This document shows positions 1-64,000 of a stretch of 64,000 nt of DNA, piece after piece (position 1 is the first letter of the stretch; the number at the start of each line of letters is the position of its first letter). Under the pieces are notes generated by a model, which made no database searches, was not told where the DNA came from, and saw only the letters and a program-made list of their open reading frames with translations. The DNA is from Maribacter spongiicola (GTDB lineage Bacteria > Bacteroidota > Bacteroidia > Flavobacteriales > Flavobacteriaceae): NCBI RefSeq assembly GCF_004364165.1, contig NZ_SOAY01000010.1, positions 709,098-773,097 on the forward strand, in the 5' to 3' direction. Both the position numbers and the translations under genes were made by a program.

Positions 1-355
1 GGTTACAAGAATTGGTAAGTTTATACGTAAAACTAGTATTGATGAATTGCCACAATTCATCAATGTATTTAAAGGTGATATGAGTATTGTAGGTCCAAGA
101 CCTCATATGGTGTTACATACTTCTGATTACGAAAAATCAGTCGATAAATATTTAGTACGCCATTTTGTAAAACCTGGAATAACTGGTTTGGCACAAATAA
201 AGGGCTATCGAGGCGAAATCATTAACTCTTCAGATATTAAGAACCGAACGCGTTTAGATATTTTTTATGTAGAAAGATGGTCTGTAGGGTTAGATTTGCA
301 TATTCTTTTTTACACTATATACAATGTAATTAAGGGGGAAGAAAAAGCTTATTGA
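1..355 (+). CDS. Priming sugar-phosphate transferase, C-terminal fragment (cut by window edge)
   Basis: This is the C-terminal part of a polyprenyl-phosphate sugar-1-phosphate transferase, the membrane enzyme that starts a lipid-linked polysaccharide repeat unit. The frame is open from base 2, so the gene begins left of the window. The visible 117 residues carry the family's catalytic-core signatures: TSIDELPQF, GDMSIVGPRPHM, and KPGITGLAQIKGYRGE, ending in KAY. They are very close to the C-termini of the complete copies at 1632-2978 and 50889-52235. Nothing can be said about the N-terminal membrane part. Family assignment is secure; the sugar transferred is unknown. Confidence 0.9.
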   Translation, partial: VTRIGKFIRKTSIDELPQFINVFKGDMSIVGPRPHMVLHTSDYEKSVDKYLVRHFVKPGITGLAQIKGYRGEIINSSDIKNRTRLDIFYVERWSVGLDLHILFYTIYNVIKGEEKAY

Positions 356-761
356 ATCATATATTGTTTTAGTAATAATGATGTATTATAAGAATTTAGA
401 ATTATGTATGAGTATACAATATTCTCAAATATGTAAAAAGTTATGGGAGCTATGAAAGCCATCAAAAAATTTTTTGTATTATTTGCATCTGTAATAAATA
501 TTTATTGAAGTATTTTTAATACCTAAATAATCCTTGGCTTTTAGAATTTTGTGGGTAACTAATTTAGGAAATTTATAGGCAAAACGTTTTAATCTTCACA
601 ACAGTTACGTTGCTAATATTTATTGCTCTTCTTTCTTTTTTTAAATAAATAGAATAATTATTTCAACTTCAATCTAGAAAAAAGAAATAGGTTATCTTTT
701 TTACGAATAGAATTCACATAAATGAAATTGTTAAATTATTTTTGAGCAAAATTAGAAATAC
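356..761. other. Non-coding stretch between sugar transferase and DUF808 gene
   Basis: This AT-rich spacer has no convincing gene. An 18-codon frame at 452-508 (MKAIKKFFVLFASV...) looks like the start of a signal peptide but stops at once; it may be a remnant or chance. A promoter-like octamer lies at 737-744. I see no terminator hairpin after the upstream gene. Confidence 0.5.
737..744 (+). promoter_or_regulatory. Possible -7 promoter element for DUF808 gene
   Basis: TATTTTTG matches the Bacteroidota -7 consensus TAnnTTTG and lies 17 bases before the ATG at 762, implying a very short leader. I find no good TTTG -33 element about 20 bases upstream, so the call is weak. Confidence 0.28.
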
Positions 762-1631
762 ATGGCTTCAGGTTTTTTTGCGATTTTAGATGATGTAGCG
801 GCACTTTTGGATGATGTTGCTGCGATGAGTAAAATAGCCACTAAGAAGACGGCTGGTATTTTAGGTGACGATTTAGCAGTAAATGCCGAAAAAGCATCAG
901 GTTTCGTCTCTCAACGCGAATTACCGGTATTATGGGCGATTACCAAAGGGTCATTGCTCAATAAAATTATTATTTTACCTATTGCCTTTTTGTTGAGTGC
1001 CTTTTTACCTTGGGCAGTAACCGTAGTTTTAGTGCTAGGTGGCATTTACCTTGCCTATGAAGGTGCTGAAAAAATTCATGAATTCTTTGTTCCACACGAA
1101 CATGCACATATTGCTGCTGAAATGCAGCCAATGACCAAGGAAGAAATTTTAGAACTAGAAAAAACCAAGGTCAAATCTGCTATAGTTACCGATTTTATAC
1201 TTTCCATTGAAATAGTAATCATCGCTTTAGGTGCGGTCATAAAGGAACCTTTAGTAACCCAAATTGCAGTAGTATCTGTAGTAGCGTTAATTGCTACAAT
1301 AGGTGTTTACGGCATTGTTGCCCTAATTGTTCGTATGGATGAATTTGGTACCAGGCTGATTAACCTGAACGAAGAAGAGAATAGTATCTCTGACAAAATT
1401 GGTCGTTTCTTCGTCAACGCTTTGCCAAAGGTGATTAAAGCATTATCGGTTATCGGTACGATAGCACTATTACTAGTTTCGGGTGGAATATTTGTCCATA
1501 ATATTGACTTCTTCCATCACTTTCTTCCTAACGTACCCAGTATGTTGGTAGAGTTTGTAGTGGGTCTAATAGTGGGCTTTGTTGCGCTGTTTCTCTTCAA
1601 TGGTATTAAAATGCTATTTAAAAAGAAGTAG
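762..1631 (+). CDS. DUF808 (YedI-like) inner-membrane protein
   Basis: This 289-residue protein begins with the highly characteristic DUF808 N-terminus (ASGFFAILDDVAALLDD) and continues with AGILGDDLAVNAEKASGF. It has several hydrophobic segments spread through the chain (roughly residues 75-95, 130-150, 160-180, 225-245, 260-280), as expected for this conserved multi-pass membrane family, which includes E. coli YedI. Its biochemical function is not established. It has no obvious link to the surrounding polysaccharide genes. Its stop codon directly abuts the stop of the leftward sugar transferase, so the two genes converge with no gap. The ATG start is the only sensible one. Confidence 0.9.
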   Translation: MASGFFAILDDVAALLDDVAAMSKIATKKTAGILGDDLAVNAEKASGFVSQRELPVLWAITKGSLLNKIIILPIAFLLSAFLPWAVTVVLVLGGIYLAYEGAEKIHEFFVPHEHAHIAAEMQPMTKEEILELEKTKVKSAIVTDFILSIEIVIIALGAVIKEPLVTQIAVVSVVALIATIGVYGIVALIVRMDEFGTRLINLNEEENSISDKIGRFFVNALPKVIKALSVIGTIALLLVSGGIFVHNIDFFHHFLPNVPSMLVEFVVGLIVGFVALFLFNGIKMLFKKK

Positions 1632-2978
1632 TTAATACGCTCTTGACTCTCCTTTTATTGCATTGTAAATCGTTAAGAAAACAATTTTTGCATCTAAAGC
1701 AAGGGACCATTTTTCCATATAAAAAATATCATACCGCACCCTATTAATAATATCGGATCGATCAATAATTTCTCCTCTACAGCCTTGTACTTGAGCTAAG
1801 CCTGTAATACCTGGTTTTATAAAGTGTCGTACCAAATATCTATCTACCGAATTTTCATATTCTTGGGTATGAACCACCATATGTGGTCTAGGGCCAACAA
1901 CACTCATGTCGCCTATTAATACATTGAAAAATTGAGGTAGTTCGTCTATGCTGGTCTTTCTTAAGATTTTACCTAGACTTGTTACCCTAAAATCGTTTTT
2001 GGTCGCCATTTGTGTATTGCTAGTAATACTCTTGCCCATGGATCTAAATTTATAGCACCAAAATACTTCTCTATTGACCCCGTGGCGTTGCTGTTTAAAA
2101 AATAAGGGTCCTTTAGAATCCATTTTCATTAAAATGTATAATAGTGGTGTTAACCACGAAAGCAAAAATACAATAGCAAAGCTTGATATTAGAACGTCGA
2201 AAATACGTTTAATGAAATTCGAATAATCTAAATCTAATGGTGAGGCCCTTAAGTTTAAAATAGGAACGGCACCATATAATTCTATAGACATGGCACTAGA
2301 GAATAATTCTTTATTATCTGGAATGATCTTTATTCGTTTAAGACTATTATCTGCAATTTTCATGACATACTGTATTTCAGCTTTAGATAATTTTGAAGCC
2401 ATGCAGTACACTTCTTCAACATTATTTTCAAAAATATAATTAAAAGAACTTTCAATGTCGCCCAAACAGGTTGGGTGATCTGATTTTACATTATCAAAAT
2501 AGCCCATATACCGATACCCGTATTCTGGATTATCGAAAATGCGTTTTAACTTTTGTAGGTTTTTGTCTTTACCAATTACAACTACTCTGGTAGTATTATA
2601 TCCTTTGGCTCTGTATAATTTTTTAGACCAATAGAATAGTATTCTAAACAAAGTTAATAGAACACAAATTTGCACATATACTAATGATAGATATATAGGT
2701 GCGTACGAGTTCATGCCTAAGAATACGAAAGAGGTAAAATACACCAAACCATAAATAACAAACAATACAACGAAAGTTTTGAGATTGGTCATAAAACCAT
2801 CTCTTCTGGCCGTAGGGTAGAAGTTTAAGCTATACGTGGTTATAATCCATGTAAGATTGTAATAAAGTATGCTATAACCATTAAAATATGTATCGGGTAA
2901 ATAGGCATATAGTGTTAGGTTAATTAACAGTATATGCACCACAAATGATAATGGTATAATAAAATTCGATTTCTTCAT
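1632..2978 (-). CDS. Undecaprenyl-phosphate sugar phosphotransferase (priming enzyme)
   Basis: This complete 448-residue member of the bacterial sugar-transferase family (WcaJ/WbaP-like) transfers a sugar-1-phosphate from a nucleotide sugar to undecaprenyl phosphate in the inner membrane. The N-terminal half has four hydrophobic spans (about residues 8-120). A Rossmann-like central part follows (RVVVIGKDKNLQKLKRIF), then a membrane-insertion segment near residue 265. The C-terminal catalytic domain has KRHG-type and GDMSVVGPRPHM motifs and KPGITGLAQVQG. It lies downstream of gmd and fcl on the same strand, but 121 bases and a long inverted repeat separate it from fcl. It is a close paralogue of 50889-52235. 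The sugar specificity is unknown. Confidence 0.92.
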   Translation of the reverse strand: MKKSNFIIPLSFVVHILLINLTLYAYLPDTYFNGYSILYYNLTWIITTYSLNFYPTARRDGFMTNLKTFVVLFVIYGLVYFTSFVFLGMNSYAPIYLSLVYVQICVLLTLFRILFYWSKKLYRAKGYNTTRVVVIGKDKNLQKLKRIFDNPEYGYRYMGYFDNVKSDHPTCLGDIESSFNYIFENNVEEVYCMASKLSKAEIQYVMKIADNSLKRIKIIPDNKELFSSAMSIELYGAVPILNLRASPLDLDYSNFIKRIFDVLISSFAIVFLLSWLTPLLYILMKMDSKGPLFFKQQRHGVNREVFWCYKFRSMGKSITSNTQMATKNDFRVTSLGKILRKTSIDELPQFFNVLIGDMSVVGPRPHMVVHTQEYENSVDRYLVRHFIKPGITGLAQVQGCRGEIIDRSDIINRVRYDIFYMEKWSLALDAKIVFLTIYNAIKGESRAY

Positions 2979-3022
2979 TTAAGCTTTTAGTAATGGTTGG
3001 TATAAGAGCTAATGATAGTATA

Positions 3023-3064
3023 TTAATGTTGACCGAAAGCTTTACGGCTGCCGGTCAACGTTAA
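3023..3064 (-). promoter_or_regulatory. Long inverted repeat (hairpin) between fcl and the priming transferase
   Basis: The 13-base arms TTAATGTTGACCG (3023-3035) and CGGTCAACGTTAA (3052-3064) pair with a single G-T mismatch around a 16-base loop. The loop itself can form a small AGC/GCT stem. The element sits in the 121-base gap between two leftward genes. There is no clean U-tract after it on the minus strand, so it may be a partial terminator or an RNA-stabilising hairpin that adjusts expression of the downstream transferase. Confidence 0.6.
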
Positions 3065-3099
3065 ATTTGAGTATGATAGAAATCTGTAGGTAAAAACAA

Positions 3100-4191
3100 T
3101 TAATTCTTAGCGGTATACCAAGAATATACTTGTTCAATTCCTTGTGATAATGAAACGGTGTGTTTCCATCCAAGGTCATGTAATTTTGAGGGATCTGTCA
3201 GTTTCTTTAATGTTCCATCTGGTTTTTCGGTATTAAAGTATAATTCACCTTTAAAACTGATTGTTTGCTGTATAAGTTCAGCTAAATCTTTAATAGTGAT
3301 ATCTACGCCAGTACCAATGTTGATGTGCGTATTGCGCACTTCTTTAGTATCTTTTGAATAACAATCTTTAAAATCTCGCTGCTCCATCAAAAAGACACAG
3401 GCATCTGCCATATCTTCGCTCCAAAGAAACTCTCGCATCGGTTTACCTGAACCCCATATTTCTAGGTAAATGGTGTCATCTTCTCTTTTAATGCCATACT
3501 TGTCTAACACGGCAAGTATTTCTTTTTCAGATGAATTTCCATTGACTCCTTCAATAGGCAGCGCATTTAAATCTTGAGCAATTGTATTCCAGTCATTATT
3601 TTCCAAAGCCTTACCTAAATACATTTTTCTAATTAATGCCGGTAATACATGCGATTTTTCTAAATCGAAATTATCATTAGGTCCGTACAGATTAGTGGGC
3701 ATTACAGAAATAAAGTTTGTACCGTACTGTAAATTGTAACTTTCACACATTTTAATACCCGCTATTTTGGCAATAGCATAAGGTTCGTTTGTGTACTCTA
3801 GTGTATCTGTCAGTAAATAGTCCTCTTTCATGGGTTGTGGACAATTTTTAGGGTAAATACACGTACTACCTAAAAAGAGTAATTTTTTTACACCATGAAG
3901 ATAACTTTGATGGATTACATTATTCTGAATCATTAGATTCTCATAAATGAAATCTGCCCTATAAGTGTTATTCGCAACGATACCACCAACTTTGGCGGCT
4001 GCAAGAATAACATAAGAGGGTTTTTCAACCTCAAAAAAGGTCGCAACCTCCGTGGCATTAGTTAAATCTAATTCTTTATGTGTTCGGTAAACTAAATTTG
4101 AATACCCTCTACTTTCAAGATTCTTAACTATTGCACTGCCCACAAGACCACGGTGCCCTGCGATATATATTTTTGCTTCTTTATTTAACAT
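3100..4191 (-). CDS. fcl: GDP-L-fucose synthase
   Basis: This NADPH-dependent epimerase/reductase converts GDP-4-keto-6-deoxy-D-mannose to GDP-L-fucose in the cytoplasm, the step after Gmd. The 363-residue SDR protein has the nucleotide-binding motif AGHRGLVGS near its N-terminus and the catalytic YAIAK (Tyr about 138, Lys about 142), with GSTCIYP and PTNLYGPND as in the family. It is about 40 residues longer than the E. coli enzyme because of an insertion around residues 190-230, which I recall as usual in Bacteroidota homologues. The gene follows gmd on the same strand with a 47-base gap, so the two are probably one transcript supplying fucose for a surface glycan. Confidence 0.95.
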   Translation of the reverse strand: MLNKEAKIYIAGHRGLVGSAIVKNLESRGYSNLVYRTHKELDLTNATEVATFFEVEKPSYVILAAAKVGGIVANNTYRADFIYENLMIQNNVIHQSYLHGVKKLLFLGSTCIYPKNCPQPMKEDYLLTDTLEYTNEPYAIAKIAGIKMCESYNLQYGTNFISVMPTNLYGPNDNFDLEKSHVLPALIRKMYLGKALENNDWNTIAQDLNALPIEGVNGNSSEKEILAVLDKYGIKREDDTIYLEIWGSGKPMREFLWSEDMADACVFLMEQRDFKDCYSKDTKEVRNTHINIGTGVDITIKDLAELIQQTISFKGELYFNTEKPDGTLKKLTDPSKLHDLGWKHTVSLSQGIEQVYSWYTAKN

Positions 4192-4238
4192 TTGGTACTA
4201 TTTACCTACTATTAGAAGAATTGACGGTTTATAATTAT

Positions 4239-5351
4239 TTATTCAAAATAATTATAAGTTACATAACCACCTTTTTTCAAATATTGATCTTTTTGCATCA
4301 ATTTTAAATCATGTGTCATCATGTCTTTCACCAAACCTTGTAGGTCATATTCTGGGATCCAGCCTAACTTCGTATTTGCTTTTGTAGCATCACCAATTAA
4401 TAACTCAACCTCTGTTGGTCTAAAATATTTAGGATCAACAGCAAGAACTTCTTTTCCGATTTCAACTTGTATATCAGGATTAGAACATGATTTTATATAT
4501 CCTTTTTCATCAACACCTTCGCCTTTAAACTCTATTTCAATACCCATTTCTGCAAACGCCATTCTTACGAATTCACGAACAGGAGTAGTTTTACCAGTTG
4601 CAATTACCCAATCTTCTGCTTCATCAGCTTGAAGAATCATCCACATCATACGAACATAATCTTTAGCATGACCCCAATCTCGTTGCGCATCTAAATTACC
4701 TAGGTAAATTTTATCTTGTAAGCCTAAACCAATTCTTGCAGCAGCTCTAGTTATTTTTCTAGTTACAAAAGTTTCTCCTCTAATCGGCGATTCATGGTTA
4801 AACAAAATACCATTACAAGCGAACATGCCGTAAGCCTCTCTGTAGTTTACGGTGATCCAAAATGCATACATTTTTGCAACAGCATAAGGGCTACGCGGGT
4901 AAAAAGGAGTAGTCTCTGATTGCGGAACTTCTTGTACTTTTCCGTATAATTCTGAAGTTGATGCTTGGTAAATACGTGTTTTCTTCTCTAGACCTAACAA
5001 ACGTACGGCATCTAAAATTCTAAGTGTACCCAAACCATCTGCATTACCAGTATATTCTGGAACTTCGAATGAAACCTGAACGTGGCTCATTGCCGCTAAG
5101 TTATAAATCTCATCTGGTTGAATTTCTTGTATTAATCTAATTAGATTGGTACTATCGGTCATATCACCATAATGAAGTACAAAATTTCTGTTCTCAATAT
5201 GTGGGTCTTGATAAAGATGATCAATTCTGTCAGTATTAAACAATGACGCTCTTCTTTTAATACCGTGTACTTGATACCCCTTCTTTAATAAAAACTCGCT
5301 TAAATAAGCTCCGTCTTGACCTGTGACTCCAGTGATTAATGCTACTTTCAT
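4239..5351 (-). CDS. gmd: GDP-mannose 4,6-dehydratase
   Basis: This enzyme catalyses the first committed step to GDP-L-fucose: GDP-D-mannose to GDP-4-keto-6-deoxy-mannose. The 370-residue SDR protein starts with the NADP-binding [15 protein letters not shown]. It has the catalytic SPYAVAK (Tyr about 156, Lys about 160), the family motifs [19 protein letters not shown] and [15 protein letters not shown], and the expected full length. It is the first gene of a leftward gmd-fcl unit. An 874-base non-coding region precedes it, so a long leader is possible. Confidence 0.97.
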
Positions 5352-5607
5352 ACTATTGTAAAATGGATTTATAAATGTTTTTTTTATTTAAATGTCAACT
5401 ATTAATCAGGTTAGTATTCGGCTATAATATGATTAATAACGTAATAGTTTACCTAAATTAAACGCTTGTTTATTAATTCGTATAATGATATTAATTAGGC
5501 AAAAGTTCAATTTTACCATTAACTAGATAATTATGAAAAAATCAGAAGTCTTTTAAAATGAAGTATATATTTTCTTCATCTTACAACTGAAGTTAATGGT
5601 TGTGTCG

Positions 5608-5615
5608 CAAATTTA
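5608..5615 (-). promoter_or_regulatory. Possible -7 element for leftward gmd-fcl transcription
   Basis: CAAATTTA on the plus strand reads TAAATTTG on the minus strand, matching TAnnTTTG. The nearest TTG-like -33 element (5639-5641) is 23 bases away, a little far. If used, it would give gmd a 5' leader of about 250 bases. Confidence 0.3.
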
Positions 5616-6209
5616 GTATATTATTTGAGCATTCAGATCAATTCAAACAAACCTTAGACCAATTAATGATATAATCGTTAAACTGTTTTTTTGATTTATT
5701 TCATATTAGTAATGTTACTTTCTAGTGTGGTAATCTTAATGATTAGGGAGTTACAATATCATTCTTATATATTATGATTGAGCGAAACTATAAACATATC
5801 CTACATCTATTTCGTCATTCAAAATAATTTATATCAGTTGCTAAGAAATCACCTTGTAGCTATTGCCCTACTTGACGTTGTGGTAATTGTTGAATATAGC
5901 TTTGGTTCTAGAATCAATGGATTTCTTATGGTAGAAGGGATGAAAAGTTAAAGGTATTTATGTGCGGAAAGCTTGTATAATACAGTACATACTTAAAGAG
6001 GTCTTTATGTACTTAAGCAGCAATTTTGAAGTTGTCAAATTGCCATAAATTTTGTTAAATTTTAATAAATTTCGCACAAAAGTGGTGCGGTTATTAATAT
6101 TTAGCTTAAGTTTATTTCATGAAAGTTTAATATACTTTTCTAGTGTTTTAGAAATGTGATTTGAGCTTTAATTTATAATTTTTACTGTTTTTCCCCGTTA
6201 TTTTATCAA

Positions 6210-6222
6210 CTTAAACCACCAT
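6210..6222 (+). promoter_or_regulatory. Shared leader motif before the small gene
   Basis: CTTAAACCACCAT ends exactly three bases before the ATG at 6226. The paralogous gene at 53532 has CTTAAACCCCCAT at the same distance (12 of 13 identical). Such conservation in otherwise unrelated AT-rich leaders suggests a translational or RNA-binding element. Confidence 0.5.
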
Positions 6223-6225
6223 ACG

Positions 6226-6477
6226 ATGATATCTAACATTTTAAGCGGGAAGCTAACACCTTCTTATCAAAAGAAAAAGTTAGTTTCTCTTGAAGATTGC
6301 TATACGCACCTTAAGCCTTATTTTAGGTTAAAGAAAAGTGTGAAGAACACTAGAACCAATCCTATATCGGTTCAAGAAAAATCAAAGAGTGCAAAAGTTC
6401 AAAATGCTGTCAACTCTATTGAGCAAAATCAAATTTTGTACGCCAAAATTATGACCGAAAGGTTGTTGAAAATTTAA
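6226..6477 (+). CDS. Small hypothetical protein with NQILYAKIM C-terminal motif
   Basis: This 83-residue basic protein, rich in Lys and Ser, has no signal peptide or membrane segment. I do not recognise a family. Its C-terminus (SIEQNQILYAKIMTERLL) closely matches the C-terminus of the 89-residue protein at 53532-53801 (QIEANQILYAKIMQERMM), while the N-terminal halves are only loosely alike. The gene stands alone, has a strong terminator at 6557-6589, and diverges from gmd. Its paralogue likewise diverges from the head of a polysaccharide operon (upxY). A role in control of polysaccharide synthesis is possible but unproven. Confidence 0.75.
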   Translation: MISNILSGKLTPSYQKKKLVSLEDCYTHLKPYFRLKKSVKNTRTNPISVQEKSKSAKVQNAVNSIEQNQILYAKIMTERLLKI

Positions 6478-6966
6478 GCGATTAGATAAAGAGAATGTGT
6501 TCTTTATGAAAGTGTTTTCTATATTAAATATATAGCGCTCAATTGATAATTATACTAGTGTAGTGATGAATTCATTACTACACTTTTTTGTGTTTTAAAA
6601 TTGAACGTAATGGCTTAAAGAGTTGTTCGTTTTCTGGAAGTTATGACACCTCTAAAAGTTTGAAAAACAACTATAATATTTCGACTTTTTCTTCATATGT
6701 AAACGCACATCTAATATTCACTACACATCAGCGAAACTAAATTTCTATTCTACCTATTAATAATATATTTATCGCACAATGGTATCATTGTAAATTTTAA
6801 TCACGGTCATGATGATGTTCGTTTAATGAATTCGACATCTTTAATTTGTTTTTAAATAAGTAGTACATACTTGATTAAAAGAAATAAAGGACTTTAAATT
6901 ATAAGATCTTTGTGACTGTTGGTTCCCCAAAATTTTAAATTGCATAACCTATATTATTAAAGAAGC
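6478..6966. other. Spacer with terminator, upstream of the NRPS gene
   Basis: After the terminator at 6557-6589 the stretch is AT-rich and without a gene. It must contain the promoter of the NRPS gene at 6967, but I find no convincing TAnnTTTG element with a -33 partner. The decamer GTACATACTT occurs here (about 6861) and at about 5981; the meaning is unclear. Confidence 0.5.
6557..6589 (+). terminator. Intrinsic terminator of the 83-residue gene
   Basis: AGTGTAGTGATGAA (6557-6570) pairs with TTCATTACTACACT (6571-6584), with one G-T wobble. A run of six T follows (6584-6589). This is the textbook rho-independent layout, 80 bases after the stop codon at 6477. Confidence 0.85.
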
Positions 6967-9900
6967 TTGGAAGTACTAACACATTTTAACCCTTTTGAAG
7001 GTCCAGAGATAAAACATATTCTGCATACTACAGATGCGCAAGAAGAAATTTGGTATTCTTGTTATTTTGGTGGTGACGATGCGAATAAGGCATATAACCT
7101 CTCATTAACCATTGAATTTGAAGGTGATTTAGATATTACCGCATTACAATGGTCTGTTGATATGTTAATTAGTAGGCATGAAGCTTTACGTTCTGTATTT
7201 AGTCCCGATGGAAAATTTATCAATGTATTTGCTTCCATAATCGCAAACTTAGATTTACAAGATTATTCAAGTCTGTCGGTCGAGGAAAAGAAAGCTGCCA
7301 TAAAAAACTATACCAAGAACGATACTGGTAAAGCGTTTGATCTAACCAAAGAACCCTTAATTCGATTCGCCGTTATTAGAACTGAACCGGATAAATTTCA
7401 GTTTATAATCACCACGCATCATATTGTATGTGATGGTTGGTCTTTAGGTATCATCATGCAAGAATTGGGAGCCTTGTATTCTGCAAAGGTTAAAAATGTA
7501 TCTCACAATCTTCCTGATGCTGTACCGTATACGGAATATGTGGCGCATCAAAATGAAATAAAAGTTAGTCCCGAATTCAATCAAACCGAACAATATTGGT
7601 TGAATGTCTTTAGAAACGATATTCCGACAACTAATCTTCCGACAGATTTTAAACAGATAACGAAGAGAACCTATAACGGTGCACGAATTAACCAGTTATT
7701 AGATAAAAATGTAGTAAAAGGTATTAAACAAACCGGAATTAAAGGTAACTCTAGTTTGGTATTGACCTTAATGGCGGCTTTTGAAATTTTGCTATATAAG
7801 ATTACCGAACAAGAAGGTATTGTGCTTGGGTTACCTGTTGCAGGGCAATCTTCAATGGGGGCAAAACATCTTGTTGGGCATTGCGTGAAGTTGTTGCCGA
7901 TGAAAAGTAATCTAGATATCGACGACAGTTTTATAGATTATTTAAAGAAAAGAAAATCTGCCAATTTTGATGCTTTTGAAAATCAAGAATTGTCATTTGG
8001 TAGTTTATTGAAGAAACTTAATATTCCTAGAACTCCTGGTAGAGTGCCATTGGTGCCGGTAGTTTTTAATGTGGATATGGATTTGGACGATGGTGTTACT
8101 TTTGAGGGACTTTCGTATCAATACCATAGTAATGAACGAGAATATGAGACTTTCGAGTTATTCTTGAATGCAACTGGGTCAAAAGATAATATAGTGTTGG
8201 AATGGTCGTATAATACCAACTTATTCAAAGAAAATACCATACAGGCTATGGGCGAAATGTTCAATGCTATTTTAAATACATTGATTGAACAGCCTAATGC
8301 TAAATTATCTGAAATACTTAACAGATCGAACGAAGATAGTATTGTAAAAGGGGGGTCATTAGGCTACCCAAATACTACCCTTCATGAGCTGTTATATAAA
8401 CAAGCTACAAGCACACCAACGGCAATTGCCTTAGAATTTAAAAACGAGAAGGTTACTTATGCAGAGTTGCAGCGAAAAATAAATAGTACTGCTGTTTACC
8501 TGTGGGAGGAAGGCATAAGACCAGGAGATACAGTGGCTATTTCATTGGAAAGATTACCTGAGTTAATTGCTACGTTATTCGCAATTCTTCAATGCGGAGC
8601 TAAATATGTGCCTATAGATACCGGCTACCCTGATAATCGTACCTTATTGATGATTTCAGATGCTAAATCGAAGTTTTTTATTTGTGACAAATCAAAACAG
8701 GCACTTGAGCATGGTGTCAAAACGATTTTCGTTGAAGAATTAAGAATCAAAGCAAACGAAACTAGTGAAACCATAATTGATGTAAATGTACCTTCTGATG
8801 CAGGAGCGTACATCATTTATACTTCTGGATCTACAGGAAAGCCAAAGGGAGTTCAGGTAACGCATAATAATGTGATAAACCTGTTGTTTTCAATGGGCAA
8901 AGAGCCAGGGATTACACAAAACGATAAAATATTCGCAACTACCACGATCTCTTTTGATGCCATGGTGATGGAGATTTTTTTACCATTGGTTCATGGTGCA
9001 AGTGTTGTATTGGTCGATGAAGAAACACGAAAAGATGGACATCTTTTATTACAAAAAGCAATAGAAGATGAAATAACTGTAATTTGGGGTACACCCACCA
9101 TCTGGCAAATTTTATTGGATTCTGGTTGGAAAAAACCATTGCACATTAAAGCGCTTATTGGTGGTGAACCCGTTTCTAAAGCACTTTCATTAAAATTGCT
9201 AGAAAAGGTTGATGAAGTTTGGAATATTTACGGACCTACGGAAACCACGGTATGCTGCATACTTACAAAAATTACCGATCAAGATAATCCGATTACCATA
9301 GGGAAGCCTATCGCAAATACCGATATTTATATTCTAGATGCTAATGGGAAACCAGTGAGAATAGGAGAAGTCGGAGAAATCGTAATTGGTGGCGACGGAT
9401 TGACCAAAGGCTATTTAGGACAAGAGGAACTTACAAATGAACGTTTCGTCAACAATACTTTTCAAGCTGAAACGAACACTAAAATGTATTTATCTGGAGA
9501 TTTAGGTAAGCTTTTGCCTAATGGTCAAATTGAATGTTTAGGTCGTAAAGACGAACAAGTTAAAGTTCGCGGACATAGAATTGAACTCGGAGAAATTGAG
9601 CATTCTTTAAGTAAGCTGAAAGGAATTCAATCAGCAGCCACCGATGTTAGAAATAATGCTTTAAAAGCATATGTAGTCTATGATGGTAACGAATGGGATT
9701 CTGATGTTGCACTTTGGAAGAAGCAATTAGCGGCGGAGTTACCCGTTTTTATGTTACCCCATGACTATATTAAATTAGATAAACTGCCCGTAACTATTAA
9801 CGGTAAATTAGATAGAAAAGGTCTACCGGATGATACGCATAATATCACTACTAATGAGGAGGTTATTCAACCTTTCAGTAAAGCTGAAAAATTAGTTTCA

Positions 9901-10920
9901 GAGGTTTGGAAAGAGTGTTTGTTTTTAGATCATGTGAATCTAAACGATGATTTCTTTGAACTAGGTGGGCATTCGTTAATTGCGGCTAAAGTAATGACTA
10001 GGCTAGAAGAAAAATCTGGTCAGCGCTTGCCGTTATCTTCTTTGTTCGAATATTCTACGCTTAAAAGTCTGGCTAGTTTATTAAAAATTGAGGAGCAAAC
10101 CATAACCTGGGATTCTATGGTCCCAATTCAGCCTAATGGATCTAAAACACCGCTATTTATAGTTCACGGAGCAGGTTTAAATATACTTTCTTTTAAAACC
10201 TTAAAGGATCATATGGATCCTGATCAGCCTATATATGCTTTTCAGGCGAAAGGACTAAACGGTAAAGAAGCATTATTGACTTCTGTAGAAGAAATAGCGG
10301 CGCATTATAATGAAGCGCTTTTGGCAACACAGCCAAAAGGACCCTATAAGTTGGCGGGTTATTCTTCTGGTGGTATTATAGCCTATGAAATGGCAAAACA
10401 ATTAATGGCAAAAGGAGAAGAGATTTCTGCCTTGGCGCTTTTAGATACCTATGCATATGCCCATTATGGTAAGAGTACCAGTTTAGGCAAAAAGATGGCT
10501 TATTTTAATTATTTAGCGAATAAGACTTTGCATGTTTTAAAGCAATTATCAAGTGTAGAAGGATTTAAATATAGAATAGGAGTCACTAAAGCCAACTTAA
10601 AGAAATTGTATTTAAGAGTAAAAAAAGATAAAACTACAGTAGCCAAAACAGATTATGATTGGGAGTATGAAAGCCGAATTATTGAGCACAATAAGGTCGT
10701 TGATAGCTATCATCTAAAACCATTGCCTATAAAGGTCGACTTATTTAGAATCGAAGATGTAATTGATTATACGCACGATAGTGTACATCTTGGCTGGAAA
10801 TCTTTTGCGGAAAACGGAATTGAGCTGCATTATGTGCCAGGGGATCACCTGAGTATGTTTTATCCGCCAAATGATAAGGTTTTATCTGCATCGCTGCAAA
10901 GAGTGCTTGATAATAACTAA
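6967..10920 (+). CDS. Non-ribosomal peptide synthetase, termination module C-A-PCP-TE
   Basis: This 1317-residue single-module NRPS adds one amino acid to an upstream thioester and releases the product. The condensation domain has an intact HHIVCDG (about 151-157). The adenylation domain has YTSGSTGKPKG (about 618), FDAMVME (Asp about 664), YGPTETT (about 755), and NGKLDRK (about 945). The carrier has GGHSL with phosphopantetheine Ser about 1003. A type I thioesterase follows, with GYSSG (Ser about 1133) and PGDH (His about 1294). My reading of the pocket residues is D-A-M-W-I-G-I-V-C-K, suggesting a hydrophobic residue, not a firm prediction. The only usable start is TTG at 6967, because an in-frame stop lies 9 bases upstream. 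It lies before the module it should receive substrate from (12330-19715). Confidence 0.95.
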   Translation: MEVLTHFNPFEGPEIKHILHTTDAQEEIWYSCYFGGDDANKAYNLSLTIEFEGDLDITALQWSVDMLISRHEALRSVFSPDGKFINVFASIIANLDLQDYSSLSVEEKKAAIKNYTKNDTGKAFDLTKEPLIRFAVIRTEPDKFQFIITTHHIVCDGWSLGIIMQELGALYSAKVKNVSHNLPDAVPYTEYVAHQNEIKVSPEFNQTEQYWLNVFRNDIPTTNLPTDFKQITKRTYNGARINQLLDKNVVKGIKQTGIKGNSSLVLTLMAAFEILLYKITEQEGIVLGLPVAGQSSMGAKHLVGHCVKLLPMKSNLDIDDSFIDYLKKRKSANFDAFENQELSFGSLLKKLNIPRTPGRVPLVPVVFNVDMDLDDGVTFEGLSYQYHSNEREYETFELFLNATGSKDNIVLEWSYNTNLFKENTIQAMGEMFNAILNTLIEQPNAKLSEILNRSNEDSIVKGGSLGYPNTTLHELLYKQATSTPTAIALEFKNEKVTYAELQRKINSTAVYLWEEGIRPGDTVAISLERLPELIATLFAILQCGAKYVPIDTGYPDNRTLLMISDAKSKFFICDKSKQALEHGVKTIFVEELRIKANETSETIIDVNVPSDAGAYIIYTSGSTGKPKGVQVTHNNVINLLFSMGKEPGITQNDKIFATTTISFDAMVMEIFLPLVHGASVVLVDEETRKDGHLLLQKAIEDEITVIWGTPTIWQILLDSGWKKPLHIKALIGGEPVSKALSLKLLEKVDEVWNIYGPTETTVCCILTKITDQDNPITIGKPIANTDIYILDANGKPVRIGEVGEIVIGGDGLTKGYLGQEELTNERFVNNTFQAETNTKMYLSGDLGKLLPNGQIECLGRKDEQVKVRGHRIELGEIEHSLSKLKGIQSAATDVRNNALKAYVVYDGNEWDSDVALWKKQLAAELPVFMLPHDYIKLDKLPVTINGKLDRKGLPDDTHNITTNEEVIQPFSKAEKLVSEVWKECLFLDHVNLNDDFFELGGHSLIAAKVMTRLEEKSGQRLPLSSLFEYSTLKSLASLLKIEEQTITWDSMVPIQPNGSKTPLFIVHGAGLNILSFKTLKDHMDPDQPIYAFQAKGLNGKEALLTSVEEIAAHYNEALLATQPKGPYKLAGYSSGGIIAYEMAKQLMAKGEEISALALLDTYAYAHYGKSTSLGKKMAYFNYLANKTLHVLKQLSSVEGFKYRIGVTKANLKKLYLRVKKDKTTVAKTDYDWEYESRIIEHNKVVDSYHLKPLPIKVDLFRIEDVIDYTHDSVHLGWKSFAENGIELHYVPGDHLSMFYPPNDKVLSASLQRVLDNN

Positions 10921-10940
10921 AGCTTAGATTTTACTAACAG

Positions 10941-11801
10941 TTAAACAGTAGTAGCGGCTAAAATTTCTTTTTCGCTATAATTGTCAGCACCCATATAAGT
11001 TAAGTAGTGCTCTGTACTGCTTTCTTTTTTAGAGTGATGCCACAAATTAAAGCCTGCATTTTTGAACAGTAGTTCGTAATTGTGAGAAAATGAACGCTCA
11101 TAACCATAGGGCTCTGAATGTTTATTAAGTTTTAAATTATGATCAACGCCGTTGGGTTCAATAGCGATGAAAACGGTATTTCCTAAACGATTTACCTGTT
11201 GAAGAAAATCTTGTAGTCTACTTTCAGTAAAGTACTCTAGTACTCCTCTGGAAGTTACAAAGATCATGTTTTTGTTTGCATAGGTATTCACCCAATCAAA
11301 AGCATCGCTAGCTACGAATTCAAGCTGAGTGTTCTTTTTGTAAGTTATTCTGTTCTGTGAAATCTGATTTTGATTTAAATCGATACCGATAAATCTTTCG
11401 ATTTGAGGGAGTTGTTCGCTTAAATAATTCAAGACCTTTCCATTACCTGTTCCTATCTCAACTATAGTATTGAAACGCTCATTTTTAGTTGATAATTTCT
11501 CCTTCAATAATTCAAAAATAAAAGAGCATTCCGGTAAAAAGTTTTTTTCAAAAGAGTCTGATGTTGCAGCAAAAAAGTGGTTACCCTGATTTTCCCAATA
11601 AGCTTTATGAAATCTAGACAGGGTTTCGTGATCCGAATTTATTTCGACCTTTCTCAAAAGAGATTTTCGAATAAAACGTTCAGTTAAAGTAACCTTATTT
11701 CCATCGGTAATAGTCATACCGGTTTCAGCAAGTTCTTTTGCTTTTTTCGGCATTAGAAAGACAAGTAAATCACCTATAAGAAGTACAATTTTACTTTTCA
11801 T
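10941..11801 (-). CDS. SAM-dependent methyltransferase
   Basis: This is a 286-residue class I methyltransferase. The SAM-binding motif VEIGTGNGKVL lies at about residues 112-122, followed by FIGIDLNQNQI (acidic end of the second strand) and an LEFVASDAFDW segment. The N-terminus is hydrophobic (KIVLLIGDLLVFLMP), so it may associate with the membrane. An in-frame GTG precedes the ATG by one codon; I prefer the ATG at 11801. The gene is antisense between the two megasynthase genes and converges on the NRPS, ending 20 bases from its stop. It could tailor the peptide-polyketide by N-, O- or C-methylation, but the substrate is not visible in the sequence. Confidence 0.85.
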   Translation of the reverse strand: MKSKIVLLIGDLLVFLMPKKAKELAETGMTITDGNKVTLTERFIRKSLLRKVEINSDHETLSRFHKAYWENQGNHFFAATSDSFEKNFLPECSFIFELLKEKLSTKNERFNTIVEIGTGNGKVLNYLSEQLPQIERFIGIDLNQNQISQNRITYKKNTQLEFVASDAFDWVNTYANKNMIFVTSRGVLEYFTESRLQDFLQQVNRLGNTVFIAIEPNGVDHNLKLNKHSEPYGYERSFSHNYELLFKNAGFNLWHHSKKESSTEHYLTYMGADNYSEKEILAATTV

Positions 11802-11898
11802 CACAAGGTAAAAAACAATTGATATGCAATATTAGAGAAAAAGTTGATTGATTTTTTTAAATGGAAGATTCTTAACAGATATTTAAAATCGTTTACCG

Positions 11899-12060
11899 AT
11901 GAAATCTGCATATAAACTATGGTTATTTACCCTCATTTTCTTAATCGTAATTCAATTTCGAAGAACGTCATTTTTTCTCGATGAAATTTTAGGGAATAAA
12001 AAAATAATGAAGGGTTTAATTAATATTAATAATTCAAATAAAGTACTGATAATCAATTAA
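11899..12060 (+). CDS. Possible small membrane peptide (53 residues)
   Basis: The frame starts at ATG and runs 53 codons. The first 20 residues form a hydrophobic helix after a basic start (MKSAYKLWLFTLIFLIVIQF). The next stretch (RRTSFFLDEILGNKK) looks protein-like, but the tail is Asn/Ile-rich low complexity. It may be a real small membrane protein in the NRPS cluster, the N-terminal relic of a decayed gene, or chance in AT-rich DNA. No homologue is recognised. Confidence 0.3.
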   Translation: MKSAYKLWLFTLIFLIVIQFRRTSFFLDEILGNKKIMKGLININNSNKVLIIN

Positions 12061-12087
12061 TTGAATAATTTTTTTTCATCGAAATAC

Positions 12088-12095
12088 TACTTTTG
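12088..12095 (+). promoter_or_regulatory. Possible -7 element for the hybrid synthase gene
   Basis: TACTTTTG matches TAnnTTTG. The nearest TTG upstream (12061-12063) is 24 bases away, longer than usual. It would give a leader of about 230 bases before the ATG at 12330. Confidence 0.3.
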
Positions 12096-12329
12096 CATAA
12101 CTTGTTTGAAATTGAACTGTGTTTGATATTTAGTAATTTTACGTGATTGATTATTTGCACTATTTGAGGCAGAAATGTCTATTGAATATGAATTGAACAA
12201 ATAGCTGTTGGATTAATTTTTTATGAAATTATGAAGTTATTCATCTAGTGTTTTAAAAGGTTCACCATTTTCCAATAAAAATAAGTAAATCTCAACCCCA
12301 CAAGTATATTACCTAATGATTGTTTTATA

Positions 12330-15300
12330 ATGGAAGCCAAAAAAGTGAATTTAATAACCGATTCTACAATAGCATATTGGAAGAATATTTTATTAGATGA
12401 TGTTAAATTACTAGACTTACCGAGTAGAAAGCTATCTGTAAAAAATAGCGTAGGTAAAGGATCATTATTACGTACCCGATTTTCTGCTGATGTCACCAGT
12501 AAAGTAAAAACCTACGTAGCTGGCGATACTTACATCGAAGCTTTTTTAATTTCAGCGTTGAGTGTGCTTTTACAGCGATACACCAATCAAATTGATATTG
12601 CTTTTGGTTTTACGGTCGATGATAACGACAATGCTCATAATAATTTAGCGCTATTTAGAAATAATATAGACCCTACTGAAGACTTTACTACGTTACATAA
12701 TCAAACAAAAGAGATACTTGCGTTACATAAAGCGAATCCATACCCGACAGATAAATTTTTAAAAGATTTTAATCTGGTAAAGGACAATGGTGAGAATGCT
12801 GTTTTAGATGTTGTACTAGCGATAAATTCTGTAATAGACGCGGCTGTTATTTCAAATGACAACGACGCTAAAGAGTCCATTAAATTTATAGGTTTGGTTG
12901 AAACCGATTCTAATATTAAGCTTGTATTGAATACTGCTGATGAGCATATCAAATTCGACCTCGTTTTCAATGAGACTATTTTTGATAAAGAGTTGATAGT
13001 GCAGTTCATGCAACATTACAAGCAAATTGTCCCGCTTTTAATTGAACAACCATCAACAGCAGTTGGTAGTATTAATATACTTTCAGAAAAAGAGCGATTT
13101 AAGTTATTGAAAGAATTCAATACCCCTTATGCAGCATACCCAAGAGAGAAAACTATTGTTGATCTATTAAATGAGCAAGCAGTTGAAACTCCGAATAACA
13201 TAGCGGTTGTTTACGAAGAAAATTCGTTAACCTATGATGAGCTTCATAAACTATCGAATCAATTTGCCAACTACCTTATCAAAAAACATGGCGCTGCAAA
13301 AGGTGATTTTGCATGCTTGATATTGGAGCGTAGCGAATGGTTGATTGTAAGCATGATGGGTATTATGAAGGCAGGTGCTGTATATGTACCTGTAGATCCA
13401 AATTATCCAGAGGAGCGAATCGATTATATAAAAGAAGATAGTAATTGCGATTTTACGGTTGATGCTTCGGAAATAGAAGAATTTAACGCAACTCGTGATT
13501 CGTACTCTACTGAAGACATTAAAGACATCAAACTTGAGCCAACCGATTTAATATATATTATTTATACTTCTGGTACTACGGGTAAACCTAAAGGTGTGCA
13601 ATTAGAGCATAGAAATATTGTAAGTCTGTTTGTTAATGATGATCAGTTCTATGATTTTACAGAGAACGATGTGTGGACCATGTTCCATTCCTATTGTTTT
13701 GATTTCTCGGTTTGGGAAATGTACGGGGCATTGTTATTTGGGGGCAAGCTAATCATTCCTTCGAAAGAGGTAATTAAAGATCCTTATGAATTCATGTCCT
13801 TGGTAATTAAGGAAAAGGTGACGATTTTAAATCAAACACCATCTTCCTTTTTAAATATTATGGGCAGTCTACCTACGGGTGATATCGATTTAAATTTACG
13901 ATATGTCATTTTTGGCGGTGAAGCACTATTTCCTAAGTATCTAGAAAAATGGTATCGCAAATTCCCAGGTATTCAATTTGTAAATGGGTATGGTATTACA
14001 GAAACGACCATATTTACCACTTTTAATATCATTGATGATGAAGATATCAAAACCAATATTTCTAATATTGGTAACTGTATATCAACATTATCTTCTCATG
14101 TGGTAAATACCAATAACCAATTGCAACCTATAGGTGTTATTGGTGAATTATGTATTTCCGGTCATGGTTTGGCAAGAGGTTATTTGAACAGACCAGAACT
14201 GACCGATCAGAAGTTTATTGATAATCCTTTTGAGCAGGGAGAAAAAATGTACCGTTCGGGTGATTTAGTAAAAAGACTTTCTGATGGTACTTTAGAATAT
14301 ATAGGTAGAATAGACCACCAAGTTAAGATCCGTGGGCACAGAGTAGAATTAGGGGAAATTGAATCTTCTATAGATGCCATTGCCGGGATAAAACGTACGG
14401 TGGTATTGCCTAATACAAATGCAGAAGGTGAAGCCAGGTTGGTTGCCTACCTATTGGCTGACGGTGAAAAACCTGAAATAAGTAGTATTAGGAAAGAGCT
14501 TTTTGATACTTTACCAGAATTTATGATGCCTACATTTTTTATGTGGGTAGATGAGTTTCCAACAAATTCTAACGGTAAAATCGATAAAGATAAATTACCG
14601 GAACCGGAGTATCTAAGGGCAACATCTGATGTAATTTTTAGAAAACCTCGTACTAAGACTGAAAAAGGACTTGCCAGTATTTGGGAAAAAGAATTAAAAG
14701 TATCGGGTATAGGTTTAGACGATAACTTCTTTGAAATGGGCGGTACTTCTATTGTAGCGCAAAAAGTGGTCAACGCCATTATGAAAACGCTTCAAATAAG
14801 AATTCCGGTCACCAAATTATATCAGCATACTACGATTTCTACGCTTTCAGAATTTATGGGCGGTGAAAAGAAAACAGTATTGTTTTCTAGTAAGCGAAAA
14901 GTTAACAATAAGTCTAACGATGTTGCCATAATCGGTATGGCAGGTCGGTTTCCTGGTGTCAATAGCATTGATGAATTTTGGGATGTTTTAAAGAATGGAA
15001 AAGAAACGATTTCATTTTTCACGAAAGAAGAATTGGATCAAAGTATTCCGGCATCCTTACGAAATGATCACTTATATGTTGCTGCAAGGGGTGTAGTGCC
15101 TTCTGCAAAAATGTTCGACGCCCGTTTCTTTGGTTTAACGCCTAAATTGGCAGAAGCTATGGATCCCCAACAACGTCTATTTTTAGAACTGGCTTGGGAG
15201 GCTCTTGAAGAATCTGGTCATTTGCCAGAACATTATACAGGTAGAGTAGGGGTTTACGCTGGTACAGGTACAAACACCTATTATAAAAAGAATGTACTAC

Positions 15301-18300
15301 CAAATAGTGAGGTCGTAGAAAGCATTGGTCAACTGCAGTTAGATACGGTGAACGAGAAAGATTATGTGGCTTCAAGAACTGCGTATCAATTAAATCTAAA
15401 AGGTCCTGCAGTAAGTGTGCATTCGGCATGTTCTACATCATTATTGGCGATTGCCGAAGCCGTAGAATCTATACGAAACGGTCACTGCGAAGTTGCCCTA
15501 GCGGGTGGTTCTAGTATTACCGCTCCAATAAATAGCGGACACCTTTATCAAGAAGGTTCTATGTTAAGTACAGATGGTCATTGCAGACCGTTTGATGCTC
15601 AAGCAAAGGGTACTGTTTTTAGTGATGGCGCCGGTGTTATCGTTTTAAAGAATTTAGAGGAAGCTAAGAAAGACGGAGATATTATTTATGGGGTTGTTAA
15701 AGGTGTAGGTATTAATAACGACGGAGGAGAAAAAGGTAGTTTTACGGCACCAAGTGCAGAAGGTCAGGCAAATGCGATAAAAAGTGCTATCGACGATGCC
15801 AATATTTCACCTGATACCATTAGCTATGTAGAGGCACATGGTACGGCGACTCCATTAGGTGATCCTATAGAAATAGAAGGTCTTCATCTGGCTTTTGGTG
15901 CGCAATCAAAAAAGAATTTTTGTGGTCTTGGTTCCGTAAAAAGTAATATGGGGCATATGACTGCAGCAGCAGGTGTTGCCGGTCTCATAAAAACAATCTT
16001 AGCATTTAATCATAAAGTAATTCCGCCTTCTTTAGGTTTTGAGAAACCTAATCCTGTTATTGATTTTGTAAATAGTCCGTTTTACGTCACCAATACATTA
16101 ACTCCGTGGGAAGTTGAAGGCCCGCGAAGAGCAGGTATCAGTTCATTCGGTGTAGGTGGTACCAATGTACACGTTGTGGTTGAGGAATATGAAATGGAGG
16201 CGAAGACTTCTAAATTTCAACGCCCATTACAATTATTGCCTATTTCTGCAAAAACACAAACTAGTTTAGCCGGATTCGAAACAGTATTAAAAAATCATAT
16301 CGATGCTAAACCAGATTTGAATTTAGCCGATGTTGCGGCTACCTTAAGTACGACTAAAGCTAGTTTTAGCCATCGTAGATTTATTTTAGCGAGCGATATA
16401 AAAGACGCTTCTGAGTTTTTGATGGATAACGATCTAAAAGCGACTCAGTCATCAGTGGTGAAAAATGTTCCGAGTGAGATTGTATTTTTACTGCCTGGTC
16501 AGGGTTCCCAGTATTTAAATATGGGTAAAGATTTTTATGATGGGGAAAGCGTTTTTAGAGAGGCTGTTGATACTTGTGCCGATGTCTTGTTGGATACTAT
16601 AAAAGTAGATATCAGAGAAATCATTTTTCAGGATGTGAATTCTGAAGAGGCAGAAAACAAGTTACGAGATACCCGTTATACACAACCTGCATTATTTACG
16701 ATAGAATATGCCCTTTCACAATTGTGGATGAGCTGGGGAATTCAGCCTACCGTTTTATGCGGACATAGTCTTGGCGAATTCGTAGGTGCACATTTAGCGG
16801 GAGTTTTCAGTTTAGAAGATGCCTTGAAATTGGTTTCTATGAGGGGTATTTTGGTAAGCAGACTTCCAAAAGGGAGTATGCTTACCGTTAGAATAGATCA
16901 AGAATCGTTAGAAAAAATTCTTCCGAAGACTTTATCAATCGCAGCTGTAAACTCAGCAACCCTATGTGTAGTATCTGGCGAAGATGATGAGATTACGAAA
17001 TTCAGTGAGCTTTTAAAAGAGCAGAGTTTGCCATACCGTTTAATTGCTACCAGTCATGCCTTCCATTCTTCTATGATGGATCCTATTTTAGAAGAATTTG
17101 GTGATGTGGTTAAGAATATCAACTTAAATATACCCGAATTACCAATAGTATCTACCGTTACAGGTACTTGGCTTACGAATGAAGAAGCTGTAGATCATGT
17201 ATACTGGACAAACCATTTACGAGATACTGTTCGTTTTTCAGATGCTATGGATACCATGGTGAAGTTAGAAGATGTGGTGTTGGTAGAAGTGGGTCCCGGT
17301 AATACGCTTACCACTTTAAGTCGCCAGAACAAAGGCGCAAAAAATATAAAATCCTTAGCTTCATTATCTATCCCGAAAAAAGATGAAAATTCTTATCACG
17401 GAATATTGAAAGCTTTAGGTCAATTGTGGCTAACTGGTCTTACCGTAGATTGGAACGCCTTTTATAAAAACCAAGAAAGACAAAGACTTAGATTACCAAC
17501 CTATGTTTTTGACCGCAAACCATGCTGGATCGATCCCGTCGTTTCTATACCAAAAGAAAGAACCCATTTAAATTCCGATCAGCCAATAACTAGAATAATA
17601 GAAAAACCAAAAAGTGCCGCACCAATGAGAAACGTCTCTATTTTAAATAAAATTTCAGAACTGATTTCAAATTCATACGGAATTGAGCTTGAAGTTGCCG
17701 ACAAAAACAGTAGCTTTTTAGAGTTAGGATTAGATTCTTTAATTCTAACACAAATGGCGATTACCTGTAAAAAAGAGTTTAAAATTCCGATTACATTTAG
17801 GCAGCTAAATGAAGATATCAATACGCCTGAGCTTTTAGCGAATTACTTAGATCAGAATTTGCCTGCCGAGTTTATGGCGCCACAACCGGTTGCAGAAGCA
17901 GCTCCTCAACCCATTGCAGCTTTTAATCAAGTGCAACAAGTTGCTCCTGCTGATTACACTACTTCGGCTACCAACCAAACGGCTATTGGCTTAATAGGTG
18001 AGCAGCTTAACCTATTAAGTAGACAACTTCAGTTATTACAAGGTAATGTTGTAGCTCAAGCTCCACAACCTATTGCTGTATCAAATCCTGCTCCGGCAAA
18101 AGTGGTGAATGGGTCTTCTAGTTTAGATTCAAGATCAGAAGAGGAAAAGCTTGAGCATAAAAAACCGTTCGGTGCTTCACCAAGAATCGAAAAGCAATCA
18201 ACTGGTTTAGATCAGGCACAATCACAATATCTAAAAGATCTTACGGTAAAGTACAATACCAAAACTATTGGTAGTAAAAACTACGCTCAAGATAATAGAG

Positions 18301-19715
18301 CTAAAATGGCAGATCCAAGAGTAGTATCTGGCTTTAAGCCATTAACTAAAGAATTAGTGTATCCGGTAGTAATCGGTAAATCTGCGGGTAACCGTTTGTG
18401 GGATGTAGATGGTAATGAATACATAGATGCCTTAAACGGATTTGGATCTTGCTTTTTTGGATATCAACCAGATTTCATTAAAAAAGCGATGCATGACCAA
18501 ATTGAATTGGGTTATGAAGTAGGTCCACAACATCCTTTAGCAGGTGAAGTTTGTGAACTGCTATGTGAATTTACAGGTCATGATAGAGCTGCTTTATGTA
18601 ACACAGGGTCAGAAGCTGTTCTTGGCGCTATGCGTATTGCACGTACGGTTACTGGGCGTTCGCTTATCGTTGCATTTACTGGTGCTTATCATGGTATTAA
18701 TGATGAAGGTATCGTAAGAGGTTCACAGAAAAAGAAAACGTTCCCGGCTGCTGCGGGTATACTTCCAGAAGCAGTTCAAAATATGTTGATTCTTGATTAT
18801 GGAACGGACGAAAGTTTGCAGATCATAAAAGATAGAGCCCATGAAATTGCCGGGGTACTTATAGAACCTGTTCAAAGTCGTAGACCAGAGTTTCAACCCG
18901 TAGAATTTATAAAGAACGTAAGAGAACTAACTACTAAAGAAGAGATTGCTTTTATTTTCGATGAGGTTATTACTGGTTTCAGAATGCATCCGGGTGGTGC
19001 ACAGGCATTATTCGATGTAAAAGCTGATCTGGCAACTTACGGTAAAGTTATGGGCGGCGGAGTTTCCATAGGTGCTATTGTAGGTAAGAAGGAGTATATG
19101 GATGCGCTTGATGGCGGATTTTGGCAATATGGTGATGACTCGTACCCTGAGGTAGGTGTTACCTATTTTGCAGGTACTTTTGTTCGTCATCCTTTAGCTT
19201 TGGCTTCTTCAAAGGCAGCCTTGCTTCATATGAAAGAACAAGGTCCAAGTCTGCAGGCAAATGTGTCTGCTATGACAGAACGTATGGCAAAAAGCTTGAA
19301 TGCTACTTTTGCAAAAGACGGACTCCCGATAGAAATCACTTATTTCGGTTCTCTATGGAGATTGAAATTCAAGAAAGATATTCCGTATTCAGAATTGCTA
19401 TTTGTTAGTATGCGTGAAAAAGGAATCCATATTTGGGACGGTTTCCCATGTTTTTTGACCACAGCATATACGAGTAATGATGTAGATTTCTTAATGAAAA
19501 CCTTGTTGTCTTCAATTGATGATTTGGTACAAGTAGGTATACTTACCAAAGAAGGCGTAAACGGTAATCATGTGGTTAGCTCCCAATCATCTTTTGATAA
19601 ATTGAACACTCCGCCAGTAGTTGGTGCGCGTTTAGGTAGAGATGAAAAAGGGCAACCAGCTTGGTATGTGGCAGATGCCAACCAAGAAAGTGGTTACATG
19701 AAAATTGATATTTAA
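12330..19715 (+). CDS. Hybrid NRPS-PKS with in-line aminotransferase (A-PCP-KS-AT-ACP-AMT)
   Basis: This 2461-residue megasynthase starts with about 245 residues resembling only the C-terminal lobe of a condensation domain, with no HHxxxDG. An adenylation domain follows (YTSGTTGKPKG about 412, FDFSVWE about 457, GYGITETT about 553, NGKIDKD about 748), then a carrier (GGTS, Ser about 807). The ketosynthase has ACSTS Cys about 1034, His about 1170 and His about 1209. The acyltransferase has GHSLGE Ser about 1480 and HAFH about 1576-1579, the malonyl-type signature. A second carrier has Ser about 1803. After a Pro/Ala/Gln linker comes a class III PLP aminotransferase of glutamate-1-semialdehyde type (FIFDEVITGF Asp about 2211, Lys about 2239). 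No ketoreductase is present. Expected chemistry is amino-acid loading, malonyl extension, then conversion of the beta-ketone to an amine. The pocket reads D-F-W-N-I-G-G-I-F-K; its first six residues fit threonine-type codes. Confidence 0.95.
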   Translation: MEAKKVNLITDSTIAYWKNILLDDVKLLDLPSRKLSVKNSVGKGSLLRTRFSADVTSKVKTYVAGDTYIEAFLISALSVLLQRYTNQIDIAFGFTVDDNDNAHNNLALFRNNIDPTEDFTTLHNQTKEILALHKANPYPTDKFLKDFNLVKDNGENAVLDVVLAINSVIDAAVISNDNDAKESIKFIGLVETDSNIKLVLNTADEHIKFDLVFNETIFDKELIVQFMQHYKQIVPLLIEQPSTAVGSINILSEKERFKLLKEFNTPYAAYPREKTIVDLLNEQAVETPNNIAVVYEENSLTYDELHKLSNQFANYLIKKHGAAKGDFACLILERSEWLIVSMMGIMKAGAVYVPVDPNYPEERIDYIKEDSNCDFTVDASEIEEFNATRDSYSTEDIKDIKLEPTDLIYIIYTSGTTGKPKGVQLEHRNIVSLFVNDDQFYDFTENDVWTMFHSYCFDFSVWEMYGALLFGGKLIIPSKEVIKDPYEFMSLVIKEKVTILNQTPSSFLNIMGSLPTGDIDLNLRYVIFGGEALFPKYLEKWYRKFPGIQFVNGYGITETTIFTTFNIIDDEDIKTNISNIGNCISTLSSHVVNTNNQLQPIGVIGELCISGHGLARGYLNRPELTDQKFIDNPFEQGEKMYRSGDLVKRLSDGTLEYIGRIDHQVKIRGHRVELGEIESSIDAIAGIKRTVVLPNTNAEGEARLVAYLLADGEKPEISSIRKELFDTLPEFMMPTFFMWVDEFPTNSNGKIDKDKLPEPEYLRATSDVIFRKPRTKTEKGLASIWEKELKVSGIGLDDNFFEMGGTSIVAQKVVNAIMKTLQIRIPVTKLYQHTTISTLSEFMGGEKKTVLFSSKRKVNNKSNDVAIIGMAGRFPGVNSIDEFWDVLKNGKETISFFTKEELDQSIPASLRNDHLYVAARGVVPSAKMFDARFFGLTPKLAEAMDPQQRLFLELAWEALEESGHLPEHYTGRVGVYAGTGTNTYYKKNVLPNSEVVESIGQLQLDTVNEKDYVASRTAYQLNLKGPAVSVHSACSTSLLAIAEAVESIRNGHCEVALAGGSSITAPINSGHLYQEGSMLSTDGHCRPFDAQAKGTVFSDGAGVIVLKNLEEAKKDGDIIYGVVKGVGINNDGGEKGSFTAPSAEGQANAIKSAIDDANISPDTISYVEAHGTATPLGDPIEIEGLHLAFGAQSKKNFCGLGSVKSNMGHMTAAAGVAGLIKTILAFNHKVIPPSLGFEKPNPVIDFVNSPFYVTNTLTPWEVEGPRRAGISSFGVGGTNVHVVVEEYEMEAKTSKFQRPLQLLPISAKTQTSLAGFETVLKNHIDAKPDLNLADVAATLSTTKASFSHRRFILASDIKDASEFLMDNDLKATQSSVVKNVPSEIVFLLPGQGSQYLNMGKDFYDGESVFREAVDTCADVLLDTIKVDIREIIFQDVNSEEAENKLRDTRYTQPALFTIEYALSQLWMSWGIQPTVLCGHSLGEFVGAHLAGVFSLEDALKLVSMRGILVSRLPKGSMLTVRIDQESLEKILPKTLSIAAVNSATLCVVSGEDDEITKFSELLKEQSLPYRLIATSHAFHSSMMDPILEEFGDVVKNINLNIPELPIVSTVTGTWLTNEEAVDHVYWTNHLRDTVRFSDAMDTMVKLEDVVLVEVGPGNTLTTLSRQNKGAKNIKSLASLSIPKKDENSYHGILKALGQLWLTGLTVDWNAFYKNQERQRLRLPTYVFDRKPCWIDPVVSIPKERTHLNSDQPITRIIEKPKSAAPMRNVSILNKISELISNSYGIELEVADKNSSFLELGLDSLILTQMAITCKKEFKIPITFRQLNEDINTPELLANYLDQNLPAEFMAPQPVAEAAPQPIAAFNQVQQVAPADYTTSATNQTAIGLIGEQLNLLSRQLQLLQGNVVAQAPQPIAVSNPAPAKVVNGSSSLDSRSEEEKLEHKKPFGASPRIEKQSTGLDQAQSQYLKDLTVKYNTKTIGSKNYAQDNRAKMADPRVVSGFKPLTKELVYPVVIGKSAGNRLWDVDGNEYIDALNGFGSCFFGYQPDFIKKAMHDQIELGYEVGPQHPLAGEVCELLCEFTGHDRAALCNTGSEAVLGAMRIARTVTGRSLIVAFTGAYHGINDEGIVRGSQKKKTFPAAAGILPEAVQNMLILDYGTDESLQIIKDRAHEIAGVLIEPVQSRRPEFQPVEFIKNVRELTTKEEIAFIFDEVITGFRMHPGGAQALFDVKADLATYGKVMGGGVSIGAIVGKKEYMDALDGGFWQYGDDSYPEVGVTYFAGTFVRHPLALASSKAALLHMKEQGPSLQANVSAMTERMAKSLNATFAKDGLPIEITYFGSLWRLKFKKDIPYSELLFVSMREKGIHIWDGFPCFLTTAYTSNDVDFLMKTLLSSIDDLVQVGILTKEGVNGNHVVSSQSSFDKLNTPPVVGARLGRDEKGQPAWYVADANQESGYMKIDI

Positions 19716-19751
19716 AACAAGAAAAATTTGAAGCTGAGATTGCCTTTTTAA

Positions 19752-20444
19752 ATGACACATTTATTATTTACGTATTTAACCAATTGCGACAATGATGCTT
19801 TCTTTGCGGATGCAGAGCATATGTTTTCGGAAGAGTTTGTACGTAAATACTCAAAATATAAGCGTTGGCAAGATGCGAAATCGACCATATTAGGTAGGTT
19901 GCTTTTAGCTTACGGATTAAAAAATTTATATCAAGTAGATATAGATAACCTCAAGATGAATTTCTCTAAGGATAAAAAACCCTTTTTAGAAAACTCATCT
20001 ATTCAATTCAACATTTCGCACTCTAATGATGTAATTGTTTGCGCAATTACATCGGTGGGTGCCATTGGTGTTGATATAGAGAAAATCAGTGCTATCCCTA
20101 TTGAAGATTTCAAAGATCAATTCTTACCATTAGAATATGAAACTATACTTAAGGCACCAAAGGTATTAGAGCAGTTCTATACCTATTGGACCCAAAAAGA
20201 AGCCGTCGTCAAATCTAACGGGTCTGGCTTGCATATACCTTTACAATCATTTGAAATCAGCAATCGATCTACAGTCATCGCTGACCAGTCCTATTATCTA
20301 AATGAAATCAGTATAGATGTTGACTACAAATGTCATATGGCGACACAAAGCTTAATTCATGACGAAGATTTAACGATTATTGGTCTAAAACCCGCATTAC
20401 TTACAGATTTTGGGTCGGTAAATAGCTTAAAAACTTTTCGATAA
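19752..20444 (+). CDS. Sfp-type 4'-phosphopantetheinyl transferase
   Basis: This 230-residue enzyme moves phosphopantetheine from CoA to the conserved Ser of carrier domains, activating the NRPS and PKS carriers at 6967-10920 and 12330-19715. It has the family's paired motifs: GVDIEKI near residue 106 (metal-binding Asp) and YWTQKEAVVKSNGSG near residue 146. FNISHS lies before them. It starts 36 bases after the synthase stop and is probably cotranscribed with it. Its length is typical for this type. The tight linkage indicates a self-contained cluster. Confidence 0.93.
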   Translation: MTHLLFTYLTNCDNDAFFADAEHMFSEEFVRKYSKYKRWQDAKSTILGRLLLAYGLKNLYQVDIDNLKMNFSKDKKPFLENSSIQFNISHSNDVIVCAITSVGAIGVDIEKISAIPIEDFKDQFLPLEYETILKAPKVLEQFYTYWTQKEAVVKSNGSGLHIPLQSFEISNRSTVIADQSYYLNEISIDVDYKCHMATQSLIHDEDLTIIGLKPALLTDFGSVNSLKTFR

Positions 20445-20593
20445 TTGCGGTAAACATCGTTTGTGGCCGTTAAAGTGTCTACTTAAATATAGCAACTGCT
20501 TTTATAAAAAGGTTGAATTGCCGTTTTTCTTAATTACGACGATTTTATAAACTAGGATATCGGAATTTAAGTGAAACAGTTTTTTGTTTAAAG

Positions 20594-20601
20594 TAATTTT
20601 G
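20594..20601 (+). promoter_or_regulatory. Possible -7 element before wza
   Basis: TAATTTTG matches TAnnTTTG. Transcription from here would begin near 20608, which favours the ATG at 20647 as the wza start over the ATG at 20611 or the TTG at 20584. No clean -33 partner is seen (a TTTA lies 24 bases upstream). Confidence 0.3.
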
Positions 20602-20646
20602 AACCTTACCATGTTTACTAACTATAAGCGTCAAATTATTTTACTT

Positions 20647-21438
20647 ATGAAAGCTATTATTTCCCCATTTAACCTACAAAAGACAAGAGTCAACGTATTT
20701 AAATATGCTTTACTACTATTCGTTGCAGTACAAATTTCATCTTGTGGCAGTGCTAAAAAATCTTCTTACTTCAATGAAGTAGGTAACAATTCGTTTGCTA
20801 CTTATTTTGAACCATTAGAACCGATTTTACAAAAGAACGATTTGTTAAGCATAAACATAACCAGTTTAAATGCTGAGGTTACAGAGATGTTCAATCTCGC
20901 CAATAATGCTGGTGGTGCGCAACCTACAGGGTATTTAATTGATCAAGATGGCTTTATACGTTTCCCGGTGTTAGGTAAAATAGAAGTTTCTGGGTTGACC
21001 AAAAAAGAGCTAAGAGAATATATTAGAGAAGAATTGATCTCGAAAAAATTATTAATGGAGCCGATTGTAGATATTCGATTTATGAATTTTAAGGTTTCTG
21101 TATTAGGTGAAGTAAATCAGCCTGCTGTATTTACCATTCCTAATGAGAAAGTAACTTTATTAGAGGCATTGGGTATGGCCGGTGACATGACCATTTACGC
21201 ACAGCGGAATAATGTGTTGTTGATTAGTGAAGAAGATGGTATTAAGAGTACCAAAAGAATTGATTTAACATCAGACGAATTGTTTACCTCTCCTAATTAT
21301 TATTTAAGACCTAATGATATTGTATATGTGCAACCTAACGATAGAAAGGTTAGAAATACGTCTAATGCTGCCCAATGGTTTTCAGTAATACTAGGATCTT
21401 TGTCATTAGCGGTAATTTCCATCTCTACTTTCAAGTAA
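20647..21438 (+). CDS. wza: Wza-like polysaccharide export lipoprotein
   Basis: This outer-membrane polysaccharide export protein forms the exit channel for polymerised glycan. From the chosen ATG it has 263 residues. A basic-hydrophobic signal ends in a lipobox (QISSCGS), predicting a lipoprotein. A polysaccharide export domain follows (LQKNDLLSINITSLN through PVLGKIEVSGLTKKELRE), then an SLBB-like segment (VSVLGEVNQPAVFTIP) and a C-terminal hydrophobic stretch. ATGs at 20611 and 20647 and a TTG at 20584 share the frame. I chose 20647 because the preceding residues are not needed for the signal and a -7-like element lies at 20594. It is the first gene of a rightward wza-wzc-wzy-wzx operon and the only Wza homologue in the window. 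Confidence 0.9.
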   Translation: MKAIISPFNLQKTRVNVFKYALLLFVAVQISSCGSAKKSSYFNEVGNNSFATYFEPLEPILQKNDLLSINITSLNAEVTEMFNLANNAGGAQPTGYLIDQDGFIRFPVLGKIEVSGLTKKELREYIREELISKKLLMEPIVDIRFMNFKVSVLGEVNQPAVFTIPNEKVTLLEALGMAGDMTIYAQRNNVLLISEEDGIKSTKRIDLTSDELFTSPNYYLRPNDIVYVQPNDRKVRNTSNAAQWFSVILGSLSLAVISISTFK

Positions 21439-21549
21439 GCTGAACAAGATATCTTTTTTAAAAACTGTTTACTTAAATCTTAAGGTGATATAACCAACCT
21501 ATATCGGTTATGTATACTGAAGCCTTATTACCCTATAAAATTGAATGTA

Positions 21550-23868
21550 ATGACTGAAAAGGAATATTTCGATTCACAACTGTCTTCCAAAGAAAACGGA
21601 GAAAATTTTGATTTGAAAGCATTGTTTGCCAAGTACCTTAAATCGTGGAAATTCTTCTTGATTTCTTTAGTAATATTTTTAGGTTTAGCCATACTTGCTT
21701 TACAATTTATAAATACATCATATAATGTATCTAGCAAATTATTATTAAAGAACGAAACTTCTAATATAGATGCATCGGGCAATAACTTAGGGAACAATAA
21801 TCCATTTAGTAACTCAGAAAGGGTGAACAATGCAATTGAGGTACTAACCTCGGTAAACTTAATGCGTTCGGTGTTAGATACGTTGTCATTGCAAAGTAGA
21901 TTTACCGTTCCAGATGCTTTTCCTCCCAAAGAAATTTATGGATCTGAATTACCTTTTAAAATGGTAGTTGACACCTTATTTCCTTTAGCTTACGAAACTA
22001 CATTGACCATAAAATTAGAGGGTAAAGAAAGTTTTAGTATTTCAGAGGAATTTGAAGATTCATTAGAAGAAAATAATACGGCTAGTTCTGATTATGGTTA
22101 TAATACCTATAATTACGGATATAAAATTGAAAAGCCATATGGAGTTTTTACATTAGTTCCAAATGAAAATAATACATCTAAAGCTTCCCAGTTCATTGTA
22201 GATTTTAGGGATATTGATGAAATGGCGCAAGACTATGTAAAGAAAGCCTTAAGCGTATATGTGATCAATAAAGATGCTTCGGTAATCAATATTGTTTTAA
22301 AAGAAAAAATATCGGAAAAAGGGGAAGATATTATTAATACCCTGGTTGAAATATATGGCCTGAAATCATATTTGGCTACGAATGCCTTGGCGTTGAATAA
22401 TGTACAATTTATTGATGATCGTTTAAATACGCTTTCTAGAGAACTTAGTGAGGTAGAATTGAATGTGGCACAATTTAAAACAGATAATGAACTGGCAAGT
22501 GTTGAGTTCGATGCAAATTCTTTTGCTGAACAAGAAATAGATTACGGGAGAAAATTAGCCGATTCCGAAATTGAATTAAAGGTGCTAAGCGCTATAGAAC
22601 GTAATTTAAAAAGCGGTGATAGTGAATCTACCATCAATTCTTTAAGTGTTACGAGTCCAAATTTAATCTACCTAATTGATAGTTATAACAAACTATTGAT
22701 AGACAAGAAAAGTCTACAAAGAACCGTACCGGAAAACAATCCTAGAATGATTGATATTAAAGATCAATTAGAGCAGCTTAGGCGAAATGTATTGGGTAGT
22801 CTTTCAACATCTAAGCAAAGCTTACGAACTATTATTAGCAGTATTAAGGGTAGATCTGATCAGTTTGCAGAAAAGAAGCAGAGAATACCAACAATGCAAA
22901 GACAACTACTTGAAATTAGTAGAGAACAAGGTATTAAAGAAAATTTGTTTCTATATCTATTACAGAAAAGAGAAGAAGCAGCTTTAATGGTTGGTGTTAG
23001 AAATGATAATTTCACCATTATCGATAGTGCTATAACCGACTTTGAATCTGGCTCGCCAAGTAAAAAACTATTTCTTTTAGTTGCCTTTTTAATGGGGCTT
23101 GCCCTACCTATAGGTGTAATTCACTTAAGAGATATGTTGAATACGAAGGTGAAAGACAAGAACGATATCGAGAAAAAAACAGGTGTACCTGTAATTGGTG
23201 AAATTGCCCATAATACATCGGATAAAAATTTAATTGAAAAAGGCGAAGAAGTAAGTGCCTTGGCGCAAAGTTTTAGAATGATGCGAATGAATTTAGATTT
23301 CATGCTTTCTAAAAAGAAGGTACAAACTGTTCTAGTAACTTCGGCAATTAAGGGAGAAGGAAAAACATTTTTCTCTTCAAATATGGGTGTTGCCTTGGCA
23401 TCATCAAGTGCTAAGGTTCTAATACTTGAATTGGATAAGCATAACCCTGAATTAATTGAAGCACTTGGTGAGACAAGAAAAGAATATGGCATTTCTAATT
23501 ATCTAAATCAAAGCCATAATACCATAACGGTCAATGATCTGTTGATACCGGTTAGTAATAATCCTAATCTATTTGCCATTGGTTTGGGGTCAGAAAATAT
23601 TGATGGTCTAGAGTCTTTCAATTCTAACAGAATGAATATTTTAATGAATCAATTAAGAAATGAGTTCGATTATATTATAATTGATTCTGCTCCCATAGGT
23701 AAGTTGGCAGATACCCTCGCGCTTTCAAAGTATACAGATTGCTGTCTTTATATGGTACGCTCCAACCATTCAAACTTAGAAGATCTAAATGTTATAGAAG
23801 AGGTTAGAGTGCATAAAAAGTTTAAGAACCCATTGGTGGTAATGAACGATGTTTCTACTACTAAATAG
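21550..23868 (+). CDS. wzc: Wzc-like chain-length determinant / tyrosine autokinase
   Basis: This inner-membrane co-polymerase spans the periplasm and sets glycan chain length together with Wza. The first ATG in frame gives 772 residues. A first membrane span (about 33-53) starts the Wzz domain. Coiled periplasmic helices follow (about 280-470), then a second span near 510. The cytoplasmic BY-kinase domain has Walker A (IKGEGKT, Lys about 605) and Walker B (YIIIDSAP). The Walker A-prime region is unusual (LILELDKHNPE instead of the common DxDLRRP type). There is no C-terminal tyrosine cluster, so autophosphorylation may be absent or different. The gene lies 111 bases after wza. Family is clear; kinase activity is uncertain. 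Confidence 0.9.
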   Translation: MTEKEYFDSQLSSKENGENFDLKALFAKYLKSWKFFLISLVIFLGLAILALQFINTSYNVSSKLLLKNETSNIDASGNNLGNNNPFSNSERVNNAIEVLTSVNLMRSVLDTLSLQSRFTVPDAFPPKEIYGSELPFKMVVDTLFPLAYETTLTIKLEGKESFSISEEFEDSLEENNTASSDYGYNTYNYGYKIEKPYGVFTLVPNENNTSKASQFIVDFRDIDEMAQDYVKKALSVYVINKDASVINIVLKEKISEKGEDIINTLVEIYGLKSYLATNALALNNVQFIDDRLNTLSRELSEVELNVAQFKTDNELASVEFDANSFAEQEIDYGRKLADSEIELKVLSAIERNLKSGDSESTINSLSVTSPNLIYLIDSYNKLLIDKKSLQRTVPENNPRMIDIKDQLEQLRRNVLGSLSTSKQSLRTIISSIKGRSDQFAEKKQRIPTMQRQLLEISREQGIKENLFLYLLQKREEAALMVGVRNDNFTIIDSAITDFESGSPSKKLFLLVAFLMGLALPIGVIHLRDMLNTKVKDKNDIEKKTGVPVIGEIAHNTSDKNLIEKGEEVSALAQSFRMMRMNLDFMLSKKKVQTVLVTSAIKGEGKTFFSSNMGVALASSSAKVLILELDKHNPELIEALGETRKEYGISNYLNQSHNTITVNDLLIPVSNNPNLFAIGLGSENIDGLESFNSNRMNILMNQLRNEFDYIIIDSAPIGKLADTLALSKYTDCCLYMVRSNHSNLEDLNVIEEVRVHKKFKNPLVVMNDVSTTK

Positions 23869-23911
23869 TAACTAGTTAACCTGTAGCATTCAGCGAACGT
23901 AAAAAGCTAAA

Positions 23912-25174
23912 ATGAATATATACTACCTCGTAGTTTTACTATTTCTATTATTTTCTTCTAAAGCTAATTTTTTAGTGGAATCTAATTTGGCGTGGTTTGG
24001 TTTAGAGGTATTTATGATTATTGTAGCTTTTAAACTGAATAAAGTCAAGAAAAGAGATGTTCAATTTTTTCTAGTCAGTGCTGGTATCTTTTTTGTTTAT
24101 ATTTTATTCCGGTTTAAGTTGAACAAATTACCATCAGATTATTTTACTAGTGATGTCTTTTATTTCTTCAAATTTGTATTAACTGCGTATTTGTTCTGTT
24201 TAATTTTAAAAGAAAAGGCACTTTATTACTTGGTGAAAGTGATTACGCATTTAGCAATTATATCTCTTGTATTTTATGCGCTACAATTAATTCAGAACGG
24301 CGCTATTGTTAAAGCAATCGGTACTGCCTTTGAAAGTATTACAGTAAATGATGGGTCATTTAGGTATACTAATTTTGTCTTCTTCACTTTTGATGACATT
24401 CATTATTATAGAAATTCTGGCTTCTGTTGGGAACCTGGTGCTTTCGGTTCATTTTTGACTTTAGCGCTATTATTTAATTTTTTAATAAATGATTTTAAGC
24501 TGAATAAAGAGGCTTTCATAATTACGCTGGCAATTTTAACTACAGTATCGACCACTGCATATTTAGGCGTATTTCTATTATTTTTCTTAAGATACCGAGT
24601 ATTAAATAAAGGTAGTAAAGTGACCATTATAGCTTTTGCTATTGTTTTAGCTTTAGCAATACCTAATGTCCCTTTTTTAGGGGAGAAAATTGTTGAAATA
24701 TACGAGCAAGATATAAGGGATTTAAAGAGAATTGAGGAATTATCTACCTATTATGATGATGTGCAAAGACAAATTCCGCTAAACAGGTTTGCAAGTGTAA
24801 TTTTTCTTTATGAGCAATTCGATTGGAAGTTGTTTTTAGGAGTAAGTAACCAGTATGACGAGTATTATAAGAATGAATTTAATGTCAATATATCAAATGG
24901 TATAATGGATTTTATAACCAAATTCGGGGTCGTAGGGCTTTTGGTGTTATTGTATCGTTATGGTGCGTTATGCAAGATGTATCTACGTAAAACCGAATAT
25001 GTTATTTATGCTGTCCTGATTTTATTGATTCTGAGTTTTGGAGAACCCATATTAATGTTGCCTATTTGTGTCATCTTTATATTTTTGCCCGCATTTAAGA
25101 ATCAAGATTTTTCAATGTTATCCTTTAAGTACAGAACAAAATATTTAGCATTGCAAAAACCTAATAATTTATAA
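23912..25174 (+). CDS. wzy: Wzy-like polysaccharide polymerase
   Basis: This 420-residue protein is almost entirely hydrophobic, with about ten to twelve predicted membrane spans. A larger central loop carries GFCWEPGAFGSFLTLAL, resembling the O-antigen ligase/polymerase family. Its place between wzc and a flippase gene supports a polymerase that joins repeat units on the periplasmic side. It overlaps the next gene by one base in a TAATG arrangement, typical of translational coupling. Ligase and polymerase are hard to separate by sequence; context favours polymerase. Confidence 0.75.
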   Translation: MNIYYLVVLLFLLFSSKANFLVESNLAWFGLEVFMIIVAFKLNKVKKRDVQFFLVSAGIFFVYILFRFKLNKLPSDYFTSDVFYFFKFVLTAYLFCLILKEKALYYLVKVITHLAIISLVFYALQLIQNGAIVKAIGTAFESITVNDGSFRYTNFVFFTFDDIHYYRNSGFCWEPGAFGSFLTLALLFNFLINDFKLNKEAFIITLAILTTVSTTAYLGVFLLFFLRYRVLNKGSKVTIIAFAIVLALAIPNVPFLGEKIVEIYEQDIRDLKRIEELSTYYDDVQRQIPLNRFASVIFLYEQFDWKLFLGVSNQYDEYYKNEFNVNISNGIMDFITKFGVVGLLVLLYRYGALCKMYLRKTEYVIYAVLILLILSFGEPILMLPICVIFIFLPAFKNQDFSMLSFKYRTKYLALQKPNNL

Positions 25175-26541
25175 TGATAAAAAGGTTCAATTCCATAAGG
25201 GTACTTATTCAATCTTATTTCCAAGGAAATTCTAGGACTAACCTGTTGGTTAAAAATGTTTTTTCTTCGTTGATTTTAAGAGGCTTGGGTACGGCAATAA
25301 ATTTCTTGTTCGTTCCTTTGGTAATTAATTTTGTTAATGCTGAACGATACGGTATCTGGTTGACCTTGAGCTCTGTATTGACATGGTTTACGTTGCTAGA
25401 TATCGGTTTTGGTAACGGATTAAGAAATAAGTTTTCTGAAGCCGTAGCACTAGATGATATTAAAGAACAGCGGAAATTAATACATACTACGGCTGCTGTT
25501 TTAATATGTATTTCAGCGGTCATATTTATACTCAATGTGGTATTTACAGATCAGTTAAAATGGGATGAATTTTTGGGAGTAGATGCTTCGTACAGAACAG
25601 AATTGCAGCAGTTGGTTTTCTTGTTGATATCCTTCTTTAGTCTACAGTTCATTTTTCAAATTTATAACCCTATACAGTACGCATTACAGAAACCGGCAAT
25701 GATTGCGAGAACAATTTTGGTAGGTAATGCGCTGGGGTTAATTGGTATACTGTATTTAAGAGAATTTTCAGAGCCTTCATTATTTAATTTGGGTTTTGTG
25801 GTTATGGGTAGTAATGTGTTGTCTATATTCTTATTTACAGCATATTTCTTTATCGTTCAAAGACGAGATTTAATCCAAAAAATAGAAAGACCGACACTAG
25901 AAACCTTAAGGGGTATTTTTTCTCTCGGTATCAAGTTTTTCTTTTTGAACATTGCCTATATGGTACAGTTTCAAACCAGTAACTTTTTAATAAGTAAATA
26001 TTTTACGCCAGAAAAGGTGGCCGAATTTAATATCGCATTCAAGCTGTTTAGTGTGGCCGCTTTAATATTTGGCATCATACTGAGCCCGGTGTGGAGTTCG
26101 GTTACTAACGCACAAGTAAATAATGATTACAGGTGGATACGGAAACTAATAAACAAGCTACTACTCATTTGGGCCGTTATTGCCGTTGGTAGTATCATCG
26201 TATTATTAATAGCACCAACTATTTATAATTTATGGATCGGTGACATTATTACCATACCATTCATTACTTCATTAGGGGTGTTGCTAATTGTTCTGTCTAA
26301 TTGCTTTTCAGAAATATTCATTAGCGTCCTAAACGGTATGGGTAAAGTGAATTTGCAATTTTACATGTCCATTTTGGTCATCATATTCTTTGTGCCTATA
26401 GCCTATTTCTTATCGGTAACATTAGAGTACGGAATTTTTGGAATTTGTATGGCCATTGTGATTACCAATGTCAACGGATTAATAGTCGCGCCGTACCAAG
26501 TGTATGTAGAGATGAGAAAAAATCGAAAGTTACCAGCTTAA
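25174..26541 (+). CDS. wzx: Wzx-like lipid-linked oligosaccharide flippase
   Basis: This 455-residue protein has about twelve to fourteen hydrophobic spans and the N-terminal layout of MATE/PST-type flippases (NVFSSLILRGLGTAINFLFV, then AERYGIWLTLSS and LDIGFGNGLRNKFSEA). It should move undecaprenyl-diphosphate-linked repeat units across the inner membrane. It starts on the last base of the preceding polymerase gene. It is related to the flippase at 47078-48436, which has the same SDLGFG-type motif. Confidence 0.88.
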   Translation: MIKRFNSIRVLIQSYFQGNSRTNLLVKNVFSSLILRGLGTAINFLFVPLVINFVNAERYGIWLTLSSVLTWFTLLDIGFGNGLRNKFSEAVALDDIKEQRKLIHTTAAVLICISAVIFILNVVFTDQLKWDEFLGVDASYRTELQQLVFLLISFFSLQFIFQIYNPIQYALQKPAMIARTILVGNALGLIGILYLREFSEPSLFNLGFVVMGSNVLSIFLFTAYFFIVQRRDLIQKIERPTLETLRGIFSLGIKFFFLNIAYMVQFQTSNFLISKYFTPEKVAEFNIAFKLFSVAALIFGIILSPVWSSVTNAQVNNDYRWIRKLINKLLLIWAVIAVGSIIVLLIAPTIYNLWIGDIITIPFITSLGVLLIVLSNCFSEIFISVLNGMGKVNLQFYMSILVIIFFVPIAYFLSVTLEYGIFGICMAIVITNVNGLIVAPYQVYVEMRKNRKLPA

Positions 26542-26561
26542 AAAGTTGAAATAAAGTAGAG

Positions 26562-27449
26562 ATGATGTCAACTAAAGAAAAAAAATTAATAACTGTTTTA
26601 CTTACGTGTCACAACCGTAAAATGAAAACATATAGCTGCTTGCAGGCGCTATCTAAATGTACTTTAGATGATGGTTTCGAGTTGAATATATTCTTGGTAG
26701 ATGATGGTAGTACAGATGGTACTACGGAGTATTTACAGGGTAAGTTCAATAACCTACAGATTATACAAGGATCAGGGAGTTTATTCTGGGCTGGCGGTAT
26801 GCGTGCTGCCTGGAAATATGCCAATGAACACGAAAAAAATACAGATTACTATTTACTATTAAATGATGACACTATCGTTTTTGAAGATACCCTTACGAGA
26901 TTGTTTAGTGATTTGGAATATGTAAATGAACCGAACAGCATTATCGTTGGGCCAACTTTGGATCCAGATTCTAAGAAGATATCCTATGGCGGACATCAAC
27001 TTTTGAACAAGCTGACTTTTAAAAGTAAAATGGTCGTGCCTAATAATGAGTTTCCTCAAAAATGTGAGTTGGGCAATGCCAATATTATGCTGGTGCCAAA
27101 TACGGTATATGAAGAAATTGGGTCCTTAACAGAAAGCTATACCCATGGTATTGCAGATTTTGATTATACGTTGAAAGCTTTGAAAAAAGGCATTAAAACA
27201 TATATCTCAAGTGCATATTGTGGTTCTTGCACAAATGACCACGGGGTAAATTGGCTTCCTCAAGAAAGTAACTTAAAAGAACGTATTGCGTATTTGTATA
27301 GACCTACAGGTTTATCCTATAAAGAATATTTACAATTTATTAAAACACATTTTCCATTACACCTACCACAAGCATTTATACTGTTGTGGGGTAAAACCTT
27401 GTTCCCTATTATTTGGCAATTATTTAAAAATGAAGACTACTTAAAATGA
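26562..27449 (+). CDS. Family 2 glycosyltransferase
   Basis: This 295-residue inverting glycosyltransferase has a GT-A fold. It begins with TVLLTCHNRKMKTYSCLQAL, then has the nucleotide-binding VDDGSTDGT, a GSGSLFWAGGMRAAW segment and the metal-binding LLLNDDT. The N-terminal region is close to enzymes that add deoxysugars such as rhamnose, but donor and acceptor cannot be read from sequence. Two adjacent ATG codons (26562, 26565) could serve as start. It overlaps the next gene by four bases (ATGA), so the pair is translationally coupled. Confidence 0.88.
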   Translation: MMSTKEKKLITVLLTCHNRKMKTYSCLQALSKCTLDDGFELNIFLVDDGSTDGTTEYLQGKFNNLQIIQGSGSLFWAGGMRAAWKYANEHEKNTDYYLLLNDDTIVFEDTLTRLFSDLEYVNEPNSIIVGPTLDPDSKKISYGGHQLLNKLTFKSKMVVPNNEFPQKCELGNANIMLVPNTVYEEIGSLTESYTHGIADFDYTLKALKKGIKTYISSAYCGSCTNDHGVNWLPQESNLKERIAYLYRPTGLSYKEYLQFIKTHFPLHLPQAFILLWGKTLFPIIWQLFKNEDYLK

Positions 27450-28387
27450 GAACAACGACAACCACACCACAAGCACCTGTTCTTTTCATCATATTCAATA
27501 GGCCTGAACAAACAAAAAAGGTATTTGAAATGATACGAAAGGCGCAACCTAAAAAACTCTATGTTGCGGCCGATGGACCACGAAATAACGGTAAAGACGA
27601 TGAGCGCTGTAAAGAAACTAGAGCTATCATAGATTTGGTAGATTGGGATTGTGAGGTAAAAACGCTATTTAGAGATGAAAACATCGGTTGTGGGCTAGGT
27701 CCAAAAACGGCAATAGATTGGTTTTTTGAAAATGAAGAAGAAGGTATCATTTTAGAAGATGACTGTTTGCCATCGGAAAGTTTTTTTAAGTTCTGTTCAG
27801 AGCTTTTGGAAAAGTATCGAGATAATAGCCAGATTATGCATATTGGTGGTTCTAATTTTCAGAACGGATATGTGTCCGATTCAGAGTATTCGTATTACTT
27901 CTCTTATTTCAGTCATGAGTGGGGTTGGGCTAGCTGGCGAAGAGCTTGGAAACATTATGATTATGAGGTGTCTACCTATCCGGAGTTAAAAAAGAAAGGA
28001 TATTTTGATACGTACTTTTCAAATTTCATTGAGAAAAAATACCGACTTAGCAAGATTGAAAAAACCATCAACGCCAAAGAAGTCACTTGGTGGGATTATC
28101 AGTGGGATTATACCAAACTGATCAATTCAGGATTATCCATTATTCCGCATCAAAACATGATCAAAAACCTTGGTTTTGGTGAAGATGCCACGCATACCCT
28201 CAGTGCCAACGATGAGCGACAAAAGAACGAGGCACACGAAATCAGCTTCCCATTGCATCACCCTAATTTTATAATTAGAGACACAAAGGCAGATAGAAAA
28301 TATTTTAACCGTTTTTTTAAGAGCACTATTCTACGTAGAAAAATACTAGGATTCTTAAGAATACCAGGGTATTCCGCGGAAGGCTAA
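27446..28387 (+). CDS. Glycosyltransferase, nucleotide-diphospho-sugar transferase fold
   Basis: This 313-residue protein opens with APVLFIIFNRPEQTKKVFEMI and carries LYVAADGPR and GIILEDDCLPS. This combination is typical of a GT-A family often annotated as nucleotide-diphospho-sugar transferase or HlpA-like protein in polysaccharide loci. The EDD motif likely binds the metal-nucleotide. There is no membrane span. It is the last gene of the rightward operon; the lipoprotein gene at 28429-29841 converges on it across 41 bases, where I see no clear terminator. Confidence 0.8.
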   Translation: MRTTTTTPQAPVLFIIFNRPEQTKKVFEMIRKAQPKKLYVAADGPRNNGKDDERCKETRAIIDLVDWDCEVKTLFRDENIGCGLGPKTAIDWFFENEEEGIILEDDCLPSESFFKFCSELLEKYRDNSQIMHIGGSNFQNGYVSDSEYSYYFSYFSHEWGWASWRRAWKHYDYEVSTYPELKKKGYFDTYFSNFIEKKYRLSKIEKTINAKEVTWWDYQWDYTKLINSGLSIIPHQNMIKNLGFGEDATHTLSANDERQKNEAHEISFPLHHPNFIIRDTKADRKYFNRFFKSTILRRKILGFLRIPGYSAEG

Positions 28388-28428
28388 TTATAAGTGAATC
28401 GGTTGAATATGTAAGATTATACGGTTTA

Positions 28429-29841
28429 TTAGTTATCTGACGGACAAGTAAAATTTAGTACGATAGGCTTTCTAGGTTCAAAATCGATATCGTCTTTATA
28501 GTCTATCAAATCAAAATTATGTTCAGGCCAAACTATATTTGTAGGATTGCATGAATTGTAAATTATACAATCTATTATTTTGTTGCCACCAGTATTTGCA
28601 GTGGTTCCAAAAGCAGCAAAAATCAATGAATTTGAGGTAGATTTTCCTCTGTTCTGCCCTAAGTCTCCACAAATAATTTGTTTAGCGCGAATTCTCGTAA
28701 AAGTTACGTTTTTAGACCCTTCTACTGAAGATGCCACACCATTGCCCATTTCTAAAAAATCGACATCTTCAACAATACCGCCATAACCACCTCGGGCACC
28801 TTCGGTATTTTGATCTTCAAATAATACGCCAACACCGGTAGGACTATTATTTCCTACAATTAGTCCTTTTTTAATTTGTTGTCCGCCACTTTTATAAATA
28901 CTGATATTATCTTCGGTCCAAGCAATATCGCGGTCGTTAATTACAGAGAAGTTTTCTAAAAGCCCGCCTACGCATTTATCATATTGTACTAATTGACCTC
29001 TAGGAAAAGGTCCGCGCATATTATGCCCTTCAATATACTTTAAAACCGAATCATCGCACTGGTTTAAGCGAATACCGGTAGAACCATCTTCAACTCTAAC
29101 ATTGGTAATTACAATATTTTTAGAACCTATTCCTTCAATACAGTTTCTTTCAGCATCCTCTAACGGCCCTTTTGCAGGTGCATTTACGTACTTTATAGAA
29201 CAGTTTTTTATGGTTAAATTATCTGCACTTGTAAATTTAATACCCATAAATGCGCCGGTATATTCAATAATGCAATTAGAGATTATTACTCCCGTATAAT
29301 TATTGATTTCAATACCGTGTTGGTTAGTGGTTCTGATGTAAAGGTTCTCTATCCGTTGATTATTGGCAGTAACTTTTATAGGGCCAGAATCTTGTAAATT
29401 AGCTGTACAAATATTACCGATAATGCTTGGTATAATTTTGTACGTGGTTTTTGTTCCATTATCTGAAGTCACGGTATAAGATAATTCATGACTAAAATCT
29501 TGTGTTGTTTTAGATGTAGGGCTTACCGTAGATCCTGGTGAAATGGCTATAGTAGGTACCAATTGCTCAATAGGTATTACTAGGGGATCTAGTTCAATAT
29601 AAACGGTCTTTGTATTTTCATCGAGAGTGCCAATAATATCTGTGGTTAAACCATCATTATCAACAGAAAGAAAACTAAAATTCGTGATTTTTGCATTTGG
29701 TATAGGATCAGATTCTTCAGTAGACTCATTTAATTCTTTCAACAGTTCCGTTTCAGAAGCACAAGAACTTAATTGTAGCATGGGCATTGTTACAGAAATA
29801 TAAAATAGGAGTGTAGCGTATAAAGTTGTAGGTCTTATCAT
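28429..29841 (-). CDS. Lipoprotein with DUF5018-like domain and right-handed parallel beta-helix
   Basis: This 470-residue protein has a signal peptide ending in a lipobox (LQLSSCAS), predicting a lipid-anchored surface or periplasmic protein. Residues about 50-140 resemble a DUF5018-like beta-sandwich (TIAISPGSTVSP, YTVTSDNGTKTTYKI). From about residue 150 come repeated short beta-strand units (IENLYIRTT, IIISNCIIEY-like, LTIKNCSIKYV, IVITNVRVEDGS) typical of a pectate-lyase-type parallel beta-helix. Such proteins include polysaccharide lyases, epimerases and binding proteins. No catalytic residues can be assigned. Its position at the end of one glycan operon suggests action on the exported glycan. 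Confidence 0.8.
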   Translation of the reverse strand: MIRPTTLYATLLFYISVTMPMLQLSSCASETELLKELNESTEESDPIPNAKITNFSFLSVDNDGLTTDIIGTLDENTKTVYIELDPLVIPIEQLVPTIAISPGSTVSPTSKTTQDFSHELSYTVTSDNGTKTTYKIIPSIIGNICTANLQDSGPIKVTANNQRIENLYIRTTNQHGIEINNYTGVIISNCIIEYTGAFMGIKFTSADNLTIKNCSIKYVNAPAKGPLEDAERNCIEGIGSKNIVITNVRVEDGSTGIRLNQCDDSVLKYIEGHNMRGPFPRGQLVQYDKCVGGLLENFSVINDRDIAWTEDNISIYKSGGQQIKKGLIVGNNSPTGVGVLFEDQNTEGARGGYGGIVEDVDFLEMGNGVASSVEGSKNVTFTRIRAKQIICGDLGQNRGKSTSNSLIFAAFGTTANTGGNKIIDCIIYNSCNPTNIVWPEHNFDLIDYKDDIDFEPRKPIVLNFTCPSDN

Positions 29842-30332
29842 AGTGCTTAAGTATTCGGTAATGAATTTATAGTATAAAATTCATGATAAATTCTGTAAGG
29901 GTATTTAGTTAGTATATCGTTGTTCTACAATTATTTTGGGGAAAATGACTAGAACAAGCATTTTAAAGCTTTTAATTTTTAATTAAATGGGGTTGCTAAG
30001 ATAATTTTATATTATTAATGCACAGGTTTTCAAATCTTTAAGATAAGTTAAATATGTATATGATGTAACGCATATCAATTTTTGTAAGATTAATAATACA
30101 GGTAAATGTAAAGTTATTTTACTTCTTGTAATCTAATCTAACGCTACCTGCGTTATACCTAAATTTTTCTGCATGTCAACAGAAGAAATTAAGGGTTGAA
30201 GGTGAAATAAATATATTTGTATCATCAACCATTAACCCCCGATATTATTGTAATAATTGTTGAAAATAGGATAAAATATTTTATAAATATTCAACTTGAA
30301 GAATTACAATTTCGGCTTTTTAGAATTTTACG
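29842..30332. other. Divergent spacer between beta-helix lipoprotein and WecG-type gene
   Basis: These 491 AT-rich bases contain no credible gene. They should hold both divergent promoters. TATATTTG at 30212-30219 matches the -7 consensus for the rightward gene, but the nearest TTG is only 13 bases upstream, so I do not assert it. Confidence 0.5.
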
Positions 30333-31094
30333 ATGAATACTGAAGTTGATTCAAAAGTCTTATGCCTTGGTTACCCAATTTATAATGCTCCACTTAGCGA
30401 TCTGCCAATAAAATCTAAATTATTGGTAAGTACCATCAATCAATACTCGTATTGTATATCAGAAGAAGATGCGGTCTTCAAAAATGCGTTGTTAGCTAGT
30501 GATGTTATATTGCCAGATGGTGTCGGTATTGTTGCTGCCGCTAAATGGCTTAACGGGGTCTCCATAAAAAAAATAGCTGGTGCAGATTTTCATGAATATC
30601 AATTGAAAAGATTAAATGAAATACATGGCTCTTGTTTCTATTTAGGAGCGTCAGACCAAACACTTTCAAAAATTGGGAAACGATTAAAAAAAGAATATCC
30701 TAACGTTACTTTTGCGTGCTACGCTCCACCCTTTAAACCAAGCTTTACAGAAGAAGATAATGCGGCAATGATTAATGCTGTAAACAGTTTTAAGCCAGAT
30801 GTCTTGTTTGTAGGTATGACAGCGCCAAAACAAGAAAAATGGAGTCATGCCCATAAAGAAGACCTAGACACTAAAATTATCTGCTCTATAGGTGCTGTAT
30901 TTGATTTCTATGCAGGTACTATAGAAAGACCCAATAAAATTTGGCAAGATTTAGGGTTAGAGTGGTTAGGTCGTTTAGTGAAAGAACCTAAGCGTATGGG
31001 TAAAAGATATGTTTATTATGGCTTTGTATATGCGAAGTGTCTTGTGAAGGCGAAATTCTCTTCTAGTAAAAATTTGGAAGCCACTATAAGTTAG
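30333..31094 (+). CDS. WecG/TagA/CpsF-family glycosyltransferase
   Basis: This 253-residue GT26 enzyme belongs to the family of E. coli WecG (ManNAcA transfer to lipid I) and B. subtilis TagA. It shows the family pattern: an N-terminal LLVSTINQYSYCISEED segment, ASDVILPDGVGIVAAAKWLNG, KIAGADFHEY, FYLGAS, and VLFVGMTAPKQEKW, with a GAVFDFYAG motif near the C-terminus. It probably adds the second sugar of a repeat unit at the membrane surface. It sits alone between two divergent beta-helix lipoprotein genes, outside both operons, so which glycan it serves is open. Confidence 0.92.
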   Translation: MNTEVDSKVLCLGYPIYNAPLSDLPIKSKLLVSTINQYSYCISEEDAVFKNALLASDVILPDGVGIVAAAKWLNGVSIKKIAGADFHEYQLKRLNEIHGSCFYLGASDQTLSKIGKRLKKEYPNVTFACYAPPFKPSFTEEDNAAMINAVNSFKPDVLFVGMTAPKQEKWSHAHKEDLDTKIICSIGAVFDFYAGTIERPNKIWQDLGLEWLGRLVKEPKRMGKRYVYYGFVYAKCLVKAKFSSSKNLEATIS

Positions 31095-31395
31095 TATTCT
31101 AAATTCCTTTTTTGTAAAATAATCTTCATTAAGTTTTTAGTAGATAATTTTAGTACTGAATATTCTTACATTATATTCAGTAAGCTTAGCTTGTTTTAAA
31201 TATTTTTTAATTTTTTAACTAAAAAATAAAGGTTTCAAGAAAAGTGTATGTGGAAGGTCTAAAAGACTTTAAACAACGTATTAATTAGGTTAATTTAAAC
31301 GTTTTATTAGAAAATTCTCCCTGATTATAAAGCTGTTTAAATAATGAATTGTACTTTGATTATCAAATGATACGATTCACATATATCTTATTTCA
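31095..31395. other. Spacer with perfect hairpin
   Basis: These 301 AT-rich bases contain no gene. A perfect 10-base inverted repeat lies at 31154-31182. The promoter of the beta-helix lipoprotein at 31396 should be in the right half, but no element with both boxes is evident. Confidence 0.5.
31154..31182 (+). terminator. Perfect hairpin downstream of the WecG-type gene
   Basis: TACTGAATAT and ATATTCAGTA pair perfectly around a 9-base loop, 60 bases after the stop codon at 31094. No immediate U-tract follows (the T-rich stretch starts about 10 bases later), so it may be an imperfect terminator. Confidence 0.4.
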
Positions 31396-33648
31396 ATGAA
31401 ATTTAGTCAGAATAGATTTTTACTTACGTATATATTTACTTGTGGCATATTATTTCAAGTGTCATGTGCAAAAGATGCTGATTTGTTGTCGGAGTACGTT
31501 ATCAATGATGTAGGCGAAACTTCAGAGAATCAAATATTAAAAGACACTATAAAATTACCTGCAGATTTTGACTGGAGTACTATACCTGATGAATACAGTA
31601 ATTCAGTGCTAGAAATTAATGACTCTTTCAATTTACATAATCAGCATATAGTATTACCCTCAAATGTTACGTTGTTTTTTAATGAAGGGCAACTTGAAAA
31701 TGGATCTATAGAAGGTGATAATACACTCATTTCTACAGATTCAAGAGAGCCTATTGTAGAAGAGGTAACTTTTACCGGCACGTACGAAAATGAATACGTA
31801 ATGCCATATTGGTACGGGGCGAAAATGGATGGTGTTACTGATGATAGAGCGGCATTCATAGAAACATTAGCCTATGCAGATTCATTAGGGTTAAAGGTCT
31901 TAGTAGATAAAGATATTTTTTTAGATGTAGAAGAAACTGGTAAAAAATCTATATTTCTAGAAGATAATACCTGGATTGAAGGGGCAAATGATGCTCGTAT
32001 TATTGTTAATAATTTACTTTCACCGGCATTCATAATTGCTTTAGCTGAAAATATTTCTATTAAAAATATCACAATTTTTTATGATCAAAGCTATGACGCT
32101 AATTTCGGGTATGATAATCAAATGTCCATAGCCAATACTACACAACTTAAAAATTATCTAGTGGAGAATCGTGGTTTGGTATTTAATAATCAAAATCCCG
32201 TTTGGAAAGGTCAAGTGAGTTTTAGATATACAATTTTACTTGAAGCAGCACGAAATGTTTTGTTTGAAAATGTAAAAATGGTATCAAAAGGAACTACTGC
32301 AAATACTTTTATGGTCGGTGCAATAAAATTGAAAGAAGAATATAGTGCTAACCAAATTATTTCAAATAATTCAGCTCCTACATCAATTTGTAATCATATC
32401 ATTTTTAAAAATTTGGAAATTGATGGAGCAATAATGGGTATACAGGGTATTGTTGATAATTTAACTATAGATGGTTTAAGGGGATATAGATATTCAGATG
32501 TACAAACAATAAATGGCGGTATGGTAGGGGGGCTAGATTATTGGATGCCACCACCACATTTAATTTATTTGAACAGTGGTAATTCTGAAAATTATATATG
32601 TAAAAATATTACGATATTAAATACCATTGACTATGGAAATTACGTTGGCACTTCAAATGTTAGAGAAGAAATAAGTGGTTATAGTAACTCTTTAAAATTG
32701 GTAGATTTTATTGAGAATGTTGTTGTCGACAATTATGCATCTTATAGAAGAGATGGTTTGGGTGATTGGGGTGGTATTACTAATGGTGTTTTTAGTAATA
32801 TATATGCAGAAAGTAAGATTGATATTTTTAATCCTAATTTCAAGTTTAATTCTTTAAGATTTTTGGGTCCATTGAATAACATTTCAATTAATAATATGAC
32901 TATAAAAGATAATTCAGAATCTATTGAAATATATCCAATGGATTATGCTTTAGGAGACAATGTGTCTATGGATAATGTAAACGTAGAAGTTAATATATTA
33001 AACAATACGGGTGCAGGACCCTTTGGAATAAGTGGCTCGAATAATAAAATCACGAATTCTAGCCTAAGTATTGAAGAGCATATCTCAACTCTGGAATATA
33101 GTCCAATTATATACCAAAATGAAACTGCATTAAAGACAGGTGATAATAATTTTTATGATATTCAAGTAAACGGTTGGAGGTTATTGGATATTAATCCCAT
33201 AGAAAGATGTATACGAATAATACTTGCCAATAGTGACAACAGTAATAATTATGCTAAAGTTACTGACAATAGTAACAATTATATTATCGAACAAACCAAT
33301 TCTTTAAGAAAGGATTTTTGGTCTCGTGATGAAACAGTAACTCTAGGTTCTGGAAATAGCATAAAATTAAATATGACAATACCAAATGGTTATGTTTTGG
33401 ATAAATTAATTGTTCATACTTTGGAAGATTTGTCTGAAGGAACTAAGATATCTTTGGGGACAAAAAATTCTGAAAAACAAAATTTAATATCTACAATTTC
33501 TGAAAAAGTAGGTGTTGTTTCAAAAGATTTAGATGATGCTAATTTAATTGAAGGTATTAGTAATATTTATTTATTTGCTAATCAAGATTTTAATAATACA
33601 GGTAAAATTCAAGTTACAATTAACTTGGTTCGTTCAGCGGAATATTGA
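31396..33648 (+). CDS. Pectate-lyase-superfamily parallel beta-helix lipoprotein
   Basis: This 750-residue lipoprotein has a signal ending in FQVSCAK. After a beta-rich N-terminal part comes WYGAKMDGVTDDRAAFIE (about residues 138-155), a clear form of the pectate-lyase-3/tailspike entry motif. A long run of Asn-rich beta-helix coils follows (about 190-600; for example ISIKNITIFYD, VLFENVKMVS, ISINNMTIKDN). The last 130 residues form a separate beta domain. The protein is richer in Asn, Ile and AT-rich codons than its neighbours. It may cleave, epimerise or bind a polysaccharide; catalytic residues cannot be assigned. It converges on the SGNH gene with a gap of 9 bases. Confidence 0.85.
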   Translation: MKFSQNRFLLTYIFTCGILFQVSCAKDADLLSEYVINDVGETSENQILKDTIKLPADFDWSTIPDEYSNSVLEINDSFNLHNQHIVLPSNVTLFFNEGQLENGSIEGDNTLISTDSREPIVEEVTFTGTYENEYVMPYWYGAKMDGVTDDRAAFIETLAYADSLGLKVLVDKDIFLDVEETGKKSIFLEDNTWIEGANDARIIVNNLLSPAFIIALAENISIKNITIFYDQSYDANFGYDNQMSIANTTQLKNYLVENRGLVFNNQNPVWKGQVSFRYTILLEAARNVLFENVKMVSKGTTANTFMVGAIKLKEEYSANQIISNNSAPTSICNHIIFKNLEIDGAIMGIQGIVDNLTIDGLRGYRYSDVQTINGGMVGGLDYWMPPPHLIYLNSGNSENYICKNITILNTIDYGNYVGTSNVREEISGYSNSLKLVDFIENVVVDNYASYRRDGLGDWGGITNGVFSNIYAESKIDIFNPNFKFNSLRFLGPLNNISINNMTIKDNSESIEIYPMDYALGDNVSMDNVNVEVNILNNTGAGPFGISGSNNKITNSSLSIEEHISTLEYSPIIYQNETALKTGDNNFYDIQVNGWRLLDINPIERCIRIILANSDNSNNYAKVTDNSNNYIIEQTNSLRKDFWSRDETVTLGSGNSIKLNMTIPNGYVLDKLIVHTLEDLSEGTKISLGTKNSEKQNLISTISEKVGVVSKDLDDANLIEGISNIYLFANQDFNNTGKIQVTINLVRSAEY

Positions 33649-33657
33649 TTTATTATT

Positions 33658-34578
33658 TTAGTTAGACGTATACTTTATAGTAGTTTTTAATTCATTTATC
33701 ATTATTTCAGCTAGCTTTTTCTGACCACTATTACTTAAATGTATAACATCTCTATAATCTATGTTTGTAAAATTATAATCGAGTCCTTTTAATATTTTTA
33801 TCTCATTTTTAGTAGCCCAATTCAAAATTAAACCACCTTGAGCATTATATTTTTTCTTTTGTAATTCTGATTTTTCAGGATGTAAGTATATGATTAACGG
33901 CAAGTCAAAATTTCTTGAAATTAATTTTAACTCGTCGAAGCCAGGATTAAAATTAATCCCATTTTTTTCAATGCCTTGATTTGCTTTCTCATCAGGGTCT
34001 AATTTTGTTTTTTTAGAAAAAACTTTTGTAATTCTAGGATTTACATAACGGTCTAAAAGTTCCCACCACGCTAATTGATACTGTTGTTTTGGGTAAGAGA
34101 TGTGATTGCCAACTACTGGTTGAAAATCCATAACGTCAAATGCATCATGGCTGCTAACTACTAAAAGCATCGCTTTTGCGTTAAAAGTGCCATATTTTTT
34201 CAGATATGCCGAACAATTGTCTGGTCCCCAACTTCCTGATGAAATATTTAACATTTGTAGGTTTGGTAGCTTTTTGTTCACTATAGAGGTGGCAATACTA
34301 TCTTGGTCAGACTGTACGCCTCCATAAATAACAGAATCACCTAAACCTAAAATCTTTGTTTTATTAGGATTTACTTCTTTGCTACGTTGCGAAAAAGAAT
34401 TAAAGCTATATGTATTACCAAATCTTTTTCCATTTTGATTTGGTGCCGCAATATATTCATAAGATTCATCAGAGATATAAAGGGGAGCATCACAAAAACC
34501 CAAGAAAAAACGCAGGCTAAACTCTATGGTTATAGAGAGAAAGATTATTAAAATTACAATATTATATTTTTTTTTCAT
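33658..34578 (-). CDS. Membrane-anchored SGNH/GDSL-type hydrolase
   Basis: This 306-residue protein has one N-terminal membrane segment (about 6-25) and a periplasmic SGNH fold. The block I motif is ILGLGDSVIYGG (nucleophile Ser about 83), a GSWGPDN segment resembles block II/III, and the C-terminal DVIHLSNSGQKKLAEI gives the Asp-His pair. Enzymes of this type in glycan operons add or remove O-acyl groups. It is the last gene of the leftward operon, 26 bases after a glycosyltransferase gene, so it may edit the exported glycan. Confidence 0.8.
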   Translation of the reverse strand: MKKKYNIVILIIFLSITIEFSLRFFLGFCDAPLYISDESYEYIAAPNQNGKRFGNTYSFNSFSQRSKEVNPNKTKILGLGDSVIYGGVQSDQDSIATSIVNKKLPNLQMLNISSGSWGPDNCSAYLKKYGTFNAKAMLLVVSSHDAFDVMDFQPVVGNHISYPKQQYQLAWWELLDRYVNPRITKVFSKKTKLDPDEKANQGIEKNGINFNPGFDELKLISRNFDLPLIIYLHPEKSELQKKKYNAQGGLILNWATKNEIKILKGLDYNFTNIDYRDVIHLSNSGQKKLAEIMINELKTTIKYTSN

Positions 34579-34604
34579 GTAAAAAGACTAAGTTCTGGTT
34601 ATAA

Positions 34605-35510
34605 TTATAGGTCAATATTGTATGATTTCTTTATATAATTTTTAATTTTAATTATATCTGACCCACAATTTTTTTTTATTTCGTACACTTTTGCATCTAC
34701 CAAGGTTCTATACCACCAACCTTGTAAAAAATGCCATAAAAAGCCTTCTTTTCCTTGAAGAAAACCCATTTTAAAAATATATCTGTAGATGAAATAAATT
34801 AATGATCGCCAAAATAGAGGCATTTCGGCATATTTTTTCTTTTTATCTCTCTTAGATTGGGCATCTGCAGACATTAAATGTACTTTTTCTAAATCTTCAT
34901 CTCTTGATATAAAATTATATTGGATATTAAGAAGCTCTACAGCTTCACGTGTTGCGTAATTATTATGTTTATCAATCCACCATCCTAATGGGTTTAGATT
35001 ATGGTCTACAAAGTATCCGTCGAATAATATACTTTTACCTTTAATAAGAACAATGTGCTCATCCATCCATCGATTCTCGCAAATGCCATGTTTGTTTCTA
35101 AATAAACGTAACATCTTCATTTGAATCATGCCTTTGGTCATTAATTTATCTAGAAAATACATTTTACGTTCAAAGACAATTCCAGTAATTTCATTTTCTA
35201 AGAATAGAATTTTAGAATTAATTTCATCAATAAGACTTTCTGTCAAATATTCGTCAGCATCTAATCTAAAAACCCATTCAGTTGTAATAGGTAAATTTTC
35301 TAAACCCCAATTAAATTGAATAGCATGGTTATTTTCCCATTTATTTTGATACACCTTTGCACCCAATGATTCTGCTATTTCTACAGTTCTATCTGTAGAA
35401 AAAGAATCAACCAGATAAACAGATTCTGAAAATTTCAAAGCATTTTTAATACAGCGTTCAATGTGCTTTTCTTCATTATAGGTAAGAATAATAGTAGATA
35501 TTGTATGCAT
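34605..35510 (-). CDS. Family 2 glycosyltransferase (WaaE/KdtX-like)
   Basis: This 301-residue GT-A enzyme contains TIILTYNEEKHIERCIKNAL, VDSFSTDRTVEIAESLGAK and FRLDADEYLT, the set typical of WaaE/KdtX-like transferases and related polysaccharide enzymes. The C-terminal part has hydrophobic, aromatic segments (SLIYFIYRYIFKMGF) suggesting membrane association. The start codon overlaps the stop of the acetyltransferase gene upstream. Donor sugar is unknown. Confidence 0.9.
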   Translation of the reverse strand: MHTISTIILTYNEEKHIERCIKNALKFSESVYLVDSFSTDRTVEIAESLGAKVYQNKWENNHAIQFNWGLENLPITTEWVFRLDADEYLTESLIDEINSKILFLENEITGIVFERKMYFLDKLMTKGMIQMKMLRLFRNKHGICENRWMDEHIVLIKGKSILFDGYFVDHNLNPLGWWIDKHNNYATREAVELLNIQYNFISRDEDLEKVHLMSADAQSKRDKKKKYAEMPLFWRSLIYFIYRYIFKMGFLQGKEGFLWHFLQGWWYRTLVDAKVYEIKKNCGSDIIKIKNYIKKSYNIDL

Positions 35511-36055
35511 TAGTCTTTGAAATTTCTTTTCTTAATGAATTTTGCAGGATTGCCACCCACAACTGTCCAAGGTTCTACATCTTTAAAAACTACCCCTCTT
35601 GCACCTACAACAGCACCCTCGCCAATGGTTACACCAGGGGCTATAAAAGCTTCAGCTGCCACCCATGCAAATTTTGAAACAGTAATTGGTAAAGTGTATA
35701 GGGGGTGGCCTTTAAGATTAAAATCATGAGTTCCAGTACATATATAGGAACGTTGGGATATAATCGATCGATACCCTAGGGTAATTTTCCCCTGTGAATA
35801 TAAATCTACACCATTTGCTACGCCTACTTGATCATGGATTTCTAAATTCCATGGTGCCCAAATTTTCACTTTTGGGTAGATGTGAACACCCTTACCAATT
35901 TTAGCACCAAAAAGCCTAAGTATGACTGAACGCCATTCATGAAAGGGTTTGGGTGAATATTTAAATGCAATTAGATATGTGAAGTTCCAAATAAGTCTTG
36001 CAAATTTGTTTTTTAACGAAAAAGAGGAACCAGTATAGGTATCTACATTATGCAT
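35510..36055 (-). CDS. wcaF: WcaF-like hexapeptide-repeat O-acetyltransferase
   Basis: This 181-residue left-handed beta-helix acetyltransferase has the imperfect hexapeptide rhythm (IGKGVHIYPKVKIWAPW, ITLGYRSIISQRSYICTG), the likely catalytic His in TGTHDF, and the C-terminal VIGxGAVVGA/VGGNPAK type ending. The N-terminal layout matches colanic-acid WcaF-type enzymes. It should transfer acetyl from acetyl-CoA to a repeat-unit sugar in the cytoplasm. It overlaps the preceding glycosyltransferase by 8 bases and the next gene by one. Confidence 0.88.
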   Translation of the reverse strand: MHNVDTYTGSSFSLKNKFARLIWNFTYLIAFKYSPKPFHEWRSVILRLFGAKIGKGVHIYPKVKIWAPWNLEIHDQVGVANGVDLYSQGKITLGYRSIISQRSYICTGTHDFNLKGHPLYTLPITVSKFAWVAAEAFIAPGVTIGEGAVVGARGVVFKDVEPWTVVGGNPAKFIKKRNFKD

Positions 36056-37211
36056 AGTTTATACCACTTAGAAATTGTTGAGCAGCTTTGGCTACTGTAA
36101 AATAGTTTTCATATACCTTAAAAGCATTCTTAGACATTTCTAATTTTTGAGTATCACTAAAAGTTATCCATTCTTTAAGTAAATTATACGTGTCATTCTC
36201 GGTATCTTGTTTGACTATGCCGCCATTTTCTGTTTCTATTTCTCGCCAAATATTTACTTTATTGCTAATAAGTACCGGTTTTGTACAAGCTAATGCTTCT
36301 ACAACAGCAATACCAAAGTTTTCTTGATGACTAGGTAATATAAAAACCTCACTCTCGTAAAATGCACCCCATTTGGCATTACCCTTTAGCATACCTGGAA
36401 ATAGTATATTTTTAGACGAAGATGCTAATTCTTGCATTACGGTACCATAGCCATCTTCTAAACCTGGTCCTGCTATAACAAGTTGAGGCAAATTATCAAG
36501 TTCTTGTTCTAATTTTAAATACGCTTTAATTAAGAGGTCTACTCCTTTTTTAAGGTGTATTCTGCTTAAAAATAGTAGGTGTCGTTTGCCGTTCCAACGC
36601 GATACTTTTTTTGCAAATGCCTCACGCATTTCTGATTTATACGCTGGTGGTGGTTGTATGCCGTAACCTACATTTATCTCTTTTTTAGGTTTGTAATTAG
36701 GAAATGTAGTTCTTGCTAATAGTAATTCTTCCTCACAGGTGAATAATATACCGTCTGCCTTATTTACTACATTGTTCTCTATTAGTTTCCAATAGATATC
36801 ATTTCGTAAGGCTTTTAATTTACGGGACCCTGCTTTTTGAAAATATGGGTCCAACATACCATGTGGCATTACAAAAATCTTTGGTGAATTCTTATGTATA
36901 GTATTGAAGGCTTTTATGGCAGCATGACTATGATATAACCAAAGACCATGAATTATTATAGCGTCATATTTAGTATGATTTTTTATAAGCCAAGGTAATA
37001 GATTTTTATTGTATTGCCATGGTGTCTTTGCTTCTCCGAGGGCATGAATAACAAAAGAATCTTGCCCTAAATAGCTTGATGTAGCGGCATCCAAGCAAAC
37101 GACTTCATTCGTTATTCCTAAATTTATTAATTCAGGTATTGCATTACGAATACCTTGACAAGGACCACCTTTCTCTGGCTTCATACTAGGTATAATTCTT
37201 AGTATTTTCAT
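36048..37211 (-). CDS. Family 4 glycosyltransferase
   Basis: This 387-residue GT-B enzyme has the N-terminal MKPEKGGPCQGIRNAIPEL donor-side loop, HGLWLYHS, the central LFLSRIHLKKGVDLLIKAY, and the nucleotide-sugar site LPSHQENFGIAVVEALACTKPV with the retaining ExFG(I)xxxEA motif. It should act on the cytoplasmic face and add one sugar of the repeat unit. It overlaps both neighbouring genes by 4 and 8 bases, showing a tightly coupled operon. Confidence 0.9.
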   Translation of the reverse strand: MKILRIIPSMKPEKGGPCQGIRNAIPELINLGITNEVVCLDAATSSYLGQDSFVIHALGEAKTPWQYNKNLLPWLIKNHTKYDAIIIHGLWLYHSHAAIKAFNTIHKNSPKIFVMPHGMLDPYFQKAGSRKLKALRNDIYWKLIENNVVNKADGILFTCEEELLLARTTFPNYKPKKEINVGYGIQPPPAYKSEMREAFAKKVSRWNGKRHLLFLSRIHLKKGVDLLIKAYLKLEQELDNLPQLVIAGPGLEDGYGTVMQELASSSKNILFPGMLKGNAKWGAFYESEVFILPSHQENFGIAVVEALACTKPVLISNKVNIWREIETENGGIVKQDTENDTYNLLKEWITFSDTQKLEMSKNAFKVYENYFTVAKAAQQFLSGINYA

Positions 37212-38197
37212 TCTTTGATTAAATTTTGATACAACTCTACATATTGCTTTGAAATGTTTTTAATTGAAAATCTTTTAGCATTTTTGAGACCATCTTTTAC
37301 AAGGTTTTCTCTATATATAGGATTTTTTATTATTTCAATGTATGCTTCTTTTAATGAAATTATGTTATTTGGAGTTACAAAAGCAGCTGCATTACCGGCA
37401 ACTTCAACTATAGGTTCAATTTTTGAAGTCACGACGACTCTACCGGTTTGTTGTCCCTCTATAACAGGCATTCCAAAACCCTCGTAAATAGAAGGGAAGT
37501 TTACTATATCGCAATTAATATATTCCTGCCTAATTTCTTCGTCTGTTAAATTCAAAATACAGGAGTATTCTACTTTAAATTTTTCTAAAAGGTTTAACTG
37601 TATTTCATTTAATTTTCCAATGATTCTTAGATGACAGTTTATATCCGCTAAGGCCTCAATGGTCATATTTAAATTTTTATTCCATCCGGTGCCAATATGT
37701 AAAATGATTGGCTTCTCTTCGTTAAAGTTCTTTGGGGAATAGGTAAAAATTGGATCTACGGCATTATGAATAACCGTTAGGTTATCTGCCTTTATCTTAT
37801 TTAATATATTTTGTTTTGTTTCGTTTGAAATACATACAACTTTGTCTGCAATTTTCACAGGTAGATACAACCAAAAAAGCCATTTATAGCAACGTTTAAT
37901 TGGATTTTTAACATTATCTAAAAAGACCAAGTCATGTATAGTTAGTACGGTTTTTACACCAAAAAGCGCTAATAATACATCATGAATATGACCTGTTACA
38001 TGGTGTATTGCTTTCGTATCACGTTTTTTAAAGGTATATATGTTATTATTTAAAAGGTCGTTAGGCATTGACCCTAAATACGGCATTTCATAAATGTTGA
38101 TTTCTGAGGTCTTTTCTAATTCATTTACCAATGTTCGAAAAACACGATGTATAGAATGACCTATTTTAGGATGCCTAAAAAAATAAATGATTTTCAT
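37208..38197 (-). CDS. Family 4 glycosyltransferase
   Basis: This 329-residue GT-B enzyme starts at the ATG giving MKIIYFFRHPKIGHSIHRVF, a conserved N-terminus. A TTG six codons upstream is in frame but unnecessary. It shows HVTGHIHDVLLALFG, VLTIHDLVFLD, ILHIGTGWNKNLNMTIEAL and the donor-site FPSIYEGFGMPVIEGQ. Its stop overlaps the start of the next transferase by 4 bases. Sugar specificity is unknown. Confidence 0.9.
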   Translation of the reverse strand: MKIIYFFRHPKIGHSIHRVFRTLVNELEKTSEINIYEMPYLGSMPNDLLNNNIYTFKKRDTKAIHHVTGHIHDVLLALFGVKTVLTIHDLVFLDNVKNPIKRCYKWLFWLYLPVKIADKVVCISNETKQNILNKIKADNLTVIHNAVDPIFTYSPKNFNEEKPIILHIGTGWNKNLNMTIEALADINCHLRIIGKLNEIQLNLLEKFKVEYSCILNLTDEEIRQEYINCDIVNFPSIYEGFGMPVIEGQQTGRVVVTSKIEPIVEVAGNAAAFVTPNNIISLKEAYIEIIKNPIYRENLVKDGLKNAKRFSIKNISKQYVELYQNLIKE

Positions 38198-38222
38198 TTT
38201 AAAAATTCGATTCAAATTTTAT

Positions 38223-39332
38223 TTAAGCGGGCTTGAGATTATGGCGCTTTTTAATATTTTTATTTTTGAAAAAATCGTTCCAACCCAAATCATTAAAACT
38301 CGGTCCTTGTGTGGCTTCAGAAAAAGCAATACCAGCCCCGTAACCATTCCATTCCATAATAACTACTTCATTTTTATCATCAATAACGACATCCCAGCCA
38401 ATTAGCTTGATCATGGGCATTTTATTTTGTAATTCTAAAACCTTAGCTACGCAATTATCATAATAGGGGATAGTCTTATCTTTAAAAGCAGTGTTACTAT
38501 CTGGGTGAGCATCCATGGATTTAAAAGAACTACTATACCCAATTTCTGACAAGCTACCAGTTGTAACATCTATAGCTACTAATACTTGGTCGCTAGATTG
38601 CACATGTGTTTGTTTTGTTCTTCCTAATCTAAGCAAAGAAGCTCTTAAGGAGGCTTTGCCTAATGTGTCAATTACCGTTGTAAGGCGCAAGGTAGCGACC
38701 GCATCTTTACAAAACTGATTGAAGAACTCATGTTGAATTATAAAAGGCTGTATGACTCCATTTCCATTTTTAGCGACTTGTTGTGCATTAAAATTATTCT
38801 TGTCATAAATATGTATTCCAAGACCTTGATAACTGTAATCTAATTTGCTGATAACTTTAGTATTATTGTACGTGCGATTTCTTTTTATGAGTTCGTTAAT
38901 TTCTTTTTCTGTTCTAATCTCATAGTTAGAAGAGAACCATTGTCCATTAATATAATGTGCCAAATCTGGACAAACCTGGCTGTTAAATAATTTATTCGCA
39001 AAAGGTTTTAAAAATGAAATTTTCCCATAGTCGCCTTGTATTTCAGGTATAACCAATTTTCCAAAATAATTATCGGGCAACCAACCTTCTTTAAATTCTC
39101 CATACATGTGGGTGTATACGTATAACCAAGGCGCGAATCCTTTCCATCCTAAAATATCTTGAGCGTATTCTTTTGCTAACTTTTTTGAAGTTAAATCAAG
39201 TTTTCCCTTTTCTAATTCGATATTTTTTAAAAGTTTGTTTGCAGTCTTATTAGATGAATAGTGGTATTTAATACCTAAAGACTTTTCAAATAGTTCTTTG
39301 GCTTTTATCTTTAACTGTTCAGATGAATTCAT
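38223..39332 (-). CDS. Sugar-transfer-associated ATP-grasp protein
   Basis: This 369-residue protein matches the ATP-grasp family found with glycosyltransferases (ATPgrasp_ST type). Its signs are a GWKGFAPWLYVYTHMYGEFKEGW segment, KVISKLDYSYQGLGIHIYD (nucleotide-binding Lys and Gly loop), ATLRLTTVID, and the metal-binding LIGWDVVID and VIMEWNGYG. ATP-grasp enzymes join a carboxylate to an amine or thiol through an acyl-phosphate, so this one may amidate a uronic acid or attach an amino acid; that is inference. It lies 14 bases after the CapK-like gene, suggesting joint action. Confidence 0.85.
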   Translation of the reverse strand: MNSSEQLKIKAKELFEKSLGIKYHYSSNKTANKLLKNIELEKGKLDLTSKKLAKEYAQDILGWKGFAPWLYVYTHMYGEFKEGWLPDNYFGKLVIPEIQGDYGKISFLKPFANKLFNSQVCPDLAHYINGQWFSSNYEIRTEKEINELIKRNRTYNNTKVISKLDYSYQGLGIHIYDKNNFNAQQVAKNGNGVIQPFIIQHEFFNQFCKDAVATLRLTTVIDTLGKASLRASLLRLGRTKQTHVQSSDQVLVAIDVTTGSLSEIGYSSSFKSMDAHPDSNTAFKDKTIPYYDNCVAKVLELQNKMPMIKLIGWDVVIDDKNEVVIMEWNGYGAGIAFSEATQGPSFNDLGWNDFFKNKNIKKRHNLKPA

Positions 39333-39346
39333 ACTCTAAATGTTAT

Positions 39347-40672
39347 TTAAAGATCACTTATAATAAATGGAGATTTTTTTCCTACACGTGTAACGTGTTC
39401 AACTTTTTCATGTCGTACAGTTATTTCAAATCTAGCTCTTTGTTTGAGTAAGTGAACCATTGCATCTATTTCAACTCCAGTCTTTTCAGCTTTTCTAGGA
39501 ACGTAAAAGATACAGACCGAGTAATCTTGCTGTTGTTGTAATTGAATCTCTCTAAATAGTTTCATATGCCCATCGAACATGGCCATTAGATGTTCCCCTT
39601 TTATTTGAAGCCCTGATGGAGTTACGATCTGTTTAGATTGTCGACCTTTTATATTATCCATAAGTGGTAACGACCGCCCACATGCACATTTACGGTCAAG
39701 ATATTTGCCTTCATCACCAATTTCATATCGTATTAAAGGAAAGGCAAAGTTGGTTAGATCTGTTAAAAGAACTTTACCAGATGTATTAGCCGGTACTGGT
39801 TGATTATTAGCATCTACAAATTCAATATGAACGGTATCTTGCATAATATGTAAACCATTTTGCTCTGGGCATTCAGCAGCGATTAACATAATTTCAGTAT
39901 TTCCGTATTGATCGCAAACCGGGGCCCCAAAAGCTTTTTCCATTAATTGCCTTTGCTCTTCAAATAGTGGGGCAGAAGTAACCCAAACCATTTTAGGTGG
40001 ATGAATTTTTATTTTATTGTCTAGCAAGTAAAGAGCAAACTCAAAGACAACATCTACATAGCCTTGTAAAAGTGTAGGCTTTATCTTATTAAAGGTTTTA
40101 ACAAATGTGGCTAATTGTTTACTACTTGGATTTGCAGCCGCTAAAAAAACTCTTTTGGTAGGCCACCACATTATACTATTTGCGATACGTTCCCAAAGTG
40201 GTTTTTTAAAACGATAGATAAAGGCTTGATTTTCCCATGGCTCAATTCCCCACCAATTTAATATACGCCATCTTATAGGAGTTTCAGGGTGTCTTTTGTC
40301 GTGTAAAACAGAAACTGATGGTCCGGTGCTACCTGAGGTACTAGCCTTTCTGCATTTATTAAGATTAACATTGCTAGACTTAATATCTTCAAAATTTAAA
40401 CGTAATTCATCTCTAGTTAGAGGAGGAATCTTTAGAAAATCGTCATTTGTAGCTAATTCTATATTAGAAAAATCTAGGTGGGCATATTTTTTTTTGTAAA
40501 AATCAGAATATTTTATAGCATGTTTAAATAGTTCTTGACGCTTTTTAAAATTTAGTCCATCTAAATCTCTTTGTATTAAATTTTCATTTGACTTTTGGTA
40601 CAAGCCTACAATTTTGGGACTCAATATTTTTGTCTTAATTGAAAAAAGCAATTTTGAAAACTTATTTTGCAT
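39347..40672 (-). CDS. CapK/PaaK-like adenylate-forming enzyme
   Basis: This 441-residue member of the phenylacetate-CoA-ligase-like branch of adenylating enzymes occurs in capsule loci (CapK). It has the P-loop KASTSGSTGPSVSV (about 110), DQYGNTEIMLIAAECP (acyl-adenylate site), and LTNFAFPLIRYEIGDEG. CACGRSLP is typical of the PaaK family. It should activate a carboxylate as an adenylate, possibly for transfer to CoA or to an amine on the glycan. It is next to an ATP-grasp gene. A 198-base gap with a small hairpin (40729-40746) separates it from the upstream glycosyltransferase. Confidence 0.88.
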   Translation of the reverse strand: MQNKFSKLLFSIKTKILSPKIVGLYQKSNENLIQRDLDGLNFKKRQELFKHAIKYSDFYKKKYAHLDFSNIELATNDDFLKIPPLTRDELRLNFEDIKSSNVNLNKCRKASTSGSTGPSVSVLHDKRHPETPIRWRILNWWGIEPWENQAFIYRFKKPLWERIANSIMWWPTKRVFLAAANPSSKQLATFVKTFNKIKPTLLQGYVDVVFEFALYLLDNKIKIHPPKMVWVTSAPLFEEQRQLMEKAFGAPVCDQYGNTEIMLIAAECPEQNGLHIMQDTVHIEFVDANNQPVPANTSGKVLLTDLTNFAFPLIRYEIGDEGKYLDRKCACGRSLPLMDNIKGRQSKQIVTPSGLQIKGEHLMAMFDGHMKLFREIQLQQQQDYSVCIFYVPRKAEKTGVEIDAMVHLLKQRARFEITVRHEKVEHVTRVGKKSPFIISDL

Positions 40673-40870
40673 AGTAAAATGGAATAGGGCTCTTTGTATC
40701 TTTTTTTATAGATGTAGAATGTAAGGGGTATTGAATGCCTTCAATAACATGATGCAACTGAAATAAATGTTGATATGATTAATTTTAAATATAATCAGTA
40801 TTGCGAAACAATGTAATATAAATGGTTGTTTAACAGCCTTTATCGACGAAATACGCAATCAAGAAACGAG

Positions 40871-42127
40871 TTAAGCAGTAATTTTTTCATTGAATTTATG
40901 CATAACAGTATCAATGGCTAAAAACCGTTCTGCATATGCACGTGCTGCTTTTTTAATATCTTGATTATCTAACTCGCCAAGCCCTATTAAAATACCTTTA
41001 TCTAATGCTTCTTGATTTTCTGGAGCAACTAAAATACCCATCCCATGTTTACTAACTACGCGGTATAAACTAGAGTTGGGGTTTGCTGTAATTAAAGACA
41101 AACCACCTACGGCAAGTATGGTTGTTAACTTTGAGGGCATAACCAAATCACTAGCTTTTTCTTTCTGAATGACTAAATGTAAATCGGCAATATTCAAAAA
41201 TTTATTAAAGCATTCTTTGGGTTGCAGAGGTGTAAAATGAACATTGTTTAAGTTCATGTGTTCTGCTTTTTCTTTTAAAATTTGTTTATAGGGGCCTGTT
41301 CCACAAATTATAAATTGTAATTTTTGATGAGCTGCTAAATTTTTAGCAGATGTTAATATGGCATCTAAACCTTGTTTTTCTCCTATGCCTCCAGAATATA
41401 ACACAATATAGTCTGTAGGTTTAAATCCGAATTCTTCTTTTAGTTTAGTGGTATCCTCAATCGGGTAAAAGTTTTTGGTTTCGGTCCAGTTTGGAAAAAA
41501 TGAAATTGGTTTTTGTGCTTTACGTTCTATTCTTTCGATCATACCATCAGAGATGCTGCTGATCACATCAGTATTTCGGTAAATATATTTTTCGATGCCG
41601 TACAAAGTTTTTAAAAGTTTTGGAGACTTGATCATGCCCAAATCTTGTGCAGCTTCAATTTGCATATCTTGAATATGATGTATGTGCATGGCGCCTTTAA
41701 TTTTTTTATAGAAAACACCCAATAGACCAAATTGAAAAGAAGGGGCAACTGTAATGATTTTACTATATTTTTTGGTAAATAAAAGCGGAATACCGGCTAA
41801 GAAGGCTGATATGGAGAATGAGGTGTCTAAAAGCATCCTTTTAGCTCCACTCGGCTTGTTGGGTACATACATGGGGCAACGTATTATTTTTAGCCTGCCG
41901 CCAGATTCAAAATTTGTTACCTCCTTTTTATACCAAAAACGATTTTTTCGATAGGGCTCTTGTACTTTCCAATAGGGATAATAGGGGTACGATGTCAAAA
42001 CGGTACATTCATGCCCTTTTTCAGCTAACCAATGCATCATTTCTCCAGAGTATTTTCCGATTCCGGTTAGTTCTGGCGTAAAATTATAACCGACGAATAA
42101 AATACGTTTTGTATTTGTTTCTTTCAT
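40871..42127 (-). CDS. WcaI-type family 4 glycosyltransferase
   Basis: This 418-residue GT-B enzyme has an N-terminus (KRILFVGYNFTPELTGIGKY) and the following CTVLTSYPYYPYWKV segment like colanic-acid WcaI transferases. Later come the GGIGEKQGLDAIL donor region and a hydrophobic segment (FSISAFLAGIPLLF) that may dip into the membrane. The longer frame starts at a TTG (42154). I choose the ATG at 42127, which begins right before the conserved strand. Donor sugar is unknown; WcaI in E. coli is a putative fucosyltransferase, which would fit the nearby GDP-fucose genes but is not proved. Confidence 0.87.
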   Translation of the reverse strand: MKETNTKRILFVGYNFTPELTGIGKYSGEMMHWLAEKGHECTVLTSYPYYPYWKVQEPYRKNRFWYKKEVTNFESGGRLKIIRCPMYVPNKPSGAKRMLLDTSFSISAFLAGIPLLFTKKYSKIITVAPSFQFGLLGVFYKKIKGAMHIHHIQDMQIEAAQDLGMIKSPKLLKTLYGIEKYIYRNTDVISSISDGMIERIERKAQKPISFFPNWTETKNFYPIEDTTKLKEEFGFKPTDYIVLYSGGIGEKQGLDAILTSAKNLAAHQKLQFIICGTGPYKQILKEKAEHMNLNNVHFTPLQPKECFNKFLNIADLHLVIQKEKASDLVMPSKLTTILAVGGLSLITANPNSSLYRVVSKHGMGILVAPENQEALDKGILIGLGELDNQDIKKAARAYAERFLAIDTVMHKFNEKITA

Positions 42128-42241
42128 GATAGGTTTTTTAAAAGATGGGTACAATGGGAACTAGATTAGGGCAAATTAGTATTTGCTCAGAATTTTAATG
42201 CGCGTAGTTGAGGTTGATGTAGATAGGGTACGCTTCTGCTA

Positions 42242-43399
42242 TTATTTTATAATTTCGTTGTAAAAAGATGCTATTTGATTTAAAATTCTTTCTTCTCCAA
42301 ATAATTCTGCCTGTCGCAATCCTTTTTGTATTAGAATATCCTTCTCTTTTTCGGATAACTGTAAAGTTGTTTCTAAAATCTTGGCAGATTCGCTGGCCCA
42401 TACTAAAACCTTATCTGGTGCTGGGCAACGTTCAATATAAACAGCAGCCTCACCACCAACTTCATTCATAGGGGCTTCATTAGTGGTAATTACGGGACAA
42501 CCAGAGGCCATGGCTTCTGCAACAGGCCAACCAAAGCCCTCTGTTAGAGAGGGAAATAGGAATAAACTACAACCTTGATAAGCTTTTAAAAGCAATTCAT
42601 TTTCAACTCTAATTAAAAAGTGTATGTCTTCTTTATACGGTGATCGATCATAACTTCTTCGTATGATTTCAGAGGGTTCATAGCCAATCATTAAAAGTGG
42701 CAAAACTGTATTTGTTTGTCTTCGCCATGCATCATATAAAGCGACAACACCAGTTCTGTTTTTGTAAAAATCATTACCCCCAACATGCATTAAATATCCA
42801 TTACTAAAATCAACATCTAAAAATTGACTTATATAATTTCTAGCTTCTACTATGTTTCCAGTTTTAAACATGGGGTCTAGAGCATTGTATACTTGCTCAA
42901 TTTTTCTTGGTGTTTTATGTAAAAAATGAATAAGTTCTTGTTGGGTATTTTTTGATATACAGATAAAATTATCAGCTTTTGAAAATCCCTTAAATATTAA
43001 GTTTTGGTATATTTTACCTGACCAGCTTGTAGGGTTTTCAATCATTAAGCCTAATGAAGATTTCAAAGCAGTAAAATCATGACAGTGCACTACATGGTTT
43101 TTGTTTTTTAAGACCGGCATCCACATACCTAATGCCTGATCGGTGATGACATATAATGTATTTTTGGGTAACCTTTTATTTTCCAAGAATAACCATATTG
43201 GAAAAAGTATAAAAGAATCAATATAACGCAGCCACTTTTTTAATTGTTTTGGCATACCATCTTTGCTAAGGATAGCTTTTGGACTTATTATTTGAGTTTC
43301 ATGACCTTTTAATTGAAGACCATCACTTAAAAATGAGCAATAGCGTTTCATGCTATATCCTCTAAAATGTTCATGATGGGTTAGGAGAATAATTTTCAA
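42242..43399 (-). CDS. Family 4 glycosyltransferase (TTG start)
   Basis: This 385-residue GT-B enzyme contains KIILLTHHEHFRGYSMKRY, HVGGNDFYKNRTGVVALY and the donor-site FPSLTEGFGWPVAEAMASGCPV. The conserved N-terminal strand begins at a TTG codon (43399); an in-frame stop lies six bases upstream and the first internal ATG would remove the conserved strand, so TTG is the likely start. It follows the acyltransferase gene by 13 bases. Confidence 0.9.
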   Translation of the reverse strand: MKIILLTHHEHFRGYSMKRYCSFLSDGLQLKGHETQIISPKAILSKDGMPKQLKKWLRYIDSFILFPIWLFLENKRLPKNTLYVITDQALGMWMPVLKNKNHVVHCHDFTALKSSLGLMIENPTSWSGKIYQNLIFKGFSKADNFICISKNTQQELIHFLHKTPRKIEQVYNALDPMFKTGNIVEARNYISQFLDVDFSNGYLMHVGGNDFYKNRTGVVALYDAWRRQTNTVLPLLMIGYEPSEIIRRSYDRSPYKEDIHFLIRVENELLLKAYQGCSLFLFPSLTEGFGWPVAEAMASGCPVITTNEAPMNEVGGEAAVYIERCPAPDKVLVWASESAKILETTLQLSEKEKDILIQKGLRQAELFGEERILNQIASFYNEIIK

Positions 43400-43412
43400 T
43401 ATTTATTAGAGT

Positions 43413-44357
43413 TTAAGATTCTCCTAATAATACAAGTCTGCTTGTTTTATTTCTGTTTAAAAGATAATACAATGCGGTTGGTATTAATAAAGAGATAAAT
43501 AATATGAACCATTGATTTGTATTGGGTTGAAAATGTAAAATTAGATACCTGATAGGTAAATGTAAATACATAATTATCATTGAGGCTTTACCAATTACAG
43601 CGAGTAATTTGAATTCTGGAATTGATTTAAAAAAGCTTATTAAGCAAAAAGCAGATAAGGTGCTAATAGCTATACCTAATAATGGAATACCATAATTAGC
43701 TTCTTTAAGATTAGTATAAGATTCGGGTATTATGTTGGTTGTGATAAAATAAAGAATACATAAAATTAATATAGAAACTAATGCGGGTAATGTTTTATTT
43801 TTTATCAAAGTCTTAAATAAAAACCCTATGAAAAATAGAGGGCATGTATATAAACATATATTAAGACTCCAGGGTATGTTGAAATTGAATATAAAGTCGT
43901 CCAAATAGGCTAAAATTAACATTAATATCATTACTAGATTCAATATTCTCACTTTGAGAGAATTTAAGAGATTAAAAATTTGTTGGGTAAAGAAGAGGCA
44001 AGTTATAAACCAGAAAACTCCAGTCCATGCATATAAAAATGGGCCACCTAATAATAATCTACCAAAGTATTCCATTACAGTTTTGTCTTCAAAATACATC
44101 TGTACTGCTAAGATGGGAATCAAATACACAAAATAGGGGAGTAGGAGGTGAATTGATTTGTGTTTTAAGTATACTTTTTTTGGTTTAAATTTAAAGAGAA
44201 ATCCGCTAATCATAAAAAAGGTAGGCATTCTGATTATGGTATTAAAAGTGTTATCTATGCTGCCATCAATAATAATATGACCCATGGCTACCAAAATTAT
44301 CATCAAACCTCTTGTATTATCTATCCAAGTGAATCTTGGTTTTAAACGGGTGTTCAT
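43413..44357 (-). CDS. Acyltransferase family 3 membrane protein
   Basis: This 314-residue multi-pass protein has about ten spans and the family opening WIDNTRGLMIILVAMGHII, with the probable catalytic His in MGH, followed by RMPTFFMISGFLF. Such enzymes transfer acetyl or succinyl groups to sugars across the membrane. With the WcaF-like enzyme and the SGNH protein it forms a set of acyl-editing functions in this operon. The 123-base gap to the polymerase gene shows no clear terminator. Confidence 0.9.
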   Translation of the reverse strand: MNTRLKPRFTWIDNTRGLMIILVAMGHIIIDGSIDNTFNTIIRMPTFFMISGFLFKFKPKKVYLKHKSIHLLLPYFVYLIPILAVQMYFEDKTVMEYFGRLLLGGPFLYAWTGVFWFITCLFFTQQIFNLLNSLKVRILNLVMILMLILAYLDDFIFNFNIPWSLNICLYTCPLFFIGFLFKTLIKNKTLPALVSILILCILYFITTNIIPESYTNLKEANYGIPLLGIAISTLSAFCLISFFKSIPEFKLLAVIGKASMIIMYLHLPIRYLILHFQPNTNQWFILFISLLIPTALYYLLNRNKTSRLVLLGES

Positions 44358-44480
44358 TATGCCGAAATATTTTAAGGTGGAATTATATTTAGATGATTGT
44401 TTTGATTGATAGCAATATAGTTGGTACGTTTTGTATTGAAAGTTGAAATAGGATTCTGATAAGCTCTTGTCTTAATTTAG

Positions 44481-46031
44481 TTATTTGTGGAAAAGTAAAG
44501 ATGGTTTTAAAAAATATATGATATAATAAATTAGATGAAATACTAATAAATAGGTAAATAAATCTTGAATAAATCCTCTTGTTAAGTATCCGAAATCTCC
44601 AATAATTCCTCCTGCATTACGATACCTTCCTAAAAATGAGAAAACGGTAAGAAGTGCAAAGGGGGCATAAAAAATTTTATTACCACTGATTAAAGTAAAG
44701 ATGTTTGTTAATTTAAATACAAAAAGTAAAATAACAAATTGTAAAGGAAAGTACCAGTAGCCAAAGGTTGCTAAACCATCACCTAAATGACTTGTGACAC
44801 GGTAACCACCAAATCCTTTGCCATATAAAATATCACCTCTAGAATGAATTAAGTCTAATTTGTTCACATTTATATTAAAAAAATTTAAAATAGGTGTTGG
44901 TAATACAGCTATGTTTTTTTTAAAAAAATCTAATTGCATTACATTACTAGCATATCCCCTTATTTCGGCATAATAAATAGTTTCATCTGAAATACGCATA
45001 TTGGCATAACGATTCATCATGAAATTATCTAAATAATTTTCTGTCCAACCAGAATGATAGCCCTCCAATTGATTTTGTTTATTATTATTAGTGACCTTGA
45101 GGCGTGCCATCAATTCTTGGTTCTGTATAGTTTCTATAGTTTTTGAAAATAGCTCCTTTCTCGTAATATTATTTCTTAAAGTTCTATTATATAACATCGC
45201 TACGGATAAATTTGTTATGATATTAAAAATGAGATACCCACAAACAATGATTGCTAAGAATTTCTTTGTCCATAATAATTCTGATATTTTTTTTTTGCTG
45301 ACAACTAAATATAAAAAGTACAGGAGAACAATGGTACCAATAGGAATGAGCATCTGTCTTCTACTATTAGAAGCAATGCTTAAAATGATAACGAATATTG
45401 TATAGATGAAAACTAGATTTCTTTTAGAGTATTCAATTTTTGACAATTTTGGAAATGCAAGGATTAAGGGGGCGTATTGAAAATATTCTAATGCCTTGAA
45501 AAATTTTCCAGTAACATCTCCAAGTTCAATTTCACCTGCCGCTAAAGTATATAACTTTACTAGAATACCGATTATTCCCATACTCCAAAATATGACAGCG
45601 TTGCTATGATAAAATTTATATTTGTACAATGTAGTTTGGAGGATGTTGTTTTTGGAAATAGCATTGGTATGATTACAACTTAAATAAAATGCTAGGGATG
45701 CCATTAGGAACCATGCGGTTTCTCCTATAAATGTGATATAGGGTCGCTCAAATCCAAAAGTGATTGGTTTCATTTCAAGTATGGTTGCTATTAATGGAAG
45801 ATAGCGATACAAGAACATAGATAGGTAAAGGAAAAATGTAAATGGATAATTTATTACATAAAAATCCTTTAAAAAAAAACGGAATATACTATAGCTAATC
45901 AAAGCCATAGCGCAACCAAAAAAATTTTCTAGACTAGGGAACAATATTATTTCAATGATAATCGCTAGTATAAGGGCAATACCGAGACTATCTCTTAAAA
46001 ACTGGATGATTGGAGAATTCTTACTAACCAT
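44481..46031 (-). CDS. wzy: Wzy-like oligosaccharide repeat-unit polymerase
   Basis: This 516-residue hydrophobic protein has about twelve spans and large Asn/Lys-rich loops (about 290-420). It resembles the oligosaccharide repeat unit polymerase family. A TTG four codons upstream (46043) is in frame; the ATG at 46031 is preferred. Its start overlaps the end of the CgeB-like gene by 8 bases. With the flippase at 47078 and Wzc at 48467 it gives this operon its own polymerisation machinery, unrelated in sequence to the polymerase at 23912. Confidence 0.75.
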   Translation of the reverse strand: MVSKNSPIIQFLRDSLGIALILAIIIEIILFPSLENFFGCAMALISYSIFRFFLKDFYVINYPFTFFLYLSMFLYRYLPLIATILEMKPITFGFERPYITFIGETAWFLMASLAFYLSCNHTNAISKNNILQTTLYKYKFYHSNAVIFWSMGIIGILVKLYTLAAGEIELGDVTGKFFKALEYFQYAPLILAFPKLSKIEYSKRNLVFIYTIFVIILSIASNSRRQMLIPIGTIVLLYFLYLVVSKKKISELLWTKKFLAIIVCGYLIFNIITNLSVAMLYNRTLRNNITRKELFSKTIETIQNQELMARLKVTNNNKQNQLEGYHSGWTENYLDNFMMNRYANMRISDETIYYAEIRGYASNVMQLDFFKKNIAVLPTPILNFFNINVNKLDLIHSRGDILYGKGFGGYRVTSHLGDGLATFGYWYFPLQFVILLFVFKLTNIFTLISGNKIFYAPFALLTVFSFLGRYRNAGGIIGDFGYLTRGFIQDLFTYLLVFHLIYYIIYFLKPSLLFHK

Positions 46032-47061
46032 TTGTTTGTACAATTTCTATCATTCTCTTTATAGTAGCTTCATTAGAATAGCCAGCTTTTTCACATTTTA
46101 ATCTCCCATTTTTGGCAATCTTATTACGCTCATCCAAATGATTCAAGTAATATGTGCACTTTTTAAATAATTCTTCATCAGAAGAAAAAAATTCGGCTTC
46201 AACCCCTTCCTCAAATAATTCTTGATGTTCTTTTGTACGTTCAGCGAGCATGAATCCTCCACACGCTGGGATTTCCATAGTTCTTGCAGTTTGTTGATCT
46301 AAATTAATTTTTCTTAAAAAGCATAGACAAATGGTAAGAGCTTGTAGGACTTTTGGATAATTATCTGAAAAAACACCAGGCTTTATAATTAAATTAGGAT
46401 ATTTATCTTTAAAATCATTCCATTTGCCGTCACCATACACAGTGACATAAAGTCCTTTTTTGACTAAATAGAGTATGCTATCGCACCTCTCCTTTTCCCA
46501 CATACCTACAAATCCAATATCGCTACCGAAATTTTTTATTTCATTTTCACTCAATTCCCTCGGAAAATGAAAATCCTCTCCATATGTTTTATGGATGAAA
46601 TGAATATTTTTAGCTCCTATTTTTTTTAGGTCATCTATGATATATGATTTCGTTGTAAAATTAATGTCATAATAAGGTAAAGAGTCTAGATAATTTTGAC
46701 TCTGATTATGTCTCATTACCATATTGTCAGGAGAGAAACTAACAATCTTTGTGTTTGCAGAAATTTTTTTTATAGCTTGTAATGTTTTTTTATTGATAAC
46801 TATTCCTTTATCAATCCATACAATATCATAGTATTTTTTTCGAACATAGTTCAATATGTTTTCGTTTGCATGTGTTGAGTCTGGTAGAGACACGGGTATG
46901 CTTTTTTGAAAAAGATGATATGCCATCTTAAACCAAAAATTTGATTTTTTTGTGCCCAATTCAACCGTATCAATTTCTTTAGCTACTTTTTGTAATGCTT
47001 TATTACGATGTAACGAAGTACTACTCGTTGACCTGAACCAACCGACAGATAAAATTTTCAT
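46024..47061 (-). CDS. CgeB-like glycosyltransferase
   Basis: This 345-residue GT-B protein resembles the CgeB/DUF3880-type family. It has ILSVGWFRSTSSTSLHRNKAL at the N-terminus, YDIVWIDKG, IVSFSPDNMVMRHN, IGFVGMWEKERCDS, and the C-terminal donor region ARTMEIPACGGFMLAERTKEH. The last is typical of that family, with EIPACGG in place of the usual EAxACG. It lies between the flippase and polymerase genes in a tight operon. Substrate unknown. Confidence 0.85.
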   Translation of the reverse strand: MKILSVGWFRSTSSTSLHRNKALQKVAKEIDTVELGTKKSNFWFKMAYHLFQKSIPVSLPDSTHANENILNYVRKKYYDIVWIDKGIVINKKTLQAIKKISANTKIVSFSPDNMVMRHNQSQNYLDSLPYYDINFTTKSYIIDDLKKIGAKNIHFIHKTYGEDFHFPRELSENEIKNFGSDIGFVGMWEKERCDSILYLVKKGLYVTVYGDGKWNDFKDKYPNLIIKPGVFSDNYPKVLQALTICLCFLRKINLDQQTARTMEIPACGGFMLAERTKEHQELFEEGVEAEFFSSDEELFKKCTYYLNHLDERNKIAKNGRLKCEKAGYSNEATIKRMIEIVQTNG

Positions 47062-47077
47062 ATATAAATTCTAAATA

Positions 47078-48436
47078 TTATATTTTATTTTTAATAAGTG
47101 AAAAAATGTATTTAAAGTCTGGTATTATATGATTAACTAAGTCTGAAGGTTTCATTCGCATTAATTTACAACCATAAGGAACAACTAAAATGACTAAAAT
47201 TATGTCTAATATTATTGCCCCAAAAGCAGCTCCTTCCAAATTGAAATATTTAGAACCTAAATAAGTGAAAACCAATGAGATTAAGGCGCCTGTAATTCCG
47301 AAGATTGCCATTTTTTTTGGTTGGTTAACTGCGCCAAAAGCCATTTCAGTAGTCCACCAAATTGCATTGAACAACATACTTGAAGTAAAAATATACCACA
47401 TTGTCCGTGATACTTCTAATTGGTTTTGAGTCCATAAATTATAAAATGGTAATCCAAAAAACACAAGGAATATAAGGCCCATAAATGACATAGCAAACAC
47501 ACTTAATATCGCTAAACGAAACAATCGTTGTGCTGTTTTATAATTTTGCTTGCCAATCTCGAATTGTAATTCTGGAAATACAGTAGATTTAATCATGTAA
47601 AATACTTGGTTTAAAGAACGGCTAAGAGTTCTTACAGTATTATAGACTGCAACTGCTTCAGCTCCCAAAATTATCCGAACTATAAAAGTAGACCCTTGGA
47701 AATAGAGTGCTTGCCATACAGGTGACATCAGATAACCCAATCCTTTATTTGCAATAGATTTTATAATATTTCGATTTATTTCTCCTTTATACTCCTGATT
47801 AAAATTCAATGTTTTTCTACCTTTAAAATAATAGAATAGAGTAAATACCACAACAACTAATAATTGGGAAAGTGCAAATGCTATTACCCCATAACCAGAT
47901 AATAGAATAACAAGTCCCGCGACTAAATTTGAGCTAGAAAAAATAGTTTGTAAATTCATGCTTAGAGCTGCGCGTTGTGCAGCACGATAGTAAGCTTGAA
48001 TCATTTGTGAGTAAAATGTTAATAGCCTTGCTAAAATTAAAAATGAAACAGCATAAAGGGCGTCAACTCTATTGATCAAAGATTTTTCAAAAACAGCAGA
48101 GTAATCTAGAATAAAAAGTACTATAATACTTAGTATCATTGCAACACCTATCATAAGAGAAATAAGATAAATACCATTTTTATTTATATCTGCGGTCTTT
48201 TTCATGTTCCCAGATGCAAAACTTAAAATAAAGCTATTCCCGGCAGCTGTGCCAAAGCCTAAATCTGAAAAACCAATCATGGTTGGTATTATTGTAAGAG
48301 TTAACCATTCTCCATAATAAGCGGCACCCCATGCTGAAATAAAAAACGGCACTAAAAATAGCTGTTCTAAAACCCGTATACCCTTCTGTAAAATAGAGGC
48401 CAAACCATTATTTAAAATCCTTTTCTTTAAAGACAT
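47078..48436 (-). CDS. wzx: Wzx-like flippase (PST family)
   Basis: This 452-residue protein has about twelve to fourteen spans. The N-terminus (LASILQKGIRVLEQLFLVPF, AAYYGEWLTLTIIPTMIGFSDLGFG split by a short loop) is typical of polysaccharide flippases of the MATE-like superfamily. It should translocate the lipid-linked repeat unit made by this operon. It is 30 bases after wzc and 16 bases before the CgeB-like gene. It is a distant paralogue of the flippase at 25174-26541. Confidence 0.88.
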   Translation of the reverse strand: MSLKKRILNNGLASILQKGIRVLEQLFLVPFFISAWGAAYYGEWLTLTIIPTMIGFSDLGFGTAAGNSFILSFASGNMKKTADINKNGIYLISLMIGVAMILSIIVLFILDYSAVFEKSLINRVDALYAVSFLILARLLTFYSQMIQAYYRAAQRAALSMNLQTIFSSSNLVAGLVILLSGYGVIAFALSQLLVVVVFTLFYYFKGRKTLNFNQEYKGEINRNIIKSIANKGLGYLMSPVWQALYFQGSTFIVRIILGAEAVAVYNTVRTLSRSLNQVFYMIKSTVFPELQFEIGKQNYKTAQRLFRLAILSVFAMSFMGLIFLVFFGLPFYNLWTQNQLEVSRTMWYIFTSSMLFNAIWWTTEMAFGAVNQPKKMAIFGITGALISLVFTYLGSKYFNLEGAAFGAIILDIILVILVVPYGCKLMRMKPSDLVNHIIPDFKYIFSLIKNKI

Positions 48437-48466
48437 TTATAACTTTTAAAAGTGCGTAAATTATTT

Positions 48467-50761
48467 TTAGTTATAAGTTTCTTTGGGCTCGGTATCATTG
48501 AATAAAATCATACAATTGTTAAGCTTATTGTTTTTATAAATATTATCTATAATACCGATATGCTCTTTTTTAGTAAAATCTTTTCGAACAACATAAATAG
48601 TGCTGTCTATAAAAGGATTTAAGGCAAAAGCATCTGATACTAGACCAATTGGTGCGGTATCTATTATGATTCTGTCAAATTCAGTCTTTAACTCATTAAT
48701 TAATTCACCTACCCGTTCATGTAATACAATTGTACTGATTTGACCTATAACAATGCCAGATCCCATTAATTTTAAATTTTCAATACCGTTATAGTTTTGA
48801 AATAATGAATCTTTATTAATGCCTTTTTTAATGATGAAATCGGTAACTCCAATTTTTTCATCCAAATTAAAACAACTCATTAAAGAGGGTTTTCTTAAAT
48901 CGAATGAAAGTAAGGCTACTTTCTCGCCTATAGAAGCCAGTGACAACGCTAAATTCGATGCTATAAAAGTTTTACCCTCTCCTTTTATTGATGATGTAAT
49001 CAATATAGTCTGATTTTTTTGGTCTTTTTTCAGATATTCTAGGTTAAACCGTAGTAGCCTGAACAATTCTAAAGTGTGCGATTGTTTTTCTTGTTCTTCT
49101 TGTTTGGCTACAATTAAATTAGAACCTGTGTGTTTAGAAATTTCTCCAACTACAGGTGTTACCGTTAGATTGTTAATTTCTTCAATGGAAGTAATTTTCG
49201 TGTTGAACGCATTTTTAAAATAAATAGTAGAAATAGGTAAAAATAAGCCAAGTAATAAGCCTGCCAAATAGGTTAATTTTTTATTTGGACTTATGGGGTA
49301 GATACCAGATTTTGGGCGATTAACTACCCTTGTGGAAGATGCAGGTGCAGCCAGTGACAAAACTTCTTCCTCTCTTTTTTGAAGTAGATATAAATAGAGC
49401 CCTTCTTTTGTGCTTTTGTCTCTACTTATATCTAACAATTGTTTTTCCATACCAGGTACTCTGGCTAATTGAGCGTCGTATTTATTCGCATTATCTTGTA
49501 GATTACGTTTGGCTAGGGCAAGGCCGTTTTTAGAACTTTGCACATTTTGTAATATTGACTGCCGAAGGTTTGAAAGATTTGCGTCTAGTTTTACAATCAT
49601 TGGATTAGAAGTAACTGCTGATTGTGAAAGATTTTGACGTTCTAATAAAGTTTCGTTATATCTATTTACTTGGTCGGTAAGTGTTCTATCGTTAATGGCA
49701 AACCCTCCACCTATAGAATTTTCAATGGTGCCATTAAGTAAGGTTTGTTCAATTTGACTTAAAATGTTTATTTGGCTTTGGTAGTTAGAAGCTTTTTCTT
49801 TATAATCGTTTGCTTGCTGTATATAAGTATCGGCATTACTGGCGACATCGGTAACTACATTTTTAGTTTTAAAATCAACGACTGATTTTTCTACATTTTC
49901 AATTTCACCTGATAATAGTTTTAACCTGTTGTCAATAATTTGGATAGTATTTTCAGCTAATTCATTCTCATATTTTATGGTTCTTTTTATATAGGTATCA
50001 ATTAATTTGGAGAGAATGTCTTCGCCTTTTCTTTTATGCGAAGAAACAAAAGTCATTCGAAGTAAACTACCCGTATCATTATCTGGATAAACACTTAAAT
50101 TTTTTAAGAATAAATTTACCAACTCTTCTGTATCTAACAATACAAATCTTAAGGTATTGAAATCTTCGATGCTTCTAACTTCAGGTTTTTTTAAAACTGT
50201 CAATGTACCGTAATCGGTAGTAACGGTTTCACCATAAGCATGTGTGCTACTAATTTCTTTTTTCTCATATTCTGTACTTAACTCATAGGTTGTATCGTCA
50301 ATGAAATTTAAATCAATGAATAGGCCATAAGGTACTATTTCAGCATTTTCATCGACTAAAATCTGAACAGGTACATCTTCACCATATATTTCTACGTCTT
50401 TGACGCTCCCTTTATGATAAAAATTAATATTGAAAAAATTATCAGTTATAACCTCCTCCATAATGCCAGAAGAAGTGATAATGCCAATTTCATCTTCTAA
50501 ACTTTGCGAGGTTTTAATTAATCCTAAATCTCTAAAATTCTCGATGTCGCCTGAGTTCTTACCAGCACTGGTATTTTTTAAGAAAATTGTACTGTTAATT
50601 TCATATTGATTTACAGCCTTATATCTTAAGTATAGAAAAACAAGTGCCAAGCAGGTGATAACTGAAATAGTTATTAGAAGCCAATATTTGGAATAGGACT
50701 TAAAAACTTGACCTAAATTTTTGTTATCAGCAGTTTTTAAATCAAAATTAATATCATTCAT
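48467..50761 (-). CDS. wzc: Wzc-like chain-length determinant / tyrosine autokinase
   Basis: This 764-residue inner-membrane co-polymerase has a first span near residue 30-50, a Wzz periplasmic domain with long coiled helices (about 265-450), and a second span near 505. Its BY-kinase domain has Walker A (IKGEGKT, Lys about 597), a better-preserved Walker A-prime (LLSFDLRKPSL) than the copy at 21550, and Walker B (RIIIDTAP). The C-terminus (NDTEPKETYN) has a single Tyr and no tyrosine cluster. It follows the priming transferase by 127 bases. No Wza partner is in this operon, so it may use the exporter at 20647. Confidence 0.92.
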   Translation of the reverse strand: MNDINFDLKTADNKNLGQVFKSYSKYWLLITISVITCLALVFLYLRYKAVNQYEINSTIFLKNTSAGKNSGDIENFRDLGLIKTSQSLEDEIGIITSSGIMEEVITDNFFNINFYHKGSVKDVEIYGEDVPVQILVDENAEIVPYGLFIDLNFIDDTTYELSTEYEKKEISSTHAYGETVTTDYGTLTVLKKPEVRSIEDFNTLRFVLLDTEELVNLFLKNLSVYPDNDTGSLLRMTFVSSHKRKGEDILSKLIDTYIKRTIKYENELAENTIQIIDNRLKLLSGEIENVEKSVVDFKTKNVVTDVASNADTYIQQANDYKEKASNYQSQINILSQIEQTLLNGTIENSIGGGFAINDRTLTDQVNRYNETLLERQNLSQSAVTSNPMIVKLDANLSNLRQSILQNVQSSKNGLALAKRNLQDNANKYDAQLARVPGMEKQLLDISRDKSTKEGLYLYLLQKREEEVLSLAAPASSTRVVNRPKSGIYPISPNKKLTYLAGLLLGLFLPISTIYFKNAFNTKITSIEEINNLTVTPVVGEISKHTGSNLIVAKQEEQEKQSHTLELFRLLRFNLEYLKKDQKNQTILITSSIKGEGKTFIASNLALSLASIGEKVALLSFDLRKPSLMSCFNLDEKIGVTDFIIKKGINKDSLFQNYNGIENLKLMGSGIVIGQISTIVLHERVGELINELKTEFDRIIIDTAPIGLVSDAFALNPFIDSTIYVVRKDFTKKEHIGIIDNIYKNNKLNNCMILFNDTEPKETYN

Positions 50762-50888
50762 TTTATAGATATGTCTTATTTAGTTGCTATTTAGGCAAAC
50801 TTTAATTTGTTGTTGATATAATGCAGAAACTATATGTTATGCATAAATTATTTTGTTGATACTAAATGTACTGAAGTTTTAAATAATT

Positions 50889-52235
50889 TTAATACGCCTT
50901 TTTATCAGCAACAAAGATATTGGTAACGGTACGTACTATTATTTGAATATCAAATAGAATAGACCATTTCTCCATATAAAAGATGTCGTACCGTACTCTA
51001 TTGACAATATCAGATTTGTGTATGATTTCTCCTCTATACCCTTTTACTTGTGCCAGACCGGTAATACCGGGCTTTAAGAAATGACGTACCAAGTATTTAT
51101 CTACCGATGTTTCGTACTGCTTTGTATGAACTTCCATATGGGGTCTGGGGCCTACAATGCTCATATCACCTATTAAAACATTAAAGAACTGAGGAAGCTC
51201 ATCTATACTGGTTTTTCTTAAAATGCTACCTAGTTTGGTAATACGCATGTCGCCCTTTGTAGCCATTTTAGTATCGCTATCTTCATTTTTTGCCATGGAT
51301 CGAAACTTGTAGCACCAAAATGTATTCTTGTTTACCCCGTGTCTTTTTTGCTTAAAGAACAAAGGACCTTTTGAATCTAGCTTCATTAAAATAAATACCA
51401 CAGGAATTAACCAAGACAATACAAATACGATAACCGCTAGTGAGAAGAAGATATCAAAAATGCGCTTGATGAGATTTGCATATTCCAGATCTAATGGTGA
51501 TGCCCTTAAGTTTAATACAGGAACCGAATCATATAACTCAATAGACATGGCCCTTGAGAACAATTCTTTATTATCAGGTATAATTTTTATTTTCTTTAGG
51601 CTGTTATCTGCAATATTCATGAGATGCCGTATCTCATCTTTACTTAAACGAGAGGCCAGGCAATACACTTCTTCCACATTATTCTCAAAAATGTAATTAT
51701 AGCTATTTTCTATTGTGCCCAAATATGTAGGGCTACTAGAAGAAGAATTATCAAAATAACCCATATATCTATAGCCATACTCGGGAATGTCAAAAATGCG
51801 TCTTATTTTCTTCAGGTTTTTGTCTCTGCCAATAACGACAGTCCTTGTAGATACATATTGTTTACGCCGTATGATATTTCTAGACCAGTAAAATAAGATT
51901 CTAAAAACGGTCAATAATAAACAGATGGTCAAAAAAACCTGTACTAAATAGTGTGCAGAATAGGGGTAGGGAGCAAGGAATACAAAAGAGCTGAAATATA
52001 TTAAGCCAAATAGTAAAAACAAGGTGAAAAAATTCTTGAGATTAATATTAAAATGCTCCCGTCTTGCCGTTGGATAAAAATCTAGGGCATAGGTTATAAA
52101 AAACCAAGAAAGGTTATAATATAGTATGCTGTATATATTTAAATAGGTATCAGGTGTTAGCACATACAGCGTACTATTAATAATTAATAGGTGCGCTATA
52201 AACGATAATGGTATGACAAAAAATGATTTGTTCAT
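50889..52235 (-). CDS. Undecaprenyl-phosphate sugar phosphotransferase (priming enzyme)
   Basis: This complete 448-residue paralogue of 1632-2978 has exactly the same length and near-identical blocks: SFIAHLLIINSTLYVLTPDTY region, RTVVIGRDKNLKKIRRIFD, GDMSIVGPRPHM and KPGITGLAQVKGYRGE. It has four N-terminal membrane spans, a Rossmann-like middle part, and a C-terminal catalytic domain on the cytoplasmic side. It is the first structural gene of the large leftward operon and would load the first sugar of that repeat unit. A promoter and a leader of about 270 bases lie upstream. Confidence 0.93.
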   Translation of the reverse strand: MNKSFFVIPLSFIAHLLIINSTLYVLTPDTYLNIYSILYYNLSWFFITYALDFYPTARREHFNINLKNFFTLFLLFGLIYFSSFVFLAPYPYSAHYLVQVFLTICLLLTVFRILFYWSRNIIRRKQYVSTRTVVIGRDKNLKKIRRIFDIPEYGYRYMGYFDNSSSSSPTYLGTIENSYNYIFENNVEEVYCLASRLSKDEIRHLMNIADNSLKKIKIIPDNKELFSRAMSIELYDSVPVLNLRASPLDLEYANLIKRIFDIFFSLAVIVFVLSWLIPVVFILMKLDSKGPLFFKQKRHGVNKNTFWCYKFRSMAKNEDSDTKMATKGDMRITKLGSILRKTSIDELPQFFNVLIGDMSIVGPRPHMEVHTKQYETSVDKYLVRHFLKPGITGLAQVKGYRGEIIHKSDIVNRVRYDIFYMEKWSILFDIQIIVRTVTNIFVADKKAY

Positions 52236-52396
52236 TTCATTTTTAGGTTAAAGCATTGGGGTTAAAGTAAATTGAAAAATGAAACTGTATTTTTTATGGC
52301 GGCACCGATTAGTTGTTACAAAAGCTGTAAGGTTTTTCTATAGAAAAATGGAAGCTTAAGAGTTGTATTGGTGTCGACCGAATTTAAATTTGATAT

Positions 52397-52409
52397 AGCG
52401 CTCCGCGCT
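52397..52409 (-). promoter_or_regulatory. Small GC-rich hairpin in the operon leader
   Basis: AGCGC (52397-52401) and GCGCT (52405-52409) pair around TCC. It is the most GC-rich spot in an AT-rich leader and lies about 100 bases downstream of the predicted start of transcription. It could be a pause or recognition site for the NusG-like factor; this is inference. Confidence 0.35.
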
Positions 52410-52510
52410 GTCAGCCCCATTATAAACGGACTAACCATAGGTGTTTAAAGAACATCAAAGTCAACCTAAAGACCTTTAAAAAATTACCGGGGGAATAAAT
52501 TAACGAAGAG

Positions 52511-52542
52511 CAAACTTAGGCAGCTTTATCCTACAATCCAAA
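52511..52542 (-). promoter_or_regulatory. Bacteroidota-type promoter of the leftward polysaccharide operon
   Basis: Read on the minus strand: TTTG (52542-52539), a 20-base spacer, then TAAGTTTG (52518-52511). Both boxes and the spacing fit the Bacteroidota consensus TTTG-N19-21-TAnnTTTG. Transcription should start near 52505 and give a leader of about 270 bases before the priming transferase. Confidence 0.6.
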
Positions 52543-52810
52543 ATTTAGTGTTAACTAATTAATAAATTATGGAATCCTTTTTTAAGACTTAAATTAGTGT
52601 GGGTATTGGCATAAATTTATACCTCTAATTATCATTTTTAAATCCGTTTTTGCTAAAATGCTGCGATAACTTATTAATAGTAATGATGGGTATGGAACTA
52701 AGCAATGTGAAGTTCAACAGTATTAGTGAAAAAAGAGCTTATGACCAGAATTTGTAGTGAGGTAATAGTCAAAAATTATAGTTGTGTTTTGAAAAGAATG
52801 AAATTAGGGA

Positions 52811-53290
52811 TTACACGAGGTCTCTAATTTTCATATTCAGTACCACTCCCATGCCTTCTAAAATCAATTTTACCCGAGATTTTCCGACCTCTTTAATAAT
52901 TGCTTGACTGTCTTTTAAAGCACCATTTTTAATAGCTACCCGATCACCAGGCGATAATTTAGTGAGGGTATAGTCTTCAACATCGTCATTAGATAACCAC
53001 TTTTTTAAGGTTTCCATCTCAATATCGCGTACTACGGCGGGTTTGCCTAGCCAGTACAGATAGCGTACAACCCCGGGAATACCGAACACCTGTTGTCTGT
53101 CGGCTTCAGTAATATTTACAAATACGTAAGACTTAAAAAGGGGGACTTCAATGGTCTTTTTTCTATCGCTCCATTGTTTTACCTCTTTTATCATCGGTGA
53201 ATACACCTCAATATGATTAGCAGACAACCTTTCGGCGACCTTCTTCTCATTTTTAGGTTTTACATAAAGTACGTACCAATTCTTAGTCAT
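52811..53290 (-). CDS. upxY: UpxY-type NusG-like antitermination factor
   Basis: This 159-residue NusG paralogue has the NGN domain opening NWYVLYVKPKNEKKVAERL and PLFKSYVFVNITEADRQQVFGIPGVVRYLYWLGKPA. A C-terminal KOW-like segment follows (LSPGDRVAIKNGALKDSQAII). It is shorter than NusG, as in the UpxY/RfaH-like specialised factors. In Bacteroides such proteins let RNA polymerase read through the untranslated leader of their own capsule operon. It sits at the head of the leftward operon, 575 bases before the priming transferase, with a long leader in between. A UpxZ-type partner is not seen. Confidence 0.88.
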   Translation of the reverse strand: MTKNWYVLYVKPKNEKKVAERLSANHIEVYSPMIKEVKQWSDRKKTIEVPLFKSYVFVNITEADRQQVFGIPGVVRYLYWLGKPAVVRDIEMETLKKWLSNDDVEDYTLTKLSPGDRVAIKNGALKDSQAIIKEVGKSRVKLILEGMGVVLNMKIRDLV

Positions 53291-53515
53291 AGGTTTTTAA
53301 AGCGTTTTGGTAATATGGTAACTGTCTTTTTACTTTTCTAGTATTTAAAACGATGGAAAATTAGGAATATCATAAAGATAATTGATGTTTGAAAAACTTT
53401 AAATAGTGCTCAATACCTTTTTGCTTATGCTTTTATTCTACTTGAACTATTTTTCTGTAAGAAAAAGATTACGTAGATTATACTATTGGTAGATTTGGAC
53501 CGTTATATAGAAAAT

Positions 53516-53528
53516 CTTAAACCCCCAT
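53516..53528 (+). promoter_or_regulatory. Shared leader motif before the small gene (second copy)
   Basis: CTTAAACCCCCAT ends three bases before the ATG at 53532 and matches 12 of 13 bases of the motif at 6210-6222, at the same distance. A -7-like TAGATTTG lies just upstream (53490-53497) without a clear -33 partner. Confidence 0.5.
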
Positions 53529-53531
53529 CTT

Positions 53532-53801
53532 ATGTTTTTAAACCTATTTAATTCTAGTTCTAAGCAGAAGAATACAAAATCGCTGACCAAACATTCCGTT
53601 ACTAACGAATTGAATTCTTTATTGAATGATTTAACGATCGATAGTACGAAGAATCGCAAAGTTGCTAAAGTAGATACCTCTATTAAAGAAAAAGCGTCAT
53701 CGGTAGTTACTTCTTTAGAAAGTCAAATAGAGGCGAATCAAATATTATACGCAAAAATTATGCAAGAGCGTATGATGAGAACGAAGAGAAAGCTGATTTA
53801 A
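53532..53801 (+). CDS. Small hypothetical protein, paralogue of the 6226 gene
   Basis: This 89-residue basic protein has no signal peptide or membrane span and no recognised family. The first 50 residues are Ser, Asn and Lys-rich and probably disordered. The last 35 are helical-looking and contain SQIEANQILYAKIMQER, shared with the 83-residue protein at 6226-6477. It diverges from upxY, as the other copy diverges from gmd. A regulatory or structural role tied to the polysaccharide operons is possible; no function can be assigned. Confidence 0.75.
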   Translation: MFLNLFNSSSKQKNTKSLTKHSVTNELNSLLNDLTIDSTKNRKVAKVDTSIKEKASSVVTSLESQIEANQILYAKIMQERMMRTKRKLI

Positions 53802-54187
53802 GCTTTGCGTGCAAACATCCATTTTTTGTCTTTCAAAGGAATTAGCATATACCTAAAAACAATTCTTGTTCATCTTTTATTTTAAGACTTCCATTACTAA
53901 TACCAGTAAATATTGGTATTATCGGCTGCCAGTTATTAAGGTCAAAATTTTACGGATTTTTAAATATTTTTTGCAAAATGTATAATTAAATGTGTCAAAT
54001 AGGCAAATTTAATCGATGAATAACCACAAAATATCGCATATAACAACACAATACCCTGCATCTCACAACAATTATATTGATATGAGCCATTAAAAGTTAA
54101 ATTTTGCTAGATAGTGATTCAACTTATTTACGAATGCTTTTTTATTATTTAAGAATAAATGAAATCATTAGAGCAAAGTATAACTTA
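53802..54187. other. Spacer upstream of the giant adhesin gene
   Basis: This AT-rich spacer carries a perfect 8-base hairpin TAATACCA/TGGTATTA (53898-53921, 8-base loop) without a U-tract. A loose promoter match lies further right: ATTG at 54076-54079, 18 bases, then TAAATTTTG at 54098-54106, one base longer than consensus. No gene is seen. Confidence 0.45.
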
Positions 54188-57100
54188 ATGATGTCCAAAC
54201 TTACTAAACTACTTTTTTCATTATTCCTGTTGATGGGCTTAACTAGCTTTTCAACTAGTAGTAATATATATACCAATAGCATTTTAACGAATACGGTTTT
54301 AGGTGAAACCTATGATGATGCTTTAGAGGTACCTCCTACTTTTTCAAATTGTCCTCCTTCAGATGTGGTCGTTTCCTATACTGTAGATGAATGTGGTGCC
54401 GTGGTTACTTGGACACCCCCAACTGCGTCTGCAGATGCAGTAAGCGTAACTAGTAATTATAGTCCGGGTGATTCTTTTCTGCCTGGTACAACAGCAGTTA
54501 TATATAGAGCAGAGGATTCCGCTGGTAATGTTACGGTATGTACTTTTAATGTTACTGTTGAAGATGATCAAGATCCTATATTTGATACTTTTCCAACAAA
54601 TGTAACCTTAACTGCTGATCCAAATACCTGTACTGCCGCTCATACATGGGCAGAGCCTACGGCTTCAGATAACTGTCCTGCTGGTGAAGGGGAAGCTCCA
54701 GTATTACAAGATTTTGAAAGTGCCATTAACCAATGTTACACTTTTACTCGTTCTTCAATTGAAGGAGGCGGTGCAATTAACGGAACACGAAATTTAGTTT
54801 CGACAGGTATTTCTAGCGGAACTTTTTTTGCTAGTTCAATGACTACCCCTGTTTTTTACTTTAACGGCTTTGGAGAAATAACTTTTTCTCATAGCATATC
54901 TGCAGTAACAAACGCGCCATCTATTCACTTAGATGTGTTAGATGAAGATGGAAACACGATTACTACGAGTTACTTTTCTAAAACATATACCACAACGGGT
55001 GTTCAGCAAGAAATTATTCCGTTTAATCTGGTAGGTAATTATCAGATCAAAATTCGATACTCTTCTGCTTCTTTATTTAATTCTGGAATGGAAGCTTATT
55101 TAGATGATTTGTTGATTCCAGGAACTATCGTGACCAATATTAACAATACGAGTTGTGAAATTGCAGATTATGTAGTTTTTAGAACTGATGGTACGGGATT
55201 AAATAGTGGTGATCAGTTTGATATTGGTACAACTACCATACGTTATACGGTTAGGGATGCTTCTGGAAACTTCGTGGAAAGATCTTTTAATATCACTGTA
55301 GAGAATGATGTAAACCCACCTTCAGGTACTACTGAATATATGTACTGTGAGGGAGATACACCTCCTGAAATGTCTGTAACAGTTGATGTTGCTGGTGGCG
55401 AAACAGCTAACTGGTATGATGAATATGGTACTTTGGTGGCTACAGGTGTTACTTCATACACGGCTCCTGCTACAGGTGAATTTTATAGAAATTATTTAGT
55501 GTATTCACAAAATGCCAATGGGTGTACGAGTGAAAATTTCCTATCGATAGATTTATATCAAATTCCTAAACCACCTACACCAACTGCCGATAGTCCGGTA
55601 GAATATTGTGTTGGCGAAACGGCAACACCTCTTACGGCTACGGCATTATCCAGTCATACCTTAAACTGGTATACGGTTGCAACCGGTGGTACTGCTGCAG
55701 CTACGGCACCTACACCAACTACTACTAGTGCTGGTACAACTTCATACTATGTGAGTCAAACAGATGATTCTACCACTTGCGAAAGTGATCGTACTCAGAT
55801 AGATGTTATTGTTTATGCTATTCCAACGGCTCCTGTAGTGAATTCTCCAGTTGACTATTGTATTGGTGATACTGCGGCACAGCTAGATTCTCATGCTACG
55901 GGTACTAATTTAAGATGGTACGATGCTGCAACGGGTGGAAATGAAATTCCGGGTACTACTACTCCAGATACTTCAACTGTAGGTCAACAATCTTTTTGGG
56001 TAACCCAATCAACCGTGAACGGAAGTGCTAATTGTGAAGGACCAAGAAGAAGATTACGTGTAAACGTTTATGATGCCCCAGTAATAACTACACAACCAGC
56101 TAATGAAGCGGTCTGTGAAGGCGGTACGGTTTCTTTTGATGTAGTCGCTTCTGGTTCAGGAACGATACAATGGCAACTTTTTGATGGGTCTAGTTGGAAC
56201 GATTTAACGAATACGGCTCCACATAGCGGAGTAACGACAAATACACTTACGGTAGCTAATGTAACCCTTGCAATGAGCGGTAACAGATATCGTGCAATAG
56301 CTAGCAGTCCCGCAGCAAGTTGTTCCGATGCTACATCGGACGAGGCTGAGCTAACGGTCAATACCGCACCACCTGTACCAACAAGTGGCGGCGACATCAC
56401 GGAATGTGAGCAAGATCCATTACAGACATTAACTGCTACGGCAACACCACCATCTGGAGCAAGTATTATTTGGTACGATGCCCTTACGGGAGGTAATGTA
56501 GTGGCGAGTCCAACATTAAATGCTGTTGGAACAGTAACGTATTATGCAGAAAGTAATGATACCGTAAATGGCTGTCCAAGTGTGGGGAGAACAGCGGTGA
56601 CCTTAACCATTCAACCTGCACCGGTAGCACCAACAAGTGGTGGAGATATCACGGAATGTGAACAAGATCCTATTCAAACATTAACTGCAACGGCAACGGC
56701 ACCAACAGGTTCAACCTTGGTTTGGTACGATGCTGCTTCTGGCGGAAATGTAGTTGCTAGCCCGGAATGGAGTAGTGTAGGAACAGAAATTTATTATGCA
56801 GAAAGTCAAGATGATGTTACCGGTTGTCCTAGTGTAACAAGAACAGCAGTTTCGCTAACGATTCAACCTGCACCAGCTGCTCCAATTAGTGGCGGGGATA
56901 TCACTGAATGTGAACAAAATTCTATTCAAACATTAACTGCAACAGCTACGGTACCTTCAGGTTTTACAATGACTTGGTATGATGCCGCTACTGGTGGAAA
57001 TGTAGTTGCTAGTCCGGAGTGGAGTGCTGTTGGTTCGGTAACCTATTATGCAGAAAGTCAAAACAATACTTCAGCATGTATTTCGCTTTCAAGAACCCCG

Positions 57101-60100
57101 ATAACATTAACCATTGATGCGATACCTGATGCTCCAATTAGTGGAGGTGATCAAGTAGAATGTGAAGGTAATCCGACACAAACTATGACTGCAACGGCAA
57201 CTGCACCGGCAGGTTCAACTGTTGATTGGTATACGGCGGCAACTGGCGGTAGTATAGTTGGTAGCCCTACTTTAAATGCAGTGGGTACGGTAACTTATTA
57301 TGCGGAAAGTAGAACTACGAGTAGTGGTTGTATAAGTGAGACAAGAACGGCGGTAACGCTGACCATGAATTCAAATGCTACTATTGCTATTACGCCGAGC
57401 TCACAAACATGTTCTTTAGATTTAGCAACGTATTCGGTTTCTGTTGATGTGGATAGAGGTACGGTGACTTCAACCGAAGGAACGGTAACTGATAATGGAG
57501 GAAATAACTGGACAATATCAGGAGTTACTTCAGGTAATAATATAACCGTTACGGTAACCGATGTAAATTCATGTACGGAAAGTATTATTATAAATGCACC
57601 AAATTGTTCCTGCCCAACAGTAAATGCACCAACAAGTGGCGGTGACATTACTGAATGTGAGCAAGATCCTATTCAGGCATTTACTGCTATGGCAACACCA
57701 CCTACGGGTGCAAGTGTTGTGTGGTATGATGCAGCTTCGGGTGGAAATATGGTCGCAAGCCCTACATGGAACACGGTCGGTTCAATTACGTATTACGCAG
57801 AAAGTGTTGACGATGTTAACGGATGTACGAGTACTACAAGAACAGCTGTTAACCTTACTATACAAGCAGCTCCTGACGCTCCAATAAGTGGAGGTGATCA
57901 AACGGAATGTGAAACAATGCCTATTCAAACTTTAACGGCAACAGCGACAGCTCCTGCAGGTATAAGTATAGTTTGGTACGATGCGGCAATTGGTGGTAAT
58001 GTTGTTGCTAGTCCAGAATGGAGCACTGTAGGGACAGAAATTTATTATGCCGAAAGTCAAAATGATGTTACAAGTTGTGTTAGCCATTCACGTACTGCTG
58101 TAAGTTTAACGATTGAGCCAATTCCAACCGCTCCAGTAAGTGGAGGTGATCAAACGGAATGTGAAACATCACCAGTACAAACATTGACAGCAACGGCAAC
58201 AGCCCCTGCAGGTTCAAATGTAGTTTGGTACGATGCGGCAACTGGTGGGAATGTAATAGCAAGTCCGACAAGAGATACTGTTGGTTCTATAACTTATTAT
58301 GCCGAGAGTGAAAACACGACGACATCATGTGTTAGTACTAGCAGAACTGCTGTTGTGCTTACCATACAAGATACTCCGGATATTACAACTGCAACAGCAG
58401 CAACTTGTTCGGCAGATCTATTGACCTATTCCGTTTCTGTAGATGTTAGCGAAGGCACGGTAACTTCAACCGAAGGAACTGTAGTGGATAACGGAGGAAA
58501 TAACTGGACGATTTCAGATATAACTTCGGGTAACGATATTACATTGACGGTTACGGCACCGAATACATGTACACAAACATTAGATATTACAGCACCTGAT
58601 TGTGCCTGTCCTATAGTGGATGCCCCAATCAGCGGAGGTGATCAAACGGAATGTGAAGAGAATCCTATTCAGACATTGACTGCTACGGCAACCCCACCAG
58701 CGGGTGCTACGGTAGTATGGTACGATGCCGCAACGGGCGGAAATGTAGTAGCCGACCCATCTTTAAGTGCAACAGGTATAGCAACCTATTACGCCGAGAG
58801 TCGTGATAATGTAACGAATTGTGTAAGCGGAACTAGAACATCAGTGATGTTGACTATACATGCGACACCGACAGCTCCAATTAGTGGAGGTGATCAAACG
58901 GAATGTGAAACATCACCAGTACAAACATTGACAGCAACGGCAACAGCCCCTGCAGGTTCAAATGTAGTTTGGTACGATGCGGCAACTGGTGGAAATGTAG
59001 TAGCAAGTCCGACAAGAGATACTGTTGGTTCTATAACTTATTATGCAGAAAGTGAAAATAACACCAGTGCTTGTCCAAGTTTTACAAGAACACCGGTAAG
59101 TTTAACGATTCAAGATACACCGGATATTACAATCGCAACAGCGGCAACGTGTTCGGCAGATTTATTGACCTATTCGGTTTCTGTGGATGTTAGCGAAGGT
59201 ACGGTAACTTCGACCGAAGGAACTGTAGTGGATAATGGAGGGAATAACTGGACGATTTCAGATATTACTTCTGGTAATGATATTACATTGACGGTTACGG
59301 CACCGAATGCATGTACCCAAACTTTAGATGTTACTGCTCCTGATTGTGCTTGTCCTGTAGTGGATGCTCCGATCAGTGGTGGTAATCAAACGGAATGTGA
59401 AGAGAATCCTATTCAGACATTAACCGTTACGGCAACCCCACCAGCGGGTGCTACGGTAGTATGGTACGATGCTTCAACGGGCGGAAATGTAGTAGCGGAC
59501 CCATCTTTAAGTACAACAGGTACAGCAACTTATTATGCTGAAAGTCGTGATAATGTGACGAACTGTGTAAGCGGAACTAGAACAGCAGTGATGTTGACTA
59601 TAAATGCTACACCGACAGCTCCAATTAGTGGGGGAGATATAACGGAATGTGAAACATCACCAGTACAAACTTTGACAGCAACGGCAACAGCCCCTGCAGG
59701 TTCAAGTATTATTTGGTACGATGCTGCTACTGGTGGAAATGTAGTAGCTAGTCCGATTTTAGATGCCGTAGGTTCGGTAACCTATTATGCAGAAAGTGAA
59801 GATAACACCAGTGCTTGTCCAAGTTTTACAAGAACACCTGTACACTTGACTATTCAAGATACACCGGATATTACAATCGCAACAGCTGCAACTTGTTCGG
59901 CAGATCTATTGACCTATTCTGTCTCTGTAGATGTTAGCGAAGGCACGGTAACTTCATCCGAAGGAACTGTAGTGGATAACGGAGGAAATAACTGGACGAT
60001 ATCAGATATTACATCAGGAAATAATATAACATTGACGGTTACGGCGCCAAATGCATGTACACAAACCATGTCGGTTACAGCACCTGATTGTGCTTGTCCT

Positions 60101-63100
60101 TTAGTGGATGCCCCAATCAGCGGAGGTGATCAAACGGAATGTGAAGAGAATCCTATTCAGACATTAACCGCTACGGCAACCCCACCAGCGGGTGCTACTG
60201 TAATATGGTATGATGCTTCAACTGGCGGAAATGTAGTAGCCGATCCATCTTTAAGCACAACAGGTACAGCAACCTATTATGCCGAAAGCCGTGATAATGT
60301 AACTAATTGTTTAAGTAGTACAAGAACGGCAGTTGTTTTAACTATTGAAGCTGCTCCGACAGCTCCAACTAGTGGAGGTGATCAAGTAGAATGTGAGCAG
60401 AATCCTATTCAGACATTAACTGCAACAGCGACAGCTCCTGCAGGTTCAAATGTAGTTTGGTACGATGCCGCTACTGGCGGAAATGTTGTTGCAAGTCCTA
60501 CACAAAATACTGTGGGTACAACCATTTATTATGCACAAAGTGAAAATACAACTTCATCATGTACTAGTTTATCTAGAACAGCAGTATCCTTAACTATTGA
60601 GGCAGCACCGACTGCTCCAGTAAGTGGTGGAGATATTACGGAATGTGAAACATCACCTATTCAAACGTTAACGGCAACAGCGACTGCTCCTGCAGGTTCA
60701 AGCGTAGTTTGGTACGATGCCGCTACTGGTGGAAGTGTAGTCGCTAGTCCGATTTTAAATACTGTAGGTTCAGTGACCTATTATGCGGAAAGTGAAAATA
60801 CTACGAGCTCTTGTACAAGTCTTTCAAGAACCGCGGTACATCTGACGATTCAAGATACTCCGGATATTACAACCGCTACGGCAGCAACATGTGCTCCAGA
60901 TTTATTGACCTATTCAGTTTCTGTAGATGTTAGCGAAGGTATTGTAACTTCTAGTGAAGGTACTGTAGTTGACAATGGCGGAAATAATTGGACGATATCA
61001 AATATTACATCAGGAAATAATATAACATTGACGGTTACAGCACCAAATGCTTGTACGCAAACTTTGGCAGTTACAGCACCAGATTGTGCTTGTCCTGTAG
61101 TCGATGCTCCAATAAGTGGAGGTGATCAAACGGAATGTGAACAGATTCCTATTCAAACATTAACCGCTACGGCAACACCTCCCGCAGATGCAACTGTAGT
61201 TTGGTATGATGCAGCAACTGGAGGAAATATAATTGCTGATCCATCTCTGAATACAGTAGGTATAATATCATATTTTGCTGAAAGTGTACAGAATGTGACC
61301 AACTGTTTAAGTAGTACAAGAACTGAAGTGATCTTGACCATTCAAGCTACACCGCCTGCACCAATTAGCGGAGGTGACCAAACGGAATGTGAACAGAGTC
61401 CGATGCAAACGCTTACGGCAACTGCTTCTGCGCCATCTGGTTATAGTATTGTATGGTACGATGCTGCAACTGGTGGTAATGTAGTAGCTAGTCCGATTTT
61501 AGATGCTGTTGGTTCAGTAACCTATTATGCTGAAAAAGTAGATGATGCTAGTTCTTGTACAAGTTTTACTAGAACTCCTGTGAACTTAACTATTAACGCA
61601 CTGCCTAATGTAATAGCTAATGCATCCGTAACCACAATAAATGCTGGTGAGCCGGTGACCTTAACTGGTTCTGGTGCTACATCATACGTTTGGGATAATG
61701 GCGTTACCGATGGTGACACTGTTTATCCTTTAGTGACTACAACATACACGGTTATCGGTACAGATGGCAATACCTGCGAAAATACAGATAGTGTAACCAT
61801 AACTGTGAATGCTACTTCAGATATTGAAATAGCGCATTCAGTAGATGTTGCAAACCCTAATGTTGGAGATATGGTTACGTTCACCCTAACTGCGACCAAT
61901 AACGGACCTAGTGATGATACGGGCGGTACAATAGTTAGCAACTTACTTCCCGCAGGATATACTTATGTTAGCGATACAGGTAGTGCTGCTAATGGTATGT
62001 ATGATTCCGTAACTGGAAACTGGATTTTACCTAGTTTGGCTAACGGTGCAAGTGTATCGGTAGAAATAGCGACTATAGTTAATGCCCCTACAGGTGCTGC
62101 AAACGAATATTTGAATATTGCACAGGTAACTTCGGCAACAAATTACGATTCTGATTCTGTACCTAATAATGATGACGGAGATCAAAGTGAGGATGATGAA
62201 GCATCGGCATCTATTGTGCCTCAGGTGGCAGATTTAGAAGTGACAAATACAATTTCACAACCAAGTGCAAATCCTGGTGATGCATTGATAATTACTGTTG
62301 ATGTTCTTAATAATGGTCCTGATGATGTTACCAATGTTAGTATAGAAAATGTTGTTCCGGTAGGCTTTACAGTTACAGGAATAAATGACGGTGGTACGCA
62401 AGGCGGTAATACTATTACCTGGTCTGGATTATCAATACCAAATGGAACAACCGCTACAATGACCTTTAATGTTGATGTAAATAATCCTGTAAATACTGTT
62501 GATGAGTACTTAAATACGGTTCAGGTTGTTGCAGTGGATCAGTTTGATACTGATTCTACTCCAAATAATGATGATGGCGATCAAAGTGAAGATGATGAGG
62601 ATAATGTAGAACTGCGATTACAATCAACAGATTTAGAAATTATAAATACCGTTACACCAGGTACAGGTAATCCGGGTGATGTATTAACGTTTACTGTTGA
62701 GGTTGTCAATAATGGAACTGATGATGCCACAAATGTTGAGATATCTAATATTATTCCTTCCGGATTTACAGTAGTAAATGTAAATGATGGCGGAGTGCAA
62801 ACGGGTAATGAAATTCTATGGACAGTGTTGAATGTTCCTAATGGTACATCAAGTACATTGACATTTGAAGCATCTATTAATGTACCAACAAATACTGCAG
62901 ATGAATATTTAAATACGGTGCAGATTGTAAATGTAGATCAGTTAGATCCAGATTCTACGCCTAACAATGACGATGGCGATCAAAGTGAAGATGATGAGGA
63001 TAATGCTGAAATCGTTTTAATTCCGGCGGATTTAAGTTTAGGTAAAGCATTAAGTGCGGCATCGAACCCAGCACCAAATGCAGGAGATACGGTAACTTTT

Positions 63101-64000
63101 GAATTGACTTTAACAAATAACGGACCTGGTATTGCTACAAATGTGAGTATTGAAGATACTTTACCTAGTGGTTATACTTTAGGTACAGTAAATAACGGTG
63201 GTAGCGTTTCTGGAAATTTGATTACTTGGAGCTTTGCCAATGTGCCTGTAGGTACACAAGTCGTAAGCTATGAGGTGACTTTAAATGCGCCAAACAATGT
63301 TGCAGATGAGTATACCAATATCGCACAAGTAATATCATCTGATCAATTTGATCCAAACTCATCTCCTAATAATGATGACGGAGATCAGAGTGAAGATGAT
63401 GAAATTAGTCATATGATAAATGCGCCAACGGTTGACTTGGAAATTTCAAAATTTGTAGACAAAGAAGAAACTTTCTTTGAAGATACTATTGTGTTTACAG
63501 TAACTGTTACCAATAATAGTACTTATGAAGCAACAAATGTTGGCGTGGAAGATGTGCTTCCGTCAGGTTATGAATTTGTTTCCGCGACAGCTACAGATGG
63601 TGATTATAGTGAAACATCTTCAACTTGGGATATTCCTAGCATAGCAATTGGTGCAACGGCATCTTTAGAAATGACGGTCAATGTTACAGATGTTGATGAC
63701 TATACCAATGTGGCGGAATTAATCTATGTGGATCAAGTAGATCTCAATATGGATAATGATAGAGCAGAGGCAACGCCGGTAGTAACCCAGGCACAATGCT
63801 TTACAGTATTTAACAAGTTTACACCGAATAACGATGGTTTAAATGATGTGTTCTTTATAGAGTGTATTGAGAATTATCCTAATAACAATGTAAAGGTGTT
63901 TAATAGATGGGGTAATCAAGTATTTGAAATGGATAATTATGATAATACATGGGATGGAACCTCTATGGGAAGAGCTACGATAAGCGCACCAGAGAAACTG
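54188..64000 (+). CDS. Giant secreted repeat protein (adhesin-like), T9SS type B sorted; incomplete at right edge
   Basis: The frame is open from ATG 54188 to the window end, at least 3271 residues. A signal peptide comes first (TKLLFSLFLLMGLTSFS). Next is a HYR domain (about 45-125), then a second HYR domain split by an insert of about 150 residues. Three diverged Ig-like units and one further Ig-like domain follow (to about 729). Residues 730-2474 hold sixteen 84-residue Ig-like units with five 80-81-residue spacers. One Ig/PKD-like domain and five DUF11-type repeats with acidic linkers come next (to about 3203). Last is the gliding-motility-type C-terminal domain (FTPNNDGLNDVF, VFNRWGNQVFE, NTWDGTS). 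That domain signals export by the type IX system and cell-surface attachment. Only a few tens of residues should be missing. Cys pairs recur in each unit. Likely an adhesin; ligand unknown. Confidence 0.93.
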   Translation, partial: MMSKLTKLLFSLFLLMGLTSFSTSSNIYTNSILTNTVLGETYDDALEVPPTFSNCPPSDVVVSYTVDECGAVVTWTPPTASADAVSVTSNYSPGDSFLPGTTAVIYRAEDSAGNVTVCTFNVTVEDDQDPIFDTFPTNVTLTADPNTCTAAHTWAEPTASDNCPAGEGEAPVLQDFESAINQCYTFTRSSIEGGGAINGTRNLVSTGISSGTFFASSMTTPVFYFNGFGEITFSHSISAVTNAPSIHLDVLDEDGNTITTSYFSKTYTTTGVQQEIIPFNLVGNYQIKIRYSSASLFNSGMEAYLDDLLIPGTIVTNINNTSCEIADYVVFRTDGTGLNSGDQFDIGTTTIRYTVRDASGNFVERSFNITVENDVNPPSGTTEYMYCEGDTPPEMSVTVDVAGGETANWYDEYGTLVATGVTSYTAPATGEFYRNYLVYSQNANGCTSENFLSIDLYQIPKPPTPTADSPVEYCVGETATPLTATALSSHTLNWYTVATGGTAAATAPTPTTTSAGTTSYYVSQTDDSTTCESDRTQIDVIVYAIPTAPVVNSPVDYCIGDTAAQLDSHATGTNLRWYDAATGGNEIPGTTTPDTSTVGQQSFWVTQSTVNGSANCEGPRRRLRVNVYDAPVITTQPANEAVCEGGTVSFDVVASGSGTIQWQLFDGSSWNDLTNTAPHSGVTTNTLTVANVTLAMSGNRYRAIASSPAASCSDATSDEAELTVNTAPPVPTSGGDITECEQDPLQTLTATATPPSGASIIWYDALTGGNVVASPTLNAVGTVTYYAESNDTVNGCPSVGRTAVTLTIQPAPVAPTSGGDITECEQDPIQTLTATATAPTGSTLVWYDAASGGNVVASPEWSSVGTEIYYAESQDDVTGCPSVTRTAVSLTIQPAPAAPISGGDITECEQNSIQTLTATATVPSGFTMTWYDAATGGNVVASPEWSAVGSVTYYAESQNNTSACISLSRTPITLTIDAIPDAPISGGDQVECEGNPTQTMTATATAPAGSTVDWYTAATGGSIVGSPTLNAVGTVTYYAESRTTSSGCISETRTAVTLTMNSNATIAITPSSQTCSLDLATYSVSVDVDRGTVTSTEGTVTDNGGNNWTISGVTSGNNITVTVTDVNSCTESIIINAPNCSCPTVNAPTSGGDITECEQDPIQAFTAMATPPTGASVVWYDAASGGNMVASPTWNTVGSITYYAESVDDVNGCTSTTRTAVNLTIQAAPDAPISGGDQTECETMPIQTLTATATAPAGISIVWYDAAIGGNVVASPEWSTVGTEIYYAESQNDVTSCVSHSRTAVSLTIEPIPTAPVSGGDQTECETSPVQTLTATATAPAGSNVVWYDAATGGNVIASPTRDTVGSITYYAESENTTTSCVSTSRTAVVLTIQDTPDITTATAATCSADLLTYSVSVDVSEGTVTSTEGTVVDNGGNNWTISDITSGNDITLTVTAPNTCTQTLDITAPDCACPIVDAPISGGDQTECEENPIQTLTATATPPAGATVVWYDAATGGNVVADPSLSATGIATYYAESRDNVTNCVSGTRTSVMLTIHATPTAPISGGDQTECETSPVQTLTATATAPAGSNVVWYDAATGGNVVASPTRDTVGSITYYAESENNTSACPSFTRTPVSLTIQDTPDITIATAATCSADLLTYSVSVDVSEGTVTSTEGTVVDNGGNNWTISDITSGNDITLTVTAPNACTQTLDVTAPDCACPVVDAPISGGNQTECEENPIQTLTVTATPPAGATVVWYDASTGGNVVADPSLSTTGTATYYAESRDNVTNCVSGTRTAVMLTINATPTAPISGGDITECETSPVQTLTATATAPAGSSIIWYDAATGGNVVASPILDAVGSVTYYAESEDNTSACPSFTRTPVHLTIQDTPDITIATAATCSADLLTYSVSVDVSEGTVTSSEGTVVDNGGNNWTISDITSGNNITLTVTAPNACTQTMSVTAPDCACPLVDAPISGGDQTECEENPIQTLTATATPPAGATVIWYDASTGGNVVADPSLSTTGTATYYAESRDNVTNCLSSTRTAVVLTIEAAPTAPTSGGDQVECEQNPIQTLTATATAPAGSNVVWYDAATGGNVVASPTQNTVGTTIYYAQSENTTSSCTSLSRTAVSLTIEAAPTAPVSGGDITECETSPIQTLTATATAPAGSSVVWYDAATGGSVVASPILNTVGSVTYYAESENTTSSCTSLSRTAVHLTIQDTPDITTATAATCAPDLLTYSVSVDVSEGIVTSSEGTVVDNGGNNWTISNITSGNNITLTVTAPNACTQTLAVTAPDCACPVVDAPISGGDQTECEQIPIQTLTATATPPADATVVWYDAATGGNIIADPSLNTVGIISYFAESVQNVTNCLSSTRTEVILTIQATPPAPISGGDQTECEQSPMQTLTATASAPSGYSIVWYDAATGGNVVASPILDAVGSVTYYAEKVDDASSCTSFTRTPVNLTINALPNVIANASVTTINAGEPVTLTGSGATSYVWDNGVTDGDTVYPLVTTTYTVIGTDGNTCENTDSVTITVNATSDIEIAHSVDVANPNVGDMVTFTLTATNNGPSDDTGGTIVSNLLPAGYTYVSDTGSAANGMYDSVTGNWILPSLANGASVSVEIATIVNAPTGAANEYLNIAQVTSATNYDSDSVPNNDDGDQSEDDEASASIVPQVADLEVTNTISQPSANPGDALIITVDVLNNGPDDVTNVSIENVVPVGFTVTGINDGGTQGGNTITWSGLSIPNGTTATMTFNVDVNNPVNTVDEYLNTVQVVAVDQFDTDSTPNNDDGDQSEDDEDNVELRLQSTDLEIINTVTPGTGNPGDVLTFTVEVVNNGTDDATNVEISNIIPSGFTVVNVNDGGVQTGNEILWTVLNVPNGTSSTLTFEASINVPTNTADEYLNTVQIVNVDQLDPDSTPNNDDGDQSEDDEDNAEIVLIPADLSLGKALSAASNPAPNAGDTVTFELTLTNNGPGIATNVSIEDTLPSGYTLGTVNNGGSVSGNLITWSFANVPVGTQVVSYEVTLNAPNNVADEYTNIAQVISSDQFDPNSSPNNDDGDQSEDDEISHMINAPTVDLEISKFVDKEETFFEDTIVFTVTVTNNSTYEATNVGVEDVLPSGYEFVSATATDGDYSETSSTWDIPSIAIGATASLEMTVNVTDVDDYTNVAELIYVDQVDLNMDNDRAEATPVVTQAQCFTVFNKFTPNNDGLNDVFFIECIENYPNNNVKVFNRWGNQVFEMDNYDNTWDGTSMGRATISAPEKL
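54707..55135 (+). other. Domain inserted into a HYR domain of the adhesin
   Basis: The second HYR domain starts normally (PTASDNCPAGEG) and resumes at about 55140 with its expected second half (GDQFDIGTTTIRYTVRDASGN). Between them lie about 145 residues beginning VLQDFESAINQCYTF and ending YLDDLLI. This looks like a jelly-roll, carbohydrate-binding or MAM-like beta-sandwich fold. Boundaries are approximate. Confidence 0.6.
56375..61609 (+). repeat. Tandem array: sixteen 252-bp Ig-like units with five 240-243-bp spacer domains
   Basis: I aligned units on the conserved TECE codons (Cys codon at 56405, 56657, 56909, 57161, 57656, 57908, 58160, 58652, 58904, 59396, 59648, 60140, 60392, 60644, 61136, 61388). 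Neighbouring units are exactly 252 bp apart. Where a second domain type (SVSVDVSEGTVTS, NNWTISDITSGND) intervenes, the step is 492 bp, or 495 bp for the first. Spacer domains are at 57383-57625, 58382-58621, 59126-59365, 59870-60109 and 60866-61105. Ig-Ig-spacer forms a 744-bp higher-order repeat. Unit consensus: SGGDQTECE, QTLTATATAPAGS, VWYDAATGGNVVASP, TYYAESE, RTAV.LTI. Confidence 0.95.
61811..63796 (+). repeat. Five DUF11-type repeats with acidic calcium-binding-like linkers
   Basis: Each unit of about 130 residues begins like DLEI.N.....NPGD..TFTV.V.NNG and contains ATNVSIED.LPSG, then VDEYLNTVQV. The first four end in a linker close to S.PNNDDGDQSEDDE (about 62160, 62560, 62960, 63365), rich in Asp and resembling thrombospondin-type-3 calcium sites. 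The fifth ends in a shorter linker before the C-terminal sorting domain. Confidence 0.88.

Follow-up and report, generated by a model that had tools for sequence, protein, structure and literature searches.

An amino-acid-started NRPS-PKS-aminotransferase line in Maribacter spongiicola and its recurrence beside polysaccharide genes

In-line class III aminotransferases (AMTs) are known from the mycosubtilin/iturin (MycA) and microcystin (McyE) systems, where the enzyme acts on a beta-ketoacyl-ACP, lies between KS-AT and a C domain, and belongs to a line that starts from a fatty or aryl chain. Statine-type NRPS-PKS modules join an amino acid to malonate and reduce the beta-ketone, giving a gamma-amino acid. 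For Pedobacter heparinus, Table 2 of Milano et al. 2013 (PMC3870968) gives the domain order A-CP-KS-AT-CP-PLP1 (C6XWU5) with the predicted product 'Nrp-Mal-Gly-Pk', and related orders are reported there for Salinisphaera and Thiorhodococcus; the section concerned names no known product and is silent on polysaccharide context. In Flavobacterium psychrophilum, the description of wfpC-G proposes that an ACP-borne, FAS-like acyl chain is placed on a sugar of the O-polysaccharide (PMC6519341).

The line described here lies in a window of 64,000 nucleotides from Maribacter spongiicola (contig NZ_SOAY01000010.1), to which all coordinates refer. Its larger protein, an NRPS-PKS of the order (half C)-A-PCP-KS-AT-ACP-AMT (12330..19715, + strand), was assigned to loading, extension and beta-amination from Pfam matches (AMP-binding, two stretches of PP-binding, KS N, C and extension, Acyl_transf_1, Aminotran_3) and motifs. 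The A domain core with its extracted code lies at 13170..14186, followed by the PCP (14670..14855), the ketosynthase (14916..16040), the acyltransferase (16482..17441), whose HAFHS motif we take to indicate the malonyl type, an ACP placed by the second PP-binding stretch and GLDSL, with approximate limits set by hand (17727..17969), and the class III AMT (18360..19433), all on the + strand. The best solved relative of the AMT in the PDB search was the mycosubtilin MycA AMT (6kfm, 2.2e-108). The partner NRPS (6967..10920, +, with a predicted TTG start from the open reading frame list) has the Pfam order Condensation, AMP-binding, PP-binding and Thioesterase, corresponding to a second module and release: a C domain with HHIVCDG (7021..8319), an A domain core (8398..9417), a PCP (9895..10083) and a type I thioesterase with GYSSG and GDHLSM (10150..10857). 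A 4'-phosphopantetheinyl transferase (PPTase; Pfam; 19752..20444, +) follows the large gene. A SAM methyltransferase (Methyltransf_25/23 by Pfam; 10941..11804, - strand), for which no solved structural relative was found, was present in 9 of the 17 loci clustered and missing from some type I copies, the type to which the window belongs; a protein of 261-269 aa near the methyltransferase in some relatives had no Pfam match in two copies.

The domain order and coordinates proposed in an earlier note on this DNA were borne out by Pfam, with the addition of a domain it had missed: the C-terminal half of a condensation domain (12369..13109, +), in which residues 14-260 of the large protein align only to Condensation profile positions 195-456. 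Apart from this half domain in front, the Maribacter protein has the order published for C6XWU5, a likeness of domain order, the sequence comparison having used other Pedobacter relatives. As in other in-line class III systems, KS-AT-ACP is followed by Aminotran_3 in one chain. Unlike the MycA and McyE lines, this one is short and loads an amino acid through A-PCP; it carries an amino-acid-type A code in place of a fatty acyl-AMP ligase and has two A domains only. The earlier note had considered an amino-acid-loaded unit ahead of an in-line aminotransferase unusual. We rejected that view of the architecture, since the order was in print in 2013 (PMC3870968) and occurs in many relatives among the Bacteroidota; what is new here is the polysaccharide setting. 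The earlier note had also looked to a close cluster of identical architecture and known product as a challenge to its reading: the architecture proved to be known, and no close characterised cluster and no product were found in the literature searched, which was mainly openly accessible papers, with queries aimed at other than rhizobial copies.

The code of the first A domain, DFWNIGGIFK, agrees with the Thr-like assignment made previously, being identical at 7 of 10 positions to DFWNIGMVHK, which Spirosoma linguale pSLIN02 carries at the equivalent position. The latter code is given among Thr/Dhb-activating codes, in that instance for N-methylated Thr (PMC12283262). First-domain codes vary widely among relatives. 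At the second A domain, 23 of the 35 codes from other relatives begin with DILQ and are Gly-like; type I has DAMWLGIVCK, for which no match was found in the literature searched. The Gly-type code of the partner NRPS, common if not universal in the family, is therefore absent from this copy, which does have the C-A-PCP-TE order.

We infer every chemical step of the assembly line from these domains, and the predicted sequence of amino acid, malonate, beta-amination, second amino acid and release, which was already the logic of the earlier note, appears reasonable. In the large protein, the A domain would load a Thr-like amino acid onto the PCP, and the KS would join it to malonate loaded by the AT, giving a gamma-amino-beta-keto acyl-ACP. 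The ketone, which statine-type modules reduce, would here be aminated by the in-line AMT, leaving a 3,4-diamino acyl chain, which for Thr would be 3,4-diamino-5-hydroxyhexanoyl (free acid C6H14N2O3, computed mass 162.10 Da). Coupling of this chain to the second amino acid would fall to the C domain of the partner NRPS, and the TE would release or transfer the product. The prediction is thus a vicinal-diamine amino acid, unusual as a natural compound. Guadinomine is a natural product described as having a vicinal diamine that matters for activity (PMC6963908), the feature it shares with the predicted product.

Both megasynthase reading frames are free of internal stops. The earlier note had named inactivating mutations in the KS, AT or AMT active sites as grounds for abandoning its reading; catalytic motifs were present: SACSTS, EAHGTAT and KSNMGH in the KS, GHSLGE with HAFHS in the AT, GLDSL in the ACP, and TYGKVMGG in the AMT, the lysine of which is presumably the PLP lysine. 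Among relatives the motif patterns had no match in 3 of 41 KS and 8 of 41 AMT domains, in the AT of G651, and for the TE histidine in 17 of 39. Against three divergent relatives, dN/dS was 0.066–0.073 for the NRPS and 0.072–0.085 for the PKS; purifying selection acts on both genes. These values and the catalytic motifs in both proteins make it very improbable that the cluster is a remnant or silent, with intact frames that now do little or nothing in the strain. The half C domain could suggest such a state; it is probably a recombination remnant, but it recurs in type I copies wherever the N-terminus was read, was not seen in other relatives, and so does not reflect decay in the M. spongiicola strain. 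The Condensation family had two matches in the strain's own genome, both at this locus.

Polysaccharide genes lie on either side of the line. Upstream, on the - strand, are an initiating sugar transferase (1632..2978; Bac_transf match at G000:C1:710753-711307) and, from the open reading frame list and synteny, two genes within 3100..5351 that we take to be GDP-L-fucose synthase-like (3100-4191) and GDP-mannose dehydratase-like (4239-5351). Downstream, on the + strand, Pfam and family searches identified a Wza-like export protein (20584..21438), a Wzc/Wzz-like chain length determinant and kinase (21541..23868), a Wzy-like polymerase with a Pfam match below cut-off (23912..25174), a Wzx-like flippase (25174..26541), a GT2 glycosyltransferase (26562..27449), a possible glycosyltransferase with only a sub-threshold GT25 match (27446..28387, E 0.036) and a WecG/TagA glycosyltransferase (30333..31094). 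The large gene and the PPTase share the strand of the wza-wzc-wzy-wzx-glycosyltransferase series and co-occur with it, which makes it doubtful that the cluster is self-contained, as had been proposed. The F. psychrophilum system (PMC6519341) likewise has acyl-synthesis genes inside a Wzx/Wzy locus; as described, however, it uses separate type II-like enzymes with an acyltransferase and an amino sugar, whereas the Maribacter line is a modular NRPS-PKS. Among the type I unit genes scanned, a few of which had no or weak family matches, no acyltransferase, amino-sugar or glycan-coupling gene was recognised.

The product might also remain unattached and control or initiate the polysaccharide pathway, serving for instance as an adaptor to the lipid carrier, as a primer or as an internal signal to Wzc or regulators. 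In Maribacter the genes run PPTase-wza-wzc, and in Variovorax paradoxus PPTase-hydrolase-unknown-wza-wzc; both orders are consistent with such a role, as are the Crp/Fnr and response regulators adjoining two rhizobial copies. We consider it improbable, because the variation of the first A-domain code among relatives is more readily expected of a structural epitope than of a signal or primer that stays fixed.

The association is exact within Maribacter. The type I line was found in 12 of 36 genomes, and the neighbouring wzy in exactly the same 12; among 397 family genomes drawn, this wzy occurred in two, both type I. In an rpoB tree of 30 genomes, type I has a patchy distribution among close relatives. 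Two Maribacter relatives retain remnants at the same site, one (G317) with an initiating transferase, fcl, gmd and a WecG stub and the other (G304) with an initiating-transferase stub, and both lack the AMT and wzy. A second type of line was present in six other Maribacter genomes, and its five unbroken copies, including that of G329 as checked by family search, lie near an initiating transferase and/or an adjoining capsule-type glycosyltransferase. In a comparison of eight type I genomes, distances of the NRPS and of the PKS correlated with rpoB at r 0.81–0.82, with wzy at 0.48–0.50 and with wzx or the glycosyltransferases at 0.15–0.44. The line thus follows rpoB better than it follows the capsule genes, indicating that the latter recombine separately; we take the line to have been inherited vertically, with recombination downstream, and the correlations are not proof of joint transfer.

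Across Bacteroidota, polysaccharide genes were found within 10 kb at 9 of 20 locations, compared to 1 of 38 random control windows, which do not control for polysaccharide islands gathering foreign genes (p = 1.3e-4; the Fisher tests throughout ignore kinship, on records chosen and scored by hand). When two panel matches were required, the counts were 6/20 and 1/38 (p = 0.0052). Several positives rest on a single weak match (19-30 bits in Pedobacter), and the panel also misses genes, scoring G140 and G651 negative despite sugar genes visible nearby. The 20 locations represent 32 loci collapsed by hand after the result was known (16 of 32 had a match uncollapsed), leaving out four that were short or broken (G066, G573, L020, G311) and three of different architecture (G669, G019, L027). 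The eleven locations without a panel match include Winogradskyella L019, G288, G134, G209, G213 and the location shared by G676, G631, G790 and G775.

The architecture is found in many Bacteroidota and also on plasmids of Proteobacteria. The AMT matched 50 plasmid records, 40 of them among the matches listed, and 24 chosen by hand were examined with flanks of 10-16 kb. Wza, Wzc, sugar transferase or flippase genes were near 12 of 15 lines of the same architecture and none of nine other AMT lines (p = 3.4e-4); five of the 12 positives are unannotated records with one initiating-transferase match each. With one line per genus the counts were 6/8 and 0/9 (p = 0.0023). A split Xenorhabdus line (A-KS-AT, then AMT-C-A-PCP) stood among the controls; transferring it to the other group changes the counts to 12/16 and 0/8 (p = 0.0013). 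No polysaccharide locus adjoined the line on Spirosoma pSLIN02, Variovorax RA8 or WDL1. Copper genes were observed close to the line in Spirosoma and in Variovorax RA8. In the AMT tree, 35 tips formed one clade (support 0.945) with none of nine control tips inside; the iturin-type AMT and those of G669 and G019 fell outside, and L027 yielded no AMT.

The line thus recurs beside polysaccharide genes in two phyla. An ordinary secreted small molecule (an antibiotic, protease inhibitor, chelator or signal) would account for the line if the islands were insertion hot spots and the glycan were left untouched. This is possible, though well short of probable. It is consistent with the 11 of 20 Bacteroidota locations lacking a polysaccharide match, the Spirosoma and two Variovorax plasmids lacking an adjoining locus, the copper genes, and the wide variation of the first A-domain code, which is expected of diversifying metabolites. 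Against it speak the co-occurrence with wzy in 12 of 12 genomes and the absence of both from the two relatives with locus remnants, and the recurrence of Wza/Wzc or sugar-transferase genes nearby in both Alpha- and Betaproteobacteria. In an unsystematic look, the Maribacter unit showed no gene recognisable as a dedicated exporter or resistance determinant.

The frequent exopolysaccharide-cluster location suggests that the line may supply a non-sugar part of the coat. There is an even chance, in our judgement, that this is an apparently working, amino-acid-started two-protein line whose family often serves exopolysaccharide or capsule loci. On this reading the product would become a cationic, non-sugar decoration or cross-link of the glycan through the adjoining Wza-Wzc-Wzx-Wzy system, or act on the glycan surface; its attachment to glycan is one that we infer. 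More tentatively, and at less than an even chance, the lines of Bacteroidota and of Alpha- and Betaproteobacteria may make short 3,4-diamino-acyl peptides, often Gly-ended, which would be incorporated into exopolysaccharides or attached to them and so provide acidic glycans with positive charges or cross-links. If this is true, a modular NRPS-PKS product would be a structural component of bacterial glycans, and variation in the first amino acid would provide a serotype-like epitope. A functional link would mean that rhizobia, roseobacters and marine flavobacteria, whose coats decide attachment and host contact, draw parts of their surface glycans from modular lines, and an architecture published in 2013 as an orphan gains a testable job. 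Were the link one of position only, the family would remain an orphan, though a compact line.

Among six proteins PADLOC gave no defence-system match, and Rfam gave no known RNA at gathering score within the window. Upstream of the NRPS gene is an unannotated 83-aa reading frame (6226..6477, +), kept among the relatives compared and without a Pfam match; among the 36 Maribacter genomes it was found in 11, each of type I, and it is absent from the type I MAG G322 (68% complete). The terminator-like hairpin 3' of it (6557..6584, +) is weak alone, since the scan gave 13 such sites against 9.9 expected; in some relatives, as judged by eye, matching changes occur on both of its arms.

The line consists of a large protein encoded at 12330-19715 (+), in which the C-terminal half of a condensation domain is followed by A-PCP-KS-AT-ACP and an in-line class III aminotransferase domain (AMT), and of an NRPS partner at 6967-10920 (+) with the order C-A-PCP-TE. 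A PPTase gene (19752-20444) accompanies it, and a methyltransferase gene (10941-11804) lies on the opposite strand. The only two Condensation-family matches in the whole genome fall within this line, catalytic motifs were found in both megasynthases, and both are under strong purifying selection, with dN/dS values of 0.066-0.073 for the NRPS and 0.072-0.085 for the PKS against three relatives. Domain content, motifs and purifying selection therefore confirm the compact NRPS-PKS-aminotransferase cluster that an earlier note had proposed. The same note thought the two-module size and the setting unusual; the architecture has been in print since 2013, as the accessible part of Milano et al. 2013 (PMC3870968) describes Pedobacter heparinus C6XWU5 as A-CP-KS-AT-CP-PLP1 with the predicted product Nrp-Mal-Gly-Pk, and reports related arrangements in Salinisphaera and Thiorhodococcus. 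The window is of Flavobacteriaceae type, and the nearest named relatives of the large protein are from Maribacter. AMT matches occurred in 13 of 299 genomes of the family (counting the window's own genome and G019, which has another architecture) and in 18 of 395 genomes of the phylum (counting its own and five more distant matches). Among the cores read, the two-protein form was commonest; the core is fused in genome G569, split differently in G651, and extended by a further module in G330, G312 and Pedobacter foliorum (locus L025). In the AMT tree, 35 AMTs of amino-acid-started lines formed one clade free of control lines (support 0.945), with G669 and G019, both of other architecture, outside it; locus L027 yielded no AMT.

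Judging from domain order, the straightforward prediction is a product made of a 3,4-diamino acyl unit, derived from a first amino acid and malonate, plus a second amino acid. The first amino acid would be joined to malonate on the large protein, the AMT, which resembles that of mycosubtilin synthase, would convert the ketone to an amine, and the resulting unit would be coupled to the second amino acid and released by the TE. The code of the first A domain, DFWNIGGIFK, agrees with DFWNIGMVHK at 7 of 10 positions. The accessible part of PMC12283262 lists DFWNIGMVHK as one of the codes that activate Thr/Dhb, in its case N-methylated Thr, and the Spirosoma linguale homologue carries it exactly. 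No substrate could be assigned from a literature search to the second code, DAMWLGIVCK. In other relatives, 23 of 35 second-protein codes start with DILQ; DILQLGMIWK, given for Gly-activating domains in the same portion of PMC12283262, is exact in the rhizobial copies and Loktanella, near variants occur in Jannaschia and Rhodobacter, and the Variovorax and Aliiroseovarius codes differ. Rhizobial loci L248, L250, L252, L253 and L261-L263, together with L249 (Loktanella) and L251 (Jannaschia), have an additional C domain and PCP after the Gly-type module, mostly before a TE, and the HHxxxDG pattern was not found in this C domain in any of the five loci checked (L250, L251, L261-L263). A tandem pair of C-A-PCP-TE proteins, each with DILQLGMIWK, is found in Winogradskyella (L019, 16691-25135).

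A genus search found the AMT in 18 of 36 Maribacter genomes, 12 with window-like copies (type I, at least 87% identity) and six with a second, more divergent form (type II, 68-73%). Of the 36, all 12 type I genomes and no others had the wzy adjoining the line; among 397 genomes drawn from the family, two had it, and both were type I. Type I copies with flanks read share the order initiating transferase, fcl, gmd, NRPS genes, PPTase, wza-wzc-wzy-wzx-GT-GT, with the methyltransferase missing from some. An initiating transferase lies near four of five unbroken type II copies, which adjoin a glycosyltransferase, of capsule type in G329, the copy tested. An rpoB tree built for 30 genomes shows a patchy type I: genomes with type I, with type II and with neither lie next to one another. 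A DUF808 gene marks the site of the locus, and two genomes keep remnants there: G317 has the initiating transferase, fcl and gmd as well as a WecG stub of 90 aa, while in G304 an initiating-transferase stub of 114 aa remains. The genus search found neither AMT nor line-adjoining wzy in either genome, and joint loss of the line and the capsule genes would be the simplest explanation. Among eight type I genomes, NRPS/PKS distances correlated with those of rpoB at r 0.81-0.82, of wzy at 0.48-0.50 and of wzx or GT at 0.15-0.44, which counts against simple joint transfer of line and capsule genes. Since the line follows rpoB more closely, it looks old in the type I clade, with adjoining sugar genes that recombine yet stay. 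In the A-domain tree, the A domain at the second position in type I grouped with A domains that take the first position in other genera (support 0.946); this grouping and the half condensation domain suggest an origin of type I by module exchange, the half domain being its scar.

Upstream of the line, a conserved 83-aa ORF (6226-6477) with no Pfam match, which the earlier note does not mention, is followed by a terminator-like hairpin (6557-6584). Of the 36 Maribacter genomes, 11 have this ORF, each of them type I. Measured against G302, its dS is low (0.20, the NRPS having 0.55), and conservation may thus act on the DNA itself. Weak paralogues occur elsewhere in G302, G308 and G309; the one in G302 has another initiating transferase about 3.4 kb away.

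The association with polysaccharide genes extends beyond Maribacter. Across Bacteroidota, proteins of the window's polysaccharide panel were matched within 10 kb of the line at 16 of the 32 loci. Counted by distinct location this is 9 of 20; of 38 control windows, each 20 kb long and taken from the same genomes or from related ones, one had a match (Fisher p = 1.3e-4). With two matches required, 6 of 20 locations remained (p = 0.0052). Several positives were weak, and 11 locations were negative. On plasmids, tblastn of the large protein gave six records at ≥80% coverage, and the AMT alone matched 50. We examined 24 records for Wza/Wzc, sugar transferase, flippase or exopolysaccharide-transport genes in 10-16 kb flanks. 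Such genes flank 12 of 15 amino-acid-started lines vs 0 of 9 other AMT lines (Fisher p = 3.4e-4), 7/10 vs 0/7 for annotated records only (p = 0.0098), and 6/8 vs 0/9 with one record per genus and Variovorax scored negative (p = 0.0023). The positives were Variovorax paradoxus VAI-C, Aliiroseovarius, Rhodobacter CZR27, Rhizobium CCGE532, Loktanella, Rhizobium SL42 and Jannaschia, and, from unannotated records with a single initiating-transferase match each, Ensifer canadensis, R. jaguaris, S. fredii NXT3, Rhizobium 11515TR and AB2/73. In V. paradoxus the genes run PPTase-hydrolase-unknown-wza-wzc-sugar transferase-GDP-L-fucose synthase, an arrangement reminiscent of the Maribacter locus. None of the genes looked for was found in the 10-16 kb flanks of Spirosoma pSLIN02 and Variovorax RA8, Variovorax WDL1 was scored negative with one glycosyltransferase only, and galU and GtrA lie about 11 kb from one of the control lines, that of B. 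amyloliquefaciens. Two of the copies lacking a polysaccharide locus, L244 (pSLIN02) and L242 (RA8), have copper oxidase, copper ATPase or DUF305 genes nearby; a vicinal diamine could bind copper. The two annotated rhizobial copies have DegT aminotransferase and GMC oxidoreductase genes nearby.

We favour a product that acts in or on the polysaccharide, where a diamine-bearing acyl group would cross-link an acidic coat or make it more positively charged. The main rival, somewhat less probable, is a diffusible metabolite with genes that have come to lie in a genomic island; the negative locations and flanks speak for it, and the co-occurrence with wzy and the recurrence near polysaccharide genes against it. 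An acyl group on the O-polysaccharide of Flavobacterium psychrophilum is described as arising by a fatty-acid-like route, with wfpC-F proposed to build it and wfpG to transfer it (PMC6519341, accessible part). No acyltransferase or amino-sugar gene was recognised in the Maribacter unit, so coupling to the glycan would fall to the TE, a possible glycosyltransferase (27446-28387) or a gene elsewhere. A literature search that did not target the rhizobial copies returned no product for the line and no reported exopolysaccharide link; the accessible parts of PMC10734526, PMC6963908 and PMC13252402, like those of the papers cited above, give neither a product nor an exopolysaccharide-locus link.

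Further enzyme genes adjoin the line in five clusters, L042, L183 and L202 (genomes G173, G557 and G651), L048 (G066) and L036 (G134), among them a Cupin_8/JmjC-type oxygenase in three, an alanine-racemase-like gene in one, and in one a member of the enolase superfamily that may be a dipeptide epimerase. A second polysaccharide locus at 33658-53290 (-) carries separate Wzc-like and Wzx-like genes and an initiating transferase of its own, along with a sugar-transfer-type ATP-grasp, a PaaK-like gene (weak AMP-binding match) and a NusG-like protein. A single open frame of at least 3299 aa at 54104-64000 (+), with GC mostly above its surroundings, continues past the window end and perhaps encodes a giant surface protein.
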